Origin: Clostridium ljungdahlii
GTDB taxonomy: Bacteria; Bacillota; Clostridia; Clostridiales; Clostridiaceae
NCBI RefSeq assembly: GCF_001636845.1
Contig: NZ_LITT01000062.1
Coordinates: 1 to 64,000, forward strand
Reading direction: 5' to 3'
DNA: 64,000 nt
This document shows, piece by piece, positions 1-64,000 of this stretch (position 1 is its first letter; each line of letters opens with the position of its first letter). The translations under genes were made by a program, and so were the position numbers. Under the pieces are notes generated by a model that saw only the letters and a program-made list of their open reading frames with translations, was not told the origin of the DNA and did no database searches.

Positions 1-126
1 GCCACCAAGGGTGGTTGCTGGAAATGTTTTGCGATTGGCGGTCTATTCAGGGCGCGAGTAGCGCTTGCCAGTACCATGCCCTTATAGGGCTTAATCAAGC
101 CACCAGCTTAGCTGGTGGTACTTGAC
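1..126 (+). mobile_element. Right end of an IS200/IS605-type element with probable TnpB omega-RNA 3' part
   Basis: The sequence is a chain of compact hairpins: CCACC/GGTGG (2-6 with 10-14), GCGC/GCGC (52-55 with 61-64), GCCCT/AGGGC (78-82 with 86-90), and a long terminal hairpin TCAAG-CCACCAGC/GCTGGTGG-TA-CTTGA (95-125) with a TTA loop. A terminal imperfect palindrome with a short TTA-type loop next to dense RNA structure is typical of right ends of IS200/IS605 elements, where the end also encodes the scaffold of the TnpB guide RNA. The tnpB gene would lie left of the window on the plus strand. GC content is clearly above the surroundings, which also points to a foreign element. The exact element end, near 121-126, is inferred. 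No transposase coding sequence is visible. Confidence 0.7.
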
Positions 127-127
127 T

Positions 128-170
128 TAGGCTATATTTCAACACTATATTAAAACATAGCCTATTTTTT
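128..170 (+). terminator. Rho-independent terminator next to the IS end
   Basis: TAGGCTAT (128-135) pairs with ATAGCCTA (157-164) and is followed by six T (165-170). The U-run lies on the plus strand, so it would stop transcription coming from the element. It has no U-run in the minus direction and is therefore not an obvious terminator for the cooS operon that ends at 194. Confidence 0.6.
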
Positions 171-193
171 GATTAGAAACTCTACAGAGTAAT

Positions 194-1456
194 TTACCTC
201 AATTGATAACTATATTGTCCATCTTCTTCAACATTGTAAAAATCAGAATAATCTATGTCAAAAATATTTTTATGGATATTGCTTATATTTACTTTATTTT
301 TTATGAGATATCCCAGTACGCCGCAGTAAGATATATCTCCAACTAGAAGTGCACCGTAGATTACTCCATCTTTGTGAACTATTTTTTGATAAACTCCATC
401 TCCTTCTAATGTATCTACAGCATAACTTTCATCTGCTATATTTACATTGCCAAGGGATACGCATGGAAGGTTAAATAAATTCATTGAGTTCTTCATGCCA
501 AAAGTGTCATTTAACTCTCTATTTATACCTACCATGTTGTAAGCAGCAGTCATTCCCTGTTTTACAGCTATAGGCCATATAGGAGCAGTAAAAGTAACAT
601 CTCCGGCAGCATATATATTATCTACAGTGGTTTTACAATGTTTATCTATGACAATGCCTTTTTCAACTTTTATCCTGCTGTCTTTTATAAAGCTGACATT
701 TGGTCTAACTCCAGCAGCAACTATTATCATATCGCAATCTATAGTAGTCGAATTTGATAATACTGCTTTACTTACAAAGCCATCTTTATTTAAAACTACT
801 TCTTCCAATTTAACTGAAGTAAAGACATCTATACCTTTTTCTTTTAACAATTTTTCATACATAGTGGATGCAGTTTTGTCAAGTTGAAGGGGGAGAATCC
901 TATCTCCCATTTCTACAACTGAAATCTTTATATTTTTCACCATAAGACCTAAAAGAGCATCAATTCCTACAAGACCTGCACCAAGTATTACTACTCGTTT
1001 TGTGCTTTTAAGTTTGTCTTGTATAGCAGTTACATCTTCAAAATTTCTAAGGGAGTACACTCCTTTAGCTTCTCTTAAATTTTTAACTGGGGGAATAAAG
1101 GAGGAAGCACCAGAAGCTATAAGGAGTTTGTCAAATTTGAAGCTGCTGTTGTCTTGAAGTAAGACTTTTTTCTTGTCAATATCTATAGTGCTTACATCTG
1201 CATCTTTTATCCATTCTATATTATTTTTTTCAAAGAAATCAGAATCTACAAAATTTATAGTCTCTAAATTTCTACTTCCCTCAAGTACCTTGTGGAGCAT
1301 ACATCTTGAATAAACTGCATCATCCTTTGAAATAATAGTTATTTTGGAGGATTTATCTAATTTTCTTAAAGTTTTAGCAGCATTTATTCCAGCAGCGCTG
1401 GCTCCTATTATTACATATTTTGTATGAAAAAATATTTTTATTGTTAAACCACTCAT
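194..1456 (-). CDS. FAD-dependent pyridine nucleotide-disulfide oxidoreductase, third gene of the CooS operon
   Basis: This 420-residue flavoprotein probably moves electrons between NAD(P)H and a small electron carrier such as the ferredoxin encoded just upstream. The N-terminal FAD Rossmann motif is GASAAG (residues 18-23). A second dinucleotide fold has GAGLVG near residue 160 for NAD(P)H, and the FAD-closing motif YAAGD lies near 285. A cysteine at residue 52 (SRCMLHK) sits where NADH oxidase and CoA-disulfide reductase relatives carry redox residues, but its role is unproven. Its ATG overlaps the ferredoxin stop (ATGA), so the two are translationally coupled. The family includes NADH oxidases, rubredoxin reductases and NirB-type proteins, so the natural acceptor is uncertain. 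The operon context favours coupling CO oxidation to NAD(P)+ reduction. Confidence 0.85.
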   Translation of the reverse strand: MSGLTIKIFFHTKYVIIGASAAGINAAKTLRKLDKSSKITIISKDDAVYSRCMLHKVLEGSRNLETINFVDSDFFEKNNIEWIKDADVSTIDIDKKKVLLQDNSSFKFDKLLIASGASSFIPPVKNLREAKGVYSLRNFEDVTAIQDKLKSTKRVVILGAGLVGIDALLGLMVKNIKISVVEMGDRILPLQLDKTASTMYEKLLKEKGIDVFTSVKLEEVVLNKDGFVSKAVLSNSTTIDCDMIIVAAGVRPNVSFIKDSRIKVEKGIVIDKHCKTTVDNIYAAGDVTFTAPIWPIAVKQGMTAAYNMVGINRELNDTFGMKNSMNLFNLPCVSLGNVNIADESYAVDTLEGDGVYQKIVHKDGVIYGALLVGDISYCGVLGYLIKNKVNISNIHKNIFDIDYSDFYNVEEDGQYSYQLR

Positions 1457-1908
1457 AGGAGATCTGCCTCCTTTTCAATATAAATTGCTCCTGTTGGACA
1501 ATTTTCAACGCATCTAGGTGTATCTCTATCACTACATAGGTCACATTTAACTACTTTGCTTTTGGTCTGAGTATCTGGTTTTAATACTCCGTAAGGACAG
1601 GACATGACACACATAAAGCAGCTGGCACATTTATGCTCATCATAGGATACTATGCCGCTTTCAGGGTCTTTAGTCATGGCACCGCTCATACAGGTCATTA
1701 CACACTCAGGTTCGTCACAGTGACGACAAAATATAGGAAGCTTGTTTCCATTCTCATCTTTAGATATGTGATTTCTACTTTCAAGAAAATTATTGCTGAG
1801 ATCTAGATCAGAAAAAGATTTTCCATTTTCATTGTGTTCTGCCATACAAGCTAAAGTACAATTTAAGCATCCGGTACATAAATCCTTATTTATCATTATT
1901 CTTTTCAT
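1453..1908 (-). CDS. CooF-like ferredoxin with four cysteine clusters
   Basis: This 151-residue iron-sulfur protein of the HycB/DmsB/CooF type is the likely electron acceptor of the CooS encoded 20 bp upstream. Four cysteine groups are visible: CTGCLNCTLAC near the N-terminus, CRHCDEPECVMTC, CASCFMCVMSCP and CDLCSDRDTPRCVENCP. This is the arrangement that binds four [4Fe-4S] clusters. An upstream in-frame GTG lies inside the ribosome binding site AAGGTGG, so the ATG at 1908 is the better start. There is no signal peptide or membrane segment, so it should act in the cytoplasm. It passes electrons either to the coupled flavoprotein or to free ferredoxin; which of these applies cannot be read from sequence. 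Confidence 0.9.
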   Translation of the reverse strand: MKRIMINKDLCTGCLNCTLACMAEHNENGKSFSDLDLSNNFLESRNHISKDENGNKLPIFCRHCDEPECVMTCMSGAMTKDPESGIVSYDEHKCASCFMCVMSCPYGVLKPDTQTKSKVVKCDLCSDRDTPRCVENCPTGAIYIEKEADLL

Positions 1909-1927
1909 AAAGACCACCTTCTAAATT

Positions 1928-3808
1928 TTAATTAAGACCTAAACTTTTTCTTCTTGCAAGTATAGTTTCTTCTAATTTATCTGCAGCTTTTATTACGTCT
2001 TCTTCTATTATAAGCTTACCGCCTGTTAGATTTTCCATATCTTCACATAAAACTTTTGTTACCACTTTGCTTCCACCAATAAAAGGAGATATAGCAAGGT
2101 GAAGTGGTAATCCAAGGGCAAGACCAAAACTTCCATCTGCCAATGCTTGCTCTTCAAGCCATTGAGGTGCAGAAAGTACAAGTGGAAGCTGTGGAATATC
2201 TATTTTTAGGTATTCTGCTAGTTCTTTTGCTACAATTTCTAATCTTCCAATAGCAAGACATGGACCAAAATTTAGTACAGGTGGTATTCCTAGACTCTTG
2301 CATACTTCTTTTAAGCTATCTCCTGCAAGTTCAGCAGCTCCTGGAGACATAAGTCCTACATTTTCAAGGCCACCACTTGAACAACCTGCAGAAAGTACAA
2401 TTATATTTCTCTTTATAAGTTCTTTTGTAAGCTCTACTGTAAATACATCGTGACCTTTGGCAGTTAAGTTTGAGCAACCTACTATTCCAGCAACACCTTT
2501 GATTTTCCCAGCAGCAATTAAGTCTACAAGAGGTTTCCAGCTGCCTCCTAAAAATGATTTTAAGGAACCTTCACTTACACCGGTTATGACGTCATCAAAG
2601 CCATGGTTTTTAGGAATATTCATTTTAATTTTAGATCTTCTTCCCTTGTAACTTTCAATAGCTGTATCTATAATATGGCTGCTTATTTTTTCTCTATCTT
2701 TAAAGGAATATTCTACGTATTCTGCATTTGATTTTTTACAAACATCATCTGTGCATATCATTTTAACCATGAACTTATCAGCTATTGGTTCGATGCCAGG
2801 AAGAGTACAGTTGAATTCAGATACTATTGCATCTATGCCTCCAGTTGCTATTAAGGCTTCACTTGTAAAGTTATTTCCTGCATGACCGGAGAAAACATCA
2901 GTGTAGTATTTTCCTCTTAACTGTAAATCCTGTCCTACACAGGTACATCCAACTAGTTTGAATCCTTTAGCACCAACTGCTTGGGCTTTTTTTACAGCTT
3001 CAGGTTTTACAAGTTCTTCTTGAAGGTGGGCAATCATGGAGTGCTGGTGGCCTGTTATCATCAAATTTATATAATCCGTATCTACAACTTTAAAACCAAC
3101 TTTTGCAGGTCTTATAGCAGGTTCACCTAAAATTATGTCATTTAATAAATTTGTAAGGGTAAGTCCATAAATTCCAGTTGATATTCCAAGTTTTAAACAG
3201 TTTAGAAGCATATCTATAGGGTCACTGTTTAGATTTGTAGAAGTTTTTACTATACCATCAAAAACTTCTGATTTTGCACCGCCAGGCATTATATTTAGTT
3301 TGTTCCAATTCTCTAGTCTAGGTGCATAAGCCAATTTACTTATAACTTCCATTTTTTCGAATTTTGGTTTGTATAAGTCCTTTAACACGGCATCAGCTAC
3401 TAGTACAGCTTTTTTATGTGGGTCAGATTCTGTTATACCGAGTTTTTCTGCCAGGCTGTTGAGAGCATTCATTCCTTTTATTTCTCCGCCAGTTTCACCT
3501 ACAGATTTTACGTTTCTAGCTGTATTTTCAACTATATGGATATAACATCCACTGCCGGCAGCGACAGCTCTAAGAAAGTTTCTTGCAACTATGGTATCAG
3601 CACTAGCACCACATACTCCTCTTGGAGCTTTAGGTGTTATCCTACAGGGACCGTTTGCACAGAGTCTGCAGCAGACTCCTAGCTGACCAAAACCACATTT
3701 AATACTTTGGCTTTCTACCCTATGATGAGAAGTTTCTACACCATCTAGAGAACCTATAAACTTTTCAAGTACCTTATCTGCTGACTTACAAATTTTGTTA
3801 TTTGACAT
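1928..3808 (-). CDS. cooS: Anaerobic Ni-Fe carbon monoxide dehydrogenase catalytic subunit CooS
   Basis: This 626-residue, full-length CooS family protein is expected to interconvert CO and CO2 on a Ni-Fe-S cluster. Cysteines for the D and B clusters are present (C38, C46, C47, C50, C55, C66). Candidate C-cluster ligands are also present: a GH motif at H254, C290, C334, C445 (GCSN), C476 (AGCSS) and C517 (GPC). Two features are unusual compared with the well-studied C. hydrogenoformans CODH-II as I recall it. The segment holding its catalytic Lys563 (EKA) reads EEQALADG here, with Gln554 at the aligned position, and the histidine relay after AAG is replaced by SGCYIHIVEN. It may belong to a divergent clade with altered proton transfer. 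It heads a three-gene operon with ferredoxin and flavoprotein and has no acetyl-CoA synthase neighbours. Confidence 0.95.
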   Translation of the reverse strand: MSNNKICKSADKVLEKFIGSLDGVETSHHRVESQSIKCGFGQLGVCCRLCANGPCRITPKAPRGVCGASADTIVARNFLRAVAAGSGCYIHIVENTARNVKSVGETGGEIKGMNALNSLAEKLGITESDPHKKAVLVADAVLKDLYKPKFEKMEVISKLAYAPRLENWNKLNIMPGGAKSEVFDGIVKTSTNLNSDPIDMLLNCLKLGISTGIYGLTLTNLLNDIILGEPAIRPAKVGFKVVDTDYINLMITGHQHSMIAHLQEELVKPEAVKKAQAVGAKGFKLVGCTCVGQDLQLRGKYYTDVFSGHAGNNFTSEALIATGGIDAIVSEFNCTLPGIEPIADKFMVKMICTDDVCKKSNAEYVEYSFKDREKISSHIIDTAIESYKGRRSKIKMNIPKNHGFDDVITGVSEGSLKSFLGGSWKPLVDLIAAGKIKGVAGIVGCSNLTAKGHDVFTVELTKELIKRNIIVLSAGCSSGGLENVGLMSPGAAELAGDSLKEVCKSLGIPPVLNFGPCLAIGRLEIVAKELAEYLKIDIPQLPLVLSAPQWLEEQALADGSFGLALGLPLHLAISPFIGGSKVVTKVLCEDMENLTGGKLIIEEDVIKAADKLEETILARRKSLGLN

Positions 3809-3877
3809 AATAAAACCTCCAAACTATACTATTTAAGTGTACTATTAAATTATTAAAATTACTGATTAAAACTAAAT

Positions 3878-3996
3878 TCATCCCATGGCTACCATCCGTA
3901 ACACTGACATTCTCGGAGCTAACGGCTGATATGTCCCTGGATAAGTTCTTCCCCTAAAGGATAACGTATTCTAAGTGCTAAAGACAATAAGAATAC
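3878..3996 (-). ncRNA. Structured 5' leader of cooS, unidentified RNA element
   Basis: Read on the minus strand, the roughly 280-nt leader between promoter and cooS contains a compact fold. An upstream hairpin pairs GTATTCT/AGAATAC (3990-3996 with 3966-3972). A closing stem pairs TTATCC with GGATGA (3939-3944 with 3878-3883). Inside it are GACAT/ATGTC (3931-3935 with 3906-3910), enclosing a small AGC/GCT hairpin, and ATGG/CCAT (3892-3895 with 3885-3888). The segment is richer in GC than the rest of the leader and is followed by an AT-rich stretch to the ribosome binding site. I compared it from memory with TPP, SAM, cobalamin, FMN, glycine, THF, Moco, NiCo, c-di-GMP and guanidine riboswitch signatures and found no convincing match. 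The rest of the gene-free interval 3809-4219 is AT-rich promoter DNA. Confidence 0.45.
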
Positions 3997-4078
3997 TTAT
4001 ACTAAGAATCAAAAACTGCAATAGTTTAATAATATTAATTAATACTATTTATTTACAAGTACAACTAACTAAAGAATA

Positions 4079-4097
4079 ATTGTTATCCAATAACAAT
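4079..4097. promoter_or_regulatory. Operator-like palindrome at the cooS transcription start
   Basis: ATTGTTAT-CCA-ATAACAAT is a perfect 8-3-8 inverted repeat. It begins directly after the -10 box of the cooS promoter on the minus strand, so a bound protein would cover the expected transcription start. No regulator gene is adjacent. Confidence 0.5.
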
Positions 4098-4126
4098 AAT
4101 ATAAACCTTTTCGGTTTCCTTGTCAA
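4098..4126 (-). promoter_or_regulatory. Sigma-A promoter of the cooS operon
   Basis: On the minus strand TTGACA (4126-4121) is separated by exactly 17 bp from TATATT (4103-4098). This is a near-consensus housekeeping promoter. It predicts a start near 4091 and a leader of about 280 nt. Confidence 0.75.
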
Positions 4127-4152
4127 TATAAAATATAAAATAATTCTTATTT

Positions 4153-4181
4153 GATTGAAAATTATTCTATATTGATATAAT
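4153..4181 (+). promoter_or_regulatory. Extended -10 promoter of the DEAD-box helicase gene
   Basis: TGATATAAT (4173-4181) is an extended -10 box ending 38 bp before the start codon. The -35 region at 17 bp spacing (GATTGA) is weak. It diverges from the cooS promoter. Confidence 0.55.
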
Positions 4182-4219
4182 AGAAGAATAGATGTATTAA
4201 AAATTAAGGAGAAAAACAT

Positions 4220-5368
4220 ATGACAAAAGTTTTGTTTAATGAATTAGGTATAAATGAAGGAATAACAGAAGGATTAAAAAGGGAAGGAATTGAATATGCT
4301 GCAGAAATACAATATAAAGCCATTCCAGAAGCTCTTTTAGGTAAAGATATAGTAGGAGAATCAGAAACAGGCAGCGGAAAAACTTTAGCTTATATTGTTC
4401 CCATATTTCAAAAAATTGATTTTGAAAGTAAGGATGTTCAGGCATATATACTTGCACCTACACATGAACTTGCAATTCAAATACATAATGTAATAAAAAA
4501 CTTAGCTGACAATTCAGATATTCCAGTTAGGTCTGCAGCTATAATAGGAAATGTAAATATAAAAAGACAGGTGGAAATTTTAAAAAGTGAAAAGCCGCAT
4601 ATAGTAGTGGGTTCTACAGGAAGAATACTTCAACTTATTAAAATGAAAAAATTGAAATCGCATACTATTAGGACCATTGTAGTAGATGAAGCAGATAAAC
4701 TTTTGGATAAGAATAATATAAACGATGTTAAAGCTATAATAAAAACTACATTGAGGGAGAGACAATTAATGTTTTTTTCAGCTACAATAGATGATAGAAC
4801 TTTAGATATAGCAAGAGACTTAATGAAAGATTACAAATTTATAAAGGCAGAACAAACAACTTCTATGAATGAAAACATAAAGCATATGTGTTTTATGTGT
4901 GAAAGAAGAGATAAAATATTAATTCTAAGAAAACTTGTGCATATATTAAATCCAAAGAGGGCCATTGTATTTGTAAATAAGCCAGATGAAATAGAAATAC
5001 TTACAGAAAAATTAAAATATCATAAATTAAGAGCAGAAGCTATATATGGAGCTGAAGACAAGAAAGAGCGTAAAAGAGCTTTGGAAAGTTTTAAATTAGG
5101 TAAAATTAATTTATTAGTAGCTTCAGATATAGCAGCAAGAGGACTTGATATAGAGGATGTAGATTATGTTTTCAGTTATGATATACCAGAAGATGTCGAC
5201 AATTATTTACATAGATCAGGGAGAACAGCAAGAGCTGGCAAGGAAGGTACTTCTATATGCATAATCACAAATAAAGAGCAGAAATTATTAAAACAATATG
5301 AAAAGGCATTTAATATAAAAATAGATTTAAAAGATATGTACAAAGGAAAAATAATAGAACATAGATAA
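4220..5368 (+). CDS. DEAD-box ATP-dependent RNA helicase
   Basis: This 382-residue minimal helicase core unwinds RNA duplexes using ATP, probably in ribosome assembly or mRNA turnover. In order it shows a Q-motif region (IQYKAIPEAL), Walker A GSGKT (51-55), PTHELAIQ, GSTGRI, the DEAD box in VDEADKL, SAT, the second RecA domain with ASDIAARGLDI, and HRSGRTARAG. It stops soon after the last motif, so it lacks the C-terminal RNA-binding domain or basic tail of CshA, DbpA or DeaD. A specific symbol is therefore not justified. The start follows AAGGAG at suitable spacing. It is divergent from cooS and 30 bp upstream of corA, with which it is probably cotranscribed. Confidence 0.93.
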   Translation: MTKVLFNELGINEGITEGLKREGIEYAAEIQYKAIPEALLGKDIVGESETGSGKTLAYIVPIFQKIDFESKDVQAYILAPTHELAIQIHNVIKNLADNSDIPVRSAAIIGNVNIKRQVEILKSEKPHIVVGSTGRILQLIKMKKLKSHTIRTIVVDEADKLLDKNNINDVKAIIKTTLRERQLMFFSATIDDRTLDIARDLMKDYKFIKAEQTTSMNENIKHMCFMCERRDKILILRKLVHILNPKRAIVFVNKPDEIEILTEKLKYHKLRAEAIYGAEDKKERKRALESFKLGKINLLVASDIAARGLDIEDVDYVFSYDIPEDVDNYLHRSGRTARAGKEGTSICIITNKEQKLLKQYEKAFNIKIDLKDMYKGKIIEHR

Positions 5369-5398
5369 AAATTGTTTATACACAGGGGGATTGTAATA

Positions 5399-6346
5399 TT
5401 GGTTACATTAATTAAAAATACATTAAAAGAATTTGAAAGTCTAGAAAAAGCTATATTTGAAGCTGAAAATACTAAAGAACCTTATTGGATTGACATAAAT
5501 ACGCCACAAGAACATGAGTTTTCAATATTAAAAAAACATTTTCATTTTCATCCTATTACAATTCAAAACTGTATGCAAAAAATTAAAAGATCTAAAATTA
5601 ATGATTATAATGAATATCATTTTATAACCATTACATCAAGTGGAGACTTAATAAAAGGATTTTTTCCTTATAAAAATATACATATATTTATAAATAAAGA
5701 CTTTATAATAACGATTCATTATAATGAAAATAAAATAATCAAAAAAATATTTACTGAATTGAAGAAAAAATCAAATGTATGCATTAAAGGCACTGATTTT
5801 ATACTATATGATATTTTAGATGAAATTGTGGATCAGTATTTTATATTGACGGATAAGTTGGAAAATCATATAGATATTTTGGAGGAAAAAGCAATGCTGA
5901 GCCCTGTTCAGCAAACAGCAACTGAAATAATGAAATTGAAAAAAAACATTATGAAGTTAAGGCGTACAGTATCTCCAATTAGGGAATTGTTAAGTACATT
6001 ATTGAGACATGATGATATAATATCTGAAACTAATAGAATATACTATTCAGATATATATGACCATATTTTGAGAATATATGATTTAATAGAATCAGAACAA
6101 GAAATGATAACATCCTGTTTGGAATTGTATTCATCACAGCTTTCAAATTCTATGAACAAGGTAATGAAACTTTTAACCATTATTACTACAATTATGATGC
6201 CTCTTACAATAATAACTGGGGTGTATGGAATGAATTTTGAATACATGCCTGAATTACATTACAGGTATGCTTATTTTATAGTTTTATTTGTAATGGCACT
6301 TATTACAATATGTGAGGTAATATTCTTTAAGAAAAAAGGTTATTAA
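5399..6346 (+). CDS. corA: CorA family divalent metal (Mg2+/Co2+) transporter
   Basis: A protein of about 315 residues from the CorA/MIT family, which forms pentameric channels for Mg2+, Co2+ or Ni2+ in the cytoplasmic membrane. The long soluble, helix-rich N-terminal part is followed by the hallmark YGMNF motif near residue 275 and two C-terminal membrane helices ending in KKKGY. An in-frame TTG at 5372 lacks a ribosome binding site. The TTG at 5399 lies 8 bp after AGGGGGA and gives a better start. The gene ends at a strong terminator. A link to metal supply for the nearby nickel enzyme CooS is possible, but only by proximity. Confidence 0.92.
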   Translation: MVTLIKNTLKEFESLEKAIFEAENTKEPYWIDINTPQEHEFSILKKHFHFHPITIQNCMQKIKRSKINDYNEYHFITITSSGDLIKGFFPYKNIHIFINKDFIITIHYNENKIIKKIFTELKKKSNVCIKGTDFILYDILDEIVDQYFILTDKLENHIDILEEKAMLSPVQQTATEIMKLKKNIMKLRRTVSPIRELLSTLLRHDDIISETNRIYYSDIYDHILRIYDLIESEQEMITSCLELYSSQLSNSMNKVMKLLTIITTIMMPLTIITGVYGMNFEYMPELHYRYAYFIVLFVMALITICEVIFFKKKGY

Positions 6347-6362
6347 CTATATTAAAGTTTGC

Positions 6363-6407
6363 AAAAAATGATCTCAGTGATAAAAAGTCACTGAGATCAT
6401 TTTTTTT
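6363..6407 (+). terminator. Terminator after corA
   Basis: An 18-bp stem, including ATGATCTCAGTGA/TCACTGAGATCAT, with a TAAAAAG loop is followed by a run of T. The A-rich 5' side makes it potentially bidirectional. Confidence 0.9.
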
Positions 6408-6476
6408 AAATCCTTATAAAATCCTTAAAATTAGTATTTACAATTAACATGAATTGATAAGGGAGGATTTATAAAG

Positions 6477-7184
6477 ATGGAAAGATATATTTTACAAACA
6501 AAAAATTTATGTAAAAATTTTAAAGGACAGCTAGCGGCAAATAATATTTCACTTGCAATAAAAGAAAATTCCGTTTATGGATTGCTTGGCCCTAATGGTG
6601 CTGGAAAGTCTACTGCATTAAAAATGATTACAGGGATACTTAAGAAAACTTCAGGTGAAATTATTTTTGAAGGACATCCCTGGAGCAGAAAAGATTTAAA
6701 GGATATTGGAGCACTAATTGAAGCTCCTCCACTATATGAAAATTTAACTGCAAGGGAAAATCTAAAGGTCAGAACTACACTACTTGGACTTAAGGAATAC
6801 CGTATTGATGAGGTACTCCAAACTGTTGATTTAACAGACACAGGGAAAAAGCGTGCAGGCCAATTTTCCATGGGTATGAAGCAGAGACTTGGAATTGCAA
6901 TTGCGCTGCTTAATCACCCTAAACTTTTAATTTTAGATGAACCTACTAATGGACTAGATCCTATTGGTATTCAAGATTTGAGAAATCTTATTCGTTCTTT
7001 TCCAGATCAGGGCATAACAGTTATTTTGTCTAGTCACATATTGTCTGAGGTAGAGCTTATTGCAGATCACATTGGAATTATTAGTAATGGAATTTTAGGG
7101 TATGAAGCAAAAATCAATCCGGGTGAGGATCTAGAATCACTCTTCATGGAAGTAGTTAAAAAATCTAAAAGGGAAATGAGGTAA
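6477..7184 (+). CDS. ABC transporter ATP-binding protein, peptide-antibiotic immunity type
   Basis: This 235-residue ATPase subunit powers an exporter with the two membrane proteins encoded next. Visible motifs are Walker A GPNGAGKST (38-46), signature FSMGMKQRLG, Walker B LLILDEPTNGLDP and an H-loop SSHILSE. The overall pattern is that of BcrA/LanF ATPases, which expel lantibiotics or bacitracin from the membrane. The operon order ATPase, permease, permease, response regulator, histidine kinase is that of C. difficile CprABC with CprRK. That points to sensing and resisting cationic peptides. Substrate cannot be read from sequence. It begins after a good GGGAGG site and is separated from the first permease by 5 bp. 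Confidence 0.9.
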   Translation: MERYILQTKNLCKNFKGQLAANNISLAIKENSVYGLLGPNGAGKSTALKMITGILKKTSGEIIFEGHPWSRKDLKDIGALIEAPPLYENLTARENLKVRTTLLGLKEYRIDEVLQTVDLTDTGKKRAGQFSMGMKQRLGIAIALLNHPKLLILDEPTNGLDPIGIQDLRNLIRSFPDQGITVILSSHILSEVELIADHIGIISNGILGYEAKINPGEDLESLFMEVVKKSKREMR

Positions 7185-7189
7185 TTAAA

Positions 7190-7957
7190 ATGAGTTCATA
7201 TTTGAAGGCAGAGAATTTAAAGTTAAAAAGGACTATGACTAAAAAACTTGTTTTGATTTTTCCAGTTTTTGCGCTATTTTTTGCTTTTTTTCTTTCAGGA
7301 GTTTATTTTCAGTTAAACGCATTTAATTGGTGGTATATGCTTATGCTGCCGGGGAGTGTTGCAGTTATCTGTGCACTTGTAAATCAAAAAGAAGAGAAAA
7401 AAATTAAATACAGAGCTGTTTTCTCTATGCCTATTGACTTAAAAAAAGTTTGGGTTTCAAAAGTTATTCTTATAGCTGCTTATGTTTTATTTTCTTGCAT
7501 TCTTTTGGCATTAGGAGTTGGTATATTAGGAAAATATGCTTTACCAAGAATTATTTCGAGGTTTGCTTTAAATTCTATAGTTACTATTCCAGGTATAAAT
7601 GCAATTACAGCAGCTATTGTTATTGTGATAACGTCACTATGGCAAATTCCACTTTGTCTATTTTTAGCTAAGAAATTTGGATTTTTTGTACCGATTATTT
7701 TGAATACTGCAGTAGGTATAGACCTTAATGGAGCAATGGCTGTGAAATCCATCTGGTGGCTGTGTCCTTACAGTTGGACGAGTCGTCTTATGTGCCCTAT
7801 GCTTGGTATACTTCCAAATGGACAGCTGCCAGTAGGAAAAGATACAATAATGCTTAGACCAGGTGTTATTCCTGTAGGAATTGTATTATCTATTCTACTA
7901 TTTGCTGTACTACTTACTGTTACATCAAGTTGGTTTAAAAATCAGGAGGTGGTATAA
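7190..7957 (+). CDS. ABC transporter permease, LanE/MutE-like
   Basis: A 255-residue membrane protein with about six hydrophobic helices and short loops; the N-terminus is basic (KAENLKLKRTMTKK) before the first helix. This layout matches the LanE/BcrB-type permeases that pair with LanF-type ATPases. No soluble extracellular loop of the BceB type is present, which argues for the LanFEG rather than the BceAB architecture. It lies 5 bp behind the ATPase gene and directly before a second permease, so the three form one transporter. Similarity to the following permease is in size and topology rather than in obvious sequence. Confidence 0.85.
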   Translation: MSSYLKAENLKLKRTMTKKLVLIFPVFALFFAFFLSGVYFQLNAFNWWYMLMLPGSVAVICALVNQKEEKKIKYRAVFSMPIDLKKVWVSKVILIAAYVLFSCILLALGVGILGKYALPRIISRFALNSIVTIPGINAITAAIVIVITSLWQIPLCLFLAKKFGFFVPIILNTAVGIDLNGAMAVKSIWWLCPYSWTSRLMCPMLGILPNGQLPVGKDTIMLRPGVIPVGIVLSILLFAVLLTVTSSWFKNQEVV

Positions 7958-7958
7958 A

Positions 7959-8732
7959 ATGTTGTCATTATTTAGAGCTTTACGGGCTGACTTTCAAAAG
8001 TTAAAACATACTCAAATATTTTGGATTCACATTGTAATTCCAATAATAGGTGCATTCTTTTTTCTGTTCTGTTACAATTTATTTAACAAGGTAGAGACTA
8101 TTGAAAAGCACGTACTTTATTTTGAATTACTTGGCATGGTATTTCCACTTTTAATTGGAATAATTTGCAGTATGGTTGTTTCACAGGAAGAACAAGCAGG
8201 TCAATTTCAAGTGCTGCTCGGCAGCACAAAATCGAGAAGTATTTCGTGTTTAAGTAAGCTGATTACCTTGATTTTTATGGGAATGTTTTCTTTATTTTTA
8301 GCTCTTGGTATAGTACTTTTGGGATTAAAATTGTTTTTACATGTATCCAATGTTCCTTATTTATTATATTTTCAGGTGTTTGGATGGCTTACTTTTAGTA
8401 ATATATTTATTTATATATTAAGTTTTTTTGTCAGTTTAAAGTTTGGCAGGGGAGCATCTATTTTTCTAGGAATTGCAGGTATGCTCATTGCTGCGCTAAT
8501 GATTACAGGACTGGGAGATAGATGCTGGATGTATCTTCCCTGGGCATGGGGTGTAAGGTTTTGTGATTTTGCTGTTTTGAATTTTATGTCTGCAGCTATG
8601 CATAAAGAAATTCCTTATCTTTTATATAGTATTCGAAAAGCATCGTACATTACAGGTGCATATACTTTGGCAATGTTGATGCTGCAACTTTTATGGTTTG
8701 AGTTTTGGGAAGGACGTAAATGTGATGAATAA
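7959..8732 (+). CDS. ABC transporter permease, LanG/MutG-like
   Basis: A 257-residue protein with about six hydrophobic segments, partner of the preceding permease. The ATG at 7959 is preceded by AGGAGGTGG at ideal spacing and starts one base after the previous stop. The longer in-frame version from 7881 would overlap the upstream gene and is unlikely. Motifs such as VVSQEEQAGQFQ and LLGSTKSR are typical of the cytoplasmic loop of this permease family. It completes a LanFEG-like exporter. A fold-back repeat of about 280 bp separates it from the regulatory genes, so the transporter and two-component genes may be separately transcribed. Confidence 0.85.
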   Translation: MLSLFRALRADFQKLKHTQIFWIHIVIPIIGAFFFLFCYNLFNKVETIEKHVLYFELLGMVFPLLIGIICSMVVSQEEQAGQFQVLLGSTKSRSISCLSKLITLIFMGMFSLFLALGIVLLGLKLFLHVSNVPYLLYFQVFGWLTFSNIFIYILSFFVSLKFGRGASIFLGIAGMLIAALMITGLGDRCWMYLPWAWGVRFCDFAVLNFMSAAMHKEIPYLLYSIRKASYITGAYTLAMLMLQLLWFEFWEGRKCDE

Positions 8733-8734
8733 TA

Positions 8735-9012
8735 TTTTTGAGAGGACAGAGGACAATTGATAGAGGACAGTGAAGGAGGATTTTTCTCCGCTGCACTACG
8801 AAAAATCTTTAATTTAAAAGAAATTCATGTTCTTTTGTTTCTCAGGAGTGCTCTCTAAGTAAATAATTATATAAAAGCCATAAATTTTAGATGTTTGCTT
8901 AAGCGATGTTTTGCATTAGCAAAACAAACCTAAAAAATAAATTAGTTTTCTGACATAAGGAAGAAAACTTACCTTCACTGTCCTATGTCTTCTGTCAATT
9001 GTCCTCTAAAAA
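8735..9012. repeat. Fold-back intergenic repeat, copy A (GGACAG arm type)
   Basis: The left arm (8735-8776: TTTTTGAGAGGACAGAGG and on to GTGAAGG) is an imperfect inverted copy of the right arm (8972-9012: CCTTCACTGTCC and on to CCTCTAAAAA). Between them lie the core hairpin GATTTTTC/GAAAAATC (8779-8807), a GTTTTGC-ATTA-GCAAAAC hairpin and the hairpin AGTTTTC/GAAAACT (8944-8969). No coding sequence is visible in the gene-free interval 8733-9095 apart from this element. Copy B at 16212 is closely related, including the interior. Confidence 0.8.
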
Positions 9013-9095
9013 GTGCTTCGCAAAGTTTTTATAGTAAGTCAAAATTTTGCATGTTAGAAAGTTGATTTCTTAACTAATTTAAGGGGGATAGCTGT

Positions 9096-9755
9096 ATGGC
9101 CAAAATTCTTGTAATAGATGATGAAGAGGACATTTTAGTACTTGTAAAAAATGTTCTTGCGAAAGATGGACATGTTGTTACAATTGTCAATAATCCAAAA
9201 AAAATTCTGCTTAATGAGTATGCAAAATATGATCTTATTTTATTGGATGTTATGATGCCGGATATAGATGGTTTTGAATTATGTGAGAAAATTCGTGATA
9301 TAGTAGACTGTCCAATTTTGTTTTTAACTGCTAAAACTATGGAAGATGACGTAATGTTTGGACTTGGAATAGGTGGTGATGATTATATAAAAAAACCTTT
9401 TAGTACAGGAGAACTTCGTGCTAGGGTAAATGCCCACTTGAGGAGAGAGAAAAGAGAAAAACACAATATGATTTCTATCTCTGGTATGAAATTCAATTTG
9501 GCAAGTAAAGAAATTATTGTAGAAGATAAAAAAGTGCCTATGACAAAAAGTGAATATGCTATTTGTGAATTTCTTGTACGCAGCAAGGGACAGGTATTTA
9601 CAAAAGAGCAAATTTATGAAGCTGTATACGGATATGAAAGGGAAAGTGACAGTTCAGGCATTGCAGAACACATAAAAAACATAAGAGCAAAGCTTGCTGT
9701 TTCTGATTTATATCCAATTAAAACGGTTTGGGGGATTGGCTATAAATGGGAATAA
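9096..9755 (+). CDS. OmpR-family response regulator (CprR-like)
   Basis: A 219-residue two-domain regulator. The receiver domain has acidic residues at D8/D9, phosphoacceptor D51 (LLDVMMPDIDG) and lysine in KKPF near residue 103. The C-terminal winged helix (TKSEYAICEFLVRS onward) ends in the usual GIGYKWE. It should activate the adjacent ABC exporter genes once phosphorylated by the kinase encoded next, whose start overlaps its stop by 10 bp. The start follows AAGGGGG. Family and neighbours suggest a cell-envelope or peptide-antibiotic response; the actual inducer is unknown. Confidence 0.92.
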   Translation: MAKILVIDDEEDILVLVKNVLAKDGHVVTIVNNPKKILLNEYAKYDLILLDVMMPDIDGFELCEKIRDIVDCPILFLTAKTMEDDVMFGLGIGGDDYIKKPFSTGELRARVNAHLRREKREKHNMISISGMKFNLASKEIIVEDKKVPMTKSEYAICEFLVRSKGQVFTKEQIYEAVYGYERESDSSGIAEHIKNIRAKLAVSDLYPIKTVWGIGYKWE

Positions 9756-11119
9756 CTAAAAAAGTACCTACTATTAGAAGAATTTTTTTTAGATATTTAT
9801 TAACGTTGATTATATCATTTATTGTTTTTTTTGCATTAGATTTTGAGATATTTCTTTTACTTATAAAGTTTAACATATTTTTGCCTGCAAATTACAGTGA
9901 AGGTTTAGCTGCAGCTTCAAAATCTCAAATTCAATCAGCACAAAATGTTACAAAAAGTATTATTCCTAAAGGATGTAAATTTGTTGTTTTTGATAAAAGC
10001 TATAAAGTAGTTAAAACAGATTTAAATTCTAAAGATTTAGATGAAGCAAAAAGGTATGCAAGGGGAGAGGGATATAATAACCATTGGGCAACGAAACAGT
10101 ATTATATTATACAAAGAAAAGATGGTTTATGCATACTTCAGTATTATATTATAATGAGATATAGTTCTGACTTTTTAAATGATAATTTACCTAATCCTCA
10201 AGGAATGGAAGTTTTAATGCTTATTTTTTTATCTATTACTCTTATTTTTATAATTTCAACAATTTATGCACGAAAGCTAAAAAAACAGTTAAATCCTTTA
10301 CTTGAAGTATCAGAAAAAATCAAGGAACAGGATTTGGACTTTGAGATAACTCATTCAGGGATAAAAGAATTTGACAGCGTTTTATTGTCACTATCAGATA
10401 TGAAAGAAGAATTAAAAAAATCCTTAAAAAGGCAGTGGCATATTGAACAGGATAAAAGAAAGCAAATTTCAGCTCTTGCCCATGATATAAAAACACCACT
10501 AGCGGTTATTAAGGGCAATTCAGAATTATTAATAGATTCACCTTTAAATGAAGAACAGAAGGAATATACAGCATTTATTCATAAAAATTCTAATCAAATT
10601 GAGAAATATATAAAAACACTTATTGAATTATCTAGAGCAGAAGAAGGCTTTTGCATACAGCCAAGTAAAGTGAATACAGGGAAGTTTGTAGAAAATATTC
10701 ATAATCAATTAAATGCACTCGCATGTACAAAAAAGTTACAGGTTGAATTTGAGGAAGAGTGTTTGCCACAAGAAATTATAATTGATCAAAGTTTACTATA
10801 CAGGGCAATTATGAATGTTGTTTCTAATGGCGTGGATTACTCACCAGATAATAGTAAAATCTATTTTAAAGTGGCAGGTTTTCAGGATAACATATGCTTT
10901 ACCGTTACTGATAGTGGTAAAGGTTTTTCAAATAGAGACATTAAATTTGCTGCAGCACAATTTTATATGGGTGATAACAGCAGAACGTCTAAAACACATT
11001 ATGGCATGGGATTATTTATTGCCTATTCTATACTAAAACAACATAAAGGAGAGATGTATATAGGAAATTCACCTATTACAGGAGGAGGGCAAGTCATTCT
11101 TCAGATTCCAATAGAATGA
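9746..11119 (+). CDS. Sensor histidine kinase (CprK-like)
   Basis: A 457-residue membrane kinase. It has a first transmembrane helix around residues 13-40, an extracytoplasmic sensor region of roughly 110 residues, and a second helix around 154-174. A HAMP-like linker then leads to phosphorylated H246 (ALAHDIKTP), an N box (AIMNVVSNGVDYSP) and G boxes (DSGKGFS, HYGMGLFIAY). The sensor has no recognisable named fold by eye. It overlaps the response regulator gene, which indicates translational coupling and a dedicated pair. Placement after a LanFEG-like exporter makes an antimicrobial peptide the most likely stimulus, by analogy with C. difficile CprK. Confidence 0.92.
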   Translation: MGITKKVPTIRRIFFRYLLTLIISFIVFFALDFEIFLLLIKFNIFLPANYSEGLAAASKSQIQSAQNVTKSIIPKGCKFVVFDKSYKVVKTDLNSKDLDEAKRYARGEGYNNHWATKQYYIIQRKDGLCILQYYIIMRYSSDFLNDNLPNPQGMEVLMLIFLSITLIFIISTIYARKLKKQLNPLLEVSEKIKEQDLDFEITHSGIKEFDSVLLSLSDMKEELKKSLKRQWHIEQDKRKQISALAHDIKTPLAVIKGNSELLIDSPLNEEQKEYTAFIHKNSNQIEKYIKTLIELSRAEEGFCIQPSKVNTGKFVENIHNQLNALACTKKLQVEFEEECLPQEIIIDQSLLYRAIMNVVSNGVDYSPDNSKIYFKVAGFQDNICFTVTDSGKGFSNRDIKFAAAQFYMGDNSRTSKTHYGMGLFIAYSILKQHKGEMYIGNSPITGGGQVILQIPIE

Positions 11120-11193
11120 AATTTATATGATATTTTTTAAAAATAAATTTGCATAATTTAAATATTACTTATATAATAATTTTGAAGTTAAAT

Positions 11194-11220
11194 ACCTTCT
11201 TTTTCGAGAAGGTTTTTTTT
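11194..11220 (+). terminator. Terminator after the histidine kinase gene
   Basis: ACCTTCT pairs with GAGAAGGT across a short loop, followed by a run of T (11213-11220). It separates the two-component genes from the topoisomerase pair. Confidence 0.8.
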
Positions 11221-11284
11221 CGTAAATATGATGGAAATGTAGAATTATTAATTATTAATATAAATATTTGAAAGGGGAAATTTT

Positions 11285-13234
11285 ATGGAGGGCAAAGAAA
11301 GAAATGTCTATGATGTAAACTCCTTAACTTCATTGGAGAAACTTGAACCAGTACGTGTTAGACCGGGAATGTACATAGGTTCAACTGGCAGTAAAGGTCT
11401 CCATCATTGCATATGGGAGCTTTTGGACAATGCTATAGATGAAATTTCCAATGGATTTGGAGATAGGGCATATGTTACCTTAAACAAGGATGGCAGCGTG
11501 TCAGTGCAGGATAACGGAAGAGGAATACCTACTGGAATCCATCCTGTAAAGAAAAAAAATGGAGTGGAAATGGTGTTTACCGAACTTCATACAGGGGGAA
11601 AATTCAATAATTCAGTGTACAAGACTTCAGGAGGTCTTCATGGTGTAGGGGCAGCAGTAGTGAATGCTCTGTCTACCTGGATGGAAGTAGAAGTCAAGCA
11701 AAATGGACATATATATAAGCAGAGGTTTGAATATGCCTATGATAAATTACTAAAGAAAAATATGCCAGGTACACCAGTAACAGCTATTAAAGTAATAGGA
11801 GATACAAGTGATACTGGTACAAAAGTAACCTTTATGCCTGACAACAAAGTATTTTCTACAACTGATTTTAAAATTGATGTAATAGATGAAAGGTTAAAAG
11901 AGTTGGCCTTTCAAAATAAAGGTATAACTTTAAAATTAATTGATAATACTGGAGAAGAAAGTATAGAAAGGGAGTACCATTCGGAAAGGGGACTTCTAGA
12001 TTTTATAGATTATTTAAATGAGAGTAAAACACCTATTCATAAGAATCCAATATTATTTGAAGGAGAGAGAAAGATAAATGATTTAAGTATGTATGGAGAG
12101 GTGTGCATGCAGTTTACGGATTCTACTACCTATCATATAGCAAGTTATGTAAATAATATTCCTACTACAGAATCAGGAACCCATGAAAGTGGATTTAAAA
12201 CAGGTATGACAAGGGCTTTTAAAGAGTGGGCTAAAAAATTAAATTTACTGAAAGAAAAGGATAAAGAATTTGAAGGGGACGACTTAAGAGAAGGGATGAC
12301 AGCTATAGTTAAGATAAAAATAACTAATCCTATATTTGAAGGTCAGACCAAGACAAAGCTTGGAAATACGGAAGCCTATACTATGATGAATGATCTTGCC
12401 TATACAAAGCTTTCAGAGTGGATAGAAGATAATAAAGAGATAGCATCTGCTATAATAAATAATGCTCTCCATGCTGCAGCAAGAAGAGAGAAGATAAAAA
12501 AGATAAATGATGCTGAAAAGAAAAAGATAGGTAAAGGTGCGGCTCCTCTTGCAGGAAAAGTTGCCGTATGCACATTAAAGGATTCTTCAAAATGTGAATT
12601 TATAGTAGTTGAAGGTGATTCCGCCGGAGGCTCTGCAAAACAGGCCAGGGATAGAAGATTCCAGACTATAATGCCTTCTAAGGGTAAAATTATGAATACG
12701 GAAAAGCAGAAGCTTGAAAATGTCCTTGGAAGTGAAGAACTTAAGATATTTAATACTGCTATAGGTACCGGAATACTTGAAAATTATAATGAAAGTGATT
12801 TAAGGTATGATAAAATTATAATTTTAAGTGATGCAGATGTAGATGGATATCATATAAGGTCCCTTTGGATGACTTATATATATAGATATATGAGACAGCT
12901 TATTTCAAATGGTCACCTTTATATAGCACTGCCGCCTCTTTATAAAGTATATAAGCAGAATAAAGGCAAAGAGGTAATTAAGTATGCTTATAGTGATGAG
13001 ACACTGCCAGATGCAAAAAAGAAAATAGGAAAAGGTGTGCTTGTACAGAGATACAAAGGACTTGGTGAAATGAATCCAGACCAGCTTTGGGAAACTACTT
13101 TAAATCCTGAAACGAGAACACTGCAGCAAATAACTATAGATGATGCTGCTAAAGCTGAAAAGATGGTATCACTTTTAATGGGAGATGTAGTTGCACCTAG
13201 GAAAAAATATATGTATAAATATGCACAATTTTAG
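11285..13234 (+). CDS. parE: Type IIA topoisomerase ATPase subunit (topoisomerase IV ParE type)
   Basis: This 649-residue ATPase/TOPRIM subunit separates or relaxes DNA using ATP with the partner encoded next. The GHKL ATPase part has VRVRPGMYIGS, ELLDNAIDE and DNGRGIP. The TOPRIM part has EGDSAGG and the metal-binding DADVDGYHIR. The C-terminus has QRYKGLGEMNP, the signature shared by GyrB and ParE. Length fits ParE or Gram-positive GyrB. The assignment to topoisomerase IV rests on its partner's C-terminus and on its position away from dnaA-recF. The ribosome binding site is GAAAGGGG. A gap of about 77 bp leads to the partner gene, so the pair is an operon. Confidence 0.82.
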   Translation: MEGKERNVYDVNSLTSLEKLEPVRVRPGMYIGSTGSKGLHHCIWELLDNAIDEISNGFGDRAYVTLNKDGSVSVQDNGRGIPTGIHPVKKKNGVEMVFTELHTGGKFNNSVYKTSGGLHGVGAAVVNALSTWMEVEVKQNGHIYKQRFEYAYDKLLKKNMPGTPVTAIKVIGDTSDTGTKVTFMPDNKVFSTTDFKIDVIDERLKELAFQNKGITLKLIDNTGEESIEREYHSERGLLDFIDYLNESKTPIHKNPILFEGERKINDLSMYGEVCMQFTDSTTYHIASYVNNIPTTESGTHESGFKTGMTRAFKEWAKKLNLLKEKDKEFEGDDLREGMTAIVKIKITNPIFEGQTKTKLGNTEAYTMMNDLAYTKLSEWIEDNKEIASAIINNALHAAARREKIKKINDAEKKKIGKGAAPLAGKVAVCTLKDSSKCEFIVVEGDSAGGSAKQARDRRFQTIMPSKGKIMNTEKQKLENVLGSEELKIFNTAIGTGILENYNESDLRYDKIIILSDADVDGYHIRSLWMTYIYRYMRQLISNGHLYIALPPLYKVYKQNKGKEVIKYAYSDETLPDAKKKIGKGVLVQRYKGLGEMNPDQLWETTLNPETRTLQQITIDDAAKAEKMVSLLMGDVVAPRKKYMYKYAQF

Positions 13235-13311
13235 ATAATGCACAATTCGAAGTTAATGAAATTCTATTAGATAACCTATAGTCTAAAGTGAAAGAATCGG
13301 AGGAAATGGAT

Positions 13312-16176
13312 TTGGTTAAGAACACAGTAATTCCAAAAGATAACAATATAATAAAAATTCCTATAGAAGAAGCTATGCCGGACAATTATCTTCCTTATGC
13401 AGTAGAAGTGGCAAAGGACAGGGCACTTCCTGATGTCAGAGATGGGTTAAAACCTGTGCATAGAAGGATAATATATGGTTCATATATGTTAAAGGCGTTT
13501 CCAGACAAACCGTACTATAAATCTGCAAGGATAGTAGGAGACATCCTTGGAAAATACCATCCTCATGGAGATACTTCCGTATATGACGCCATGGTAATAT
13601 TAGCCCAGGATTTTACAACTAGGATGCCAATTATAGATGGTCATGGAAATTGGGGAAGTCAGGATGGAGATAGTGCAGCTGCCATGCGTTATACAGAAGC
13701 AAGACTTACACCAATTGCTATGGAGATGATAAGAGATATAGAAAAAGGTGTAGTAAATATGGTGGATAATTATTCTGGATCTGAAAAGGAACCGGAAGTT
13801 CTTCCAGCAAGATATCCTAACTTACTTGTAAATGGAGCTTTTGGAATAGCCGTAGGTCTTGCCACTAACATACCTCCACATAATTTAAGAGAAGTAATAG
13901 ATGCGACTGTAGCATATATTGATAATAGAGATATAACTGTAGAAGAACTTATGAATTACATAAAAGGACCGGATTTACCTACAGGAGGAATAATTATAGG
14001 TAAAAAATCTATGATTTCAGCCTATGAAACAGGAGAAGGAAAAGTTACACTAAGGGCCAAGACTTCCATAGAAAAATTGGACAGCGGAAGACTTGGAATA
14101 GTTATTACAGAGTTCCCTTATAGAAGGAGTAAGGCAAAATTACTTCAGGTAATTTCTGAAATGACTGCAGACAAAAGGTATGCGAGGGCACTAGAGCCTA
14201 TATCAGACATAAGGGATGAATCTGATAGAAGTGGTATAAGAGCAGTAATAGAATTTAAAAAATCTACAGATATGAAATTGGCTCAAAAGATTTTAAAATA
14301 TTTACTGAAGAAAACGGATCTCCAATGCAATATATCTTTTAACATGGTAGCATTAGGAGATGGAAAGCCAATAACTATGGGGTTAAAACTCATATTGAAA
14401 TATTATGTGGAATACCAAAAGGAAATAATAACAAAGAGAACTAAAAGGGAATTGGAAGAAGCAAAAAAGAGATTTCATATTGTAGAGGGATTTATAAAAG
14501 CTCTAGGCATAATGGATGAAATTATAAAGACTATTAGAAGTTCTAAATCGAAAAAAGATGCTGCTTCAAACCTTATGAAACAGTTTGATTTTACATACCC
14601 TCAGGCGGAGGCTATATTGGAGCTTATGCTGTACAGGCTCACTGGACTTGAAATAGAATCTTTTGAAAAAGAACATGAAAAACTTTTGAAAGTTATAAAA
14701 AAACTTACTAAAATATTGGAAAGTGAGAAGGAAATTCTTAAAGTTATAAAAAAGGAACTTATTGAAGTTGGAGAAAAGTATGGGGACGATAGAAGAACTG
14801 CTATTGTTGAAGAAGATGAAAAGGCAAAAATAGACGTAGATGAAATTATAATTGATGAAGATATAGTTATCACTATGTCAAAGGAGGGATACATAAAGAG
14901 GACCTCTTTAAAAAGTTATAATCGCTCTAGTGGAAAAGTTGAAGATATAGAATATAGAGAAGGAGATTTCAACCAGTACTTTATAAATTCCAGCACAAGA
15001 GATACCCTTATGTTCTTTACAGATTCCGGTGATATGTACAGGATTAGAGGAATGGATATCCCTGATTTTAAGTGGAAGGAAAAAGGCGAAAAGCTGGATA
15101 ATTTAATAAAGGGAATTAATTTAGAAGAAAATCATATAACTGCAGTATACAGTATAAAAGATTTTAATTTGCAAAAGGATTTTGTATTTTTTACTAGCAT
15201 TGGTGGAATAAAAAGAACAGGAATTGAGTCATTTATTACAAATTATACAAAGCTTATGGCATTGAAATTAAAAAGTGGGGAAAAACTTATAGGGGTAGAA
15301 CTTGTTGATAGAAGTGCAAAAGTAGAATTTATAAAAGTAGAAACTAAATCCGGACTTGAGTTTACGGTAAGAAGTCCAGAACTTAATTTAGAAGATAGGA
15401 ATATAGTTACTACACCACTTGTTACATTACAAGGAGAAGATTTTGCGTTAAAGATGGATTTTTCAACAGCACCAGAATATAAAAAGTTTTATATAAACAT
15501 AAATAAGGCTGGGATAATTAAAGTTTTAAATTCAGGAAAATCTTCTAAAAGTGTGTTTACCAATTCTTCAAGTTACATATTGATATTTACATTAGATGGA
15601 GAAGTTTTTTCTATACCTGCTTTTATGATTCAGAACGTAGATAATAGTGGTATAGATATTAAGGTACTTATAAACAATATAGATGTAGGTAATATACTAA
15701 AGATAATTTCTGTGGAAAATTTTGATTGTGGATATGTATACTTTTTTACCCAATATGGTATGGTAAAAAAGACGGCATTAATGGAATTTAAACAGGCTGC
15801 TGGATGTTCTATTGCTTATAAATTTAAGGATAAAAAAGATTCTCTTGTAAATGTAGAATACAGTGACAAGGAAGAAATAGAAATATTTTTAATAACTGAA
15901 AGAGGAATGGGAATAAAGTTTAAAGCAAATACCGTAAATACTATGGGAAAATTAGCTGCAGGTGTTACAGCTATAAGTTTGAAGGAAGATGATAAGGTAT
16001 CATATTGTTTTCTCATAGATGGTAATGATAATAAAGATCGTAAGCTAAACCTAATTTCTGAAAAGGGAAACAAAGAGCAGATAAATTTAAAAGATGTAGT
16101 TCTTCAAAATAGAGCAGGAAGGGGCAAAAGCATTATGCTCATAGTTATGGATGATAAAGTTAAAAAAGTTTATTAA
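13312..16176 (+). CDS. parC: Type IIA topoisomerase cleavage subunit (topoisomerase IV ParC type)
   Basis: A DNA cleavage and rejoining subunit of about 954 residues. It has the entry motif [15 protein letters not shown], the region [11 protein letters not shown] that corresponds to the quinolone-resistance segment, and the active tyrosine in [11 protein letters not shown] long coiled-coil gate with many Lys/Glu (around residues 400-500) and a beta-pinwheel C-terminus follow. No canonical GyrA box (QRRGGKG) is seen; only NRAGRGK occurs near the very end. This supports topoisomerase IV over gyrase. The TTG at 13312 lies 8 bp after GGAGG and is preferred over the in-frame GTG at 13288, which precedes that site. 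It is longer than typical ParC, mainly in the C-terminal half. Confidence 0.82.
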
Positions 16177-16211
16177 GTACTCAACTTTCGCACATGAAAT
16201 TAAGTTAATAT

Positions 16212-16481
16212 AAAAAAATTGCGTCGCAATATTTTTGAGAGGACAGAGGACAATTGACAGAGGACAGTGAAGGAGGATTTTTCTCCGCTGCACTACGAAA
16301 AATCTTTAATTAAATTTTTAATGGCTCATTTCGCTAAAGCGAAATATCGCTGACTTATATAAATTTTAAGCTTTTTGCATTAGCAAAACAAGCTTAAAAA
16401 AATAAATTAGTTTTCTGACATAAGGAAGAAAACTTACCTTCACTGTCCTATGTCCTCTAAAAAGTGCTTTGCAAAATTTTT
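16212..16481. repeat. Fold-back intergenic repeat, copy B (GGACAG arm type)
   Basis: It has the same architecture as the copy at 8735. It opens with a flanking hairpin AAAAATTGC-GTC-GCAATATTTTT, then the left arm with GAGAGGACAGAGGACAATTG, the core hairpin GATTTTTC/GAAAAATC, ATTTCGC-TAAA-GCGAAAT, TTTTGC-ATTA-GCAAAA and the hairpin AGTTTTC/GAAAACT. The right arm CCTTCACTGTCCTATGTCCT is shorter than in copy A because one CTGTCAATTG unit is missing. It fills most of the gap 16177-16726. The remainder of that gap is a terminator and AT-rich DNA. Confidence 0.8.
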
Positions 16482-16497
16482 AAAATGCGAAATTTAA

Positions 16498-16558
16498 AGA
16501 GAGTCATACTTTAAAAGAACTAATAACATAACTGGTTCTTTTAAAGTATGGCTCTTTT
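16498..16558 (+). terminator. Long hairpin terminator after parC and repeat B
   Basis: AGAGTCATACTTTAAAAGAAC (16500-16520) pairs almost perfectly with GTTCTTTTAAAGTATGGCTC (16535-16554), followed by TTTT. It probably ends the topoisomerase operon in the plus direction. Confidence 0.7.
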
Positions 16559-16726
16559 CTGTGAGTTTTAAAATAAAATATTAAATACTCAACTTTTCAC
16601 TAATAAACTATATATAGTATAATTGAGTTATAGTAAAAAAATATTAAGCTGAAGGTTGTAAAAAATATCCCGAAGTATAAGTTGATTTTTTGTTTAGAAA
16701 CACATATGCGCAAAGGAGAAAAAATA

Positions 16727-17716
16727 ATGATAAATGTTGTTAATAATTCAAATAATCCATATTTTAACCTTGCCCTTGAGGAATATTTTGTGAAATATAA
16801 AGATTTAGGGGAAGATATATTAATATTATGGCAGAATGAACCAGTTATAGTAGTTGGCAAAAATCAAAATACTTATGAAGAATTAAATCTGGAATATGTA
16901 GATAAAAACAATATTAAAGTTGTGAGAAGATTGTCTGGTGGAGGTGCAGTATACCATGATCTTGGCAATTTGAATTTTACTATAATAAAAAATAAATCCA
17001 AACTGCATAAAAACGATTTCTCTTTCTTTTCACTGCCAGTAGTATCCTGTCTAAATAAGCTGGGAGTTAAAGCAACTTTCAGCGGCAGAAATGACATTTT
17101 GATAGATGGAAAAAAGTTTTCTGGTAATTCACAGTATTTTCATAAGGAAAAGTTATTGCATCATGGAACAATTTTATTTTCAAGTGATTTAACTATATTG
17201 TCAAAGGCATTAAAAGTAAAAAAAGAAAAATTTGAATCTAAGGGAATAAAATCAGTAAAAAGCAGAGTTACAAATATAAGTGAACATATTGATAAGGGAG
17301 TATCACTTATAAAATTCAAAGATATGTTAATTGAGTGCTTTTTTGAAAGCAGAAAAGAGAATCCCAAAAGTTATGTTTTAAGTGAGGAAGATACGAAAAA
17401 GATAAATGAACTTGTTAACAATAAGTATGGCACCTGGGAATGGAATTTTGGGAAATCTCCTAAGTTTAATTATAATAAAGAAATGAGATTTGATGCAGGA
17501 AGTATATGTGTTAAGGCAAATGTAGTTGACGGAATAATAAAAGAATTTAAAGTAGAGGGAGATTTCTTTGAGGAAAATCCTATAAAGGAGATGGAAGATC
17601 TATTTATTGATAAAAAGTTTAATATTAAAGAGATAAAAAATATTATAGAAAAAAAAGACGTGTCAAAGTATATTTTAAAATTAACTAATGCTGACTTTAT
17701 GAAATTATTTTTATGA
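16727..17716 (+). CDS. lplA: Lipoate-protein ligase A
   Basis: A 329-residue enzyme that activates lipoate with ATP and attaches it to lysines of lipoyl domains, such as glycine cleavage H protein or 2-oxoacid dehydrogenase E2. The N-terminal catalytic domain shows the lipoyl-AMP binding motif RRLSGGGAVYHD (67-78), NLNFT, and a lysine in DGKKFSGNSQ near residue 130 that is expected to contact the adenylate. The C-terminal accessory domain is present. The ATG at 16727 follows AAAGGAGA, whereas the in-frame TTG at 16682 has no ribosome binding site. It stands alone between terminators and a DJ-1 gene, so no partner is indicated by context. Confidence 0.93.
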   Translation: MINVVNNSNNPYFNLALEEYFVKYKDLGEDILILWQNEPVIVVGKNQNTYEELNLEYVDKNNIKVVRRLSGGGAVYHDLGNLNFTIIKNKSKLHKNDFSFFSLPVVSCLNKLGVKATFSGRNDILIDGKKFSGNSQYFHKEKLLHHGTILFSSDLTILSKALKVKKEKFESKGIKSVKSRVTNISEHIDKGVSLIKFKDMLIECFFESRKENPKSYVLSEEDTKKINELVNNKYGTWEWNFGKSPKFNYNKEMRFDAGSICVKANVVDGIIKEFKVEGDFFEENPIKEMEDLFIDKKFNIKEIKNIIEKKDVSKYILKLTNADFMKLFL

Positions 17717-17775
17717 TTTATATGTATAATTATCAATTTAATACTGTGCTATAATTGATTTGAGGTGGTTGTGTT

Positions 17776-18330
17776 ATGAAAAAGGCTATAGTTTTACTTG
17801 CAAGAGGTTTTGAAGAAGTAGAGGCTTTAACTTGTGTAGATGTTTTGAGAAGAGGTGGGGTACACTGTATAACTTGTTCTATAAATTCTGAAGATGATGT
17901 AATGGGTACCCATGAGATACATGTAAAAGCCAATAGTTTATTAGAGAAAACCAATACGGATAAATATGATGCTTTAATAATACCTGGTGGAATGCCTGGA
18001 GCAGCTAATTTAAGGGATAACCGTGAGGTTGTACAAGCTGTAAAAGACTTCAATAATTCTAAAAAGATAGTAGCTGCTATTTGTGCAGGACCTATAGTAT
18101 TAAAAGAGGCAGGCATTATTGAAGACAAAAAGGTAACTTCCTATCCAGGATATGAAGATGATATAGCACCTGTAAGCTATAGTGAAGATATAGTAGTCCA
18201 AGATGGGAATATTATAACAAGTAGGGGCCCTGCCACTGCCATGCATTTTGCTTTTAAAGTTTTAGAAAATTTGGTAGACAAAGACACCGTGGAAAAGTTA
18301 AAAAAAGATATGCTTTTTAATTTAGTTTGA
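17776..18330 (+). CDS. DJ-1/PfpI family protein
   Basis: A 184-residue single-domain protein of the DJ-1/YajL type. The reactive cysteine is C103 in the nucleophile elbow AAICAGP, with the conserved acidic partner E14 in GFEEVEA. The GGMPGAANLRDN loop and the late TSRGPATAMHF segment are typical of the YajL/ThiJ branch. Members of this family have been linked to glyoxal detoxification, protein deglycation and redox chaperoning; which applies here is unknown. The start follows GAGGTGG. It is close to the M16 peptidase gene downstream but has no clear functional partner. Confidence 0.9.
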   Translation: MKKAIVLLARGFEEVEALTCVDVLRRGGVHCITCSINSEDDVMGTHEIHVKANSLLEKTNTDKYDALIIPGGMPGAANLRDNREVVQAVKDFNNSKKIVAAICAGPIVLKEAGIIEDKKVTSYPGYEDDIAPVSYSEDIVVQDGNIITSRGPATAMHFAFKVLENLVDKDTVEKLKKDMLFNLV

Positions 18331-18379
18331 CAGTATTATAATGTAAATAGAAAATATAAAATACATATGGAGGCAAGGC

Positions 18380-19612
18380 TTGCAAGAATATATATTAGAT
18401 AATGGGTTGAAATTGTTATATGAATATAGAGAAGGAAAAGTAACTTCCCTCTGTATAGGGTTTAATGCAGGGGCGCTGGAAGAAGAAAAAAAATTTCATT
18501 TAGGTACAGCTCATGCAGTAGAACACCTTATATCTAAGGGAAGTAAAAATAGAAGTGAAAATCAGATAAATTTTGAACTTGAAAGTATATTTGGATTTGA
18601 AAATGCTATGACAAATTATCCATATACAATTTACTATGGTACATGTCTCTCAGAGGATTTGGAAAGAGCAGTTGAACTTTACAGTGACCTGCTCTTGAAT
18701 CCTCTTTTTTCAACTAAAGGTTTTAAGGAAGAGATAAATGTAATACTTCAGGAAATTAAAGAATGGAAAGATGATATGTATAGGCATTGTGAGAGTACTC
18801 TTTTTAGAAATTCCTTTAAAAAAAGAAGGATAAGAGAACTTATAGTAGGTAATAAAAACAGCATAGAATCAATTACTTTAGATGAAATAAAAAGTTTTTA
18901 TCATGACTTTTATTTTCCTGGAAATTGTACCATTTGTGTATGTTCGTCTTTAAATATTAACTTTATAAGGGACATAATAAGCATATATTTTGGATTATGG
19001 AAAAGTGATTTTAAAAAATGTGTGCATGAAAAAAGTTTGTGCGAAGCAGTGAGAACTGGAGCGTTTGAAGAAATTGTACCAGGTATAACTGGAGCTAAAA
19101 TTCAATATATATTTGATATACAAAAATTAAATCATAAGGAATCCAAAGCTCTACTTCTTCTTAATTCTGCTTTTGGACAAGGTACAGATAGTATTCTTTT
19201 TAATAAGATAAGGACAGAAAATGCACTGGCCTATGAAGTTGGAAGCAGCATAAAAAATGAAAGGGGAATAAAACTTCTTTCTATAAATATGGGCACTTCT
19301 TTTGAAAATGTAAAAAAAGCAATTTCTATAACTTCTGATACAATAGACAAATTGAAATGTTTAAAAGGGTACTTTACTAGGGCTAAAATAAATGCTTTAA
19401 GTAAAAGCATAAATTTAAAGAGGGAAATAAAATTTGAAAGATCCATTGAATTTTGTAAAGAAGTTGTTACTTCTGAACTTATGCAAAGAGGGTGCAGATA
19501 TGATGGTTATTCAAATACATATAATTTAGATGATGTTCGAGAAGAAGATATAATTGAAGTTGTAAACAAGGTTATGGTTAAACCCTCTATACAGATTTTA
19601 ACTGGAAACTAA
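18380..19612 (+). CDS. M16 family zinc peptidase
   Basis: A 410-residue protein from the insulinase/processing-peptidase family. The inverted zinc motif HxxEH is H45-A-V-E48-H49 in GTAHAVEHL, and the distal glutamate is probably in ILQEIKEW near residue 119. Both M16 lobes are present in one chain of the usual bacterial length, as in YmxG/PepR. The start is TTG at 18380, 7 bp after GGAGG. In many Firmicutes an M16 peptidase lies near dapG or pnp, but here it lies between a DJ-1 gene and recJ, so its substrate is not indicated. Confidence 0.9.
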   Translation: MQEYILDNGLKLLYEYREGKVTSLCIGFNAGALEEEKKFHLGTAHAVEHLISKGSKNRSENQINFELESIFGFENAMTNYPYTIYYGTCLSEDLERAVELYSDLLLNPLFSTKGFKEEINVILQEIKEWKDDMYRHCESTLFRNSFKKRRIRELIVGNKNSIESITLDEIKSFYHDFYFPGNCTICVCSSLNINFIRDIISIYFGLWKSDFKKCVHEKSLCEAVRTGAFEEIVPGITGAKIQYIFDIQKLNHKESKALLLLNSAFGQGTDSILFNKIRTENALAYEVGSSIKNERGIKLLSINMGTSFENVKKAISITSDTIDKLKCLKGYFTRAKINALSKSINLKREIKFERSIEFCKEVVTSELMQRGCRYDGYSNTYNLDDVREEDIIEVVNKVMVKPSIQILTGN

Positions 19613-19666
19613 ATTAATTCACAAATTGTGAATTGAGCATGATTATTAAAAAGGGGGGTGTCGTTA

Positions 19667-21442
19667 TTGCAGGCAAAGTGGATGTTAAAAAGGTGTAAAA
19701 AAGATGTAAAAGCTATTGCCAAAATGGCAGGAATAAGTGAAGTTGTAGCTTCAATTCTTGTAAATAGGGAAATAGAAACACAGGGAGAGATAAAAAGTTT
19801 TATAAATCCCTCCATGAGAGATCTCCAGAATCCGCTGCTCATGAAAGACATGGAAAGTGGTGTGGATATAATATATAGTGCTATAAAAGAGAAAAAAAAT
19901 ATAGCAGTATATGGAGACTATGATGTGGATGGAGTAATGAGCACTTATATATTGTACTGTGGACTTTTAAGGTGTGGTGCTGTGGTAAAATACCATATTC
20001 CTGACAGAATTACAGAAGGTTATGGAATAAATATTCATAGTATAGAAAAACTCAAGGAAGATGGAATCCAGCTTATAATAACTTGTGACAATGGAATTTC
20101 GGCACTGGATCAAATTAAAAGGGCTGTGGAATTAAATATGCAGGTAGTCATAACTGACCATCATGATATACCTTTTTCAGATAATGAAGATGGAAAAAGA
20201 AAATTCTTAATTCCTGAAGCAGATGCTGTTATTGACCCAAAACAGGAAGACTGCAAATATCCTTTTAAAAAACTTTGTGGAGCAGGGGTTGCTTTTAAAT
20301 TTATTCAAGTGCTTTATGATAAATTTAATATACAACAGGAAGAGGCACTTAAATTTATCGAGTATGCAGCTATTGGAACTATATGCGATGTGGTGGATCT
20401 CATAGGTGAAAATAGAATTATAGCTAAAAAAGGCCTTGAAATGTTAAATAACACAGAAAATTTAGGAATAGGAGAACTTATAAAAGAGACCTCATTAGAA
20501 GGTAAAACCTTGAATTCTTACCATATAGGATTTGTAATAGGACCTTGTATAAATGCTACGGGAAGACTTGAAAGTGCATCTTTAGCACTGGAACTTTTAC
20601 TTTGTAAAGATCCGGATAGGGCACATGAACTTGCCAAGAAACTTCATGAGTTGAATATTCATAGGCAGGATATGACGATTGATAGTCTAAATAAAATAAT
20701 AGATAAAGTTGAAAAGTCAGATTTGAAAAAGGACAAAGTACTTGTGGTATATGAAAAAGGAGTACATGAAAGTATAGCAGGAATAGTTGCAGGAAGGCTT
20801 AAAGAAAGATATAATGTACCTTCTATTGTGATAACTAATGGAAAGGACTTTTCTAAAGGTTCGGGTAGATCTATTGAAGGTTATAATATGTTTGAAGAAC
20901 TTGTAAAATGCAAGGAGTTAATGTGTCAATTTGGAGGTCATCCTTTAGCAGCAGGGTTGTCTATAGAAGAGGGAAATATACATAAGCTTAGAGATAAGTT
21001 AAATAAAAATTGCAAACTTACAGATGAGGATATAATACCTAAGATTAGAATAGATAAACAGGTTCCCTTAAACAGCATATCTTTTAAAATGATAGAAGAT
21101 ATAAAGAGATTAGAGCCTTTTGGCAAAGGAAATTCTACACCTGTATTTGGAGAAAAAAATGTGGATGTATTCAGAGTTTATTTCATAGGTAAGGACAAAA
21201 ATACTTTGAAACTATTCTGCAGGCTGAAAAATAGTTTAAACAAAATTGATGCACTATCTTTTGACGGAGGGGAAAAGTTTAGACAATTGGTATTTAAAGC
21301 TTATGGAAGTGGAGCAGCTTATAAAATTTTAAATAATGATTTTAAAAATCTAAAAATGGATTTTATATATTTGCCTTCTGTTAATGAATATAAAGGGAAT
21401 AAGAATATACAGCTTATATTAAAAGATTTTAGATTAGCATAA
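19667..21442 (+). CDS. recJ: Single-stranded-DNA-specific exonuclease RecJ
   Basis: A 591-residue 5'-to-3' exonuclease used in recombination and mismatch repair. The DHH domain shows VYGDYDVDGVMST near residue 80, the TDHHDIP motif and NATGRLESA. The DHHA1 part carries the GGHPLAAGLSI motif, followed by an OB-fold-like C-terminus. The TTG at 19667 sits 8 bp after GGGGGG; the GTG at 19658 overlaps that site. Length is close to E. coli RecJ and shorter than the Bacillus version with its extra C-terminal domain. A 9-1-9 palindrome (AATTCACAA/TTGTGAATT) lies just before the gene. Confidence 0.92.
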   Translation: MQAKWMLKRCKKDVKAIAKMAGISEVVASILVNREIETQGEIKSFINPSMRDLQNPLLMKDMESGVDIIYSAIKEKKNIAVYGDYDVDGVMSTYILYCGLLRCGAVVKYHIPDRITEGYGINIHSIEKLKEDGIQLIITCDNGISALDQIKRAVELNMQVVITDHHDIPFSDNEDGKRKFLIPEADAVIDPKQEDCKYPFKKLCGAGVAFKFIQVLYDKFNIQQEEALKFIEYAAIGTICDVVDLIGENRIIAKKGLEMLNNTENLGIGELIKETSLEGKTLNSYHIGFVIGPCINATGRLESASLALELLLCKDPDRAHELAKKLHELNIHRQDMTIDSLNKIIDKVEKSDLKKDKVLVVYEKGVHESIAGIVAGRLKERYNVPSIVITNGKDFSKGSGRSIEGYNMFEELVKCKELMCQFGGHPLAAGLSIEEGNIHKLRDKLNKNCKLTDEDIIPKIRIDKQVPLNSISFKMIEDIKRLEPFGKGNSTPVFGEKNVDVFRVYFIGKDKNTLKLFCRLKNSLNKIDALSFDGGEKFRQLVFKAYGSGAAYKILNNDFKNLKMDFIYLPSVNEYKGNKNIQLILKDFRLA

Positions 21443-21498
21443 AATAGAAATAAAACTTGATTTATATTTTTTAAAATTGATAAATGGAGAGATTATAT

Positions 21499-21954
21499 AT
21501 GAAAACTGCAAGACATACAAAAATACTTGAAATTATTAATTCAAAGGATATAGAAACACAGGAGGAGCTAGTAGAAGAGCTTAAGAGTGCTGGAATAGAA
21601 GTAACTCAAGCCACTGTGTCAAGAGATATAAAGAAATTAAAAATTACAAAAGTAGTGGGCCAAAATGGGAAATCGAAATATTCTGTTGTAAGGCACACAG
21701 GAAAACTATTTCCTGATAAAATAGTAGCTATATTTTCACAAACAGTCATTGATGTACAAACTATGAAAAATTTTGTTGTAATAAAAACTTTATCTGGCTC
21801 AGCCAAGGCAGCAGCAGAAGCTGCAGACTCTTTAGCTTTCAATGGGGTTATTGGCACTGTAGCTGGGAATAATACATTATTTGTAATAACAACAGATGAA
21901 AAAACAGCCATGAGTTTGACTGAAAAAATTAAAAAGATGATTTCTAATCAATAA
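21499..21954 (+). CDS. argR: ArgR/AhrC-type regulator with altered ligand residues
   Basis: A 151-residue regulator with an N-terminal winged helix (residues about 1-70, with TQATVSRDIKKL as recognition region) and a C-terminal trimerisation domain. In well-studied ArgR and AhrC the C-terminal motif is GTIxGDDT, whose paired aspartates bind the arginine side chain. Here it reads GTVAGNNT, with N124 and N125. The fold is clearly ArgR, but arginine sensing may be weak or changed. The ATG at 21499 follows GGAGAG. It lies between recJ and murG rather than next to recN or arginine genes, so it may be a paralogue with another role. Confidence 0.88.
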   Translation: MKTARHTKILEIINSKDIETQEELVEELKSAGIEVTQATVSRDIKKLKITKVVGQNGKSKYSVVRHTGKLFPDKIVAIFSQTVIDVQTMKNFVVIKTLSGSAKAAAEAADSLAFNGVIGTVAGNNTLFVITTDEKTAMSLTEKIKKMISNQ

Positions 21955-22061
21955 AAAGTATATATTCTTCTGTATAAACTAATTCGTAAATAGGGCTTTC
22001 CTTTTTTAGATTCCGTATAATGTAAAATCCTAAGTCATAAATATGTATATTGCTTCTATTG

Positions 22062-22090
22062 TTGTACAAAGTATAAATAATTACTATAAT
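22062..22090 (+). promoter_or_regulatory. Sigma-A promoter of murG
   Basis: TTGTAC and TATAAT are separated by exactly 17 bp and end 43 bp before the murG start. A consensus -10 and four of six -35 matches make it a good candidate. Confidence 0.65.
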
Positions 22091-22132
22091 AAATCTAAGA
22101 GTTGGAAAAATTGTACGAGGAGGAAATAAAAC

Positions 22133-23197
22133 TTGAAAAAAATAATACTTACAGGTGGAGGCTCTGCTGGACATGTTACACCTAATCTTGCCTTAGTTCC
22201 AAGATTAAAAGAACTAGGATATAACATACAGTATATAGGAACCGAAAATGGAATTGAAAGAAAAATAATAGAAGATCAAAAAATAAAGTATCATATAATA
22301 TCCAGTGGTAAACTCCGAAGGTATTTTGATATAAAGAATTTTACTGATCCATTTAAAGTTTTAAAGGGAATACTTCAAGCTATACTTATAATAAGAAAGG
22401 AAAAACCTAACATAGTGTTTTCAAAAGGGGGATTTGTTTCAGTTCCTGTGGTAATTGCTGCACATATAAATAAAGTACCTGTCATTGCCCATGAATCAGA
22501 TATAACTCCCGGACTTGCAAATAGATTGTCTGCACCTTATTGTACTAAGATTTGTGCTACATTTCCGGAGTCTTTAAAAAACATAAAGGGCAATAACTCA
22601 GTTTTAACAGGAACTCCTATAAGGAAGGAACTTCTAGATGGAAGTAGGATAATAGGAAGGAGAATGTGTGGATTTGATAATGAGAAACCAGTACTTCTCA
22701 TAATAGGTGGAAGCCTAGGATCTATGTTTATAAATAATACAGTTAGAAATTCACTAAATGAGCTTTTGAAAAATTATAATATAGTTCACATATGTGGAAA
22801 AGGAAATTTAGATAAATCCCTTAAGGAGAGAAAGGGATATGTACAGTTTGAGTACATAAATGAAGAATTGCCGCATATAATGAATGCAGCAGATATAGTT
22901 ATATCTAGGGCTGGTGCAAATGTGATATTTGAATTACTTGCCTTAAAAAAGCCAAACTTGCTAATTCCACTATCTAAAAAATCTAGTAGGGGAGATCAGA
23001 TTTTAAATGCAGCTTCTTTTGAAAAAAGTGGATATAGTATGGTCCTCCAGGAAGAGGAACTTACTTCTCAGGTACTTTTAGATAGAATTTTTAAACTCTA
23101 TAGCTCTAGAAATGAATATATAAATAATATGGAGGCAAGCCCTGTACAGGATGCAGTAGGTAAAATCATAAATTTAATAGAAAAATATAGCATTTAA
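22133..23197 (+). CDS. murG: UDP-N-acetylglucosamine transferase MurG
   Basis: A 354-residue glycosyltransferase that converts lipid I to lipid II on the inner face of the membrane during peptidoglycan synthesis. The N-terminal lipid-binding loop [11 protein letters not shown] (residues 8-18) is a variant of the usual GGTGGH form. Other motifs are [10 protein letters not shown] and [12 protein letters not shown]. The C-terminal donor-binding lobe contains GGSLGS and [14 protein letters not shown]. The TTG start at 22133 follows a strong GAGGAGG. It is alone here rather than in the mur-fts cluster, a common situation in Clostridium. Confidence 0.92.
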
Positions 23198-23232
23198 GTT
23201 TAATATTAAAAATTTGTATAATAACCTTAAAA

Positions 23233-23267
23233 AGCTGTTATATAAAAAAGTTAACAATTAAACAGCT
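23233..23267 (+). terminator. Weak hairpin after murG
   Basis: AGCTGTT (23233-23239) pairs with AACAGCT (23261-23267), with a short A/T-rich tail. It is a poor intrinsic terminator candidate. The gene-free interval 23198-23779 otherwise holds a promoter, a second small hairpin and unstructured AT-rich DNA. Confidence 0.35.
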
Positions 23268-23477
23268 ATTTAGTGCAAGACAACCATAAAAATTTAAAAA
23301 ATACCATAAATTACTTGAAAAATAGTAGAGAATAATGTAGAGTTATAAACAAAGGTGAAAAGCATTACTCGTATTCTTTTTTACAGGTTATTATAAATTT
23401 AAATAAAGCTGTATTAGAAAAAATACACACCTGTAATATAAGATTTTAAATTAATTTTTAATTTTTTCAAAATGTAT

Positions 23478-23506
23478 TTTACATGTTTAGGATTTTGATG
23501 TATATT
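23478..23506 (+). promoter_or_regulatory. Candidate sigma-A promoter of the PFOR gene
   Basis: TTTACA and TATATT are separated by exactly 17 bp. If used, the PFOR transcript has a leader of roughly 270 nt, which contains the small hairpin at 23551. Confidence 0.5.
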
Positions 23507-23550
23507 AAAATAGTAGAATATATAAGATACTTAATTTAATAAAGATAGTT

Positions 23551-23574
23551 AAGTACTTTTCAATGTGCTTTTTT
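23551..23574 (+). terminator. Terminator-like hairpin inside the PFOR leader
   Basis: AAGTAC pairs with GTGCTT (one G-U) across TTTTCAAT and runs into TTTT. It lies between the candidate promoter and the gene, so it could attenuate transcription. The stem is only 6 bp and no competing antiterminator was found. Confidence 0.3.
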
Positions 23575-23779
23575 AGATGCTTAATACAAATCTTTAATTG
23601 TAAAAGAAATGCTGTACTAGTGACAAGATTAAACTGTATTAATTATAAATGAAAAATAAGTATAGTTATTTAAGATTGTATTTTGTATTAAATCTAAATA
23701 GTACGATGTAAGTAATTTTATACTATTGCTAGTTTAATAAAAAGATTTAATTATATACTTGAAAAGGAGAGGAATTTTT

Positions 23780-26700
23780 ATGCGTAAAATGAAAACTATG
23801 GATGGAAATACTGCTGCTGCTTATATTTCCTATGCATTTACTGATGTAGCAGCTATTTATCCAATAACTCCATCATCACCAATGGCAGAACATGTAGATG
23901 AATGGGTAGCTAAGGGAAAGAAAAATATTTTTGGACAAGAAGTAAAAGTTATGGAGATGCAATCGGAGGCTGGAGCATCAGGAGCTGTACACGGTTCATT
24001 ACAGGCAGGAGCATTGACTAGTACATATACTGCATCTCAAGGCTTATTACTTATGATACCTAACATGTATAAGATTGCTGGTGAATTATTGCCAGGAGTA
24101 TTTCATGTATCAGCTAGAGCAGTAGCTGCAAATTCACTTAACATATTTGGTGATCACCAAGATGTTATGGCAACAAGACAAACTGGATTTGCTCTATTTG
24201 CAGAAAGTTCAGTACAACAGGTTATGGATCTTTCAGCAGTAGCACATTTATCAGCAATAAAAGGAAGAGTTCCATTTGTAAACTTCTTTGATGGATTCAG
24301 AACTTCTCATGAAATTCAAAAAATCGAATTATTAGAGTATGATGAATTAGCAAAATTAGTTGATCAGAAAGCTTTGAATGATTTTAGAAGAAGAGCTTTA
24401 AATCCAGATCATCCAGTAACTCGTGGTACAGCTCAAAATCCTGATATATACTTCCAGGAAAGAGAAGTTTCAAATAAGTACTACGAAGCACTTCCAGAAA
24501 TAGTTGAAGGCTATATGCAAGAAATAACTAAACTTACAGGAAGAGAATATCACTTATTTAATTACTATGGAGCAAAGGATGCAGAGAGAATTATAATAGC
24601 TATGGGTTCTGTCTGTGAAACTGTAGAAGAAGTAATTGATTACTTAACTGCAAAAGGTGAAAAAGTTGGATTACTTACAGTTCATTTATATAGACCATTC
24701 TCAATAGAACACTTTATGAAATACATACCAAAGACTGTTAAGAAAATTGCAGTTCTTGATAGAACAAAGGAGCCAGGATCAATTGGAGAACCTCTTTACT
24801 TAGATGTTAAGAATGCTTTCTATGGACAAGAAGTGCAACCAGTTATAGTTGGTGGAAGATATGGACTTGGTTCAAAAGATGTATTACCATCACATATTCT
24901 ACCAGTATTTGAAAACTTAAAATCAGACAAACCTAAGGATAGATTTACATTAAGCATAGTTGATGATGTTACAAATACTTCATTACCTATAGGAGAAGAT
25001 ATAAATACAACACCACAAGGAACTACAGCTTGTAAGTTCTGGGGACTTGGATCAGATGGTACTGTTGGAGCAAACAAGAGTGCTATAAAGATCATTGGAG
25101 ACCATACAGATATGTATGCTCAAGGATACTTTGCATATGATTCAAAGAAATCTGGTGGAATAACAGTTTCTCACTTAAGATTTGGTAAATCACCAATAAA
25201 ATCACCATATCTTATAGATAAGGCTGATTTCATTGCAGTTCACAATAAATCTTATGTTCACAAGTATAATGTACTTGAAGGACTTAAAAAAGGCGGTAAC
25301 TTCTTATTAAATACAATCTGGACTCCAGAAGAATTGGAAAAAGAATTGCCAGCTTCAATGAAGAGATATATAGCAAATAATAACATAAATTTCTATACAT
25401 TAAACGCTGTTAAAATAGCACAGGAAATTGGACTTGGTGGAAGAGTAAACATGATATGCCAGTCTGCATTCTTCAAGATTGCAAATATCATTCCAATAGA
25501 TGATGCTGTTAAGTACCTAAAAGAAGCAGTTGTAACTTCTTATGGTAAGAAGGGACAAAAAGTTGTAGATATGAACAATGCTGCTATAGACAAGGGCGTA
25601 AATGCAGTAGTTAAAATAGATGTTCCAGCTTCATGGAAAGATGCTAAAGATGAAGCAGTAGAAGCTAAGAAAGCTCCAGCATTCATAGAAAAGATAGTTA
25701 ACCCTATGAACAGACAAGATGGAGACAAACTTCCAGTAAGTGCATTTATAGGAATGGAAGATGGTACATTCCCAGCAGGAACTGCAGCTTATGAAAAGAG
25801 AGGAATAGCTATAAACGTTCCAGAATGGCAAGTAGACAAATGTATACAATGTAACCAGTGTTCATTTGTATGTCCACATGCAGCTATAAGACCAGTTCTT
25901 ACAACTGAAGAAGAATTAGCTAAAGCACCTCAAGGATTTGAAGGTAAAGATGCAACAGGAGCAAAGGGACTTAAATTTACAATGGCTATTTCACCACTTG
26001 ATTGTTCAGGATGTGGAAACTGTGAAGATGTGTGTCCAGCAAAAGAAAAAGCTCTTGTTATGAAGCCAGTAGATACTCAGCTTTCAAAGACAGAAGCTTG
26101 GGATTATGCTGTTAATACTGTATCTCATAAGGATAATCCGATGAAGAACAAATACAGTGTAAAAGCAAGTCAGTTTGAACAGCCATTACTTGAGTTCTCA
26201 GGAGCTTGTGCAGGATGCGGAGAAACTCCTTATGTTAAACTTGTAACTCAATTATTTGGTGACAGAATGATGATAGCAAATGCTACAGGATGTTCATCAA
26301 TTTGGGGAGCATCAGCACCAGCAACACCATATACAACTAACTACAGAGGACATGGTCCATCTTGGGCTAACTCATTATTTGAGGATAATGCTGAATATGG
26401 ATTAGGTATGTTCCTTGGAGTTAAACAGACAAGAGAAAGACTTCAGGACAAGATTGAAGAAGCTTTAAAGGGTAGTTTGAGTGCAGAACTTAAGGCTGCT
26501 TTTGAAGATTGGATTAAAAACTTCAGTGAAGGTGAAGCAACAAGAGAAAGAGCTGACAAAATAGTAGCTTTACTTGAAAAAGAAAAGGGCAGCAATACTC
26601 TATTAAATGATATTTATGAAAATAGAGACTTCCTAGTAAAGAGATCTCACTGGATAATCGGTGGAGACGGCTGGGGCTATGATATAGGATACGGCGGAGT

Positions 26701-27292
26701 AGATCATGTTTTAGCTTCAAATGAAGATGTAAATATTCTTGTACTTGATACAGAAGTTTATTCAAATACAGGTGGACAATCTTCAAAATCAACTCCAACA
26801 GCTGCTGTAGCTAAATTTGCTGCAAGTGGTAAGAAGACTAAGAAGAAAGATCTTGGAATGATGGCTATGAGTTATGGATATGTTTATGTAGCTCAAATTT
26901 CAATGGGTGCTGATAAGAATCAGGCATTAAAGGCAATTCATGAAGCAGAAGCTTATCATGGCCCATCACTTATAATAGCTTATGCTCCATGTATCAACCA
27001 TGGTTTAAGAGTTGGAATGGGAAAGAGCCAGAAAGAAGCTAAGAGAGCCGTTGATTGTGGATATTGGGCACTTTACAGATACAATCCAGAATTAAAAGAA
27101 GAAGGAAAGAAATCATTTAGCCTGGATTCAAAAGAACCAACTACAGATTTCAAGGAATTTTTAATGGGAGAAGTAAGATACTCTTCACTTGCTAAACAAT
27201 TCCCAGATCAGGCAGATGCATTATTTGAAAAGACTAAGAAAGATGCTCTTCAAAGAATTGCAGGATATAAAAAGCTTGACAGCGAACAGTAA
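23780..27292 (+). CDS. nifJ: Pyruvate:ferredoxin (flavodoxin) oxidoreductase
   Basis: A 1170-residue, single-chain homodimer-type PFOR, which links pyruvate, acetyl-CoA plus CO2, and reduced ferredoxin. In an acetogen it works in both directions, joining the Wood-Ljungdahl pathway to biomass and products. Domains in order: pyrimidine-binding domain with YPITPSSPMAE, a transketolase C-like part, the gamma domain, a two-cluster ferredoxin domain with CIQCNQCSFVCP (near 690) and CSGCGNCEDVCP (near 741), then the TPP domain with CAGCGETPY and GDGWGYDIGYGG (near 965). The ATG at 23780 follows AAAGGAGAGG; the TTG at 23759 precedes it. Codon use is regular and A/T-ending, as in a highly expressed gene. 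It is transcribed alone with a strong terminator. Confidence 0.97.
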   Translation: MRKMKTMDGNTAAAYISYAFTDVAAIYPITPSSPMAEHVDEWVAKGKKNIFGQEVKVMEMQSEAGASGAVHGSLQAGALTSTYTASQGLLLMIPNMYKIAGELLPGVFHVSARAVAANSLNIFGDHQDVMATRQTGFALFAESSVQQVMDLSAVAHLSAIKGRVPFVNFFDGFRTSHEIQKIELLEYDELAKLVDQKALNDFRRRALNPDHPVTRGTAQNPDIYFQEREVSNKYYEALPEIVEGYMQEITKLTGREYHLFNYYGAKDAERIIIAMGSVCETVEEVIDYLTAKGEKVGLLTVHLYRPFSIEHFMKYIPKTVKKIAVLDRTKEPGSIGEPLYLDVKNAFYGQEVQPVIVGGRYGLGSKDVLPSHILPVFENLKSDKPKDRFTLSIVDDVTNTSLPIGEDINTTPQGTTACKFWGLGSDGTVGANKSAIKIIGDHTDMYAQGYFAYDSKKSGGITVSHLRFGKSPIKSPYLIDKADFIAVHNKSYVHKYNVLEGLKKGGNFLLNTIWTPEELEKELPASMKRYIANNNINFYTLNAVKIAQEIGLGGRVNMICQSAFFKIANIIPIDDAVKYLKEAVVTSYGKKGQKVVDMNNAAIDKGVNAVVKIDVPASWKDAKDEAVEAKKAPAFIEKIVNPMNRQDGDKLPVSAFIGMEDGTFPAGTAAYEKRGIAINVPEWQVDKCIQCNQCSFVCPHAAIRPVLTTEEELAKAPQGFEGKDATGAKGLKFTMAISPLDCSGCGNCEDVCPAKEKALVMKPVDTQLSKTEAWDYAVNTVSHKDNPMKNKYSVKASQFEQPLLEFSGACAGCGETPYVKLVTQLFGDRMMIANATGCSSIWGASAPATPYTTNYRGHGPSWANSLFEDNAEYGLGMFLGVKQTRERLQDKIEEALKGSLSAELKAAFEDWIKNFSEGEATRERADKIVALLEKEKGSNTLLNDIYENRDFLVKRSHWIIGGDGWGYDIGYGGVDHVLASNEDVNILVLDTEVYSNTGGQSSKSTPTAAVAKFAASGKKTKKKDLGMMAMSYGYVYVAQISMGADKNQALKAIHEAEAYHGPSLIIAYAPCINHGLRVGMGKSQKEAKRAVDCGYWALYRYNPELKEEGKKSFSLDSKEPTTDFKEFLMGEVRYSSLAKQFPDQADALFEKTKKDALQRIAGYKKLDSEQ

Positions 27293-27306
27293 TCAAGCAA
27301 TTTAAT

Positions 27307-27345
27307 AAAAAGTGTCAGATGGTGTAAGCTGTCTGATACTTTTTT
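27307..27345 (+). terminator. Terminator of the PFOR gene
   Basis: AAAAAGTGTCAGA pairs with TCTGATACTTTTTT (one mismatch region) around a TGGTGTAAGCTG loop, ending in a run of T 15-50 bp after the stop. Confidence 0.88.
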
Positions 27346-27395
27346 CGTATATACTAAGTTTTAACTTAATATAAGTATATAAGTAAATTCCGAAG

Positions 27396-27545
27396 CATTT
27401 TTTAGAGGGCAGTTGACAATTGACAGAGGACAGTGATTGATGCTTTTCCTCCATTACACTACGGAAAACCTTTAATTATTTCTCATAACTAGATAACTTT
27501 GTTGCAAGCCTTTAGGCTATATCAATTGTCTTCTGTCCTCTTAAG
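27396..27545. repeat. Fold-back intergenic repeat, copy C (GGACAG arm type)
   Basis: The left arm TTTTTTAGAGGGCAGTTGAC and on to GAGGACAGTG pairs with the right arm ATCAATTGTCTTCTGTCC and on to TCTTAA. The core hairpin is a diverged form, CTTTTCC/GGAAAAC (27442-27467). It is shorter than copies A and B and lacks their inner GAAAAC hairpin. It lies between the PFOR terminator and the DUF1292 gene; the rest of that gene-free interval is the palindrome at 27541 and AT-rich DNA. Confidence 0.7.
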
Positions 27546-27569
27546 AATAATACTTCGTATTATTCTTAA
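27541..27569. repeat. Perfect 13-bp palindrome with TTC loop
   Basis: TTAAGAATAATAC-TTC-GTATTATTCTTAA directly adjoins the right arm of repeat copy C. Similar small hairpins flank copy B on its left. It has no T-run and so is probably part of the repeat rather than a terminator. Confidence 0.65.
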
Positions 27570-27759
27570 ACTGCCAAATATGAGGTAGATTTATTATTAT
27601 GGTAAATAAATTAGTTTGTCCATTTAAAAATATTAAAAAAATACTTTTATTATAGGGCAATTAAGGTTAAAATTAGAACATAACAGTTAAAAGGAGGTGA
27701 AGATTCCTGGCAAATATATTTGTAACATACTGTTAAATAATAAATGCCAGGTTTACTTT

Positions 27760-28107
27760 ATGGATAAAGAAAATTTAAATGAATGCAACTGCGGTTGTAC
27801 TAGTCAAGAAGAAAATTGTGGCTGCACAGAAACACACGAACATGAACATGACTGCGGCTGTGGATGCGGCTGTGAAGATTCAGATCCTTTAATAGTAGAT
27901 TTAGAGGATGAAAATGGAGAGATAGTTTCCTGTGAAATAGTCGATGGTTTTGAATATAAAGAAGGAAAATATGCCGTAGTTGAGAACCCTGAAAATGGCT
28001 CTACTTATTTATTTAAAGTAGAAAATGAAGGAGAGCTTGTTATTCCAGAAGATAACGAATTTGATGAAGTTTCAAAGTACTATGAGAAATTAATGGAAGA
28101 AGAATAA
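27760..28107 (+). CDS. DUF1292 (YrzB-like) protein with Cys/His-rich N-terminus
   Basis: A protein of about 115 residues. The first 40 residues are packed with cysteine and histidine (NECNCGCTSQEENCGC, then HEHEHDCGCGCGCE) and could bind metal. The acidic remainder has the DUF1292 pattern DLEDENGEIVSCEIVDGFEY followed by YAVVENPENGSTYLFK. Function is unknown. A consensus ribosome binding site AAGGAGGTGA lies at 27691-27700, about 60 bp upstream of the only good ATG (27760). The segment between contains CCTGGCA (27706-27712) and TGCCAGG (27745-27751), which could pair and bring the two together. The alternative is a start inside or right at that site (GTG 27697 or ATT 27703), adding about 20 residues. 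Confidence 0.75.
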   Translation: MDKENLNECNCGCTSQEENCGCTETHEHEHDCGCGCGCEDSDPLIVDLEDENGEIVSCEIVDGFEYKEGKYAVVENPENGSTYLFKVENEGELVIPEDNEFDEVSKYYEKLMEEE

Positions 28108-28152
28108 TTAATTGACAACGTATAGTTTTTCTAACTATACGTTGTCAATTAA
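28108..28152. terminator. Perfect 20-bp hairpin between convergent genes
   Basis: TTAATTGACAACGTATAGTT pairs perfectly with its inverse across TTTCT. It begins right after the DUF1292 stop. Neither direction has a long U-run, so termination strength is uncertain, but the position between convergent genes fits a bidirectional terminator. Confidence 0.5.
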
Positions 28153-28153
28153 A

Positions 28154-28274
28154 AAGTTTAAAGTTCAAATATCAAAGTTCAAATAATGATGATTTTAATA
28201 TTTTCTGACGTTAGGAGGAAAATTATTATCTGTTTTGTTCTTTGATATTTATTATTTAGTCAATTTTCAATTGA
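28154..28274. repeat. Fold-back intergenic repeat, copy D (AAAGTTCAAA arm type)
   Basis: The left arm AAAGTTCAAATATCAAAG and on to AAATAATGATGA is inverted in the right arm TTGTTCTTTGATATTTATT (28234-28252). The inner hairpin ATTTTC-TGACGTTAGGAG-GAAAAT corresponds to the TTTTCTGACATAAGGAAGAAAA hairpin core of copies A and B, although the arms are unrelated. It lies between the DUF1292 gene and the convergent HAD gene. Confidence 0.6.
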
Positions 28275-28276
28275 CT

Positions 28277-28921
28277 TCACTTCCAGCTTAAAACTTGAAT
28301 CCCTTTGTTATCTTTTCTTGTGTAATTTATAAGATAGGGATTGCCTACCAATTTAAAGAGAGGTAAATCAGATAGTGAATCTGAGAACATATAAGAATTT
28401 TTAAAGTCAACTTCTATGTTGTCTTTTTTTAAAGATTCCATAAGCCTTGCTACCTTTTCTTCTCCTTTGCAGTTTTGTCCGAGAATTTTTCTAGTATGTT
28501 TTCCATTTACAATTTGAAATCGTGTACCTATTATTTTATCAACTTCCTCTATTTTATACAGTTCTTTTAAATAAAATTCTGCAGAAGCAGATATTAGATA
28601 TATTTTATAGCCACTATTTTTAAATTTTTTTAAGGTATACATAGCATCTTTGTAAAATATCTTACTCAGTCTTTTTTCGTAAAATTCCTTTGTGAGAAGT
28701 TCCATATCCTTTTCACTTATTCCATTTATAAATGAAATAAAGTTTTCTTTGGCCTTTTTAGCACTAAAAACCTTCAGTACAAATAAAAGGGCAGATATAA
28801 TACTAAAAGGTGCGTATAATATGAGTCTAGGACGTTTTTTCACCATAAATATATAAAATTCCATTAAGGTTTCACTATTTGTTAGAGTAAAATCTACGTC
28901 AAATATAGCGAGTTTTTCCAA
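28277..28921 (-). CDS. HAD-IB family phosphatase (SerB-like)
   Basis: A 214-residue haloacid dehalogenase superfamily phosphatase. The catalytic DxDxT motif is D8-V-D10-F-T12, and the helical cap follows directly. A serine in LISAS near residue 110 (motif II) and SDSLSDLPLF (motif IV) are present. Subclass IB includes phosphoserine phosphatase and relatives that act on phosphocholine or other metabolites; no substrate can be assigned. The TTG at 28921 lies about 8 bp after AAGGAAG, whereas the GTG at 28930 overlaps that site. It is the only minus-strand gene in the central part of the window. Confidence 0.88.
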   Translation of the reverse strand: MEKLAIFDVDFTLTNSETLMEFYIFMVKKRPRLILYAPFSIISALLFVLKVFSAKKAKENFISFINGISEKDMELLTKEFYEKRLSKIFYKDAMYTLKKFKNSGYKIYLISASAEFYLKELYKIEEVDKIIGTRFQIVNGKHTRKILGQNCKGEEKVARLMESLKKDNIEVDFKNSYMFSDSLSDLPLFKLVGNPYLINYTRKDNKGIQVLSWK

Positions 28922-29009
28922 ATGAATCACTTCCTTATTTAACTATAATATCATACTTTGCTTCTATTAAAAACTTTATCTAGTGTAAAGGGTTTTGTTT
29001 AGAATTGTA

Positions 29010-29036
29010 ATAAAAAAATTGCTTGGCAATCTTTTT
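29010..29036. repeat. Solo hairpin like the flank of repeat copy B
   Basis: AAAAAATTGC-TTG-GCAATCTTTTT closely resembles the AAAAATTGC-GTC-GCAATATTTTT hairpin on the left of the repeat at 16212. It occurs here without arms, between the HAD gene and the pabC-like gene. Confidence 0.5.
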
Positions 29037-29172
29037 AAGTTGGGTTAATTATTAATTTAATTATTGAGTAAATGTGGAAAACTTTCCATGAATAATGTAG
29101 AATATAATAGAGGCTAAATGGCAACATTTAGTTAAATACTAAGAAAATATATGAAAGGGAGATTTGATTTAC

Positions 29173-30000
29173 ATGAGTGAATGTATTGAAAAATTTTTTC
29201 TATATAATAATGAATTAAAAAACAAAGAACAATTTAAAGAGGATGAATTTAAACACGGGAAGTCTATATATGAGGTAATACGTATTATAGATGGGAAACC
29301 CCTTTTTTTAAAGTTACATTTGAGACGTATGGAAAACTCAGCAAAAATAACTAATTCGAGATTATGGCTTAATGAAAAAGATATTAAAAATAGTATATTA
29401 AAACTTATAAAGGCAAATAAAATTTCCGTAGGTAATATAAAGATTATTTTTAATTTTTATGAAAAAAATACATTTTTGACTTATTTCTTGCCTTATAATT
29501 ATCCATCTCCAGAAGAGTATAAAGTGGGAGTAGATACCATATTTTATCATGGAGAAAGAGAAAATCCAAATGCAAAAGTAATAAATAATAAATTTAGAAC
29601 TAAGGTAGACAGTACGATAAAAGAAAAGAATGTATTTGAAGCTATACTTGTAGATAATAACGGAAACATTACAGAGGGTAGTAAGTCCAATATATTTATG
29701 ATAAAGGACAATACTGTTGTAACTGCACCATTAAAAAATGTGCTTCCTGGAACTACGAGAAGGGTTATAATGGATATTTGCAGCAAAGTGGGGTTTGAGG
29801 TGTCAGAGAAAGAGGTAAGCTATAAGGATGTAGAAAAATTTGATGCACTATTTATATCTGGTACGTCACCAAAAGTACTGCCTATAAAAAAAGTGGAAAA
29901 CATTAAATTTGATTCTTCAAATAATAAAGTACTGCTTAAAATTATAAAGGCATACGATAAAGAAGTAAGGGATGACATAGAAAATTTTGATAGAGATTAG
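29173..30000 (+). CDS. pabC: Class IV PLP aminotransferase/lyase (4-amino-4-deoxychorismate lyase type)
   Basis: A 275-residue protein of fold-type IV PLP enzymes. It has the GKSIYEVIRI entry motif, a candidate PLP lysine in KFRTKVDST, EGSKSNIFMIKDN, PGTTRRVIMDI and FISGTSPKVLPI. In this family these features fit 4-amino-4-deoxychorismate lyase (folate synthesis), but D-amino acid or branched-chain aminotransferases cannot be excluded. No pabA/pabB neighbours are present. The ATG at 29173 is chosen; a TTG at 29164 lies too close to the AAAGGGAG site. The hairpin CTAAATG-GCAA-CATTTAG with a GNRA-type loop lies 42 bp upstream. Confidence 0.75.
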   Translation: MSECIEKFFLYNNELKNKEQFKEDEFKHGKSIYEVIRIIDGKPLFLKLHLRRMENSAKITNSRLWLNEKDIKNSILKLIKANKISVGNIKIIFNFYEKNTFLTYFLPYNYPSPEEYKVGVDTIFYHGERENPNAKVINNKFRTKVDSTIKEKNVFEAILVDNNGNITEGSKSNIFMIKDNTVVTAPLKNVLPGTTRRVIMDICSKVGFEVSEKEVSYKDVEKFDALFISGTSPKVLPIKKVENIKFDSSNNKVLLKIIKAYDKEVRDDIENFDRD

Positions 30001-30062
30001 AACATAGAAGGCTTAAGATAGATTATATATGATATTGAAGTTTTTTATTAGGGGGGATAATT

Positions 30063-32015
30063 ATGAAAGAATTGTTTCATGGTACTTCACTAGAGGAATG
30101 CTTAGAATCTGCCAGCTGTAAACTAAATCTGCCAAAAGATAAATTACAATATGAGGTTGTGAAGAAAACCAAATTAATTTTTAGAAAAAAAATAATAATA
30201 GAAGTATCTTTTGGCGAAGAAAACCAGAACAATATAAATTCTGTTACAGAGAAGGAAATTGTAAAAACAAATGAAAAAGATGGAACCATAAAATTAGAAA
30301 ATGGCAAAATAATTGTAGAGGATCCTATTGAAGATGGGAAACCTGCGGTAATACATAGGGGACATAATATATCTATTTTTGTAGATGGAGCTGAAGTTAA
30401 GGATAAATGTGAAGTATTTAGCAAAAATAAAATAGAAATAGTTTTTGAAGAAGATGAACCGAAGAGACAAATGAATATATATCTATCTGATGATAGGATG
30501 AAAGCATATGCCGAGGTTAAATATACGCCTAAAAACGTTTACAAACTAAAAGACAAAGATGAGAGTCATAAAGTGAATTTTGAAGGAGAAATAATTCAAT
30601 CAATAAAGCCTCCTATGTATACAGTAAATGAAATCAAGAACGAATTATCTAATAATAAAGTGATTTATGGTATAATGGAAGAAAATTTGAAAGAAGCTGT
30701 AAACGGTGATAAAAAACTTGTAGTAGCTTGTGGAAAAGAAGCTGTAAATGGTGAAGACGATTTTCTAGAGAATAAGTTTCAAACCTCAGTAGTTTTAAAA
30801 GAAGATACAGTGGGAAATATAGACTTTAAAAGTATAGGTACCATAAATGTTGTAAAAAAGGGGGATATAATTGCAGTAAAACATAATTGTACTTTAGGTA
30901 AAAATGGATTTGATGTTACTGGAAAGGTTTTAAAATGTAAACCAGTAAAACAAATTAAAATAAAGGTTGGAAATGGATGTGTACTTAAAGATGAAAACAC
31001 TGTTGAAGCATCAATAGATGGTAAACCCTCCATAAAAAGCAACACTTATTATGTTCATCAGGTACATGAGATTAATGGAGATGTGGATATAAGTACTGGA
31101 AATATAAATTTTATAGGTGATGTAATTATACATGGGAATGTAAAAGAAGGCATGAAAGTAGAATGTGGCAACGACCTTGTTGTGGAAAAAGAAGTAGAAA
31201 GGGCTACTTTAGACGTAAAAGGAGATATAAGTATAGGACAAACTGTTGTTAGCTCCCAAATATGTGGTGGTGGCGACAGCGTAAAGAAAATTAAGGCTAT
31301 GGAACACTTGAGTAAATTTAATAAAAGTATGGAACAGTTAGTTGGGGCCGTAAAAGAGATAAAAGATTATAACCTACTTGGTAAAAGTAAAAAAGACGGA
31401 GAAATAATAAAAATATTATTAGAAAGTAAATTCAAAGGACTTATTAAGTTGGGCATAAATGTAATTGCAGACTTGAATGTTGAAAGTGATGATCATCAAG
31501 AGGATAAAATTGTAAGGTTTATCAAAACCAAACTTATAGGAATGGGACCCATAAGTATTAAAAGTTGTTCCCAGTTAAATGAATTAATGAAAATTATTGA
31601 GGATAAAATAGAGGAACTAAAAAACACAAGGGCACTTCCTGTGAAAGTGGTTTTATCTTACTGCCAGGACTCCAATATACAGAGTTCTGGTGATATAATA
31701 ATAAAAGGAAGAGGAGAATATATATCACAAATTGCTGCCAATGGTTCCATTGAATTTTTGCAAGAAAAGAGTGTGGCAAGAGGGGGAACACTAAAAGCTG
31801 AAAATGAAATAAAGTGTAAGATTGTAGGGAGTGTAGCAGGGGTTTCTACAAAACTTCAAGTAGAAAGTAAGAATGGGGATATATGGGCAGATGTAGCTTA
31901 CCACAATACGGTATTTAAAATTGAAAACAAAGAAATTGTTCTAGATTCTCCAAGTAAGGATGTACATGTATATTTGAAGGAAGGGGATATAGTAGTTGAC
32001 AAATTTGTTCTATAA
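30063..32015 (+). CDS. FapA family polymerase-like flagellar assembly protein (DUF342)
   Basis: A 650-residue protein of the DUF342/FapA family. The N-terminal ~130 residues include a basic, KH-like stretch (PKDKLQYEVVKKTKL). The central part has the repetitive right-handed beta-helix pattern of this family (VHEINGDVDISTGNINFIGD). A helical insertion (about 410-540) is followed by more beta-helix (SSGDIIIKGRG). FapA proteins have been linked to flagellar placement and assembly in Vibrio, and to sporulation or envelope functions in Firmicutes. Its position directly before the chemotaxis operon favours a motility role. The start follows GGGGGGATAATT. Confidence 0.8.
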   Translation: MKELFHGTSLEECLESASCKLNLPKDKLQYEVVKKTKLIFRKKIIIEVSFGEENQNNINSVTEKEIVKTNEKDGTIKLENGKIIVEDPIEDGKPAVIHRGHNISIFVDGAEVKDKCEVFSKNKIEIVFEEDEPKRQMNIYLSDDRMKAYAEVKYTPKNVYKLKDKDESHKVNFEGEIIQSIKPPMYTVNEIKNELSNNKVIYGIMEENLKEAVNGDKKLVVACGKEAVNGEDDFLENKFQTSVVLKEDTVGNIDFKSIGTINVVKKGDIIAVKHNCTLGKNGFDVTGKVLKCKPVKQIKIKVGNGCVLKDENTVEASIDGKPSIKSNTYYVHQVHEINGDVDISTGNINFIGDVIIHGNVKEGMKVECGNDLVVEKEVERATLDVKGDISIGQTVVSSQICGGGDSVKKIKAMEHLSKFNKSMEQLVGAVKEIKDYNLLGKSKKDGEIIKILLESKFKGLIKLGINVIADLNVESDDHQEDKIVRFIKTKLIGMGPISIKSCSQLNELMKIIEDKIEELKNTRALPVKVVLSYCQDSNIQSSGDIIIKGRGEYISQIAANGSIEFLQEKSVARGGTLKAENEIKCKIVGSVAGVSTKLQVESKNGDIWADVAYHNTVFKIENKEIVLDSPSKDVHVYLKEGDIVVDKFVL

Positions 32016-32042
32016 AAATCCTGTTGCAAAATGCATGATTTA

Positions 32043-32071
32043 TGCTATTTTAAGTAGATATATGCTATAAT
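32043..32071 (+). promoter_or_regulatory. Extended -10 promoter of the chemotaxis operon
   Basis: TGCTATAAT (32063-32071) is a consensus extended -10 box 69 bp before cheW. The -35 position (TGCTAT) is weak. Confidence 0.5.
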
Positions 32072-32139
32072 TATGTAATAATTGATTTAAATAAGGATTT
32101 ATAAGGATGGCTAACAATATTATTTAAGGAGGATTTTAA

Positions 32140-32586
32140 ATGGATGGCAAAGAAATAAAAGTATTGATATTTAGTATAAATGGTGAGTACTATGCTACAG
32201 ATATTATGGAAGTAGAGAGAATTTTGGGTTATGAAGAGACTACGAAGCTGCCGGATTCTCCTAACTTTGTAGAGGGAGTCATAAATTACGAAGGAAATAT
32301 ACTTCCTATAATATCCTTGAGTAAGAGATTTGGTTTTGCTTCAGCGGAAGAAAGTAAAGAGGCTAAGATAATAGTTACGAAACAAAGTGGAAATAAAATA
32401 GGAATAATAGTTGATGTTGTATCTGAAGTTACGGATGTAAATACTGCAGATATAGAAGTTGCACCTGACATAGTGTCCCAAATATCAAAAAGATATATAA
32501 AAGGCCTTATTAAAATAAAAGATAATATAATAATATTCTTAAATCTTGATAAAATACTTACGGAGGAAGAAAAGGAGCTCATATAA
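32140..32586 (+). CDS. cheW: Chemotaxis coupling protein CheW (first copy)
   Basis: A 148-residue CheW scaffold that joins chemoreceptors to the CheA kinase. The two-beta-barrel pattern is clear: VLIFSINGEYYATDIMEVERI, LPDSPNFVEGVINYEGNILPII and FLNLDKIL at the end. It begins the operon cheW-cheD-cheB-cheR-cheA-cheC-cheY, with short gaps throughout. A second, shorter cheW lies at 38420. The start follows AAGGAGG. Two coupling proteins in one cluster may serve different receptor arrays or tune array stoichiometry. Confidence 0.93.
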   Translation: MDGKEIKVLIFSINGEYYATDIMEVERILGYEETTKLPDSPNFVEGVINYEGNILPIISLSKRFGFASAEESKEAKIIVTKQSGNKIGIIVDVVSEVTDVNTADIEVAPDIVSQISKRYIKGLIKIKDNIIIFLNLDKILTEEEKELI

Positions 32587-32610
32587 TTAAAAATTGAAAG
32601 GTGTATATTT

Positions 32611-33099
32611 ATGGATATAAAAGAGATAAGAGTGGGAATAGCAGATATGAATACTGCAAGTTCCCCTGATAGAATTATAACCATTGGTTTGGGTTCCTGT
32701 GTAGGTATAGCTCTATATGATAAAGAAAAATGTATAGGTGGGTTGGCACATATAATGCTGCCAGACAGTACCCAGTTTACAAATACAAAAAATCCAATGA
32801 AATTTGCAGATTTAGCTATTCCTATTTTGATAGAAAAATTAGAAGCCTTAGGTGTAAATAAAAGAAATTTGAAGGCTAAAATAGCAGGTGGGGCTTCTAT
32901 GTTTAATTTCTCAGATAAAAGTGTAGTCATGAATATAGGAAGTAGGAATGGAGAAGCTGTAAAAAGTATATTAAGAGAAAATTCTATTTCAATATTAGCA
33001 GAAGATCTAGGAGGGAACAAAGGCAGAACTATGATATTTGATACCAATGACGGGGGTGTCAAGATAAAGACAGTAGGAATTGGTATAAAGGAAATTTAA
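32611..33099 (+). CDS. cheD: Chemoreceptor glutamine deamidase CheD
   Basis: A 162-residue enzyme that deamidates receptor glutamines and binds CheC. The catalytic cysteine is C30 in GLGSCVGIALYD and the histidine is H47 in GGLAHIMLP. Later AKIAGGASMF and the C-terminal DTNDGGVKI are family signatures. In B. subtilis-type systems CheD and CheC work as a feedback pair, and both are encoded in this operon. It starts 24 bp after cheW behind GAAAGGTG. Confidence 0.94.
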   Translation: MDIKEIRVGIADMNTASSPDRIITIGLGSCVGIALYDKEKCIGGLAHIMLPDSTQFTNTKNPMKFADLAIPILIEKLEALGVNKRNLKAKIAGGASMFNFSDKSVVMNIGSRNGEAVKSILRENSISILAEDLGGNKGRTMIFDTNDGGVKIKTVGIGIKEI

Positions 33100-33121
33100 A
33101 AATTTAATGGAGTGATAATGC

Positions 33122-34225
33122 TTGGGAAAAATTAAGGTTTTAGTAGTAGATGACTCTGCATTAATGAGAAAAATTATTTCGGACATGATAGGTGAAGATG
33201 AATCTATAAAGGTTGTAGGGACTGCTAGAAATGGTAAGGATCTTTTAGAGAAGCTATCGTTAAATTTTACTAAAAATAATATGCCTGATGTAATAACTTT
33301 AGATGTAGAAATGCCAAAGATGGATGGAATAACAGCACTAGGAGAATTGAAAAAAAGTAGCATTAATATACCTGTAATAGTTTTAAGCAGTGTCTCCAAG
33401 GAAGGAAAAAAGCGTACTATGGAATGTCTTGATATGGGTGCTTTTGATTTTTTACCTAAGCCTTCAGGTACAATATCTTTGGATATAAATAAAGTTAAAA
33501 ATGAGCTTGTAGATAAGATAAAAGGAGCCTACCTGGCAAATACAGTTAAACTAAATAAAGCACAAGAAAATATACAACTGTCTATATCAAAAAATGAAAA
33601 AGCTTCTACATTAAAGGCCGCAAGTTCAAATGTAGATAGAAAAATTAAAAAAGATATAAATGCAGTAGTGATAGGAGCATCTACGGGAGGACCTAAAGCA
33701 CTTTATTCAGTTATAACACAATTTCCTCAAAACATGGGAGTGCCGGTATTTGTGGTACAGCATATGCCTGCAGGATTTACTAAGGCCTTTGCAGACAGAT
33801 TGGATTCTAATTCAAAAATAAGAGTATTAGAAGCAGAGGATGGTATGAATGTTGAAAAGGATACTGTTTATGTAGCGCCTGGTGGATTTCATATGGAAGT
33901 ATGGAAAGATAAGAGAATACATTTGAACAAAGAACCTGCCATTTGGGGAGTAAGGCCTGCAGTGGATAAGCTATTTATATCTGCATCAAAAGTATATGGA
34001 GAAAATATTATAAGTGTAGTTTTGACAGGTATGGGAAGAGATGGAGCACAGGGAACTGTAGAGATAAAGGAAAATGGAGGAATTACACTTTCTGAAGATG
34101 AATCAACCTGTACTATTTATGGTATGCCTAAAGCAGCTTATGCCACAGGAAAAGTGGACTTAGTTTTACCAATAGACAAAATAGCAAATGAAATAGTAAA
34201 AATAATAAAGTTTGGTGGGAGGTAG
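33122..34225 (+). CDS. cheB: Chemotaxis response regulator and methylesterase CheB
   Basis: A 367-residue two-domain protein. The receiver has D10/D11 (VVDDSALMRK) and phosphoacceptor D61 (DVEMPKMDG). The esterase domain has its Ser in GASTGGPK, His in QHMPAGFT and Asp in GMGRDGAQG, together removing methyl groups from receptor glutamates. The linker (about residues 135-180) is lysine-rich. The TTG start is set by GGAG nine bases upstream; the overlapping ATG at 33118 is out of frame. Confidence 0.95.
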   Translation: MGKIKVLVVDDSALMRKIISDMIGEDESIKVVGTARNGKDLLEKLSLNFTKNNMPDVITLDVEMPKMDGITALGELKKSSINIPVIVLSSVSKEGKKRTMECLDMGAFDFLPKPSGTISLDINKVKNELVDKIKGAYLANTVKLNKAQENIQLSISKNEKASTLKAASSNVDRKIKKDINAVVIGASTGGPKALYSVITQFPQNMGVPVFVVQHMPAGFTKAFADRLDSNSKIRVLEAEDGMNVEKDTVYVAPGGFHMEVWKDKRIHLNKEPAIWGVRPAVDKLFISASKVYGENIISVVLTGMGRDGAQGTVEIKENGGITLSEDESTCTIYGMPKAAYATGKVDLVLPIDKIANEIVKIIKFGGR

Positions 34226-34229
34226 ACTT

Positions 34230-34997
34230 ATGGATATGGCTTATTTTAAGCAGTGGGTTTTGAGAGAATTCAATATAAACTTGGCTGCATATAAACCAAA
34301 CCAGTTACATAGGAGAATAAATAGCTTGATGTCCAGGGTAGGAGCAAAAAGTATAGATGAATATATAGAACTCTTAAAAAGGGACGGAGAGCAAAGACAG
34401 AAGTTTTTAGACTTTATAACTATAAATGTATCTGAATTTTTTAGAAATCCGGATATATTTGAAGAGTTAAAAGTTAGATTAAAGGAAGAACTACTTCCTA
34501 GAAATAGTCCTTTGAAAATATGGAGTGCAGCTTGTTCAATTGGGGCCGAACCTTATTCAGTAGCTATGTATTTGGATGAATTGTCCCATGGAGTTAGACA
34601 CACCATAATTGCAACAGATATAGATAACACTATAATTGAAAAGGCTAAAAAAGGAGAATATGTTTTATCAGAAGTAAAAAATGTAAAAAAAGAATATTTA
34701 GATAAGTATTTTACGATAAAGGACGATAAATATATTATAAGTCCTATAATAAAAAATTTAATCACATTTAAAAAGCATGATTTGATACTTCAAAATTATG
34801 AAAGTAACTTTGATTTAATAATATGCAGAAATGTGGTAATATATTTTAATCAAGATGTAAAAGATAAAATATATGAAAAGTTTAGCAAGTCACTTAAAAA
34901 AGGAGGACTACTATTTGTCGGGGCCACTGAAAGCATATACAATTATAGAGATTATGGCTTTGAGAAGGCTTCTACCTTTATATATAGAAAGCTATAA
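34230..34997 (+). CDS. cheR: Chemoreceptor methyltransferase CheR
   Basis: A 255-residue SAM-dependent methyltransferase that methylates receptor glutamates, opposing CheB. The N-terminal helical domain includes YKPNQLHRRINSLM and the SEFFRNPDIFEEL motif. The SAM-binding segment is KIWSAACSIGAEPYSVAM, and DLIICRNVVIYF is the late conserved strand. The ATG at 34230 follows GGGAGG by 7 bp; the in-frame TTG at 34212 lies inside the end of cheB. It is tightly packed between cheB and cheA. Confidence 0.95.
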   Translation: MDMAYFKQWVLREFNINLAAYKPNQLHRRINSLMSRVGAKSIDEYIELLKRDGEQRQKFLDFITINVSEFFRNPDIFEELKVRLKEELLPRNSPLKIWSAACSIGAEPYSVAMYLDELSHGVRHTIIATDIDNTIIEKAKKGEYVLSEVKNVKKEYLDKYFTIKDDKYIISPIIKNLITFKKHDLILQNYESNFDLIICRNVVIYFNQDVKDKIYEKFSKSLKKGGLLFVGATESIYNYRDYGFEKASTFIYRKL

Positions 34998-35009
34998 GGA
35001 GGGAATAAA

Positions 35010-37082
35010 ATGGATACGTCGCAGTATATGTCTATGTTTCTAGAGGAATCAATGGACAACTTGCAAACACTTAATGAATCACTACTTCAGCTTGAGCAAG
35101 AACCAGATAACATAGATAAGGTAAATGAAATTTTTAGAGTAGCACATACAATAAAAGGAATGGCAGCTACTATGGGATTTAATGAAGTGGCTGAACTTAC
35201 TCACAAAATGGAGGATGTATTATCTGAATTTAGGGATGGGCAGCTAAAAGTAAATCAAGATGTAGTTACAGTCTTATTTAAATGTCTGGATACTCTTGAG
35301 CAGATGATAAAAAATATAGAAGACGGGGTAGATGAAGAAACTCCTATTCAGGGTATCATTGAAGAATTGGAAAGTATATCTGGTCAAAAAGATGACAGTG
35401 AAGCTAAGAAGCCTGAAAAAGAAAATAATGCCCCGGAACAAAATGCTGCAGTGGAATCTCAAGGCAAAGATTCTATGGTAGAATTGAATGAGTATGATAT
35501 AAATGTAGTTAAACAAGCTGAGGATAAGCAATTTAACGCTTATGAAATAAAAATTAAACTTAGCGAAAGTACTCTTTTGAAATCTGCAAGGGCATTTTTA
35601 ATATTTAAGGATTTGGAAGCAGTAGGAGAAATAATAAAGTCTATTCCTAGTACAGAGGATATAGAAAATGAAAATTTTGAATTTGAAATATGCCTTGTTT
35701 TATTAACTAAAAGTACTTCAGAAGATGTCCATAAACTTTTAATGAACATATCTGAAGTGGAAGAAGTTACTGTGGAAGATGTGGACATCCAGGCGGAAAA
35801 AGTAAAGAGAATGGAATCAGATTCAGCTAAAAAAGAAGAAGAGATAAAAGCTAAAACTGAAAAGAAAGCTGCCCAGGAAGTAGTAAAGCCAAAACCAGCG
35901 GCAATAGCTCAAAAGAAAAGTAAAAATCCTTCTAAAAAGGAACCCCATAAAAAAATGCATCAGTCTGTAAGAGTTGATCTGGAAAGATTAGATAAATTTA
36001 TGAATATGGTATCTGAATTGGTTATAAATAGGACAAGGATGGAGCAAATTAGCAGCAGCTATAAGTTAAACGAATTAAATGAAGTTTTAGAGCAGGTGGC
36101 AAGGACAACTTCAGATTTACAGGATTTAGTAATGAAGATAAGAATGCTGCCTCTTGATACTGTATTTAACAGATTTCCTAGGATGATAAGGGATTTATCT
36201 GTAGAACTCGATAAAGAGATGGAACTTATAATTGAAGGAGCAGATACAGAACTTGACAGAACAGTAATAGATGAAATTGGAGAACCTCTAATTCACTTGC
36301 TTAGAAATGCAGCAGATCATGGTGTAGAATCTAAAGAAGAAAGAATTGCAAAAGGAAAAGATCCTGTAGGTAAAATAAAACTTATTGCTTATCAGGAAGG
36401 AACTAAAGCTGTAATAAAAGTTGAAGATGATGGAAGTGGAATACCTGTAGATAAGATAAGGGAAAAAGCAGAAAATGCAGGTATAAATACTGAAGGAATG
36501 ACAGAAGCTGACATAAAGAATCTTATATTCATGCAGGGAATAAGCAGCAATACTGAGGTAACAGATATATCAGGAAGAGGAGTTGGAATGGATGTAGTAA
36601 AGACAAAAATATCCTCTCTTGGTGGAACAGTAGAGCTTGTAAGTGAAAAAGACAAGGGATCATCTTTTATAATAAGACTGCCACTTACGCTTCAGATAAT
36701 TCAAGTACTTCTTGTAGGTGTAGGAAATGAAACCATGGCTATATCTTTAAGCTATGTAGACAGAGTTATAGATTATAAAGATGATTTAGTGAAGGTCACT
36801 AATAATAAAGAAGTTATAATATATAATGGAAATGTAATACCACTTATAAGACTTTATGAAAAACTTGGTGTTGAAAAATCAGACAGCAACAAAAATTATA
36901 TAGTAATAGTTAGGGTAGGAGAAAAAACTGTAGGACTTATGGTAGATTCCTTACTTGGACAGAGAGAAATTGTTATAAAGCCTCTTGGAAAAACACTGAA
37001 AAACTTGAAAGAATATATGGGAGCAACCATATTGGGAAATGGACTTGTAACTTTGATATTGGATGTTGCTGCCCTGGTATAA
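35010..37082 (+). CDS. cheA: Chemotaxis histidine kinase CheA
   Basis: A 690-residue kinase with the five usual domains. The P1 Hpt domain has phosphorylated H46 in VAHTIKGMAATMG. A short P2-like domain and an acidic/Lys-rich linker (about 265-320) follow. Dimerisation P3 has RVDLERLDKFMNMVSELV. The P4 ATPase has HLLRNAADHGVES, DDGSGIP and GRGVGMDVV. The P5 domain is CheW-like up to the C-terminus. It phosphorylates CheY and CheB. The start follows AAGGAGGG, 12 bp after cheR. Confidence 0.96.
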   Translation: MDTSQYMSMFLEESMDNLQTLNESLLQLEQEPDNIDKVNEIFRVAHTIKGMAATMGFNEVAELTHKMEDVLSEFRDGQLKVNQDVVTVLFKCLDTLEQMIKNIEDGVDEETPIQGIIEELESISGQKDDSEAKKPEKENNAPEQNAAVESQGKDSMVELNEYDINVVKQAEDKQFNAYEIKIKLSESTLLKSARAFLIFKDLEAVGEIIKSIPSTEDIENENFEFEICLVLLTKSTSEDVHKLLMNISEVEEVTVEDVDIQAEKVKRMESDSAKKEEEIKAKTEKKAAQEVVKPKPAAIAQKKSKNPSKKEPHKKMHQSVRVDLERLDKFMNMVSELVINRTRMEQISSSYKLNELNEVLEQVARTTSDLQDLVMKIRMLPLDTVFNRFPRMIRDLSVELDKEMELIIEGADTELDRTVIDEIGEPLIHLLRNAADHGVESKEERIAKGKDPVGKIKLIAYQEGTKAVIKVEDDGSGIPVDKIREKAENAGINTEGMTEADIKNLIFMQGISSNTEVTDISGRGVGMDVVKTKISSLGGTVELVSEKDKGSSFIIRLPLTLQIIQVLLVGVGNETMAISLSYVDRVIDYKDDLVKVTNNKEVIIYNGNVIPLIRLYEKLGVEKSDSNKNYIVIVRVGEKTVGLMVDSLLGQREIVIKPLGKTLKNLKEYMGATILGNGLVTLILDVAALV

Positions 37083-37093
37083 GGAGGAAAATA

Positions 37094-37693
37094 ATGGACT
37101 ATAAAAACCTTACTCCTATTCAACTTGATGCATTAAGAGAAGTTGGGAATATAGGTACAGGGAATGCAGCTACAGCATTATCTCAACTTATAAATAGAAA
37201 AGTTGATATGACAGTACCTGCTATAAATATAGTGCCTTTTGACGACATCTTTACAAATATTGGTGAAGGTGAGGTAGTTATAGGCGTAATAGTTAGAATC
37301 TTAGGCGATATACCTGGAAATATACTGTTTATATTTGAAAAGGATACTGCTATGGATCTGATTTCTATGTTAACCGGTCAGAAGGAAGAGGAATTAAGTG
37401 ATATGGGTAACTCTGTTATATGCGAAATAGGCAATATAATATCTAGTTCCTATATGAACTCTATAGCAAAATTTACTGGACTGCATGTAATACCATCAGT
37501 TCCAGCAGCTACTTGTGATATGCTTGGGGCAATACTTTCAACTACATTTATAGAATCAGGACAGTATGATGAGTATGTTCTTGACATAGAAACGCTTTTT
37601 ATGCAAAATAATTCAGAGTTAAGTGGGCATTTTTACTATATTCCGGTGCCTGGTTCAATGGAAAAAATTTTAAGTGCTTTAGGAATAGGATAA
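37094..37693 (+). CDS. cheC: CheY-P phosphatase CheC
   Basis: A 199-residue phosphatase with both CheC active-site signatures: E16-x-x-N19 in REVGNIGTGNAATAL, and the second ExxN in CEIGNIISSSYMN. Two such sites mark CheC rather than CheX or the single-site type. It dephosphorylates CheY-P and also binds CheD. FliY, encoded further on, carries related sites, so the cluster encodes two CheY-P phosphatases, as in B. subtilis. The start follows AAGGAGG right after cheA. Confidence 0.94.
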   Translation: MDYKNLTPIQLDALREVGNIGTGNAATALSQLINRKVDMTVPAINIVPFDDIFTNIGEGEVVIGVIVRILGDIPGNILFIFEKDTAMDLISMLTGQKEEELSDMGNSVICEIGNIISSSYMNSIAKFTGLHVIPSVPAATCDMLGAILSTTFIESGQYDEYVLDIETLFMQNNSELSGHFYYIPVPGSMEKILSALGIG

Positions 37694-37726
37694 ATATTTA
37701 GTAGTAAATAATTTGGAGGGAAAAAA

Positions 37727-38089
37727 ATGGCTAAAATATTAATTGTAGATGACGCTGCTTTTATGAGAATGATGATAAAGGATATATTAGAAAAGAACGG
37801 ATTTGAGGTAGTGGGGGAAGCAAACAACGGATTAAAAGCTGTGGAGTTATATAAAAAGGAAAAACCAGATGTAGTTACAATGGATATAACGATGCCGGAT
37901 ATGGATGGTATTGAAGCTGTTAAGGCAATAAAAGGATTTGATGCAGGTGCAAAAATTATAATGTGCTCTGCAATGGGTCAGCAGACTATGGTTATGGATG
38001 CCATAAAAGCTGGAGCTAGAGATTTTATAGTAAAGCCTTTTCAACCGGATAGAGTTTTAGAGGCAATAAATAAAGTAGTAGCTTCTTAG
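37727..38089 (+). CDS. cheY: Chemotaxis response regulator CheY
   Basis: A 120-residue single receiver domain. Acid pocket D8/D9, phosphoacceptor D53 (TMDITMPDMDG), a serine in CSAMGQQ and lysine in VKPFQPDR are all present. When phosphorylated it should bind the N-terminus of FliM/FliY at the motor switch. It ends the first chemotaxis operon. A fold-back repeat directly follows the stop codon, separating it from cheW2-fliM-fliY. Confidence 0.95.
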   Translation: MAKILIVDDAAFMRMMIKDILEKNGFEVVGEANNGLKAVELYKKEKPDVVTMDITMPDMDGIEAVKAIKGFDAGAKIIMCSAMGQQTMVMDAIKAGARDFIVKPFQPDRVLEAINKVVAS

Positions 38090-38093
38090 TAAT

Positions 38094-38195
38094 CAATTTA
38101 CAATTTGCAGTTCACAATGCATAATTTCGGTAGATTTTTCTCCGCTGTGTTGCAAAAAATTTTGAACTGTTCATTGTTAATTGTGAATTGTCACA
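38094..38195. repeat. Fold-back intergenic repeat, copy E (CAATTTACAATT arm type)
   Basis: The left arm CAATTTACAATTTGCAGTTC is inverted in the right arm GAACTGTTCATTGTTAATTG (38164 onward). The centre is the core hairpin GATTTTTCTCCGC and on to GCAAAAAAT, nearly the same as in copies A and B, although the arms differ. The rest of 38090-38419 is AT-rich, holds no gene, and is presumably the promoter region of cheW2. Confidence 0.65.
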
Positions 38196-38419
38196 GATAA
38201 TCAGAAATTAAAATTTTATGGTTGGTATAAAGGTAACATGGTTTATTACGAAAACTATCAAGTAGAGTTAAATTTATTGTAAACTTTAAATAGCTATGGT
38301 AGTATACTCCATATATTTAATTTCTGATTTCGTCTGGTAAACAGAGAATTAAGATTTGAAATTTTATGCAAAGATACTTGTTACATAGTTTGTGTACCTA
38401 TGCATATGGAGGTGTAAAT

Positions 38420-38821
38420 ATGCAAGTTGTTATATTTAGATTAAATAACGAACAATTTGCTGTAGAAACAGCTAAAGTTCAAAGTATAAATAATTCTATG
38501 GAAATAACAAAAGTCCCACAGGCACCAGCTTACATAAAAGGACTTATAAATTTGAGGGGAAATGTAATATCTCTCCTGGATATAAATCTCTTGATGGATA
38601 TTCCCAAAGCTGAGATAAGCGAAAACAGCATACTTATACTGGAAATGGAAGATGAATTAGTGGGAATAACAGTAGATCAGGTAGATGAAGTTTTAGATGT
38701 AGAAGAAAATGCTATTGAAAAGATAAATGATGAAGGAAAAAAGGTCTATATAGAGGGAATAATAAATTTTAAAGACAGTATAGTTACTTTAATTGATATA
38801 GACAAACTTCTTTCAAATTAG
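38420..38821 (+). CDS. cheW: Chemotaxis coupling protein CheW (second copy)
   Basis: A 133-residue CheW with MQVVIFRLNNEQFAVETAKV at its start, VPQAPAYIKGLINLRGNVI in the middle and VTLIDIDKLL at the end. It differs clearly from the copy at 32140 and is not a recent duplicate. The ATG at 38420 follows GGAGGTG; the longer in-frame reading from 38366 has no ribosome binding site and adds unrelated residues. It leads the genes for the motor switch proteins FliM and FliY, so it may be expressed with the motor rather than with the receptor-modifying enzymes. Confidence 0.92.
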   Translation: MQVVIFRLNNEQFAVETAKVQSINNSMEITKVPQAPAYIKGLINLRGNVISLLDINLLMDIPKAEISENSILILEMEDELVGITVDQVDEVLDVEENAIEKINDEGKKVYIEGIINFKDSIVTLIDIDKLLSN

Positions 38822-38848
38822 AATTTTCTTAAGAAATGAGGGAAGAGA

Positions 38849-39844
38849 ATGGCAGATGTATTATCACAGAATGAAATAGATGACCTTTTAGCTGCCTTAT
38901 CTGCTGGAGAACTTACTCCAGATGAAGTACCCAAAGAAGAGGAAAAGCAGAAAGTAAAACCTTATGATTTTAGAAGTCCACAGAAGTTTTCTAAAGATCA
39001 TATAAGGACTCTTGAACTTATTCATGACAATTATGCCAGAATAATTTCAAATTATTTAACTGCTCAGGTTAGAGCTAATGTAAAAGTAAAAGTGGAATCT
39101 GTTCAGCAAATAACTTATGAGGAGTTTATCCATTCTGTACCTAATCCTACTGTTTTAACTATATTTAAAATGCCGCCTTTAAGCGGATCTGTTTTGTTTG
39201 AAGTAAATCCTCAGTTTGTATTTCAAATTATAGACTTGCTCTTAGGAGGAAGTGGTAATGGAAAATACAAAGTTAAGGAATTTACTGACATAGACAAAAA
39301 TATTATAAAAGTTGTAAATGCAGGGCTTATATCAAATTTGAAATTGGCCTGGGAAGATGTAATGCCTATAGAAACAGAAGTGGAAGGACTTGAGACAAAT
39401 CCTGCACTAAATCAGACGCTTGCACCTAACGATCCTGTTGCACTTATAACTTTTTCAGTGGAGATGGGAAACAGCAGTACTTTTATAAATATATGCATTC
39501 CTTATTTGAGTATAGAAAAGGTACTTGATAAATTAGTAGTTCAATACTGGTTTCAGGACAGTGATGAAGATATATTGAATGAGTCCAGAGAAAAGCTTAG
39601 AAATAGGTTAGATATAGTTGATGTAGAACTCACTGCCATACTTGGAACTGTAGACGTTACGGTACAAGAATTTTTGAACCTTAATGTTGGAGATGTATTG
39701 ACTTTAAAGGAAAAAACTACAAGCCCTGTGAAACTAATGGTGGAAGATAAGGTGTATTATTATGGAAAGCCTGGTGTAATAGACAAGAACATGGGCGTTG
39801 AGGTATTAGATATTTTAGATAAGGATGTGGAAAATTATGAGTAA
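38849..39844 (+). CDS. fliM: Flagellar motor switch protein FliM
   Basis: A 331-residue C-ring protein. The N-terminal CheY-P binding segment is LSQNEIDDLLAAL. The middle CheC-like domain includes DHIRTLELIHDNYAR. The C-terminal SpoA domain is VDVELTAILGTVDVTVQEF onward. It controls rotation direction and torque together with FliY and FliG. The stop overlaps the fliY start by 8 bp. It lies away from the basal-body genes, which are not in this window. Confidence 0.95.
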   Translation: MADVLSQNEIDDLLAALSAGELTPDEVPKEEEKQKVKPYDFRSPQKFSKDHIRTLELIHDNYARIISNYLTAQVRANVKVKVESVQQITYEEFIHSVPNPTVLTIFKMPPLSGSVLFEVNPQFVFQIIDLLLGGSGNGKYKVKEFTDIDKNIIKVVNAGLISNLKLAWEDVMPIETEVEGLETNPALNQTLAPNDPVALITFSVEMGNSSTFINICIPYLSIEKVLDKLVVQYWFQDSDEDILNESREKLRNRLDIVDVELTAILGTVDVTVQEFLNLNVGDVLTLKEKTTSPVKLMVEDKVYYYGKPGVIDKNMGVEVLDILDKDVENYE

Positions 39845-41030
39845 TGGATTTCTTTCACAGGAAGAAATAGATGCACTTTTAAATGGAGGAGAAAGTACGC
39901 CGGATCCACCATCAGAAACAAATTCTCAAGATGCCCCACAGTTGCCAGATATAGAGAAAGATTTACTTGGAGAGATAGGAAACATATCTATGGGATCTGC
40001 CTCTACGGCACTTTCTACAATAATAAACCAGCAGGTAAACATAACTACTCCGGTGGTAGTTGTAACTACTCTTAAGGAATTGAAGGATGAATTTGAAGTT
40101 CCAAATGTTGCTTTGGAAGTTAAATATACAGAAGGTATAATAGGAGAAAACTTACTGGTAATGAAAATTACAGATGCAGCTGTAATTGCAAGTCTTATGA
40201 TGGGCGGAGACGGTAAAATAGATCCAGATATTAAAGAATTAGGTGAGATAGAAATAAGTGCAGTATCTGAAGCTATGAACCAGATGATAGGATCTGCTGC
40301 TACATCTATGGCTACTATGCTCATGAGGGAGGTAAATATATCTCCTCCTGTGTCTAAAGTGTGGAATGATCTTACAAAACCTCTTACTGAAGGAATAGCT
40401 GAAGATGAGACGGTTGTAAAAGTATCATTTTCCCTTAAAATAGGAGAACTAGTAGATAGTAGTATAATGCAGGTATTACCTATAAATACGGCTAAAAAAG
40501 TAGTTTCTATAATGATGGGTCAGGAAGAAACTGCACCAGAAGAGCCAGCTCCTAGTGCACCTGAAAATGAGAGCGTTAGTTCCCAGCCTGAGCCTGAACC
40601 TGAAATATCTATACAGCAGCCTCAGCCAGCACCAGCGCAGCCTCAAGTGGAGCAGAGGGAACCGGTATACGAGAAACCTATAGAAACAAATGTAAATAGG
40701 CAGCCTGTAGAAGTCAGCCGGGCATCTTTTCAGCCTCTTAGTGGATCGCAAGATACAGAAGTTGTTCCTAAAAATATAGATCTTATACTGGATGTGCCTC
40801 TTGAAATATCTGTAGTACTTGGAAGGACGAAAAAGAATATTAAAGATATATTGAATTTAGGAACAGGTTCTCTTATAGAGTTGGATAAATTAGCAGAAGA
40901 ACCTGTGGAGATACTGGTAAATGGTAAGAAAGTAGCTTATGGAGAAGTAGTAGTAATAGATGAAAACTTTGGCGTTAGAATAACGGGAATTGTGAGCAAT
41001 GAGGAAAAAATTAGATCTTTAGGAAGATAA
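39837..41030 (+). CDS. fliY: Flagellar motor switch phosphatase FliY
   Basis: A protein of about 397 residues combining a CheY-P phosphatase and a FliN-type C-ring domain. The N-terminal peptide LSQEEIDALLNGG resembles that of FliM. The CheC-like domain contains EIGNISMGSASTAL and EAMNQMIGSAAT (ExxN sites). A Pro/Gln/Glu-rich linker (about 230-300) leads to the C-terminal SpoA domain DVPLEISVVLGRTKK onward. FliY replaces FliN in Firmicutes. The ATG at 39837 is preferred over 39825 because both FliM and FliY then begin just before their conserved peptide. Confidence 0.94.
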   Translation: MSNGFLSQEEIDALLNGGESTPDPPSETNSQDAPQLPDIEKDLLGEIGNISMGSASTALSTIINQQVNITTPVVVVTTLKELKDEFEVPNVALEVKYTEGIIGENLLVMKITDAAVIASLMMGGDGKIDPDIKELGEIEISAVSEAMNQMIGSAATSMATMLMREVNISPPVSKVWNDLTKPLTEGIAEDETVVKVSFSLKIGELVDSSIMQVLPINTAKKVVSIMMGQEETAPEEPAPSAPENESVSSQPEPEPEISIQQPQPAPAQPQVEQREPVYEKPIETNVNRQPVEVSRASFQPLSGSQDTEVVPKNIDLILDVPLEISVVLGRTKKNIKDILNLGTGSLIELDKLAEEPVEILVNGKKVAYGEVVVIDENFGVRITGIVSNEEKIRSLGR

Positions 41031-41058
41031 TATCATTATAAGTATGAATAAATTTAGT

Positions 41059-41098
41059 AATAAGATGCGTATCGTGAAAGCTATACACATCTTATTTT
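41059..41098 (+). terminator. Terminator after fliY
   Basis: AATAAGATG-C-GTAT pairs with ATAC-A-CATCTTATT around a 10-nt loop, followed by TT and AT-rich DNA. It separates the cheW2-fliM-fliY unit from the late flagellar genes. Confidence 0.65.
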
Positions 41099-41192
41099 AA
41101 TTTATAATATAATGAGGTTTATTTGTGCATTAAAGTGGAAACATATAGGGACTTTTTATTTAAAATAAGCAATTTATCTTCAATTCAAAGTA

Positions 41193-41219
41193 TAAATATT
41201 GAATATATGTACTCGATAA
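41193..41219 (+). promoter_or_regulatory. Sigma-28 (SigD-type) promoter of flgM
   Basis: TAAA (41193-41196) and CTCGATAA (41212-41219) are separated by 15 bp. The consensus is TAAA-N15-GCCGATAA, so six of eight -10 positions match. It lies 57 bp before flgM, the expected place for a late flagellar promoter. Confidence 0.7.
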
Positions 41220-41275
41220 TGTTACTAGTAAAGAAAAATGATATTTGAAGTAGTTATGGTTAGGGGTGTATTTTT

Positions 41276-41548
41276 ATGAAAATAAATGGAATCAATTCCA
41301 GTAAGTTGGTGAGCTTTTATAATAGGAATAATGTAGAGAAAAGTTTAAAGAGTGAATCAAACAGCAAGGATTCCATTCACATATCATCTATAGGAAAGAG
41401 TCTCAGCCCTTATTCTCTAGATGATAAATTTGTAAATTCTAAAGAGAGAGTAGAGAGTATAAAAAAGTCCATAGCAAATGGAACTTATAAAGTAGATTCT
41501 AAGCTTGTGGCACAAAAAATTATAGATAATATAAAGGGTAAAATATAG
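41276..41548 (+). CDS. flgM: Anti-sigma factor FlgM
   Basis: A 90-residue FlgM that holds sigma-28 inactive until hook completion, when it is exported. The N-terminal half is polar and disordered (MKINGINSSKLVSFYNRNN). The C-terminal sigma-binding helices include DKFVNSKERVESIKKSI, NGTYKVDSKLVAQKII and the family ending. The operon order flgM-flgN-flgK-flgL is the standard Firmicute one. A sigma-28-type promoter precedes it, which gives a negative feedback loop. Confidence 0.93.
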   Translation: MKINGINSSKLVSFYNRNNVEKSLKSESNSKDSIHISSIGKSLSPYSLDDKFVNSKERVESIKKSIANGTYKVDSKLVAQKIIDNIKGKI

Positions 41549-41577
41549 TATTTTCATATACCCGGGAGGTGATATAG

Positions 41578-41985
41578 TTGGGACTGCAGCTGTCTGAGAT
41601 TATGTTAGAAGAATATGAAATGCTTAAATCACTTTACGAAGCTTTAATTGAACAAAATAAATATCTTATAGAAAGACAAGTATTTTTACTAGATAAAATA
41701 GTGAAAGTCATAGAAAAAAGAAGCAGAAATGTAGCAAGGCTGGAAGTTCAGAGAAGAAAGATAACTGGAGACAGGCCTATGAGGGAGATTATAAGAGAAT
41801 CAGGAGATAAAAAATTAGAAAAAGTATATTTAGATATAGTGAACTTGCTTGAAAAGATGAAATTTCAAAAAGATACAAATGAAGCCCTTGTAAAACAGTG
41901 GCTTGGTTTTGCAAATCAGATGCTTAGGGCATTGAACCCAAATAGACAAGCAAAAACCTATAATGCTTTTGGGAGAAACAGATAA
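41578..41985 (+). CDS. flgN: FlgN family export chaperone
   Basis: A 135-residue, almost wholly helical protein between flgM and flgK, as expected for the FlgN chaperone that delivers the hook-filament junction proteins FlgK and FlgL to the export gate. Heptad-like patterns run through most of its length (EEYEMLKSLYEALIEQNKYL). The TTG start at 41578 is set by GGGAGGTGA seven bases upstream. Sequence conservation in this family is low, so the call rests mainly on size, helix content and position. Confidence 0.85.
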   Translation: MGLQLSEIMLEEYEMLKSLYEALIEQNKYLIERQVFLLDKIVKVIEKRSRNVARLEVQRRKITGDRPMREIIRESGDKKLEKVYLDIVNLLEKMKFQKDTNEALVKQWLGFANQMLRALNPNRQAKTYNAFGRNR

Positions 41986-42009
41986 ATAAAAAATAAGGAG
42001 TTGAATTAA

Positions 42010-44142
42010 ATGCCTGGGTTATTTTCAATATTTAATACAGCAAAAAGTGGACTTTTTTCCCAGCAAACTGCTATAAATGTAACATCTCACAATATAGCGA
42101 ATTCTAACACAGATGGATATTCAGTCCAGAGGGCAGATATGGTAACCACAACGCCATATACTATGCCAAGTATGGACAATGCGGCTGGGGCAGGACAGAT
42201 TGGTACAGGAGTAACTGTAGACTCCATTGAGAGGATAAGAGACAGTTTTTTGGACTATCAAATAAGAGTAGAAAAAGGGGTTAATGGACAGTATAAAGCC
42301 CGTGATAAATACTTGAGTCAGGTAGAAAATGTACTGGGAACAGATACTGCATCAACAGGCAGCGGAATATCCGCACTTGTACAGAAATTTTTTAGTTCTT
42401 GGCAGTCACTGTCTACATCATCTCAGAACGTAAGTACAGTGAAAGAGCAGGCCTATCAACTTACCAATGAATTAAACCATACTTATTCACAGATTTCAAA
42501 TATAAAAACCAATACTAATACAGAGATAAAAAATGTGGTAGTAAATGTAAACAGCATATTAGGAAAGATATCTAAGTTGAATCAGCAGATAAAAGACATA
42601 AAAATATCAGGACAAAATCCAAATGATCTTTTAGACAGTAGGGATTTACTTTTAGATCAGCTCAGCAGTGAATTTGGAATAAGTATTACTAATAAAGATT
42701 ATGATGGAATTGATGTGACTACTTCAAATAGTGCTTCTATTGAAGGAGATAATGGTTCTGCACCATTGCTAAATGGGAAGTCCCTTAATATAGTTCAATC
42801 TGATAAACCGGATAATGTAGCTACATTTTCTTATATAACTAGTATATGCAATGCAGTTGATATCAAAGTTGGAAGCAAGAATAAATGTTTAGGAACTGAT
42901 GGTAATAATTATACTATAGATAGCAGCGGTAAATTATATGATAGTAGTGGCGTTAATCAAGTTAACACTGATATATATGGAAATACTGTAGCTGTTACTG
43001 TAAATAGTAACGGAGAAATTGTAGATGCTAGCAATAATAAATATAGCATAAGCAGCGGTAAGCTACAGATGATAAATCCAAGTTCTACTAATACTTTTAC
43101 TGTACAGAAGTTATCTACATATGAAGTAGATTATTGTAAAAAGGGAGATACCCTTACATCTACTAATGAAGTAAAAATATATGTAAATATGACATCAGAC
43201 CAGGAAAAACAACTGGATGAAAACAGAGTACTCTGGTGTGATAATGATGGAACTGCCTATGAAGTAGATGGTAGTGGAAATGTAGCAGTAGATGTTAATA
43301 GCAATGCAATTACATTAGATGGCAGTGCAAATGCTACTTCCACAAATCCTATAGATTTTAGTCAGCTTGCAATTTTTAAACCTCCAACAGGTGAACTTAA
43401 AGGTTATACATCAGTGCAGAATAACATAGATGATTATCAAGATGAACTCAATAAATTTGCAAAGGGACTGGCACTTTCCGTAAATGCGATAATAAGCCAG
43501 AGCAGTACCTGGGTAGCAGACAATCCTACAGGTGGATCTGCAGAAGGTGGAATAAATAACTTCTTTGTAAATGCAGATCAAAAAGATTCATCTAAATATT
43601 CAGAAGTAGATGAAAACAATATAACAGCAGCCAATATAACGGTGAATGTGGCAATAATGAATGACCCATCTAAAATAAAGGTGGATACTAAATATGATTC
43701 AAAGGGAAAATCCTTAAGCACTAGTACTGATGGAAATAGGGCGGTAGCTGTAGCACAGCTTGCCAATAGTCTTATGAATATTAGAAGCATAACTACTGAT
43801 AGTGATAGAAGTGATTTATTAAAGGACATATTTACATCAAATAGTAATATAAACAATGTATACTCTGTGGGACAAGTGAATGGAGGATCCACTTTAGATA
43901 ACTATTTTAATGACTTGGTAAATAAGGTCGGTAGTCATGAACAGGAAGCCAAACAAGCAGTAGACACTGAATCTGTCCAGCTTCAAAGCTACACACAGTC
44001 TAGAGAATCAAACTCTGGAGTTTCAATTGATGAAGAAATGACAAATCTTATTCAATTTCAACACAGTTATCAGGCAAATGCAAAGATGATATCCACAGTG
44101 GATGAACTTTTGGATGTAGTTATAAACCAACTTAAGAGATAG
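42010..44142 (+). CDS. flgK: Flagellar hook-associated protein FlgK
   Basis: A 710-residue hook-filament junction protein. The N-terminal helical domain has FNTAKSGLFSQQTAINVTSH and NIANSNTDGYSVQRAD, shared with rod and hook proteins. The C-terminus has the matching coiled coil ending QANAKMISTVDELLDVVINQ. The centre (about 220-480) is long and rich in Ser/Thr/Asn/Asp-Gly, larger than in E. coli FlgK, and probably surface exposed. It is cotranscribed with flgL 15 bp downstream. Confidence 0.95.
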   Translation: MPGLFSIFNTAKSGLFSQQTAINVTSHNIANSNTDGYSVQRADMVTTTPYTMPSMDNAAGAGQIGTGVTVDSIERIRDSFLDYQIRVEKGVNGQYKARDKYLSQVENVLGTDTASTGSGISALVQKFFSSWQSLSTSSQNVSTVKEQAYQLTNELNHTYSQISNIKTNTNTEIKNVVVNVNSILGKISKLNQQIKDIKISGQNPNDLLDSRDLLLDQLSSEFGISITNKDYDGIDVTTSNSASIEGDNGSAPLLNGKSLNIVQSDKPDNVATFSYITSICNAVDIKVGSKNKCLGTDGNNYTIDSSGKLYDSSGVNQVNTDIYGNTVAVTVNSNGEIVDASNNKYSISSGKLQMINPSSTNTFTVQKLSTYEVDYCKKGDTLTSTNEVKIYVNMTSDQEKQLDENRVLWCDNDGTAYEVDGSGNVAVDVNSNAITLDGSANATSTNPIDFSQLAIFKPPTGELKGYTSVQNNIDDYQDELNKFAKGLALSVNAIISQSSTWVADNPTGGSAEGGINNFFVNADQKDSSKYSEVDENNITAANITVNVAIMNDPSKIKVDTKYDSKGKSLSTSTDGNRAVAVAQLANSLMNIRSITTDSDRSDLLKDIFTSNSNINNVYSVGQVNGGSTLDNYFNDLVNKVGSHEQEAKQAVDTESVQLQSYTQSRESNSGVSIDEEMTNLIQFQHSYQANAKMISTVDELLDVVINQLKR

Positions 44143-44156
44143 GATGTGATTGAGTT

Positions 44157-45566
44157 TTGAGAATAACAAATAAAACGCTGTCAAATAATTTCTTGGCAGA
44201 TATGCAGAGAAATATTTCAAATTTAAATAAAATTCAGCAGCAGGTATCTTCTACAAAGAATTTTTCAAGACCTTCTGATGATCCAATAAATGTTGAAAGA
44301 GCTATGCAGCTTCAAAGTTCTGTAAATTATACCACTCAGTATGGTTCAAATATAAAAACTGCAAATACATGGATGCAAACTACAGATACTACTTTAGGCC
44401 AAATAGGAACTGTACTTAGTAATATAAGAAACAATTTAGAGCAAGCAGGCGGAGTTTATACACAAGATGAAAAAGATAAAATTAATGATGCAGTAAGTCA
44501 GGAAGTACAGCAGATTGCCACATTGCTTAATACAAACTTTGAAGGAGAATATATATTTGGAGGAACCGCAGGACTTTCAAAGCCAATAACTACAACTACT
44601 GATGCTAATGGAATTGTGACGTTAGAGTATGCTGATAAGGATGGGAATGCCGTAAATAATATTCCGTCAGTGGTATCTAGTGGATTTGATGTTAGTAATT
44701 GGATTAGCGCAGGTAAAAGCATAACTTTTTCTGATGGAACCAATACATTGACTGTAAATCCTTCAGGTTCAAGTATAGATGAAGTAATTAAAAATTTAAA
44801 TTCTGGAATACAAGGTGATCCCAATTTTAAAGATAAAATTAATGTAGTAAAAACCAATGATGGAAATGTAAAATTTATAGCTGTAAATAGTGTTGTAAAT
44901 AGTAATGATAATATAAAAATAGCTGCTTCAGGTATATCTGACCTGTCATCTGCAGTTGGAAAGCAATTTTCCAATATGACTATGGAAAACATAGGAGCAG
45001 ATAAAAATATAGAAATTTCCCAAGGAGTAGTGTTATCATATAATGCTACAGCATCAGATATAATGCAATATGGAAGTGACTATAATACAACTTCTGGAGA
45101 TAGCATAAATGCACTTATGAACAGAATACAACATCATTTAGCAGGACAAGTTTTATCTGATACAGATAGCAGTAATAATCCAGTAACTAGTAGTACATTA
45201 GGTGCCATATTAGTTACAGAAAAAAATGCAGATGGAACTACAACGAGTAAATATTGCGTATGGAAAAATGATGAAGACGCTGCAAAGAAAGAATTGATGG
45301 GACAGGATCTTACAGATATAGATGCAGCTTCAAAAAAAGACCTTCAGGTTCGTTCAAAGATAGGTGCAAAAGAAAAGAGAATGAGTGACTTGAGTACCCA
45401 AAACGAAGCTTCAGTAACGAATTTGAAAGAAGTGCTTTCAAAAACAGAGGATATAGATGTTACAGAGAAAACCATAGAATATTATACTTGTATTACGGTT
45501 TACCAGGCGTGTCTCCAAACCGGTGGAAAAGTAATGCAGCCTACACTTTTGGATTATATTAAATAG
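44157..45566 (+). CDS. flgL: Flagellar hook-associated protein FlgL
   Basis: A 469-residue second junction protein, flagellin-like at its ends. The N-terminus MRITNKTLSNNFLADMQRNI and PSDDPINVERAMQLQS are typical. The C-terminal part RSKIGAKEKRMSDLS leads into the last helix ending in a flagellin-like YQACLQTGGKVMQPTLLDYI. A large central insertion (about 150-380) rich in Asp, Asn, Ser and Thr makes it longer than the roughly 300 residues common in Firmicutes. The TTG start at 44157 is the only one joining the conserved N-terminus. Confidence 0.93.
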   Translation: MRITNKTLSNNFLADMQRNISNLNKIQQQVSSTKNFSRPSDDPINVERAMQLQSSVNYTTQYGSNIKTANTWMQTTDTTLGQIGTVLSNIRNNLEQAGGVYTQDEKDKINDAVSQEVQQIATLLNTNFEGEYIFGGTAGLSKPITTTTDANGIVTLEYADKDGNAVNNIPSVVSSGFDVSNWISAGKSITFSDGTNTLTVNPSGSSIDEVIKNLNSGIQGDPNFKDKINVVKTNDGNVKFIAVNSVVNSNDNIKIAASGISDLSSAVGKQFSNMTMENIGADKNIEISQGVVLSYNATASDIMQYGSDYNTTSGDSINALMNRIQHHLAGQVLSDTDSSNNPVTSSTLGAILVTEKNADGTTTSKYCVWKNDEDAAKKELMGQDLTDIDAASKKDLQVRSKIGAKEKRMSDLSTQNEASVTNLKEVLSKTEDIDVTEKTIEYYTCITVYQACLQTGGKVMQPTLLDYIK

Positions 45567-45567
45567 G

Positions 45568-45701
45568 AGTTGAAAGTTGAGAACTGATAGAGGATAGTTA
45601 TATTATTAAAAACTTTGTACCCAGTTCTTTCCAAGACAGGTGCAAAAGAACGAAGAGTCATAGATTTAGAATACTTAACTTTCAACTCTCCATTCTCAAC
45701 T
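45568..45701. repeat. Fold-back intergenic repeat, copy F (AGTTGAAAGTTGAGA arm type)
   Basis: The left arm AGTTGAAAGTTGAGAACTG and the right arm TTAACTTTCAACTCTCC and on to TTCTCAACT (45675-45701) are imperfect inverted copies. Inside is a GTTCTTT/AAAGAAC hairpin (45624-45651) formed around a stretch that resembles part of a flgL gene. It lies between flgL and fliW. Confidence 0.6.
45624..45680 (+). pseudogene. Short flgL-like remnant within the fold-back repeat
   Basis: Read in this frame the segment gives VLSKTGAKERRVIDLEYLT. It resembles RSKIGAKEKRMSDLST of the intact flgL just upstream, and the DNA shares AGGTGCAAAAGAA. It looks like a fragment of a diverged second flgL left between the arms of the repeat. 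The match is short, so chance is not excluded. Confidence 0.4.
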
Positions 45702-45717
45702 AAAAAGGGAGATAAAA

Positions 45718-46146
45718 ATGAAATTAAACACAAAATATCATGGAGTACTAAACTATGAAAAAGAAGATATAATAATGTTTAAAAAAGGCATTCCCGGTTT
45801 TGAAAATTTGAAGAAATTTATATTGGTTCCTGCAGAGGAAAATAATTTATTTTATATACTTCACTCTATTGAAGATATTAATATTGGAATTGTGGTAGTT
45901 TCACCTTTTAATGTATTAAAAAGCTATGAATTTGATTTAAATGAAATTAAAATATCTGAGCTTAATATAAAAAGCAATAAAGATATTATTGTAGTAAATA
46001 CAGTTAACTTAAGTTCTAAACTAGAGAATATAACAGTTAATTTGAAAGCTCCCATAATAATAAATAAGAATGAAAATATTGGGGAACAATTAATACTAGA
46101 GGTTGATTATCCAATAAAATACCCACTTTTTAAGGGGGAGTTTTAA
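45718..46146 (+). CDS. fliW: Flagellar assembly factor FliW
   Basis: A 142-residue FliW, the flagellin-binding antagonist of CsrA. In B. subtilis free FliW binds CsrA and relieves repression of flagellin translation, whereas cytoplasmic flagellin sequesters FliW. The family pattern is visible: MFKKGIPGFENLKKFILVP, VVSPFNVLKSYEF, VNLKAPIIINKN and the Gln-rich ending. The csrA start codon directly follows its stop codon, so the two are translated together. The start follows AAGGGAG. Confidence 0.94.
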   Translation: MKLNTKYHGVLNYEKEDIIMFKKGIPGFENLKKFILVPAEENNLFYILHSIEDINIGIVVVSPFNVLKSYEFDLNEIKISELNIKSNKDIIVVNTVNLSSKLENITVNLKAPIIINKNENIGEQLILEVDYPIKYPLFKGEF

Positions 46147-46362
46147 TTGTTAGTTATAAGTAGAAAAAAGGGAGAGTCACTGCTTTTAGGAGAAGATATA
46201 GAAATAACTGTTGTAAAAGTAGAAGAGGGAACTGTTAAACTTTCTATATCTGCACCTAGAAATATAAAAATACTTAGAAAAGAACTTTACAAGGAAATAG
46301 AAGAAGAAAATAAAAATGCGGCAGCTTCAGATATAAGCATATTGAAAAAATTGAAAAAATAA
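46147..46362 (+). CDS. csrA: Carbon storage regulator CsrA (FliW-partner type)
   Basis: A 71-residue RNA-binding dimer that blocks translation at GGA-containing sites. The core [15 protein letters not shown] begins the first strand, and R44 in ILRKELY is the RNA-contacting arginine. The helical C-terminal extension [20 protein letters not shown] includes N55, a position reported as needed for FliW binding in B. subtilis CsrA. The start is TTG with no gap to fliW. Its main expected target is the flagellin mRNA; both flagellin leaders here carry suitable sites. Compare the shorter copy at 57920. Confidence 0.94.
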
Positions 46363-46395
46363 ATTTATTACAGAAATATTAGAGGGGTGTTTAGC

Positions 46396-46755
46396 ATGGA
46401 AGTTAAAGATGTAGGTCAAGGAAGACAGCTATCTTTAAGTTTTAATACATCTAGTGACGTTTCACAAACTCAGCAAAGTACAGATGCAGTTAACAAAACT
46501 GCTAGTAAAGATCTGAATGAAAAGAGTTTAACACATAAGGATGTAAAAAAAGCTGTAGATAAAGTAAACAAGTTAATGGAGGATAAATCTACTCATTTGA
46601 AATATGAAGTATGCGGTAAATTTAATGATGTTACAATACAAATAATAGATGATAAAACTGATGAAGTTATAAAAGAAATACCACCTAAAAAAATAATAGA
46701 GATGGTAGATAAACTTTGTGAATTGGCAGGATTTTTTTTGGACAAAAAAGTTTAA
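46396..46755 (+). CDS. flaG: FlaG family protein
   Basis: A 119-residue protein with a polar, disordered first half and the conserved FlaG C-terminus: NKLMEDKSTHLKYEVCGKFN and TIQIIDDKTDEVIKEIPPKK onward. FlaG has been linked to control of flagellar filament length; its mechanism is not settled. The ATG at 46396 follows AGAGGGG; an in-frame GTG at 46387 overlaps that site. It is cotranscribed with csrA and followed by a small unknown gene. Confidence 0.9.
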   Translation: MEVKDVGQGRQLSLSFNTSSDVSQTQQSTDAVNKTASKDLNEKSLTHKDVKKAVDKVNKLMEDKSTHLKYEVCGKFNDVTIQIIDDKTDEVIKEIPPKKIIEMVDKLCELAGFFLDKKV

Positions 46756-46785
46756 AGCATTGATATTATTCTAGGGGGGATTTTA

Positions 46786-47088
46786 ATGGAATTTAGATTA
46801 AATAAAATAGACCCGGAAGTTCAGCGCAGAGTAAAGGAAACTACAAGTGCAGGAAAAGTTCATAATAAGTCAGGAATCTTCATAAATAAGGACTATAAGG
46901 ACAAGAAACATAACGGCCAGGGAGATTTTAAGTCAGAACTCACTAAGTACAAACAGGGAAAAAATAAAAAACGCATTTTTGTAGAAGCAAATAAAGTGGA
47001 AAGAGTTGAAATAAAAGCCTTTAAAGAGGAAAAGGAAAACCTTTCAATAGATAACGAAATAGGAAACATTCTAGATGTGAAGAAATAA
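46786..47088 (+). CDS. Small basic protein of unknown function in the flagellar cluster
   Basis: A 100-residue, Lys-rich, low-hydrophobicity protein that I do not recognise. It has no signal peptide, membrane helix or cysteine. The sequence reads as mostly disordered with a short amphipathic start (MEFRLNKIDPEVQRRVKE), so it could be an export substrate, chaperone or adaptor. A good ribosome binding site (TAGGGGGG) and its place between flaG and fliS support a real gene. A fold-back repeat follows its stop codon. Confidence 0.65.
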   Translation: MEFRLNKIDPEVQRRVKETTSAGKVHNKSGIFINKDYKDKKHNGQGDFKSELTKYKQGKNKKRIFVEANKVERVEIKAFKEEKENLSIDNEIGNILDVKK

Positions 47089-47187
47089 TTAATAGTTAAG
47101 AATTAATAATTAAGAGTTAATAGTTAATAAGGATTTTTCAACGAAAAATCAACTGTAATTATTAATTATACATTATTAATTCTTAAT
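47087..47187. repeat. Fold-back intergenic repeat, copy G (TTAATAGTTAAGAATT arm type)
   Basis: The left arm TTAATAGTTAAGAATTAAT and the right arm ATTATTAATTATACATTATT and on to AATTCTTAA are inverted copies. The centre GGATTTTTC-AACG-AAAAATC (47131-47150) is a short version of the GATTTTTC/GAAAAATC core. It lies directly before the fliS ribosome binding site. Confidence 0.6.
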
Positions 47188-47209
47188 ACAATAAAGGGAG
47201 GTTTATTGT

Positions 47210-47596
47210 ATGTATGCAGGTAATGCTTATCAAACATATAAAAGTAACAGCATAAATTATGCCTCAAAGGAGCAGCTCCTTTTGATGCTGGTAGATGGAG
47301 CGGTGAAATTTGCTAAAGTAGCAAGACAGGCAATGCTGGACAACGATATAAAAAAGGCCCATGAAAATATAATCAAGACACAGAATATATTTAATGAACT
47401 TATGATATCTTTAGATGTTTCTAAGTCAGGAAAATGGGGACAATCTCTTATGAGTGTATATGATTTTATAGTTAGAAGGTTAGTAGACGCAAATATGAAA
47501 AAAGATGTAAAAATAATGGATGAGGTAATTCCATTAATAGAAGATGTTAGAGATACTTGGGAAGGAGCCTATAAGGCTTCTAAAATACAAAAATAA
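47210..47596 (+). CDS. fliS: Flagellin export chaperone FliS
   Basis: A 128-residue helical-bundle chaperone that binds the flagellin C-terminus and prevents early polymerisation. Typical segments are YQTYKSNSINYASKEQLLLM, LYDGA-like LVDGAVKFAKVA, and the later LVDANMKKDVKIMDEVIPL. In the FliW-CsrA circuit FliS also influences how much flagellin is free to sequester FliW. The start follows AGGGAGG. fliD lies 33 bp downstream. Confidence 0.94.
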   Translation: MYAGNAYQTYKSNSINYASKEQLLLMLVDGAVKFAKVARQAMLDNDIKKAHENIIKTQNIFNELMISLDVSKSGKWGQSLMSVYDFIVRRLVDANMKKDVKIMDEVIPLIEDVRDTWEGAYKASKIQK

Positions 47597-47634
47597 AATG
47601 ATAATTGTGAATTGAATAAGGGGAGGTAATGAAT

Positions 47635-49434
47635 ATGAGTGATGTAAGTTCAGTAACATCCGGTACAACTGGTGCCGGTGGCGGTAATATGATTAGATTA
47701 ACAGGTCTAGCTTCAGGTCTTGATGTAGATGCACTAGTAAAAAAAATGATGGCTGCAGACCAAGCAAAACTTGATAAAGCAAAGCAAGATCAACAGACTA
47801 CTGAGTGGAAACAAGAGGCATATCAGGATATTATTAAGAATATAAAAGATTTACAAAGTTCATTTTTTGATTCATCTAGTTCAGATAATGATATTTTATC
47901 AGCAACGAATTTTGCACCGTTTACTGTAGGAGGTGCTGATGGCTCATCTACAGTAGATACGTCAGTAGCAACTTTTACTCCAGGGGTAGGAGCAAAGACA
48001 GGCAAATATTCAATATCAGTTAAACAATTGGCCAAAGGTGCAGGAGTAGGCAATACAGTAACAACATTACCTACAGCAACGCCTGCTTCAGCTAAAGCTG
48101 CGCTTTCTACAAAACTGACGGATATAAATTCATCATTAAGTGGATCAATTAAATTAGCATTAAACGCTAATGGTGCGACTAGTGATGTTAATGTTACTTT
48201 GGATAATACATCTGGTAATGCTACACTAGGAGATCTTATTAACGCCATAAATAACCAAGGGAGTGGAAGTGTAAAGGCAACCTATAGTGAACTTACAGGT
48301 CAATTTAATTTAAATAGTACAAAAACTGGTAGTGATACAAGTTTATCAATAAAAAGTGGAAGTACAGCATCACTTTCTACTATACTTGGATTTTCTGCAG
48401 CAAATAGTGGTGGGGTAACTACTGCTAATTGGACAGTTTCAAGTACATCTACTGATACTGCTACTGGAACAATTCAAAAAGGTCAAAATGCAGATGTAAT
48501 AATTACTCCACCAGGTGGAAGTGGTGTTGAAGTTACGGATAAGACAAGTAATAATTTCACCATAGATGGAATGACTTATACATTATCAAGTGAGGGGACT
48601 GATAGCACACATCCTGTTACTGCATCGGTAACTATTGGACAAGATACTCAAAAGGTATATGATAAGATTAAATCGTTTATTGATAAATATAATGCTATAG
48701 TAGATGAAATTCAAACAAAACTTACTGAAAAACCAAATTCAGATTACAAGCCTTTAACAGATGCACAAAAAGCTGAAATGAGTTCCACGCAAATTACAGC
48801 TTGGGAAACTAAAGCTAAAGTAGGTATTCTTAGGAATGATGACAATCTTCAAAACTTGCTTGATAATTTAACAACTGCATTTACAACAGCCGTAAATAAT
48901 ACTGGACTTTCAATGGGAAGGTACGGCGGTAATAGTATAGGAATAGATACATCTCAAGATTATACAACACCAGATCATATTGATATAGCAGATCCAACAG
49001 CGTTAAAAATAGCTATATCAACTAATTGCGATCAAATATTAAAAATATTTACTAATGTATCAGCTGCACCGGCTCCTATTGCAGCTGATGGTAGTACAAA
49101 ATATGATAGTAGTACACAAGAGTATCAGGAAGATGGAGTTTTTACTAGAATTAATACTATACTTCAAAAAAATGTAGGATTTACAAATACAACTTTAAAT
49201 ACTGCTATATTAACTTCTTTTGCAAATAAACAATATGACTTTACAATAACAGGAACTGGCGGCAAAAATACACTTCCAGACCAGCTATATGAGGAGCAGC
49301 TTAATATAAAAAAGATTACAGATCAAATGAGCACAGACCAAGAAAAATATTATAAACAATTCTCCGACCTTGAAACCGTTATGAACCAATTAAATTCACA
49401 GCAGTCACAATTGTCTTCTATGCTTGGAAACTGA
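47635..49434 (+). CDS. fliD: Flagellar filament cap protein FliD
   Basis: A 599-residue cap protein on which flagellin monomers assemble. The N-terminus has IRLTGLASGLDVDALVKKMM, and the C-terminus has the coiled coil ending KQFSDLETVMNQLNSQQSQL. The central domains are rich in Ser, Thr and Gly and are surface exposed. The ATG at 47635 lies 8 bp after GGGAGG; the ATG at 47629 is only 2 bp from it. Downstream is a FliT-like gene, the usual FliD chaperone position. Confidence 0.93.
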   Translation: MSDVSSVTSGTTGAGGGNMIRLTGLASGLDVDALVKKMMAADQAKLDKAKQDQQTTEWKQEAYQDIIKNIKDLQSSFFDSSSSDNDILSATNFAPFTVGGADGSSTVDTSVATFTPGVGAKTGKYSISVKQLAKGAGVGNTVTTLPTATPASAKAALSTKLTDINSSLSGSIKLALNANGATSDVNVTLDNTSGNATLGDLINAINNQGSGSVKATYSELTGQFNLNSTKTGSDTSLSIKSGSTASLSTILGFSAANSGGVTTANWTVSSTSTDTATGTIQKGQNADVIITPPGGSGVEVTDKTSNNFTIDGMTYTLSSEGTDSTHPVTASVTIGQDTQKVYDKIKSFIDKYNAIVDEIQTKLTEKPNSDYKPLTDAQKAEMSSTQITAWETKAKVGILRNDDNLQNLLDNLTTAFTTAVNNTGLSMGRYGGNSIGIDTSQDYTTPDHIDIADPTALKIAISTNCDQILKIFTNVSAAPAPIAADGSTKYDSSTQEYQEDGVFTRINTILQKNVGFTNTTLNTAILTSFANKQYDFTITGTGGKNTLPDQLYEEQLNIKKITDQMSTDQEKYYKQFSDLETVMNQLNSQQSQLSSMLGN

Positions 49435-49458
49435 TAGGAAAATTGAAATGGGGAATAA

Positions 49459-49800
49459 ATGATGAAGCTAGATTTAGAAAGAGATATGGAAAATTTAAGG
49501 GACGTCACATGTGAGCTTATTGATAAACTTCAGAAGAATGATTATGATGCGTTAGAAAATCTAATGGATGAGAGGCAAAAATTACTAGATAATTTAGAAA
49601 AACTGCATTGTACAAAAGAGCGGTATCGTGATGCAATTGATCAATTTCAAGTAATTACTTTTCAGCAGAAACTATCAAAAATAATGGCTGAGAAGAAACA
49701 TAAGCTGAGAGAAAAAATTGATGATATATCTAGAAGGAAAAGTTTAACAAAAGGCTATAATAAGCATATAGGTGCTAGTATATTTAGTAAAAAAATTTGA
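49459..49800 (+). CDS. FliT-like flagellar chaperone (tentative)
   Basis: A 113-residue, charged, fully helical protein with coiled-coil patterns (LERDMENLRDVTCELIDKLQ and LENLMDERQKLLDNLEKL). It has no signal peptide or cysteine cluster. Its place after fliS-fliD is that of FliT, the chaperone of FliD, and size and helix content fit. Sequence conservation in FliT is too low for a firm call by eye. Two ATGs are adjacent (49459 and 49462), both behind a GGGGAA site. It ends the operon before flagellin 1. Confidence 0.6.
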   Translation: MMKLDLERDMENLRDVTCELIDKLQKNDYDALENLMDERQKLLDNLEKLHCTKERYRDAIDQFQVITFQQKLSKIMAEKKHKLREKIDDISRRKSLTKGYNKHIGASIFSKKI

Positions 49801-49843
49801 TGATATTATTTATATAAAATAAATAAAAAGTCAAAAAAAGTAG

Positions 49844-49870
49844 TAAAGTAAATAAAAATAGCAACGATAA
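49844..49870 (+). promoter_or_regulatory. Sigma-28 (SigD-type) promoter of flagellin gene 1
   Basis: TAAA (49844-49847), a 15-bp spacer and AACGATAA (49863-49870) match TAAA-N15-GCCGATAA at six of eight -10 positions. The expected start near 49876 puts the CsrA hairpin at the very 5' end of the transcript. Confidence 0.7.
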
Positions 49871-49883
49871 AATAAATAACAAA

Positions 49884-49914
49884 GGGCAAGGATGCCCATT
49901 AAAATTCAAGGAGG
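49884..49914 (+). promoter_or_regulatory. Two CsrA binding sites in the leader of flagellin gene 1
   Basis: GGGC-AAGGAT-GCCC (49884-49897) is a hairpin with GGA in its loop; CAAGGATG fits the CsrA consensus core. The second GGA lies in the ribosome binding site CAAGGAGG (49907-49914). The same two-site layout, hairpin plus ribosome binding site, is known from the B. subtilis hag leader. Binding at both would block translation. Confidence 0.75.
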
Positions 49915-49922
49915 AATTTATT

Positions 49923-51635
49923 ATGATAATTAATCACAACTTACAAGCCAATAATGCTATAAGGAACATGAACATCAATTCAAACAATGCAAGCAAATCA
50001 ATGCAAAAACTTTCATCAGGTCTTAGAATCAACAGTGCAGCAGATGATGCAGCAGGACTAGCTATATCTGAAAAAATGAGAGGCCAGATAAATGGTCTTG
50101 ATCAAGCAGCTTCTAACTCACAAGATGCGATATCAATGGTTCAAACAGCTGAAGGTGCTTTAAATGAGACAACTTCAATCCTTCAAAGAATGAGACAACT
50201 TGCTAATCAGGCAGCAAACGGCACTAATGTTACTGTTGATAGACAATCCATACAGACAGAAATGAATCAATTGACATCAGAAGTTAACAGAATTGGTAAT
50301 ACTACAGAATTCAATACTCAGTCACTTTTAAAAGGTGATGGTTCTGTTAAGGTTGCTGGTTCAGGTTTAACTACTGGAGTTGGCAATTTAGCTGGTGGTG
50401 TAGATTCTACAAAGACATTAGCAACTCAGACAAATACAATTACTACTGCTGCAGTAGCAGGTGATACTTATACTGTTACTCTTAACGGACAGGCACTTAC
50501 AGTTACTTTCGCAGCATCAAATGCTGGTGGACAGGCAGCTCAAGCTGTTTATAATCTAACTGGCACATCTGCAACTGTTAATTTGGCAGGTGTTACTGAT
50601 GCTACTACTGATAGTGCTACTGAGTTAAGATCATCTATTCAAGATATGATTGATAATAACTCAGTTTTGAAAGGAAATTATGTAGTAAGTGGCAATGGTT
50701 CCAATGTTACTATTACAGCAGTAACTGGAGGAACGTTTGATGGTGCAGCAGGAACAATTGGTGCTTCAACTCAGACTGGTACTATTGCAGGAGTAGCTGC
50801 AGCAAACACAGGAACAACTACTACGGGAACAGCAGCAAGTGCTACGATTACAATAGGTGGTACTTATTCAGCTTATATTGGAACTGGTATGACAATTGAT
50901 AATCAACAAATTGAATTCTATGATGGTACTAAAGGTGCTTATACTGGTTCTGCAATTGGTGTTGATTTAGCAGGAACTTCAACAGCAGATGATATTTCTA
51001 AAGCAATAATTGCACAAGCTGGACCAAAGCTTACGGGTGTTACACTTGCTACAGGTGGTGCTGCTGGAAAGGTTACTATTTCAGCTGCAAATCCAGGTGT
51101 TGCAGGAGATCAAATAAAAGTACAGGATGGAAGTGTTCAGCAAAAATTTGTAACTACAATGCAGGTAGGAGCAAATATGGGACAGACATTCCAAATATCT
51201 ATAGCAGATATGAGGTCAAATGCCCTTGGAATTGCTGGTACAGCTGGTGCATCTGTTGCAGGAGTTGCAGGTGCAAAATTTACATCAACAAATGTTGTCA
51301 CAGATGGAACAAGTGCTACATTAAGAGAAGCATCTCTTGATGTATCAAGTACTGATACTGCTACAGCTGCCCTTAAAGTATTAGATAATGCTACAGCTGC
51401 AGTTTCCGCTCAGAGATCAGAGCTTGGTGCTTATCAAAATAGACTTGAACACACTATAGCAAACCTTGGAACATCTTCAGAAAACTTAACATCAGCAGAG
51501 TCAAGAATTAGAGATGTTGATATGGCAAAAGAAATGTCAGCATATTCAAAGAACAATATTTTATCTCAAGCAGCTCAGGCTATGCTTGCTCAAGCTAATC
51601 AACAGCCACAACAGGTTCTTCAGTTATTGAGATAA
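49923..51635 (+). CDS. Flagellin 1
   Basis: A 570-residue filament subunit. The conserved N-terminal D0/D1 segment begins MIINHNLQANNAIRNMNINS, with KLSSGLRINSAADDAAGLAI. The C-terminus ends SAYSKNNILSQAAQAMLAQ and QQVLQLLR. The central domain (about 150-460) is rich in Ala, Gly, Thr and Ser, with many candidate glycosylation sites. It forms a near-twin pair with the flagellin at 58186: ends almost identical, centre patchy. Flanking genes encode a glycosyltransferase and other modification enzymes. It is probably controlled by sigma-28 and by CsrA binding in its leader. Confidence 0.96.
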   Translation: MIINHNLQANNAIRNMNINSNNASKSMQKLSSGLRINSAADDAAGLAISEKMRGQINGLDQAASNSQDAISMVQTAEGALNETTSILQRMRQLANQAANGTNVTVDRQSIQTEMNQLTSEVNRIGNTTEFNTQSLLKGDGSVKVAGSGLTTGVGNLAGGVDSTKTLATQTNTITTAAVAGDTYTVTLNGQALTVTFAASNAGGQAAQAVYNLTGTSATVNLAGVTDATTDSATELRSSIQDMIDNNSVLKGNYVVSGNGSNVTITAVTGGTFDGAAGTIGASTQTGTIAGVAAANTGTTTTGTAASATITIGGTYSAYIGTGMTIDNQQIEFYDGTKGAYTGSAIGVDLAGTSTADDISKAIIAQAGPKLTGVTLATGGAAGKVTISAANPGVAGDQIKVQDGSVQQKFVTTMQVGANMGQTFQISIADMRSNALGIAGTAGASVAGVAGAKFTSTNVVTDGTSATLREASLDVSSTDTATAALKVLDNATAAVSAQRSELGAYQNRLEHTIANLGTSSENLTSAESRIRDVDMAKEMSAYSKNNILSQAAQAMLAQANQQPQQVLQLLR

Positions 51636-51676
51636 ACAGTTAACCTAATTTAGTTACAAGTAAATTAATTACTATT

Positions 51677-51708
51677 AATAAGGGTGGAGTTTGTATTCCA
51701 CTCTTATT
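51677..51708 (+). terminator. Hairpin between flagellin 1 and the glycosyltransferase gene
   Basis: AATAAGGGTGGA pairs with TCCACTCTTATT (one G-U) around GTTTGTAT. There is no T-run after it, so it probably attenuates or stabilises the flagellin mRNA 3' end rather than stopping all transcription. Confidence 0.55.
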
Positions 51709-51793
51709 TAATACAGAATATTAATTTTTTAGAAAGTTAAAGTATTTAATTCTGTAAAAAATTAATATCAAAACTGCAAGAGGGGTTGAAATT

Positions 51794-53680
51794 ATGAAAA
51801 TTACAGCATGTTTAATAACAAAAAATGAAGAAAAAAATATTAAAAGATGTATTGATAGTTTTAAAGAAGTTGTAGACCAAATAATTGTCGTAGATACTGG
51901 CTCCACCGATAATACAATTAGCATAGCAAAAGAGTATGGTGCTGAAATATACAATTATGTTTGGAAGGATGATTTTTCTCAACCCAGGAATTTAGCTCTT
52001 TCTAGAGCAAAAGGCGACTGGATAATATTTTTGGATGCGGATGAGTACTTTTATGGAGACACTAGTAAAAATATACTTAAGATTATTAAAGGTATCGATA
52101 ACAGCAAAAACATAATTGGAATATATTGTCCCCGAATAAATATTGACACTGTAAAAAATATTAAGGTTACGGATTATATGGTGAGAATATTTAGAAATAA
52201 GGAATCTATGAGATACCTGGGCAGGATTCATGAAAATGTATATGATAATGGAAAAAAGATAGATTGCTTTACTGTAGATAAAAAAGATATAACCATTTAT
52301 CATACAGGTTATTCTTCTGAAATTCTTAAAAGTAAATATGAAAGAAATTTATTCTTATTACAAAAAGATGTAGACGAAGGAAAAGAAACAGCCCAAACTT
52401 ATTTTTATTTTGGTGACTGCTATTTTTCACTTGAAAATTATGAACTGGCGATAAAATATATGAAAATGTATATTGATAGTGGTGAAGAAAATGGGGGATA
52501 TAATACAAAACCGTATTATATAACCATAGCTTCAATGATGATGTTGAATTCACCTTATGAGTCTGTAAGAAAGGTAATTGATGAAGCCATAGCAAAAAAA
52601 CCTAGTTATCCTGAGTTCTATAGACTTTGGGCATCTTTAGAACATGTTTATGGAAGTTATGATAAATCATTAGAACTTTATAAAAAAGCATTTGAACTTA
52701 ATGAAAATTACAATGATATAGAACACAATAATTTTGAGGCCAATGTATATAATGCCTATTATAATATGGGAAGGCTTTATGAGCTTGAAAATGATAACAT
52801 CAACGCACTTGAGCATCAGGTTAAGTCGTTACAGCAAAATAAATATTTTGATGGGGCATTTCAATGTTTGTTAGGATTAATAAAAAACGAGAATTATTCT
52901 GATATAATTTTATTTATTAACAGTATTTATGATATTGATAATGAAAAAGATATTGAATTTTTGGTTAACCAAACAGCAAAAGTTAAATTAGGAAAAGTGC
53001 TTTATTATTATGAAAACATAAGGTTAAATAAATTTAAAAAAGAAGATAATAAAATAATGTTTACCTTATACTCAAACGAAAATTATGAAGAAGCGTATAA
53101 ATATTTTTCTAAGTGCTATTTTGATGAGTGGAGTTATACCTGGGTACAGTTTTCAGTGCTGTCTGCACTGTTGAGTAAAGATGTTAAATTAGTAGAAGAA
53201 ATAAAAAATTATGTAAAGCCATCTTTTAAAAGAATCATCGAAGGGTACTTTGAAAATAGAAATGTAAAATTTATTAAAGAAGATAAGGCTGATTATTTAA
53301 AATTGCTGAAAGAAATAGTATTAGTTAAAGGAAATTCAATCGAATTAAAGAAGTTTATTGAATTAAAAAATAATTTTGAGGAAAATGTATCCTCCAGTAT
53401 AGGAAATATATTGTTTGAATGCAAACAGTATATTGAAGCTGTGAATAACTATAATGACTCGCTGAAGGATGCAGGTATATATTACGGAATGGCATGTAAA
53501 TGTATCGGAGTATGTTATTTTAAAATGAAGAATTATGAAACGAGCATGGAATATATGCAAAAGGCTGTAGAAAAAGAATATAAACCTAAAGAAGTAAAAC
53601 AATATTTGATCTGGCTGGAGAAAAAGGTAACTGATCAAAAATTAAAAATAGAAGCAAAAGAATTGCTTAATAATTTTTAG
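51794..53680 (+). CDS. Family 2 glycosyltransferase with TPR-like repeats, copy 1
   Basis: A 628-residue protein with an N-terminal GT-A glycosyltransferase domain: MKITACLITKNEEKNIKRC, VDTGSTDNT (33-41), the RNLALSRAKGDWIIFLDADE segment and D81-A-D83 for metal and nucleotide-sugar binding. The remaining ~400 residues are helical repeats of TPR type (FGDCYFSLENYELAIKYMKM; YKKAFELNENYNDIEHNNFE). Such proteins resemble enzymes that glycosylate flagellin or other surface proteins, with the TPR part holding the acceptor. It lies directly after flagellin and is about 99% identical to the copy at 60057. The sugar is unknown. Confidence 0.88.
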   Translation: MKITACLITKNEEKNIKRCIDSFKEVVDQIIVVDTGSTDNTISIAKEYGAEIYNYVWKDDFSQPRNLALSRAKGDWIIFLDADEYFYGDTSKNILKIIKGIDNSKNIIGIYCPRINIDTVKNIKVTDYMVRIFRNKESMRYLGRIHENVYDNGKKIDCFTVDKKDITIYHTGYSSEILKSKYERNLFLLQKDVDEGKETAQTYFYFGDCYFSLENYELAIKYMKMYIDSGEENGGYNTKPYYITIASMMMLNSPYESVRKVIDEAIAKKPSYPEFYRLWASLEHVYGSYDKSLELYKKAFELNENYNDIEHNNFEANVYNAYYNMGRLYELENDNINALEHQVKSLQQNKYFDGAFQCLLGLIKNENYSDIILFINSIYDIDNEKDIEFLVNQTAKVKLGKVLYYYENIRLNKFKKEDNKIMFTLYSNENYEEAYKYFSKCYFDEWSYTWVQFSVLSALLSKDVKLVEEIKNYVKPSFKRIIEGYFENRNVKFIKEDKADYLKLLKEIVLVKGNSIELKKFIELKNNFEENVSSSIGNILFECKQYIEAVNNYNDSLKDAGIYYGMACKCIGVCYFKMKNYETSMEYMQKAVEKEYKPKEVKQYLIWLEKKVTDQKLKIEAKELLNNF

Positions 53681-53696
53681 AGAGGAAGTAAAAGGC

Positions 53697-55268
53697 ATGG
53701 CAAACTATCTAAAAATAGCAAATATAAGTATAGATAATAGAAGTGCAGTATTTAATAATTTATATGATGATTTAATAGATAAATATTTGCAGGATAACAA
53801 ACTTGATGCAGTACTAGAATGTATATCAATAAATGATTTGGAAAATTTAAATGGTTATGATGCAATTATTATTAAAAATGGAGATATAGATAGATTTAAA
53901 ACTACATTTAATATAAAAAATATAGAAACAGAGGAGACTAAAATAATAGTCTTAAATGATACAAAAAATAACTTTAATAACATGCTTTTAGGTATAAGAA
54001 AATTATATGATCTTCCCATTGTTGAAGCTGCAGATAAAATAATTTCTGTAAATATTCAAAACTTAAAATATGATATTCCTGAAGATAAGTTAGAGTGGGT
54101 GTATGAACAGCTTCAAATAGCACTTCAAATATTGATTAATAATGGATATAAAATAAATGTATTTTCACTTAGCAGCAACGAGGATATACTAATAGATAAC
54201 AAATCATGTAAAGGATTTATATATCAATTTCAAAATGATAATATTAAATATGTTGGAAATATAGAAAGCAGTGAAAAATTTGTTGAACTAATTAATGAGT
54301 CTTTGTTTTTTATAAATTTATCTATGGAGGCCAATATATTATGTACTTCATTTAAGAAAACATTTATTACATTTAAGCTACATGAAGAGTTTGAGGATTT
54401 TCTTAGTTATTTTGAATTAGGGAATATGGCATTTAATGCAGATGAATTTAATGCTGGAAAAATGTTAAAAAAAGTAGAAAAATTAAAGACTTTTCTTGAA
54501 CCAGAAGTTATTGATAATAAAATAGAAAGTATATTTAATAAAAATAAAACATTCTTTTATGATGAATTGGTTAATATTAAACCTAGAAAATTGTTTAAAG
54601 ACAGCAGGTTAGACACAGATGAAAATAAAGTTTATAATGATGGTGGAAAACGAAAAAGGAAAAAACCATTTATTTATAAACTAGATAAAAATAGTAAAAA
54701 TAAATTGGAACTTGGCTGTGGTAAAAATCCTATGCCCAGCTGGATTCATTTGGATTACATGGAATTACCAGGAGCAGATGTGGTGGCAAATCTTGATACA
54801 TGCGATGAGGTGCCGCTTCCTTTTGAGGATAATACTATAGACGAATTTTTTGGCAGTCATGTAATAGAACATATTTCAAAATCATTACCTATGATGGAAG
54901 AACTTCATAGAATTGCAAAACCAGGAGCAAGAGCTTTGTTTAAGTGTCCATATGGTTCTAGTGATGATGCCTTTGAAAATCCTACCCATGTAAGGCAGTA
55001 TTTTTTACATTCTTATGGGTATTTTTCGCAGCCCTATTATTGGAGAGAAGATTATGGATACAAGGGAGATTGGAAAGTAGAAAAAATATATCTTGTCGTA
55101 AGTAAAAAAAGATATGAAGGTAAAACAGTAGATGAAATAATGTATGAAATTAATACTTTTAGAAATGTAGTTATAGAAATGACAGTAGAACTAAGTGCAG
55201 TAAAGCCAATTAGAGAACCTAAAAAGGAACTGCAAACTCCTGACAATATTCAATTTGTATTTGTATAG
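53697..55268 (+). CDS. Two-part protein with C-terminal SAM methyltransferase, copy 1
   Basis: A 523-residue protein. The C-terminal ~190 residues form a class I methyltransferase: LELGCGKNPMPSWIHLDYM (SAM motif and acidic loop), VANLDTCDEVPLPFEDNTID, GSHVIEHISKSLPMMEELHR and AKPGARALFKCPYGSSDDAF. The N-terminal ~330 residues are of unknown type. Their pattern (a KLEWVYEQLQIALQILINNG helix followed by alternating strands, and INLSMEANILCTSF) vaguely recalls the second half of polysaccharide pyruvyl transferases or GT-B folds. The downstream copy at 61959 keeps the methyltransferase but has a diverged N-terminus. It probably modifies the flagellin glycan. Confidence 0.78.
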   Translation: MANYLKIANISIDNRSAVFNNLYDDLIDKYLQDNKLDAVLECISINDLENLNGYDAIIIKNGDIDRFKTTFNIKNIETEETKIIVLNDTKNNFNNMLLGIRKLYDLPIVEAADKIISVNIQNLKYDIPEDKLEWVYEQLQIALQILINNGYKINVFSLSSNEDILIDNKSCKGFIYQFQNDNIKYVGNIESSEKFVELINESLFFINLSMEANILCTSFKKTFITFKLHEEFEDFLSYFELGNMAFNADEFNAGKMLKKVEKLKTFLEPEVIDNKIESIFNKNKTFFYDELVNIKPRKLFKDSRLDTDENKVYNDGGKRKRKKPFIYKLDKNSKNKLELGCGKNPMPSWIHLDYMELPGADVVANLDTCDEVPLPFEDNTIDEFFGSHVIEHISKSLPMMEELHRIAKPGARALFKCPYGSSDDAFENPTHVRQYFLHSYGYFSQPYYWREDYGYKGDWKVEKIYLVVSKKRYEGKTVDEIMYEINTFRNVVIEMTVELSAVKPIREPKKELQTPDNIQFVFV

Positions 55269-55330
55269 AAGATGATTCATCGAGGTATAGAATAATTATA
55301 ATAAATTTTTAACTTATAGAGGTAAATATC

Positions 55331-56473
55331 ATGGCAAAAGATTATGATTTTTATGTAAATGCTCAACCCAGTATTTATAAAAGTGTTGATAGAAAATTGA
55401 AGGTTTATTTTTCAGAACCAGATAGCGGTATAAATAATAATACGGGTATTTTATTACTAATCCCTGGATTTGGTGCAAATTCTAATTCAAACATATATAG
55501 AAAAATGAGACGTGATTTTTCAGATAAATATAATTTGGTAGTTTTGTCTTGTGATTATTTCGGATATGAATTTATGCAAAACATGCCATTTTTTATTGAA
55601 AAAAATATATTGGAAATCAATATAAATGGTGAATTTGTTAATTATAATAGCCCGTTAATTGATGATTTAATGGATGAATTAATGAAATCTCCTATGGAAA
55701 ATCTAATGTTAGGCGGAAGACTAAAAATTTATGAAAAGCCTGAATACTGCTGTGATATGGGATTAATGCAGGCTATTGATAATATTACAGCAGTTCTTTC
55801 AGTTATATCTATTATTTATGATAATGATCTTAAATTTAATACTAAGAAAATATTAATTTATGGTAATTCTCATGGCTCGTATTTATCCTATTTATGTAAT
55901 GCCTTTGCACCGGAGTTGTTTTCACTTATAATTGATACAGCAGCATATACATATCCAAAGTATATAGAAAAAAGACAACCTTGGTTTATAAAATATAATG
56001 ATTCTATATTTAAAGCTAATGATAAATACATTGAGAAAACTATAAAAATACAGTTTGATATTAACTATATTATATCTAAGCTGTTCTGTGATTTAGATAT
56101 TTTAAAACTTGATGTCTTATATAATCAATTCAATAATAAATGTAAAATTATATCTTTTCATGGAACTAATGATGATCTAACGCCTATCAGTGAAAAAAGA
56201 AAGTTTTGTGGTTCAATAGATAATTGTAAGCTGGATGAAATTATTGAAATTGGTGCAAATAAATCTGATAGCTGCATATTTCAAAATGACCATCATGACA
56301 TAGGAGTAAATTTTATTAATTTATTTGATAAGATTATGAATGAATATGGCAGTACGTTCAAAACTTCAGAATATTTGGATTTTAAGAATGAGTATATTTA
56401 TAGTACAATGGAAAACGAATATAAAATAAGTTATAGAGATATTTTGCCAAGATTAATTATTAATTCAATATAG
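55331..56473 (+). CDS. Alpha/beta hydrolase-like protein of the flagellin island (DUF2920-like)
   Basis: A 380-residue soluble protein. It has an oxyanion-type LLIPGFGANSNSNIYRKM, a nucleophile elbow GNSHGS (serine) in KILIYGNSHGSYLSYLCN, and a late NDHHDIGVNF that could supply the histidine. These fit an alpha/beta hydrolase with a helical insertion. I recall similar proteins (DUF2920) near flagellar modification genes in Campylobacter and Clostridium, but their function is unproven. It could trim or transfer an acyl group on the flagellin sugar. It lies between the two duplicated blocks and has no duplicate in the window. Confidence 0.7.
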   Translation: MAKDYDFYVNAQPSIYKSVDRKLKVYFSEPDSGINNNTGILLLIPGFGANSNSNIYRKMRRDFSDKYNLVVLSCDYFGYEFMQNMPFFIEKNILEININGEFVNYNSPLIDDLMDELMKSPMENLMLGGRLKIYEKPEYCCDMGLMQAIDNITAVLSVISIIYDNDLKFNTKKILIYGNSHGSYLSYLCNAFAPELFSLIIDTAAYTYPKYIEKRQPWFIKYNDSIFKANDKYIEKTIKIQFDINYIISKLFCDLDILKLDVLYNQFNNKCKIISFHGTNDDLTPISEKRKFCGSIDNCKLDEIIEIGANKSDSCIFQNDHHDIGVNFINLFDKIMNEYGSTFKTSEYLDFKNEYIYSTMENEYKISYRDILPRLIINSI

Positions 56474-56541
56474 TGGCTGATTTCATTATAAATATATAAG
56501 AAAGTAATTATTAAGATATTTTTTAAAATTTGAGGTGTATT

Positions 56542-57618
56542 ATGGATTTAGAGTTAAAAGATTTTTTTCATTATGGTAAAAAGGAAGAAGAAAATTTGAA
56601 GAAAAATATTAAACTATTAGAAAAGTATCAAAATATTAAAATAAAAAATATAGATTTAAACTTACTTACTCATAAAGTGAAAAAAATATCTGAAAACTTT
56701 GTAACTCCATTTGTTTATAAAGAAGACATTTGGAAACCTTTGACAAAGGAAGATGGCTCAGATATAAATGAATTTGTAAATGAAATTAATTTAGAATATG
56801 TAGATGATGTGATAATTGTTTTTGGTTTTGGTATAGGTTATCATATTGGTGAATTACAAAAAAAATATCCTAATAACAGGATTCTTGTACTTGAATGTGA
56901 TTTTGAAATAATAAAGATTGCTGCCATTTATGGTAATTTAGAAAATGTAATTTGCAGCGACAAAATTTCTATAGGATTATTTAAAGACAGTGAAGAGTTA
57001 AGCAAAATATTAAAATACTATTTTGGAGATCAAAATAGAGTTAGTTTTATAGCTGATTCTTTTGCTAATTACGACCAAATTTATGATAAAGAATTTCAAG
57101 ACTTAGTTATTTTGATTGATGAGCTAAAATCAGACATTGAAAAAAATAGAGAGAAAAGAATTAAGCTATCTGAAGATATTTTAAATAGTAATAGCACGAT
57201 TAATATTATTACTGAAGCAATAAATAATGCTAATTCATCAAACGAATTGGATGTTAACTTTAATATAAAAAGTTTATTGCAGGAAGTTAATCACAAGAGT
57301 GGGATAGTAAAAGAAGGCATAAAGTGTCTTAGTAAGTTATATGATTTTTCAATAGGAATAAAGAATATTAATGTTGAAAAAAGTATAAAAAGATTTAATG
57401 AAATAGAATCAGAAATTCAACTTAGTCCCATGCTTTTAATGATAATGGATATAGCTATGTACAAGTATTTAGATACTTTAAATGAGGATAAACAGGTTAA
57501 AATTAGAGTTGATGATGCTAAAAATAAAATTCAAATAAAAAAAATTATGTATAATTTGAAAATATATAAATACAGGCATGAGTGTATGGAAAAGTTATTA
57601 GCAAGTTTAACATACTAA
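56542..57618 (+). CDS. Maf/DUF115-like motility accessory protein, N-terminal-type domain
   Basis: A 358-residue protein. The segment VIIVFGFGIGYHIGELQKKY, followed by RILVLECDFEIIKIA, is the Rossmann-like signature seen at the start of Maf flagellin-modification proteins. Typical Maf proteins run to about 600 residues with a DUF115 sugar-transferase domain. Here that domain is short or missing, and the C-terminal ~170 residues are helical (SDIEKNREKRIKLSEDILNS). It may be a non-catalytic partner or a reduced Maf. The ATG at 56542 follows GAGGTG; an in-frame TTG at 56530 overlaps the site. A 15-bp hairpin spans the stop codon. Confidence 0.7.
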   Translation: MDLELKDFFHYGKKEEENLKKNIKLLEKYQNIKIKNIDLNLLTHKVKKISENFVTPFVYKEDIWKPLTKEDGSDINEFVNEINLEYVDDVIIVFGFGIGYHIGELQKKYPNNRILVLECDFEIIKIAAIYGNLENVICSDKISIGLFKDSEELSKILKYYFGDQNRVSFIADSFANYDQIYDKEFQDLVILIDELKSDIEKNREKRIKLSEDILNSNSTINIITEAINNANSSNELDVNFNIKSLLQEVNHKSGIVKEGIKCLSKLYDFSIGIKNINVEKSIKRFNEIESEIQLSPMLLMIMDIAMYKYLDTLNEDKQVKIRVDDAKNKIQIKKIMYNLKIYKYRHECMEKLLASLTY

Positions 57619-57644
57619 ATTTCTTCGCTAAGAAATTTAGTATG
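57611..57644 (+). terminator. Perfect 15-bp hairpin over the stop codon of the Maf-like gene
   Basis: CATACTAAATTTCTT-CGCT-AAGAAATTTAGTATG includes the TAA stop. The T-rich DNA after it is not directly adjacent, so it may act as an mRNA 3' end or a weak terminator. The gene-free interval that follows (57645-57919) holds a promoter and the csrA leader. Confidence 0.5.
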
Positions 57645-57774
57645 TAGTAGTTTATATAAAAAAATGAAAATAGATCTATTTTTATTTTTTATATAAAGTT
57701 TTTTAAATTTAAAACGAATAATTAAATAGGTAGAAAACATAGGAAATATAAGAAAAAAATATATGAAATGGATA

Positions 57775-57801
57775 TAAAGTTTTCTATAAAGATACCGAAT
57801 A
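57775..57801 (+). promoter_or_regulatory. Sigma-28-type promoter of the second csrA
   Basis: TAAA (57775-57778), 15 bp, then ACCGAATA (57794-57801) against the consensus GCCGATAA. The CCGA part matches; the last bases are shifted. The predicted start near 57807 gives a leader of about 113 nt. Confidence 0.5.
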
Positions 57802-57816
57802 AATTATATATAAAAG

Positions 57817-57860
57817 AGTCAGGACGACTAGTAAACCTATTATACTCTGCAGGAGGCAGA
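57817..57860 (+). promoter_or_regulatory. Two GGA-loop hairpins in the leader of the second csrA
   Basis: AGTC-AGGAC-GACT (57817-57829) and TCTGC-AGGAG-GCAGA (57846-57860) each expose GGA in a five-base loop, the classic CsrA target form. A third GGA lies in the ribosome binding site GGAGGGA (57907-57913). This suggests autoregulation, or a leader that titrates CsrA. Confidence 0.65.
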
Positions 57861-57919
57861 AGTGAGTAGGCGTATTAGTTGTATTTTTTTGATTATAAAA
57901 ATCCATGGAGGGAAGACAA

Positions 57920-58081
57920 ATGTTAGTATTAGGCAGGAAGCCAGGAGAATATGTGATAATTGGCAATAACATAAAGGTTAAAGTTGTAAAAAGTGGTAAT
58001 GGAGATTTAAGACTTGCAATAGACGCTCCTAAAGATATAGAAATCACAAGAGGTGAAGTTTGGGAGCAGAAGAACAAGTGA
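57920..58081 (+). CDS. csrA: Second, short CsrA lacking the FliW-binding extension
   Basis: A 53-residue CsrA, MLVLGRKPGEYVIIG onward. The RNA-contact residues are kept: L4, R6 and R44 in EITRGEV. It ends EQKNK at residue 53, whereas the fliW-linked CsrA at 46147 has 71 residues with N55 and a helical tail. FliW is known to bind B. subtilis CsrA through the C-terminal region, so this copy should bind RNA but be insensitive to FliW (inference). It starts behind GGAGGGA and lies 104 bp before flagellin 2, probably cotranscribed with it from a sigma-28-type promoter. Being shorter than 60 codons, it is easily missed. Confidence 0.88.
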   Translation: MLVLGRKPGEYVIIGNNIKVKVVKSGNGDLRLAIDAPKDIEITRGEVWEQKNK

Positions 58082-58136
58082 AGAACTATTAATTAATCTT
58101 GTTAGTAAAGCCTTCGGGTTTAACTATAAATAAAAA

Positions 58137-58178
58137 AGTACGCAAGGAAGTGTACTATTAAGCAAAATCAGGGAGGGA
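58137..58178 (+). promoter_or_regulatory. Two CsrA binding sites in the leader of flagellin gene 2
   Basis: AGTACGC-AAGGAA-GTGTACT (58137-58156) is a 7-bp hairpin with GGA in the loop. Its GTAC, CAAGGA and GT elements closely follow the CsrA consensus RUACARGGAUGU. A second GGA lies in the ribosome binding site GGGAGGGA (58171-58178). The layout equals that of flagellin gene 1 although the surrounding DNA is unrelated. Confidence 0.78.
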
Positions 58179-58185
58179 AATTATT

Positions 58186-59898
58186 ATGATAATTAACCAC
58201 AATTTAATGGCAAATAACGCTATAAGAAACATGAACATTAACTCAAACAATGCAAGTAAATCAATGCAAAAACTTTCTTCAGGTCTTAGAATTAACAGTG
58301 CAGCAGATGATGCAGCAGGACTAGCTATATCTGAAAAAATGAGAGGTCAGATAAATGGTCTTGATCAAGCAGCTTCTAACTCACAAGATGCTATATCAAT
58401 GGTTCAAACAGCTGAAGGTGCTTTGAATGAGACAACTTCAATTCTTCAAAGAATGAGACAACTTGCTAACCAATCAGCAAACGGAACTAACGTTACTGTT
58501 GATAGACAGTCTATACAGACAGAAATGAATCAATTGACATCAGAAGTTAATAGAATTGGTAATACTACAGAATTCAATACTCAGTCACTTTTGAAAGGTG
58601 ATGGTTCTGTTAAGGTTGCTGGTTCAGGTTTAACTACTGGAGTTGGTAATTTAGCTGGTGGTGTAGATCCTTCAAAGACTGCAGCAACTCAATCCGCTAC
58701 TATAACAGCAGTAGCAGCAGCAGGAGATAAATATACTGTTACACTTAACGGACAGGCACTTACAGTTACTTTCGCAGCATCAAATGCTGGTGGACAGGCA
58801 GCTCAGGCTATATATAATGTAACAGGTAGTGGAGCTACAGTTAATATTGAAGGAACTCCATCATTAAATGGTGCAGCAGATGGAATAAGAAGAGCAGTTC
58901 AAGATATGATTGATAATAATTCAGCTTTAAAAGGAAACTATACAGTAACAGGTAATGGTGCTAATATTACAATCACGGCGGTTACTGGTGGTACATTTGA
59001 TGGTGCAGCTGGTAGTATAGGAGCATCAGCAGTAAGTGGTACAAGTCTTGCTGGAACAGCTGGAGCAGCAACTGGAACAACTAATGTTGGAACAGCAGCA
59101 ACTGCTACTATTACTATAGGTGGTACTTATTCATCCTATATTGGAACTGGTATGACAATTGACAATCAACAAATTGAATTCTATGATGGAACTAAGGGAG
59201 CTTATACAGGTTCTGCAATTGGTGTTGATATTGCTTCAAGTGCAACAGCTGATGATATTGCTAAAGCAATAATTTCACAGGCTGGACCAAAGCTTACAGG
59301 TGTTACACTTGCTACAGGTGGTGCTGCTGGAAAGGTTACTATTTCAGCTGCAAATCCAGGTGTTGCAGGAGATCAAATGAAAGTACAGGATGGAAGTGTT
59401 CAGCAAAACTTTGTGACTACAATGCAGGTAGGAGCAAATATGGGACAGACATTCCAGATATCTATAGCAGATATGAGGTCAAATGCTCTTGGAATTGCTG
59501 GTATAGCTGGTGCATCTGTTGCAGGAGTTGCAGGTGCAAAATATACAGCAACAAATGTTGTTACAGATGGAACAAGTGCTACATTAAGGGAAGCAGCTCT
59601 TGATGTATCAACAACTGATACTGCTACAGCTGCCCTTAAAGTATTAGATAATGCTACAGCTGCAGTTTCAGCTCAGAGATCAGAGCTTGGTGCTTATCAA
59701 AATAGACTTGAACATACTATAGCAAACCTTGGAACATCTTCAGAAAACTTGACATCAGCAGAGTCAAGAATTAGAGATGTTGATATGGCAAAAGAAATGT
59801 CAGCATATTCAAAGAACAATATTTTATCTCAAGCTGCTCAGGCTATGCTTGCTCAAGCTAACCAACAGCCACAACAGGTTCTTCAGTTATTGAGATAA
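58186..59898 (+). CDS. Flagellin 2
   Basis: A 570-residue flagellin of the same length as flagellin 1. The first ~140 and last ~100 residues are nearly identical to it (one clear change near the start is LMANNA for LQANNA). The central domain differs in patches: 160-230 and 270-310 are diverged, while the segment GTYSSYIGTGMTIDNQQIEF onward is almost the same. No good sigma-28 promoter lies right before it; transcription probably comes through the short csrA. Two GGA sites in its leader predict CsrA control. It is followed by the same glycosyltransferase as flagellin 1. Confidence 0.96.
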   Translation: MIINHNLMANNAIRNMNINSNNASKSMQKLSSGLRINSAADDAAGLAISEKMRGQINGLDQAASNSQDAISMVQTAEGALNETTSILQRMRQLANQSANGTNVTVDRQSIQTEMNQLTSEVNRIGNTTEFNTQSLLKGDGSVKVAGSGLTTGVGNLAGGVDPSKTAATQSATITAVAAAGDKYTVTLNGQALTVTFAASNAGGQAAQAIYNVTGSGATVNIEGTPSLNGAADGIRRAVQDMIDNNSALKGNYTVTGNGANITITAVTGGTFDGAAGSIGASAVSGTSLAGTAGAATGTTNVGTAATATITIGGTYSSYIGTGMTIDNQQIEFYDGTKGAYTGSAIGVDIASSATADDIAKAIISQAGPKLTGVTLATGGAAGKVTISAANPGVAGDQMKVQDGSVQQNFVTTMQVGANMGQTFQISIADMRSNALGIAGIAGASVAGVAGAKYTATNVVTDGTSATLREAALDVSTTDTATAALKVLDNATAAVSAQRSELGAYQNRLEHTIANLGTSSENLTSAESRIRDVDMAKEMSAYSKNNILSQAAQAMLAQANQQPQQVLQLLR

Positions 59899-59939
59899 AC
59901 AGTTAACCTAATTTAGTTACAAGTAAATTAATTACTATT

Positions 59940-59971
59940 AATAAGGGTGGAGTTTGTATTCCACCCTTATT
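59940..59971 (+). terminator. Hairpin between flagellin 2 and the glycosyltransferase gene
   Basis: AATAAGGGTGGA pairs perfectly with TCCACCCTTATT around GTTTGTAT. It is the duplicate of the hairpin at 51677 but without the G-U pair. No T-run follows. Confidence 0.55.
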
Positions 59972-60056
59972 TAATACAGAATATTAATTTTTTAGAAAGT
60001 TAAAGTATTTAATTCTGTAAAAAATTAATATCAAAACTGCAAGAGGGGTTGAAATT

Positions 60057-61943
60057 ATGAAAATTACAGCATGTTTAATAACAAAAAATGAAGAAAAAAA
60101 TATTAAAAGATGTATTGATAGTTTTAAAGAAGTTGTAGACCAAATAATTGTCGTAGATACTGGCTCCACCGATAATACAATTGGCATAGCAAAAGAGTAT
60201 GGTGCTGAAATATACAATTATGTTTGGAAGGATGATTTTTCTCAACCCAGGAATTTAGCTCTTTCTAGAGCAAAAGGCGACTGGATAATATTTTTGGATG
60301 CGGATGAGTACTTTTATGGAGACACTAGTAAAAATATACTTAAGATTATTAAAGGTATCGATAACAGCAAAAACATAATTGGAATATATTGTCCCCGAAT
60401 AAATATTGACACTGTAAAAAATATTAAGGTTACGGATTATATGGTGAGAATATTTAGAAATAAGGAATCTATGAGATACCTGGGCAGGATTCATGAAAAT
60501 GTATATGATAATGGAAAAAAGATAGATTGCTTTACTGTAGATAAAAAAGATATAACCATTTATCATACAGGTTATTCTTCTGAAATTCTTAAAAGTAAAT
60601 ATGAAAGAAATTTATTCTTATTACAAAAAGATGTAGACGAAGGAAAAGAAACAGCCCAAACTTATTTTTATTTTGGTGACTGCTATTTTTCACTTGAAAA
60701 TTATGAACTGGCGATAAAATATATGAAAATGTATATTGATAGTGGTGAAGAAAATGGGGGATATAATACAAAACCGTATTATATAACCATAGCTTCAATG
60801 ATGATGTTGAATTCACCTTATGAGTCTGTAAGAAAGGTAATTGATGAAGCCATAGCAAAAAAACCTAGTTATCCTGAGTTCTATAGACTTTGGGCATCTT
60901 TAGAACATGTTTATGGAAGTTATGATAAATCATTAGAACTTTATAAAAAAGCATTTGAACTTAATGAAAATTACAATGATATAGAACACAATAATTTTGA
61001 GGCCAATGTATATAATGCCTATTATAATATGGGAAGGCTTTATGAGCTTGAAAATGATAACATCAACGCACTTGAGCATCAGGTTAAGTCGTTACAGCAA
61101 AATAAATATTTTGATGGGGCATTTCAATGTTTGTTAGGATTAATAAAAAACGAGAATTATTCTGATATAATTTTATTTATTAACAGTATTTATGATATTG
61201 ATAATGAAAAAGATATTGAATTTTTGGTTAACCAAACAGCAAAAGTTAAATTAGGAAAAGTGCTTTATTATTATGAAAACATAAGGTTAAATAAATTTAA
61301 AAAAGAAGATAATAAAATAATGTTTACCTTATACTCAAACGAAAATTATGAAGAAGCGTATAAATATTTTTCTAAGTGCTATTTTGATGAGTGGAGTTAT
61401 ACCTGGGTACAGTTTTCAGTGCTGTCTGCACTGTTGAGTAAAGATGTTAAATTAGTAGAAGAAATAAAAAATTATGTAAAGCCATCTTTTAAAAGAATCA
61501 TCGAAGGGTACTTTGAAAATAGAAATGTAAAATTTATTAAAGAAGATAAGGCTGATTATTTAAAATTGCTGAAAGAAATAGTATTAGTTAAAGGAAATTC
61601 AATCGAATTAAAGAAGTTTATTGAATTAAAAAATAATTTTGAGGAAAATATATCTTCCAGTATAGGAAATATATTGTTTGAATGCAAACAGTATATTGAA
61701 GCTGTGAATAACTATAATGACTCGCTGAAGGATGCAGGTATATATTACGGAATGGCATGTAAATGTATCGGAGTATGTTATTTTAAAATGAAGAATTATG
61801 AAAAGAGCCTTGAATATATGCAAAAGGCTGTAGAAAAAGAATATAAACCTAAAGAAGTAAAACAATATTTGATCTGGCTGGAGAAAAAAGTAACTGATCA
61901 AATATTAAAAATGAAAGCAAAAGAATTGCTTAATAATTTTTAG
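60057..61943 (+). CDS. Family 2 glycosyltransferase with TPR-like repeats, copy 2
   Basis: A 628-residue protein almost identical to the one at 51794. By eye I find only a handful of amino-acid changes: S43 to G near the N-terminus, then a small cluster near the C-terminus (ENVSSS to ENISSS, YETSMEY to YEKSLEY, KLKIEAKE to ILKMKAKE). The catalytic VDTGSTDNT and DAD motifs are unchanged, so both copies should be active on the same sugar donor. The very high identity compared with the diverged neighbours on both sides points to recent gene conversion. Confidence 0.88.
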   Translation: MKITACLITKNEEKNIKRCIDSFKEVVDQIIVVDTGSTDNTIGIAKEYGAEIYNYVWKDDFSQPRNLALSRAKGDWIIFLDADEYFYGDTSKNILKIIKGIDNSKNIIGIYCPRINIDTVKNIKVTDYMVRIFRNKESMRYLGRIHENVYDNGKKIDCFTVDKKDITIYHTGYSSEILKSKYERNLFLLQKDVDEGKETAQTYFYFGDCYFSLENYELAIKYMKMYIDSGEENGGYNTKPYYITIASMMMLNSPYESVRKVIDEAIAKKPSYPEFYRLWASLEHVYGSYDKSLELYKKAFELNENYNDIEHNNFEANVYNAYYNMGRLYELENDNINALEHQVKSLQQNKYFDGAFQCLLGLIKNENYSDIILFINSIYDIDNEKDIEFLVNQTAKVKLGKVLYYYENIRLNKFKKEDNKIMFTLYSNENYEEAYKYFSKCYFDEWSYTWVQFSVLSALLSKDVKLVEEIKNYVKPSFKRIIEGYFENRNVKFIKEDKADYLKLLKEIVLVKGNSIELKKFIELKNNFEENISSSIGNILFECKQYIEAVNNYNDSLKDAGIYYGMACKCIGVCYFKMKNYEKSLEYMQKAVEKEYKPKEVKQYLIWLEKKVTDQILKMKAKELLNNF

Positions 61944-61958
61944 GGGGAAGTAAAAGAT

Positions 61959-63485
61959 ATGATGAACTATCTAAAAATAGCAAATATAATCAGTAATAGT
62001 GAGAGTATGCTGATTAATGATATAAGTAGACAAATATTAAAAAAATGTATATTAGATTGTAAGTTAAATGCAGTTGTAGAAGATGTAAAAGTATATAATC
62101 TAGATTCAAATTATGATTATGATGCTTACATAATAAAAAAAGAGGATAGTATTAAATACAGTTATCTCATAGATGCTTTGGAAATTGAGGAAAATAGATT
62201 AATTGTATTAGAAGATAGTAAAGAAAATATTCTTTTAAACGTAGGAAAACTTTATAGGTTAGAGAATCAAATGAAAGGGAAAAAAATAGTTGTTGCTAAT
62301 ATTCAAAAGATAAATTATGATATAACAAAGGAAAAATTTGATTGGGTATATGAGCAGCTTGAAATTTCATTGCAGATCCTTCTTAATAAAGGATATAAAA
62401 TAAAAATATTTTCAATAAGTAAAGAAGAAGAATCAATTGAAAACAAAAAGCTTTGTGAAGATTTTGTATATAAATTTCAAAATAAAAATATCCAGTATTA
62501 TAGAGATGTACAATCGGTAGTAAAGTATATTGATGTAATAAGAGATGCTGAAATGTCGATTAATTTATCTATGGATGCTAATATATTATGTGCAGCACTG
62601 GGGAAACCATTTATTACTATTAATTTAGATAGAAGTTATACGAACTTTTGCAAAAAATTTGGATTAAATGACGTTATCTATAATATAGATGAAATAAATG
62701 TTGGTAAAATAACAAATAAAATTTTTAGTTCAAAATCAATGTTTGAATGTCAACAAATAGAAAAATTAATAAATCTGTCCTATGAAAAAAATACTAAAGT
62801 TATAGAAGAAAAATTAAAAGTCATTAAGGTAAAAGAAAAAACTAAAAGTATTAGAAGTATTAGAAATATTTCAAATAATAAAATTTATAAGCTTAATAAA
62901 AATAGTATAAATAAATTAGAACTTGGATGTGGCAAAAATCCTATGCCTGGTTGGATTCATTTGGATTATATGAATTTATCGGGAGTGGATGTGGTAGCAA
63001 ATCTTGATACATGTGATAAAGTGCCTCTTCCTTTTGAAGATAATACTATAGATGAATTTTTTGGCAGTCATGTAATAGAGCATATCTCAAAGCCATTACC
63101 TATGATGGAGGAACTTCATAGAATTGCAAAACCAGGAGCAATAGCTGTGTTTAGATGTCCTTATGGGTCAAGCGATGATGCTTTTGAAAATCCTACACAT
63201 GTGAGGCAGTATTTTTTACATTCTTATGGATATTTTTCTCAGCCATATTATTGGAGAGAAGATTATGGATATAAGGGAGATTGGAAGGTTAATAAGGTAA
63301 CTTTATTCTTAAGTAAGAAACGTTATCAATATAAGTCAAAAGAAGAAATATTTTTTGAAATAAACAGCTATAGAAATGTTGTCCTTGAAATGATGGTAGA
63401 ACTTATAGCTCTTAAGCCTATTAGGGAACAGAAAAAGGAACTTCAAACTCCAGATAATATAGAATTTGTGCTTGTGGATATGTAG
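61959..63485 (+). CDS. Two-part protein with C-terminal SAM methyltransferase, copy 2
   Basis: A 508-residue homologue of the protein at 53697. The C-terminal methyltransferase is strongly conserved (LELGCGKNPMPGWIHLDYM, VPLPFEDNTIDEFFGSHVIE, PTHVRQYFLHSYGYFSQPYY). The N-terminal ~310 residues share the start NYLKIANI, a VYEQLEISLQILLNKGYKI segment and INLSMDANILCAALGKPF, but are otherwise diverged and shorter. It retains a GKPFIT loop where copy 1 has KKTFIT, so copy 2 may preserve more of the ancestral N-terminal activity. Two ATGs at 61959 and 61962 follow AGGGGGAAG. Confidence 0.78.
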   Translation: MMNYLKIANIISNSESMLINDISRQILKKCILDCKLNAVVEDVKVYNLDSNYDYDAYIIKKEDSIKYSYLIDALEIEENRLIVLEDSKENILLNVGKLYRLENQMKGKKIVVANIQKINYDITKEKFDWVYEQLEISLQILLNKGYKIKIFSISKEEESIENKKLCEDFVYKFQNKNIQYYRDVQSVVKYIDVIRDAEMSINLSMDANILCAALGKPFITINLDRSYTNFCKKFGLNDVIYNIDEINVGKITNKIFSSKSMFECQQIEKLINLSYEKNTKVIEEKLKVIKVKEKTKSIRSIRNISNNKIYKLNKNSINKLELGCGKNPMPGWIHLDYMNLSGVDVVANLDTCDKVPLPFEDNTIDEFFGSHVIEHISKPLPMMEELHRIAKPGAIAVFRCPYGSSDDAFENPTHVRQYFLHSYGYFSQPYYWREDYGYKGDWKVNKVTLFLSKKRYQYKSKEEIFFEINSYRNVVLEMMVELIALKPIREQKKELQTPDNIEFVLVDM

Positions 63486-63535
63486 ATAGAGATAATTTCA
63501 AGATTAATCTTTAGGGGGAAACGTTATGAGAAGTA

Positions 63536-64000
63536 TTAAGGAAATTTTTAATGATGCAGTAAAAAAATATATGGATTATCCAAAGGAAGTTAACATTGAA
63601 ACCACAGGAAGATGCAATGCAAAATGTGTATTTTGTCCACATGATTCAATTGAAAGAAAAAACACACAAATGGAAGATGCTCTATTTTTTAAAATCATCA
63701 GTGATTTGAAAGAAATACCAAAGGAATTATTGTATAATATATCACCATTTAAAGTAAATGAACCCTTAATGGATAAAACTTTTTTCGATAAAATGGAAAT
63801 AATCAATAGAGAATTACCTAATGCTTATATAAGATTCTTTTCTAATTTTAATATGGCAACAGATGAACATATTAAAAGGTTATTCAGAATAGAAAATTTA
63901 AGCCAAATATGGATTTCGTTAAATTCAATGGATAACTTAGAATATAAACAATTAATGGGCTTAAATCTTGATAAAACTCTTGAAAATATAGATAAATTAT
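63536..64000 (+). CDS. Radical SAM protein, partial (runs off the window)
   Basis: The visible 155 residues begin MRSIKEIFNDAVKKYMDYPK and contain the radical SAM cluster motif C-x3-C-x2-C in TTGRCNAKCVFCPHDSIE, followed by the usual first half of a TIM barrel (IRFFSNFNMATDEHIKRLF, then IWISLNSMDN). The start follows TAGGGGG. The right end is cut by the window, so accessory clusters (SPASM) cannot be judged. It follows the second modification block and probably takes part in making or transferring the flagellin modification. Confidence 0.85.

Follow-up and report, generated by a model that had tools for sequence, protein, structure and literature searches.

Introduction

Why does a genome with two flagellin genes carry a second, shortened CsrA gene directly in front of one of them? 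In Bacillus subtilis, CsrA is described as blocking flagellin translation until FliW frees the message (PMC6070490, PMC7652899), and the hag leader as having two CsrA sites (PMC6070490). A 2020 review calls it open whether FliW and small RNAs act jointly on CsrA in any species (PMC7652899), and a multi-omics study of Clostridium ljungdahlii names one CsrA and reports no CsrB/C homologues (PMC6203783). There are flgM-csrA clusters near flagellin genes in Eubacterium and Roseburia (PMC3720852), and a Paenibacillus cluster holds flgM, csrA, and flagellin (PMC5072692); the cluster descriptions in the sections of these two papers that deal with them make no mention of a second short CsrA or a terminator.

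We analyzed a 64,000-nucleotide stretch of the C. ljungdahlii genome, referred to below as the window. A sequence-only reading had proposed that the short CsrA encoded there lacks the FliW-binding region and is a FliW-independent brake on translation of the flagellin gene behind it; mixed dimers with the long CsrA and a role in flagellin choice or stoichiometry were also suggested.

Results

csrA2 encodes a CsrA without the FliW-binding tail

The genes that concern us are the following.

45718..46146, plus strand: fliW (Pfam)
46147..46362, plus strand: long, fliW-linked csrA, 71 aa, TTG start, with N55 and a longer tail
49923..51635, plus strand: flagellin 1 (fliC1), 570 aa (Pfam)
57920..58081, plus strand: csrA2, short CsrA of 53 aa without the FliW-binding tail (translation, Pfam, tree, dN/dS)
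58186..59898, plus strand: flagellin 2 (fliC2), 570 aa (Pfam Flagellin_N and Flagellin_C)

The csrA2 frame (57920 to 58081) is complete, starts with ATG, and translates to MLVLGRKPGEYVIIGNNIKVKVVKSGNGDLRLAIDAPKDIEITRGEVWEQKNK, a protein of 53 aa. It matches the Pfam CsrA profile PF02599 at 69.6 bits, and at 71.2 bits in a second search (cut-off, 27). The RNA-contact residues of CsrA, L4, R6, and R44, are all present. Residue 54 and everything beyond it are absent, and the protein ends two residues short of the N55 position of the long, fliW-linked CsrA. Judged by its profile match and RNA-contact residues, csrA2 is confirmed as an intact member of the CsrA/RsmA family. Translation and profile thus bear out the earlier description of a 53-codon CsrA with L4, R6, and R44, and with the protein stopping at residue 53, the reported loss of N55 and of the helical tail found in the fliW-linked CsrA holds as well. 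A Pfam profile search of the 4.36-Mb genome found csrA2 and the long csrA and no third CsrA match. The long csrA lies directly 3' of fliW, and csrA2 is about 11.8 kb from fliW.

Flagellin 2 starts at 58186, 104 nt past the csrA2 stop. Pfam searches of the window confirmed both flagellins, FliW, FliS, FliD, FlaG, and a glycosyltransferase with TPR repeats. The stretch from 58126 to 63475, with flagellin 2 at its head, is a duplicate of the stretch from 49872 to 55264, which holds flagellin 1 (87% identical), and csrA2 and its leader sit just outside it. The tandem duplicate contains the flagellin, the glycosyltransferase-TPR gene, and a methyltransferase-domain gene, and the upstream regions of the two copies differ.

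Short CsrA proteins form an old, flagellin-linked family

A close short CsrA is present in 3 of 13 genomes of the genus, including C. ljungdahlii itself; the orthologues in 2 of the 12 other genomes are 79% and 87% identical to csrA2. At a score of at least 58 bits, a short CsrA was found in 22 of 206 genomes of the family, all 22 of which also have a FliW match. Among named genomes, we found 99 relatives and kept 80, from Clostridium, Desulfosporosinus, Paenibacillus, Bacillus, Halobacillus, Tepidibacter, Sporomusa, Anaerotruncus, Lacrimispora, and others. These 80, the window, and eight further loci make up the 89 short-csrA loci analyzed below. By this survey, short tail-less CsrA genes are widespread among flagellated Bacillota.

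We built a tree from 124 distinct short and 20 distinct long CsrAs plus B. subtilis CsrA, which makes 21 long ones; identical proteins were merged, and the csrA of L065, whose start is unclear, was left out. One branch splits the 124 short from the 21 long CsrAs (97/76; 98% of 200 bootstrap trees), in a tree of 56 columns with a bootstrap that was not quite settled and many unsupported finer forks. The median dN/dS was 0.077 (66 pairs among 12 Clostridium short csrAs, first 48 codons), which on codon evidence places short csrA under purifying selection. Because the short CsrAs form one side of a single branch and are under such selection, they are best described as an old family and not a recent truncation.

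N55 is a key residue for FliW control of CsrA. It is found at that position in all 20 long CsrAs versus 3 of the 124 short ones, and the median number of residues after R44 is 29.5 in the long versus 13 in the short proteins. All 124 short CsrAs keep R44, 117 have R6, and 121 have L, I, or V at position 4. The missing FliW-binding region first noted in csrA2 is therefore a trait of the whole short family. A C-terminal extension is reported to mark the FliW-controlled CsrA (PMC7652899). Judging from the missing tail, FliW probably cannot hold the short CsrA.

The position of csrA2 ahead of a flagellin gene, remarked on earlier for this locus, proved to be conserved across Bacillota. In 78 of 89 loci, the last short csrA is followed within 1.5 kb by a flagellin frame, and in 67 of these the distance is no more than 420 nt. 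The flagellin is the first recognized frame in 76 of the 78, and a fliS-like frame comes first in the other 2. Four of the 11 remaining loci (L082, L103, L106, and L113) have a flagellin match starting within 250 nt. Tandem short csrA pairs occur in 36 of 90 clusters. Wherever a long csrA is in range, fliW precedes it; L070 has fliW without a long csrA.

The loci also vary in several respects. The flagellin frame behind the short csrA encodes 901 to 1476 aa in L085, L086, L088, L091, L115, and L116, versus 570 aa in the window. Stops are reported inside the second csrA copies of G070 and G107. In Clostridium ragsdalei P11, a deletion-like junction (L045, reverse strand, about 17.0 to 18.0 kb; L070:318-662) has taken out the whole long csrA together with the end of fliW on one side and the start of flaG on the other, and the short csrA is the sole CsrA match of that genome; this may be a natural experiment or an assembly fault.

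A conserved terminator with CsrA-type sites precedes short csrA

The csrA2 leader contains the following features.

57775..57802, plus strand: sigma-28 (sigma-D) type promoter, TAAAGTTT ... CGAATAA (by eye)
57813..57893, plus strand: CT element, a conserved intrinsic terminator with CsrA-type sites, in the csrA2 leader (model R1, covariation)
57817..57829, plus strand: rival 5' hairpin AGUC-AGGAC-GACU, with GGA1 (57822 to 57824) in the loop (pattern, covariation)
57847..57859, plus strand: apical hairpin CUGC-AGGAG-GCAG, with GGA2 (57852 to 57854) in the loop (folding, terminator scan)
57877..57890, plus strand: base of the terminator 3' arm (AGUUGU, 57877 to 57882) and U tract (57884 to 57890) (sequence, folding)
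57907..57912, plus strand: csrA2 Shine-Dalgarno GGAGGG within a weak 3-bp GGA hairpin, a possible autoregulatory site (sequence)

When the intergenic regions were folded, a strong hairpin followed by a U tract appeared ahead of short csrA, of its flagellin, or of both. This CT element is about 80 nt long and has one GGA in its apical loop and another at its 5' base. By sequence and folding, it has the stable stem and U tract of an intrinsic terminator, with a median stability of -34.6 kcal/mol in the free fold.

A search that required two GGAs returned 138 candidates in 73 loci. We kept 124 in 69 loci after dropping 14 on the grounds of spacing, stem length (three loci being exempted), and five named rows; 16 of the 89 loci had no candidate before this curation and 20 had none after it. 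The spacing between GGA1 and GGA2 is 28 to 32 nt in 113 of the 138 candidates. Because this search itself demands GGA, we also ran a GGA-blind terminator scan. Of the single-hairpin terminators that it found, 109 of 123 in the neighborhood of short csrA had both GGAs, versus 8 of 113 elsewhere in the same loci.

We then aligned 72 elements, namely the window copy and 71 of 84 non-redundant elements, the 13 weakest having been left out by eye. Double compensatory changes occur in 13 of the 17 stem pairs. The three GGA columns have no double changes and stand beside pairs that have 36, 25, 22, and 30, although GGA was required when the sequences were selected and the two columns that follow (G and A) have just 0 and 2 as well.

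A covariance model, R1, matches the window element at 64.1 bits (E, 8e-10), the sole match in its own genome at E 0.05. In 1.68 Mb of short-csrA loci R1 gave 153 matches, a sensitivity that is partly by construction, because most of these loci supplied the model. For the 150 that were aligned, the distance to a short csrA is at most 500 bp in 143 and 512 to 639 bp in four. Of the remaining three, one stands before fliD (L087), one before another flagellin (L089), and one before a 459-aa frame that lies behind a glycosyltransferase-like frame (L049). The minus strand accounts for 16 of the 150, and some of these 16 are shadows of elements on the plus strand. R1 had no match between a long csrA and a separate flagellin following it. 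At E of at most 0.001, it matched 26 of 204 family genomes, including all 22 with a short-type CsrA; three further positive genomes (G139, G143, and G095) have a divergent short CsrA. We rejected the match in G064 (E, 9.6e-4) as a CT element, since that genome has no CsrA match and the hit resembles an ordinary terminator.

Among 299 genomes of the phylum, with filters that lose weak matches, R1 at E 0.001 matched C. ljungdahlii and G296 alone. The G296 match (36.2 bits; E, 7.9e-4) lies in a stretch that did not contribute to R1. Read by eye, this stretch has a promoter resembling the sigma-28 type, followed by the element, then by a short CsrA (MLVIGRKPGEYVMIG...), and then by a flagellin-like frame. 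G296, although a single case, is the cleanest independent test of the link between element, csrA, and flagellin. The existence of the CT element and its link to short csrA and flagellin are well supported.

Rfam families do not account for the element in the stretches that were searched. Rfam 15 gave no family at gathering score in the window from 44000 to 64000. At E up to 5, the search of L084, L110, and L072 yielded no fitting family for the CT element; it returned a SAM riboswitch elsewhere in L110 and three matches below the gathering score, one of which, to the plastid psbA 3' UTR (E, 0.11), falls on the L072 element.

The promoter at 57775 to 57802 was called by eye from the sigma-28 consensus, and transcription from it would start at about 57809 to 57812. 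A crude scored scan placed sigma-28-like sites ahead of the first short csrA in 33 of 87 loci, versus 10 to 13% in controls; in the window, it ranked a similar site at 57693 highest.

Where a locus has two csrA genes, it also has several copies of the element. In L049 and L070, the gap between csrA2 and flagellin is about 950 nt long and includes a second element. The 104-nt gap in the window contains no second element, so one element would govern both csrA2 and flagellin 2.

Some elements stand in other settings. In L083 and L104 (Desulfosporosinus), short csrA and flagellin are separated by a fliS-like frame, and an extra element precedes the flagellin. L049 and L073 have a frame of 118 to 123 aa between element and flagellin; that of L049 matches Pfam 23S_rRNA_IVP at 107 bits. 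Frames that look similar but are shorter occur in L070, L078 to L080, and L089. G006, a genome of the genus, has a second, short CsrA and three CT-element matches. An element match in L181:2231-2319 (G006:C1:1089231-1089319) precedes a 459-aa frame about 7 kb downstream of csrA2, and this frame stands behind a glycosyltransferase-like frame. L066, L067, and L184 encode a divergent short CsrA beside flagellin, in which RDG replaces RGE after I/L43; the L066 terminators near it keep the GGA at the base and have none in the apical loop.

A predicted rival 5' hairpin overlaps the terminator base

The 3' half of the rival hairpin doubles as the 5' base of the terminator. In the window, the GACU after GGA1 can pair either with the preceding AGUC to form the small hairpin or with the 3' arm to form the terminator. 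The hairpin pattern, which was chosen after the window had been seen, has one match there and none in 100 shuffles.

A rival hairpin of 3 bp or more can form in 111 of the 124 elements, and the other 13 lack one of that length. Its third pair (C-G, A-U, or G-C) is Watson-Crick in 80 of 114 cases versus a shuffled mean of 45 and maximum of 62. When kinship was handled, solely by merging identical combinations, 15 of 34 distinct combinations paired, a count that was reached by 17 of 5,000 shuffles. Pair 4 shows no significant covariation, nor does pair 2, in which there is hardly any variation, and the choice of register determined pair 1.

When the rival hairpin was forced in the folding, the terminator stem, which otherwise reaches into the U tract, ended a median of 6 nt ahead of it. 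The gap between stem and U tract was then at least 5 nt in 67 of 111 elements, versus 0 of 111 in the free fold, and stayed below 5 nt in 44. This withdrawal of the stem from the U tract favors antitermination by CsrA. However, the free terminator is more stable than the forced state by a median of 13.4 kcal/mol, so CsrA binding would have to be both tight and fast.

Flagellin leaders carry GGA hairpins

The two flagellin leaders in the window have these sites.

49884..49897, plus strand: flagellin-1 leader hairpin GGGC-AAGGAU-GCCC, 4 bp, a translational CsrA-type site without a CT element
58137..58156, plus strand: flagellin-2 leader hairpin AGUACGC-AAGGAA-GUGUACU, 7 bp, GGA in the loop, a probable CsrA site
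58171..58177, plus strand: flagellin 2 Shine-Dalgarno GGGAGGG, a possible second CsrA site

In both leaders, a GGA hairpin is followed by a Shine-Dalgarno that itself contains GGA, and R1 has no match at the flagellin-1 leader. Among the 78 flagellin leaders behind short csrA, 58 present GGA in a loop on a stem of 5 bp or more, versus 2.4 expected from shuffles. This frequency makes it plausible that the short CsrA represses flagellin translation. The sequence-only reading, which proposed such a translational brake, stands as far as these hairpins and the kept RNA-contact residues go; it had overlooked the terminator element. With that element in view, a brake on translation alone is no longer a sufficient account, and the terminator with CsrA-type sites at 57813 to 57893 makes transcription, besides translation, a likely point of control.

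Discussion

The new part of this work is a conserved terminator element with CsrA-type sites that accompanies the short CsrA; how it acts is a prediction. The CT element is very probably a CsrA-bound regulatory RNA of the csrA2-flagellin operon. In the mechanism that we favor, csrA2 would encode a dedicated paralogue whose target is the RNA of the flagellin operon to which csrA2 belongs. This RNA would start at a sigma-28 promoter, and its first 80 nt or so are the CT element. Unbound, the element would fold into a strong intrinsic terminator, and transcription would halt before csrA2. A CsrA dimer would instead hold two GGAs about 30 nt from each other, GGA1 in the 5' hairpin and GGA2 in the apical loop. 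With its 5' base locked in the small hairpin, the terminator stem would end short of the U tract, and polymerase would continue into csrA2 and flagellin 2. The same CsrA would next hold the GGA hairpin and Shine-Dalgarno of the flagellin message, and of the csrA2 message too. CsrA would thereby license transcription of flagellin 2 and damp its translation, and FliW would not relieve the short form.

We judge it somewhat better than an even chance that a FliW-blind CsrA paralogue controls its own flagellin operon in this way, through a terminator/anti-terminator switch together with translation. The direction is a closer call: that CsrA causes antitermination, and not the reverse or mere sequestration, has at best slightly better than even odds. 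It counts against the mechanism that antitermination and translational repression on one message work in opposite directions.

One alternative dispenses with a switch. The terminated sigma-28 leader of about 80 nt, with its two CsrA hairpins, might soak up CsrA as CsrB does, be it the long form, the short form, or both. We consider this unlikely, and equally so its corollary that flagellin translation would be relieved when the flagellar late genes are on. The terminated RNA would indeed carry two GGA-loop hairpins, the terminator is very stable, two-csrA loci hold several copies, and E. coli McaS, with about two CsrA sites, is reported to bind CsrA (PMC4347634). Yet a sponge needs no rival hairpin that covaries with the terminator base, and 50 of the 90 elements with csrA next end 24 to 45 nt before its start codon, as attenuators do.

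The opposite direction also has a low probability in our estimate. CsrA might promote termination or merely block translation, with GGA1 simply a part of a strong terminator base; a dimer that bridges the apical loop and the downstream Shine-Dalgarno would then bring about negative autoregulation, which is improbable to a similar degree. GGA2 remains free in the terminator loop, the Shine-Dalgarnos of csrA2 and flagellin contain GGA, and the first G of GGA1 can pair with a U (44) or a C (27) in the 3' arm. Against this, both Gs of GGA1 are unpaired in the free fold of the window element, a GGA close to the base is found in just 25 of the 113 terminators elsewhere in these loci, and the rival hairpin is left unexplained.

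It is still less likely that the short CsrA is solely a FliW-independent brake on flagellin translation, or that it poisons the long CsrA through mixed dimers. The missing FliW tail and the leader hairpins fit such a brake. It leaves the conserved terminator element unexplained, however, and a leader hairpin of this type is also found at flagellin 1, which lacks a short csrA. Finally, the short length of csrA2 might suggest a decaying fragment or a phage-borne CsrA without a role, but we find this highly improbable in view of the low dN/dS, the conserved context, and the old clade, and because the protein matches none of 50,697 phage records and the locus DNA none of 72,556 plasmid records.

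The proposed antitermination recalls several known systems. With the B. subtilis CsrA-FliW-Hag system, the window shares CsrA, FliW, flagellin, and the two-site leader arrangement; compared with that system as described, it adds a tail-less second CsrA, linked to flagellin, behind a terminator with CsrA-type sites. At E. coli pgaA, CsrA exposes a Rho site and promotes Rho-dependent termination (Figueroa-Bossi 2014, as cited in PMC4347634). There, too, CsrA alters RNA structure to control transcription elongation, whereas the CT element is an intrinsic terminator with GGA at its base, and read-through is the predicted outcome. The antiterminators of the Bgl/Sac family act at RAT elements, where a small protein-held hairpin overlaps and excludes an intrinsic terminator (PMC4347634). 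A protein-held hairpin overlapping an intrinsic terminator is also what we predict in the CT element, but with another protein family, recognition of a GGA loop, and a flagellin operon as the target. Like CsrB, CsrC, and RsmZ, the element is a GGA-hairpin RNA ended by a terminator; unlike them, it has two sites and stands as a csrA/flagellin leader, and no Rfam family was matched in the searched stretches. Legionella CsrR is, by the title of a paper cited in PMC7652899, a CsrA paralogue and CsrA target. It resembles csrA2 as a paralogue under CsrA control and differs by phylum. We know of no such terminator element for CsrR. In the open-licence literature, we found neither a short flagellin-linked second CsrA nor CsrA acting at an intrinsic terminator in print.

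We tentatively suggest, at somewhat less than even odds, a new class of cis-acting RNA in flagellated Bacillota, in which CsrA antiterminates, a FliW-blind paralogue switches on its own operon and flagellin, and the terminated leaders double as sponges. If the proposed mechanism is true, the module shows a mode of CsrA action that we did not find in print in the open-licence literature, and it would offer a small protein-controlled terminator for acetogen engineering. It would also suggest how genomes with two flagellin genes could treat their flagellins differently. One small protein family would then control flagellin at both transcription elongation and translation, alongside FliW.
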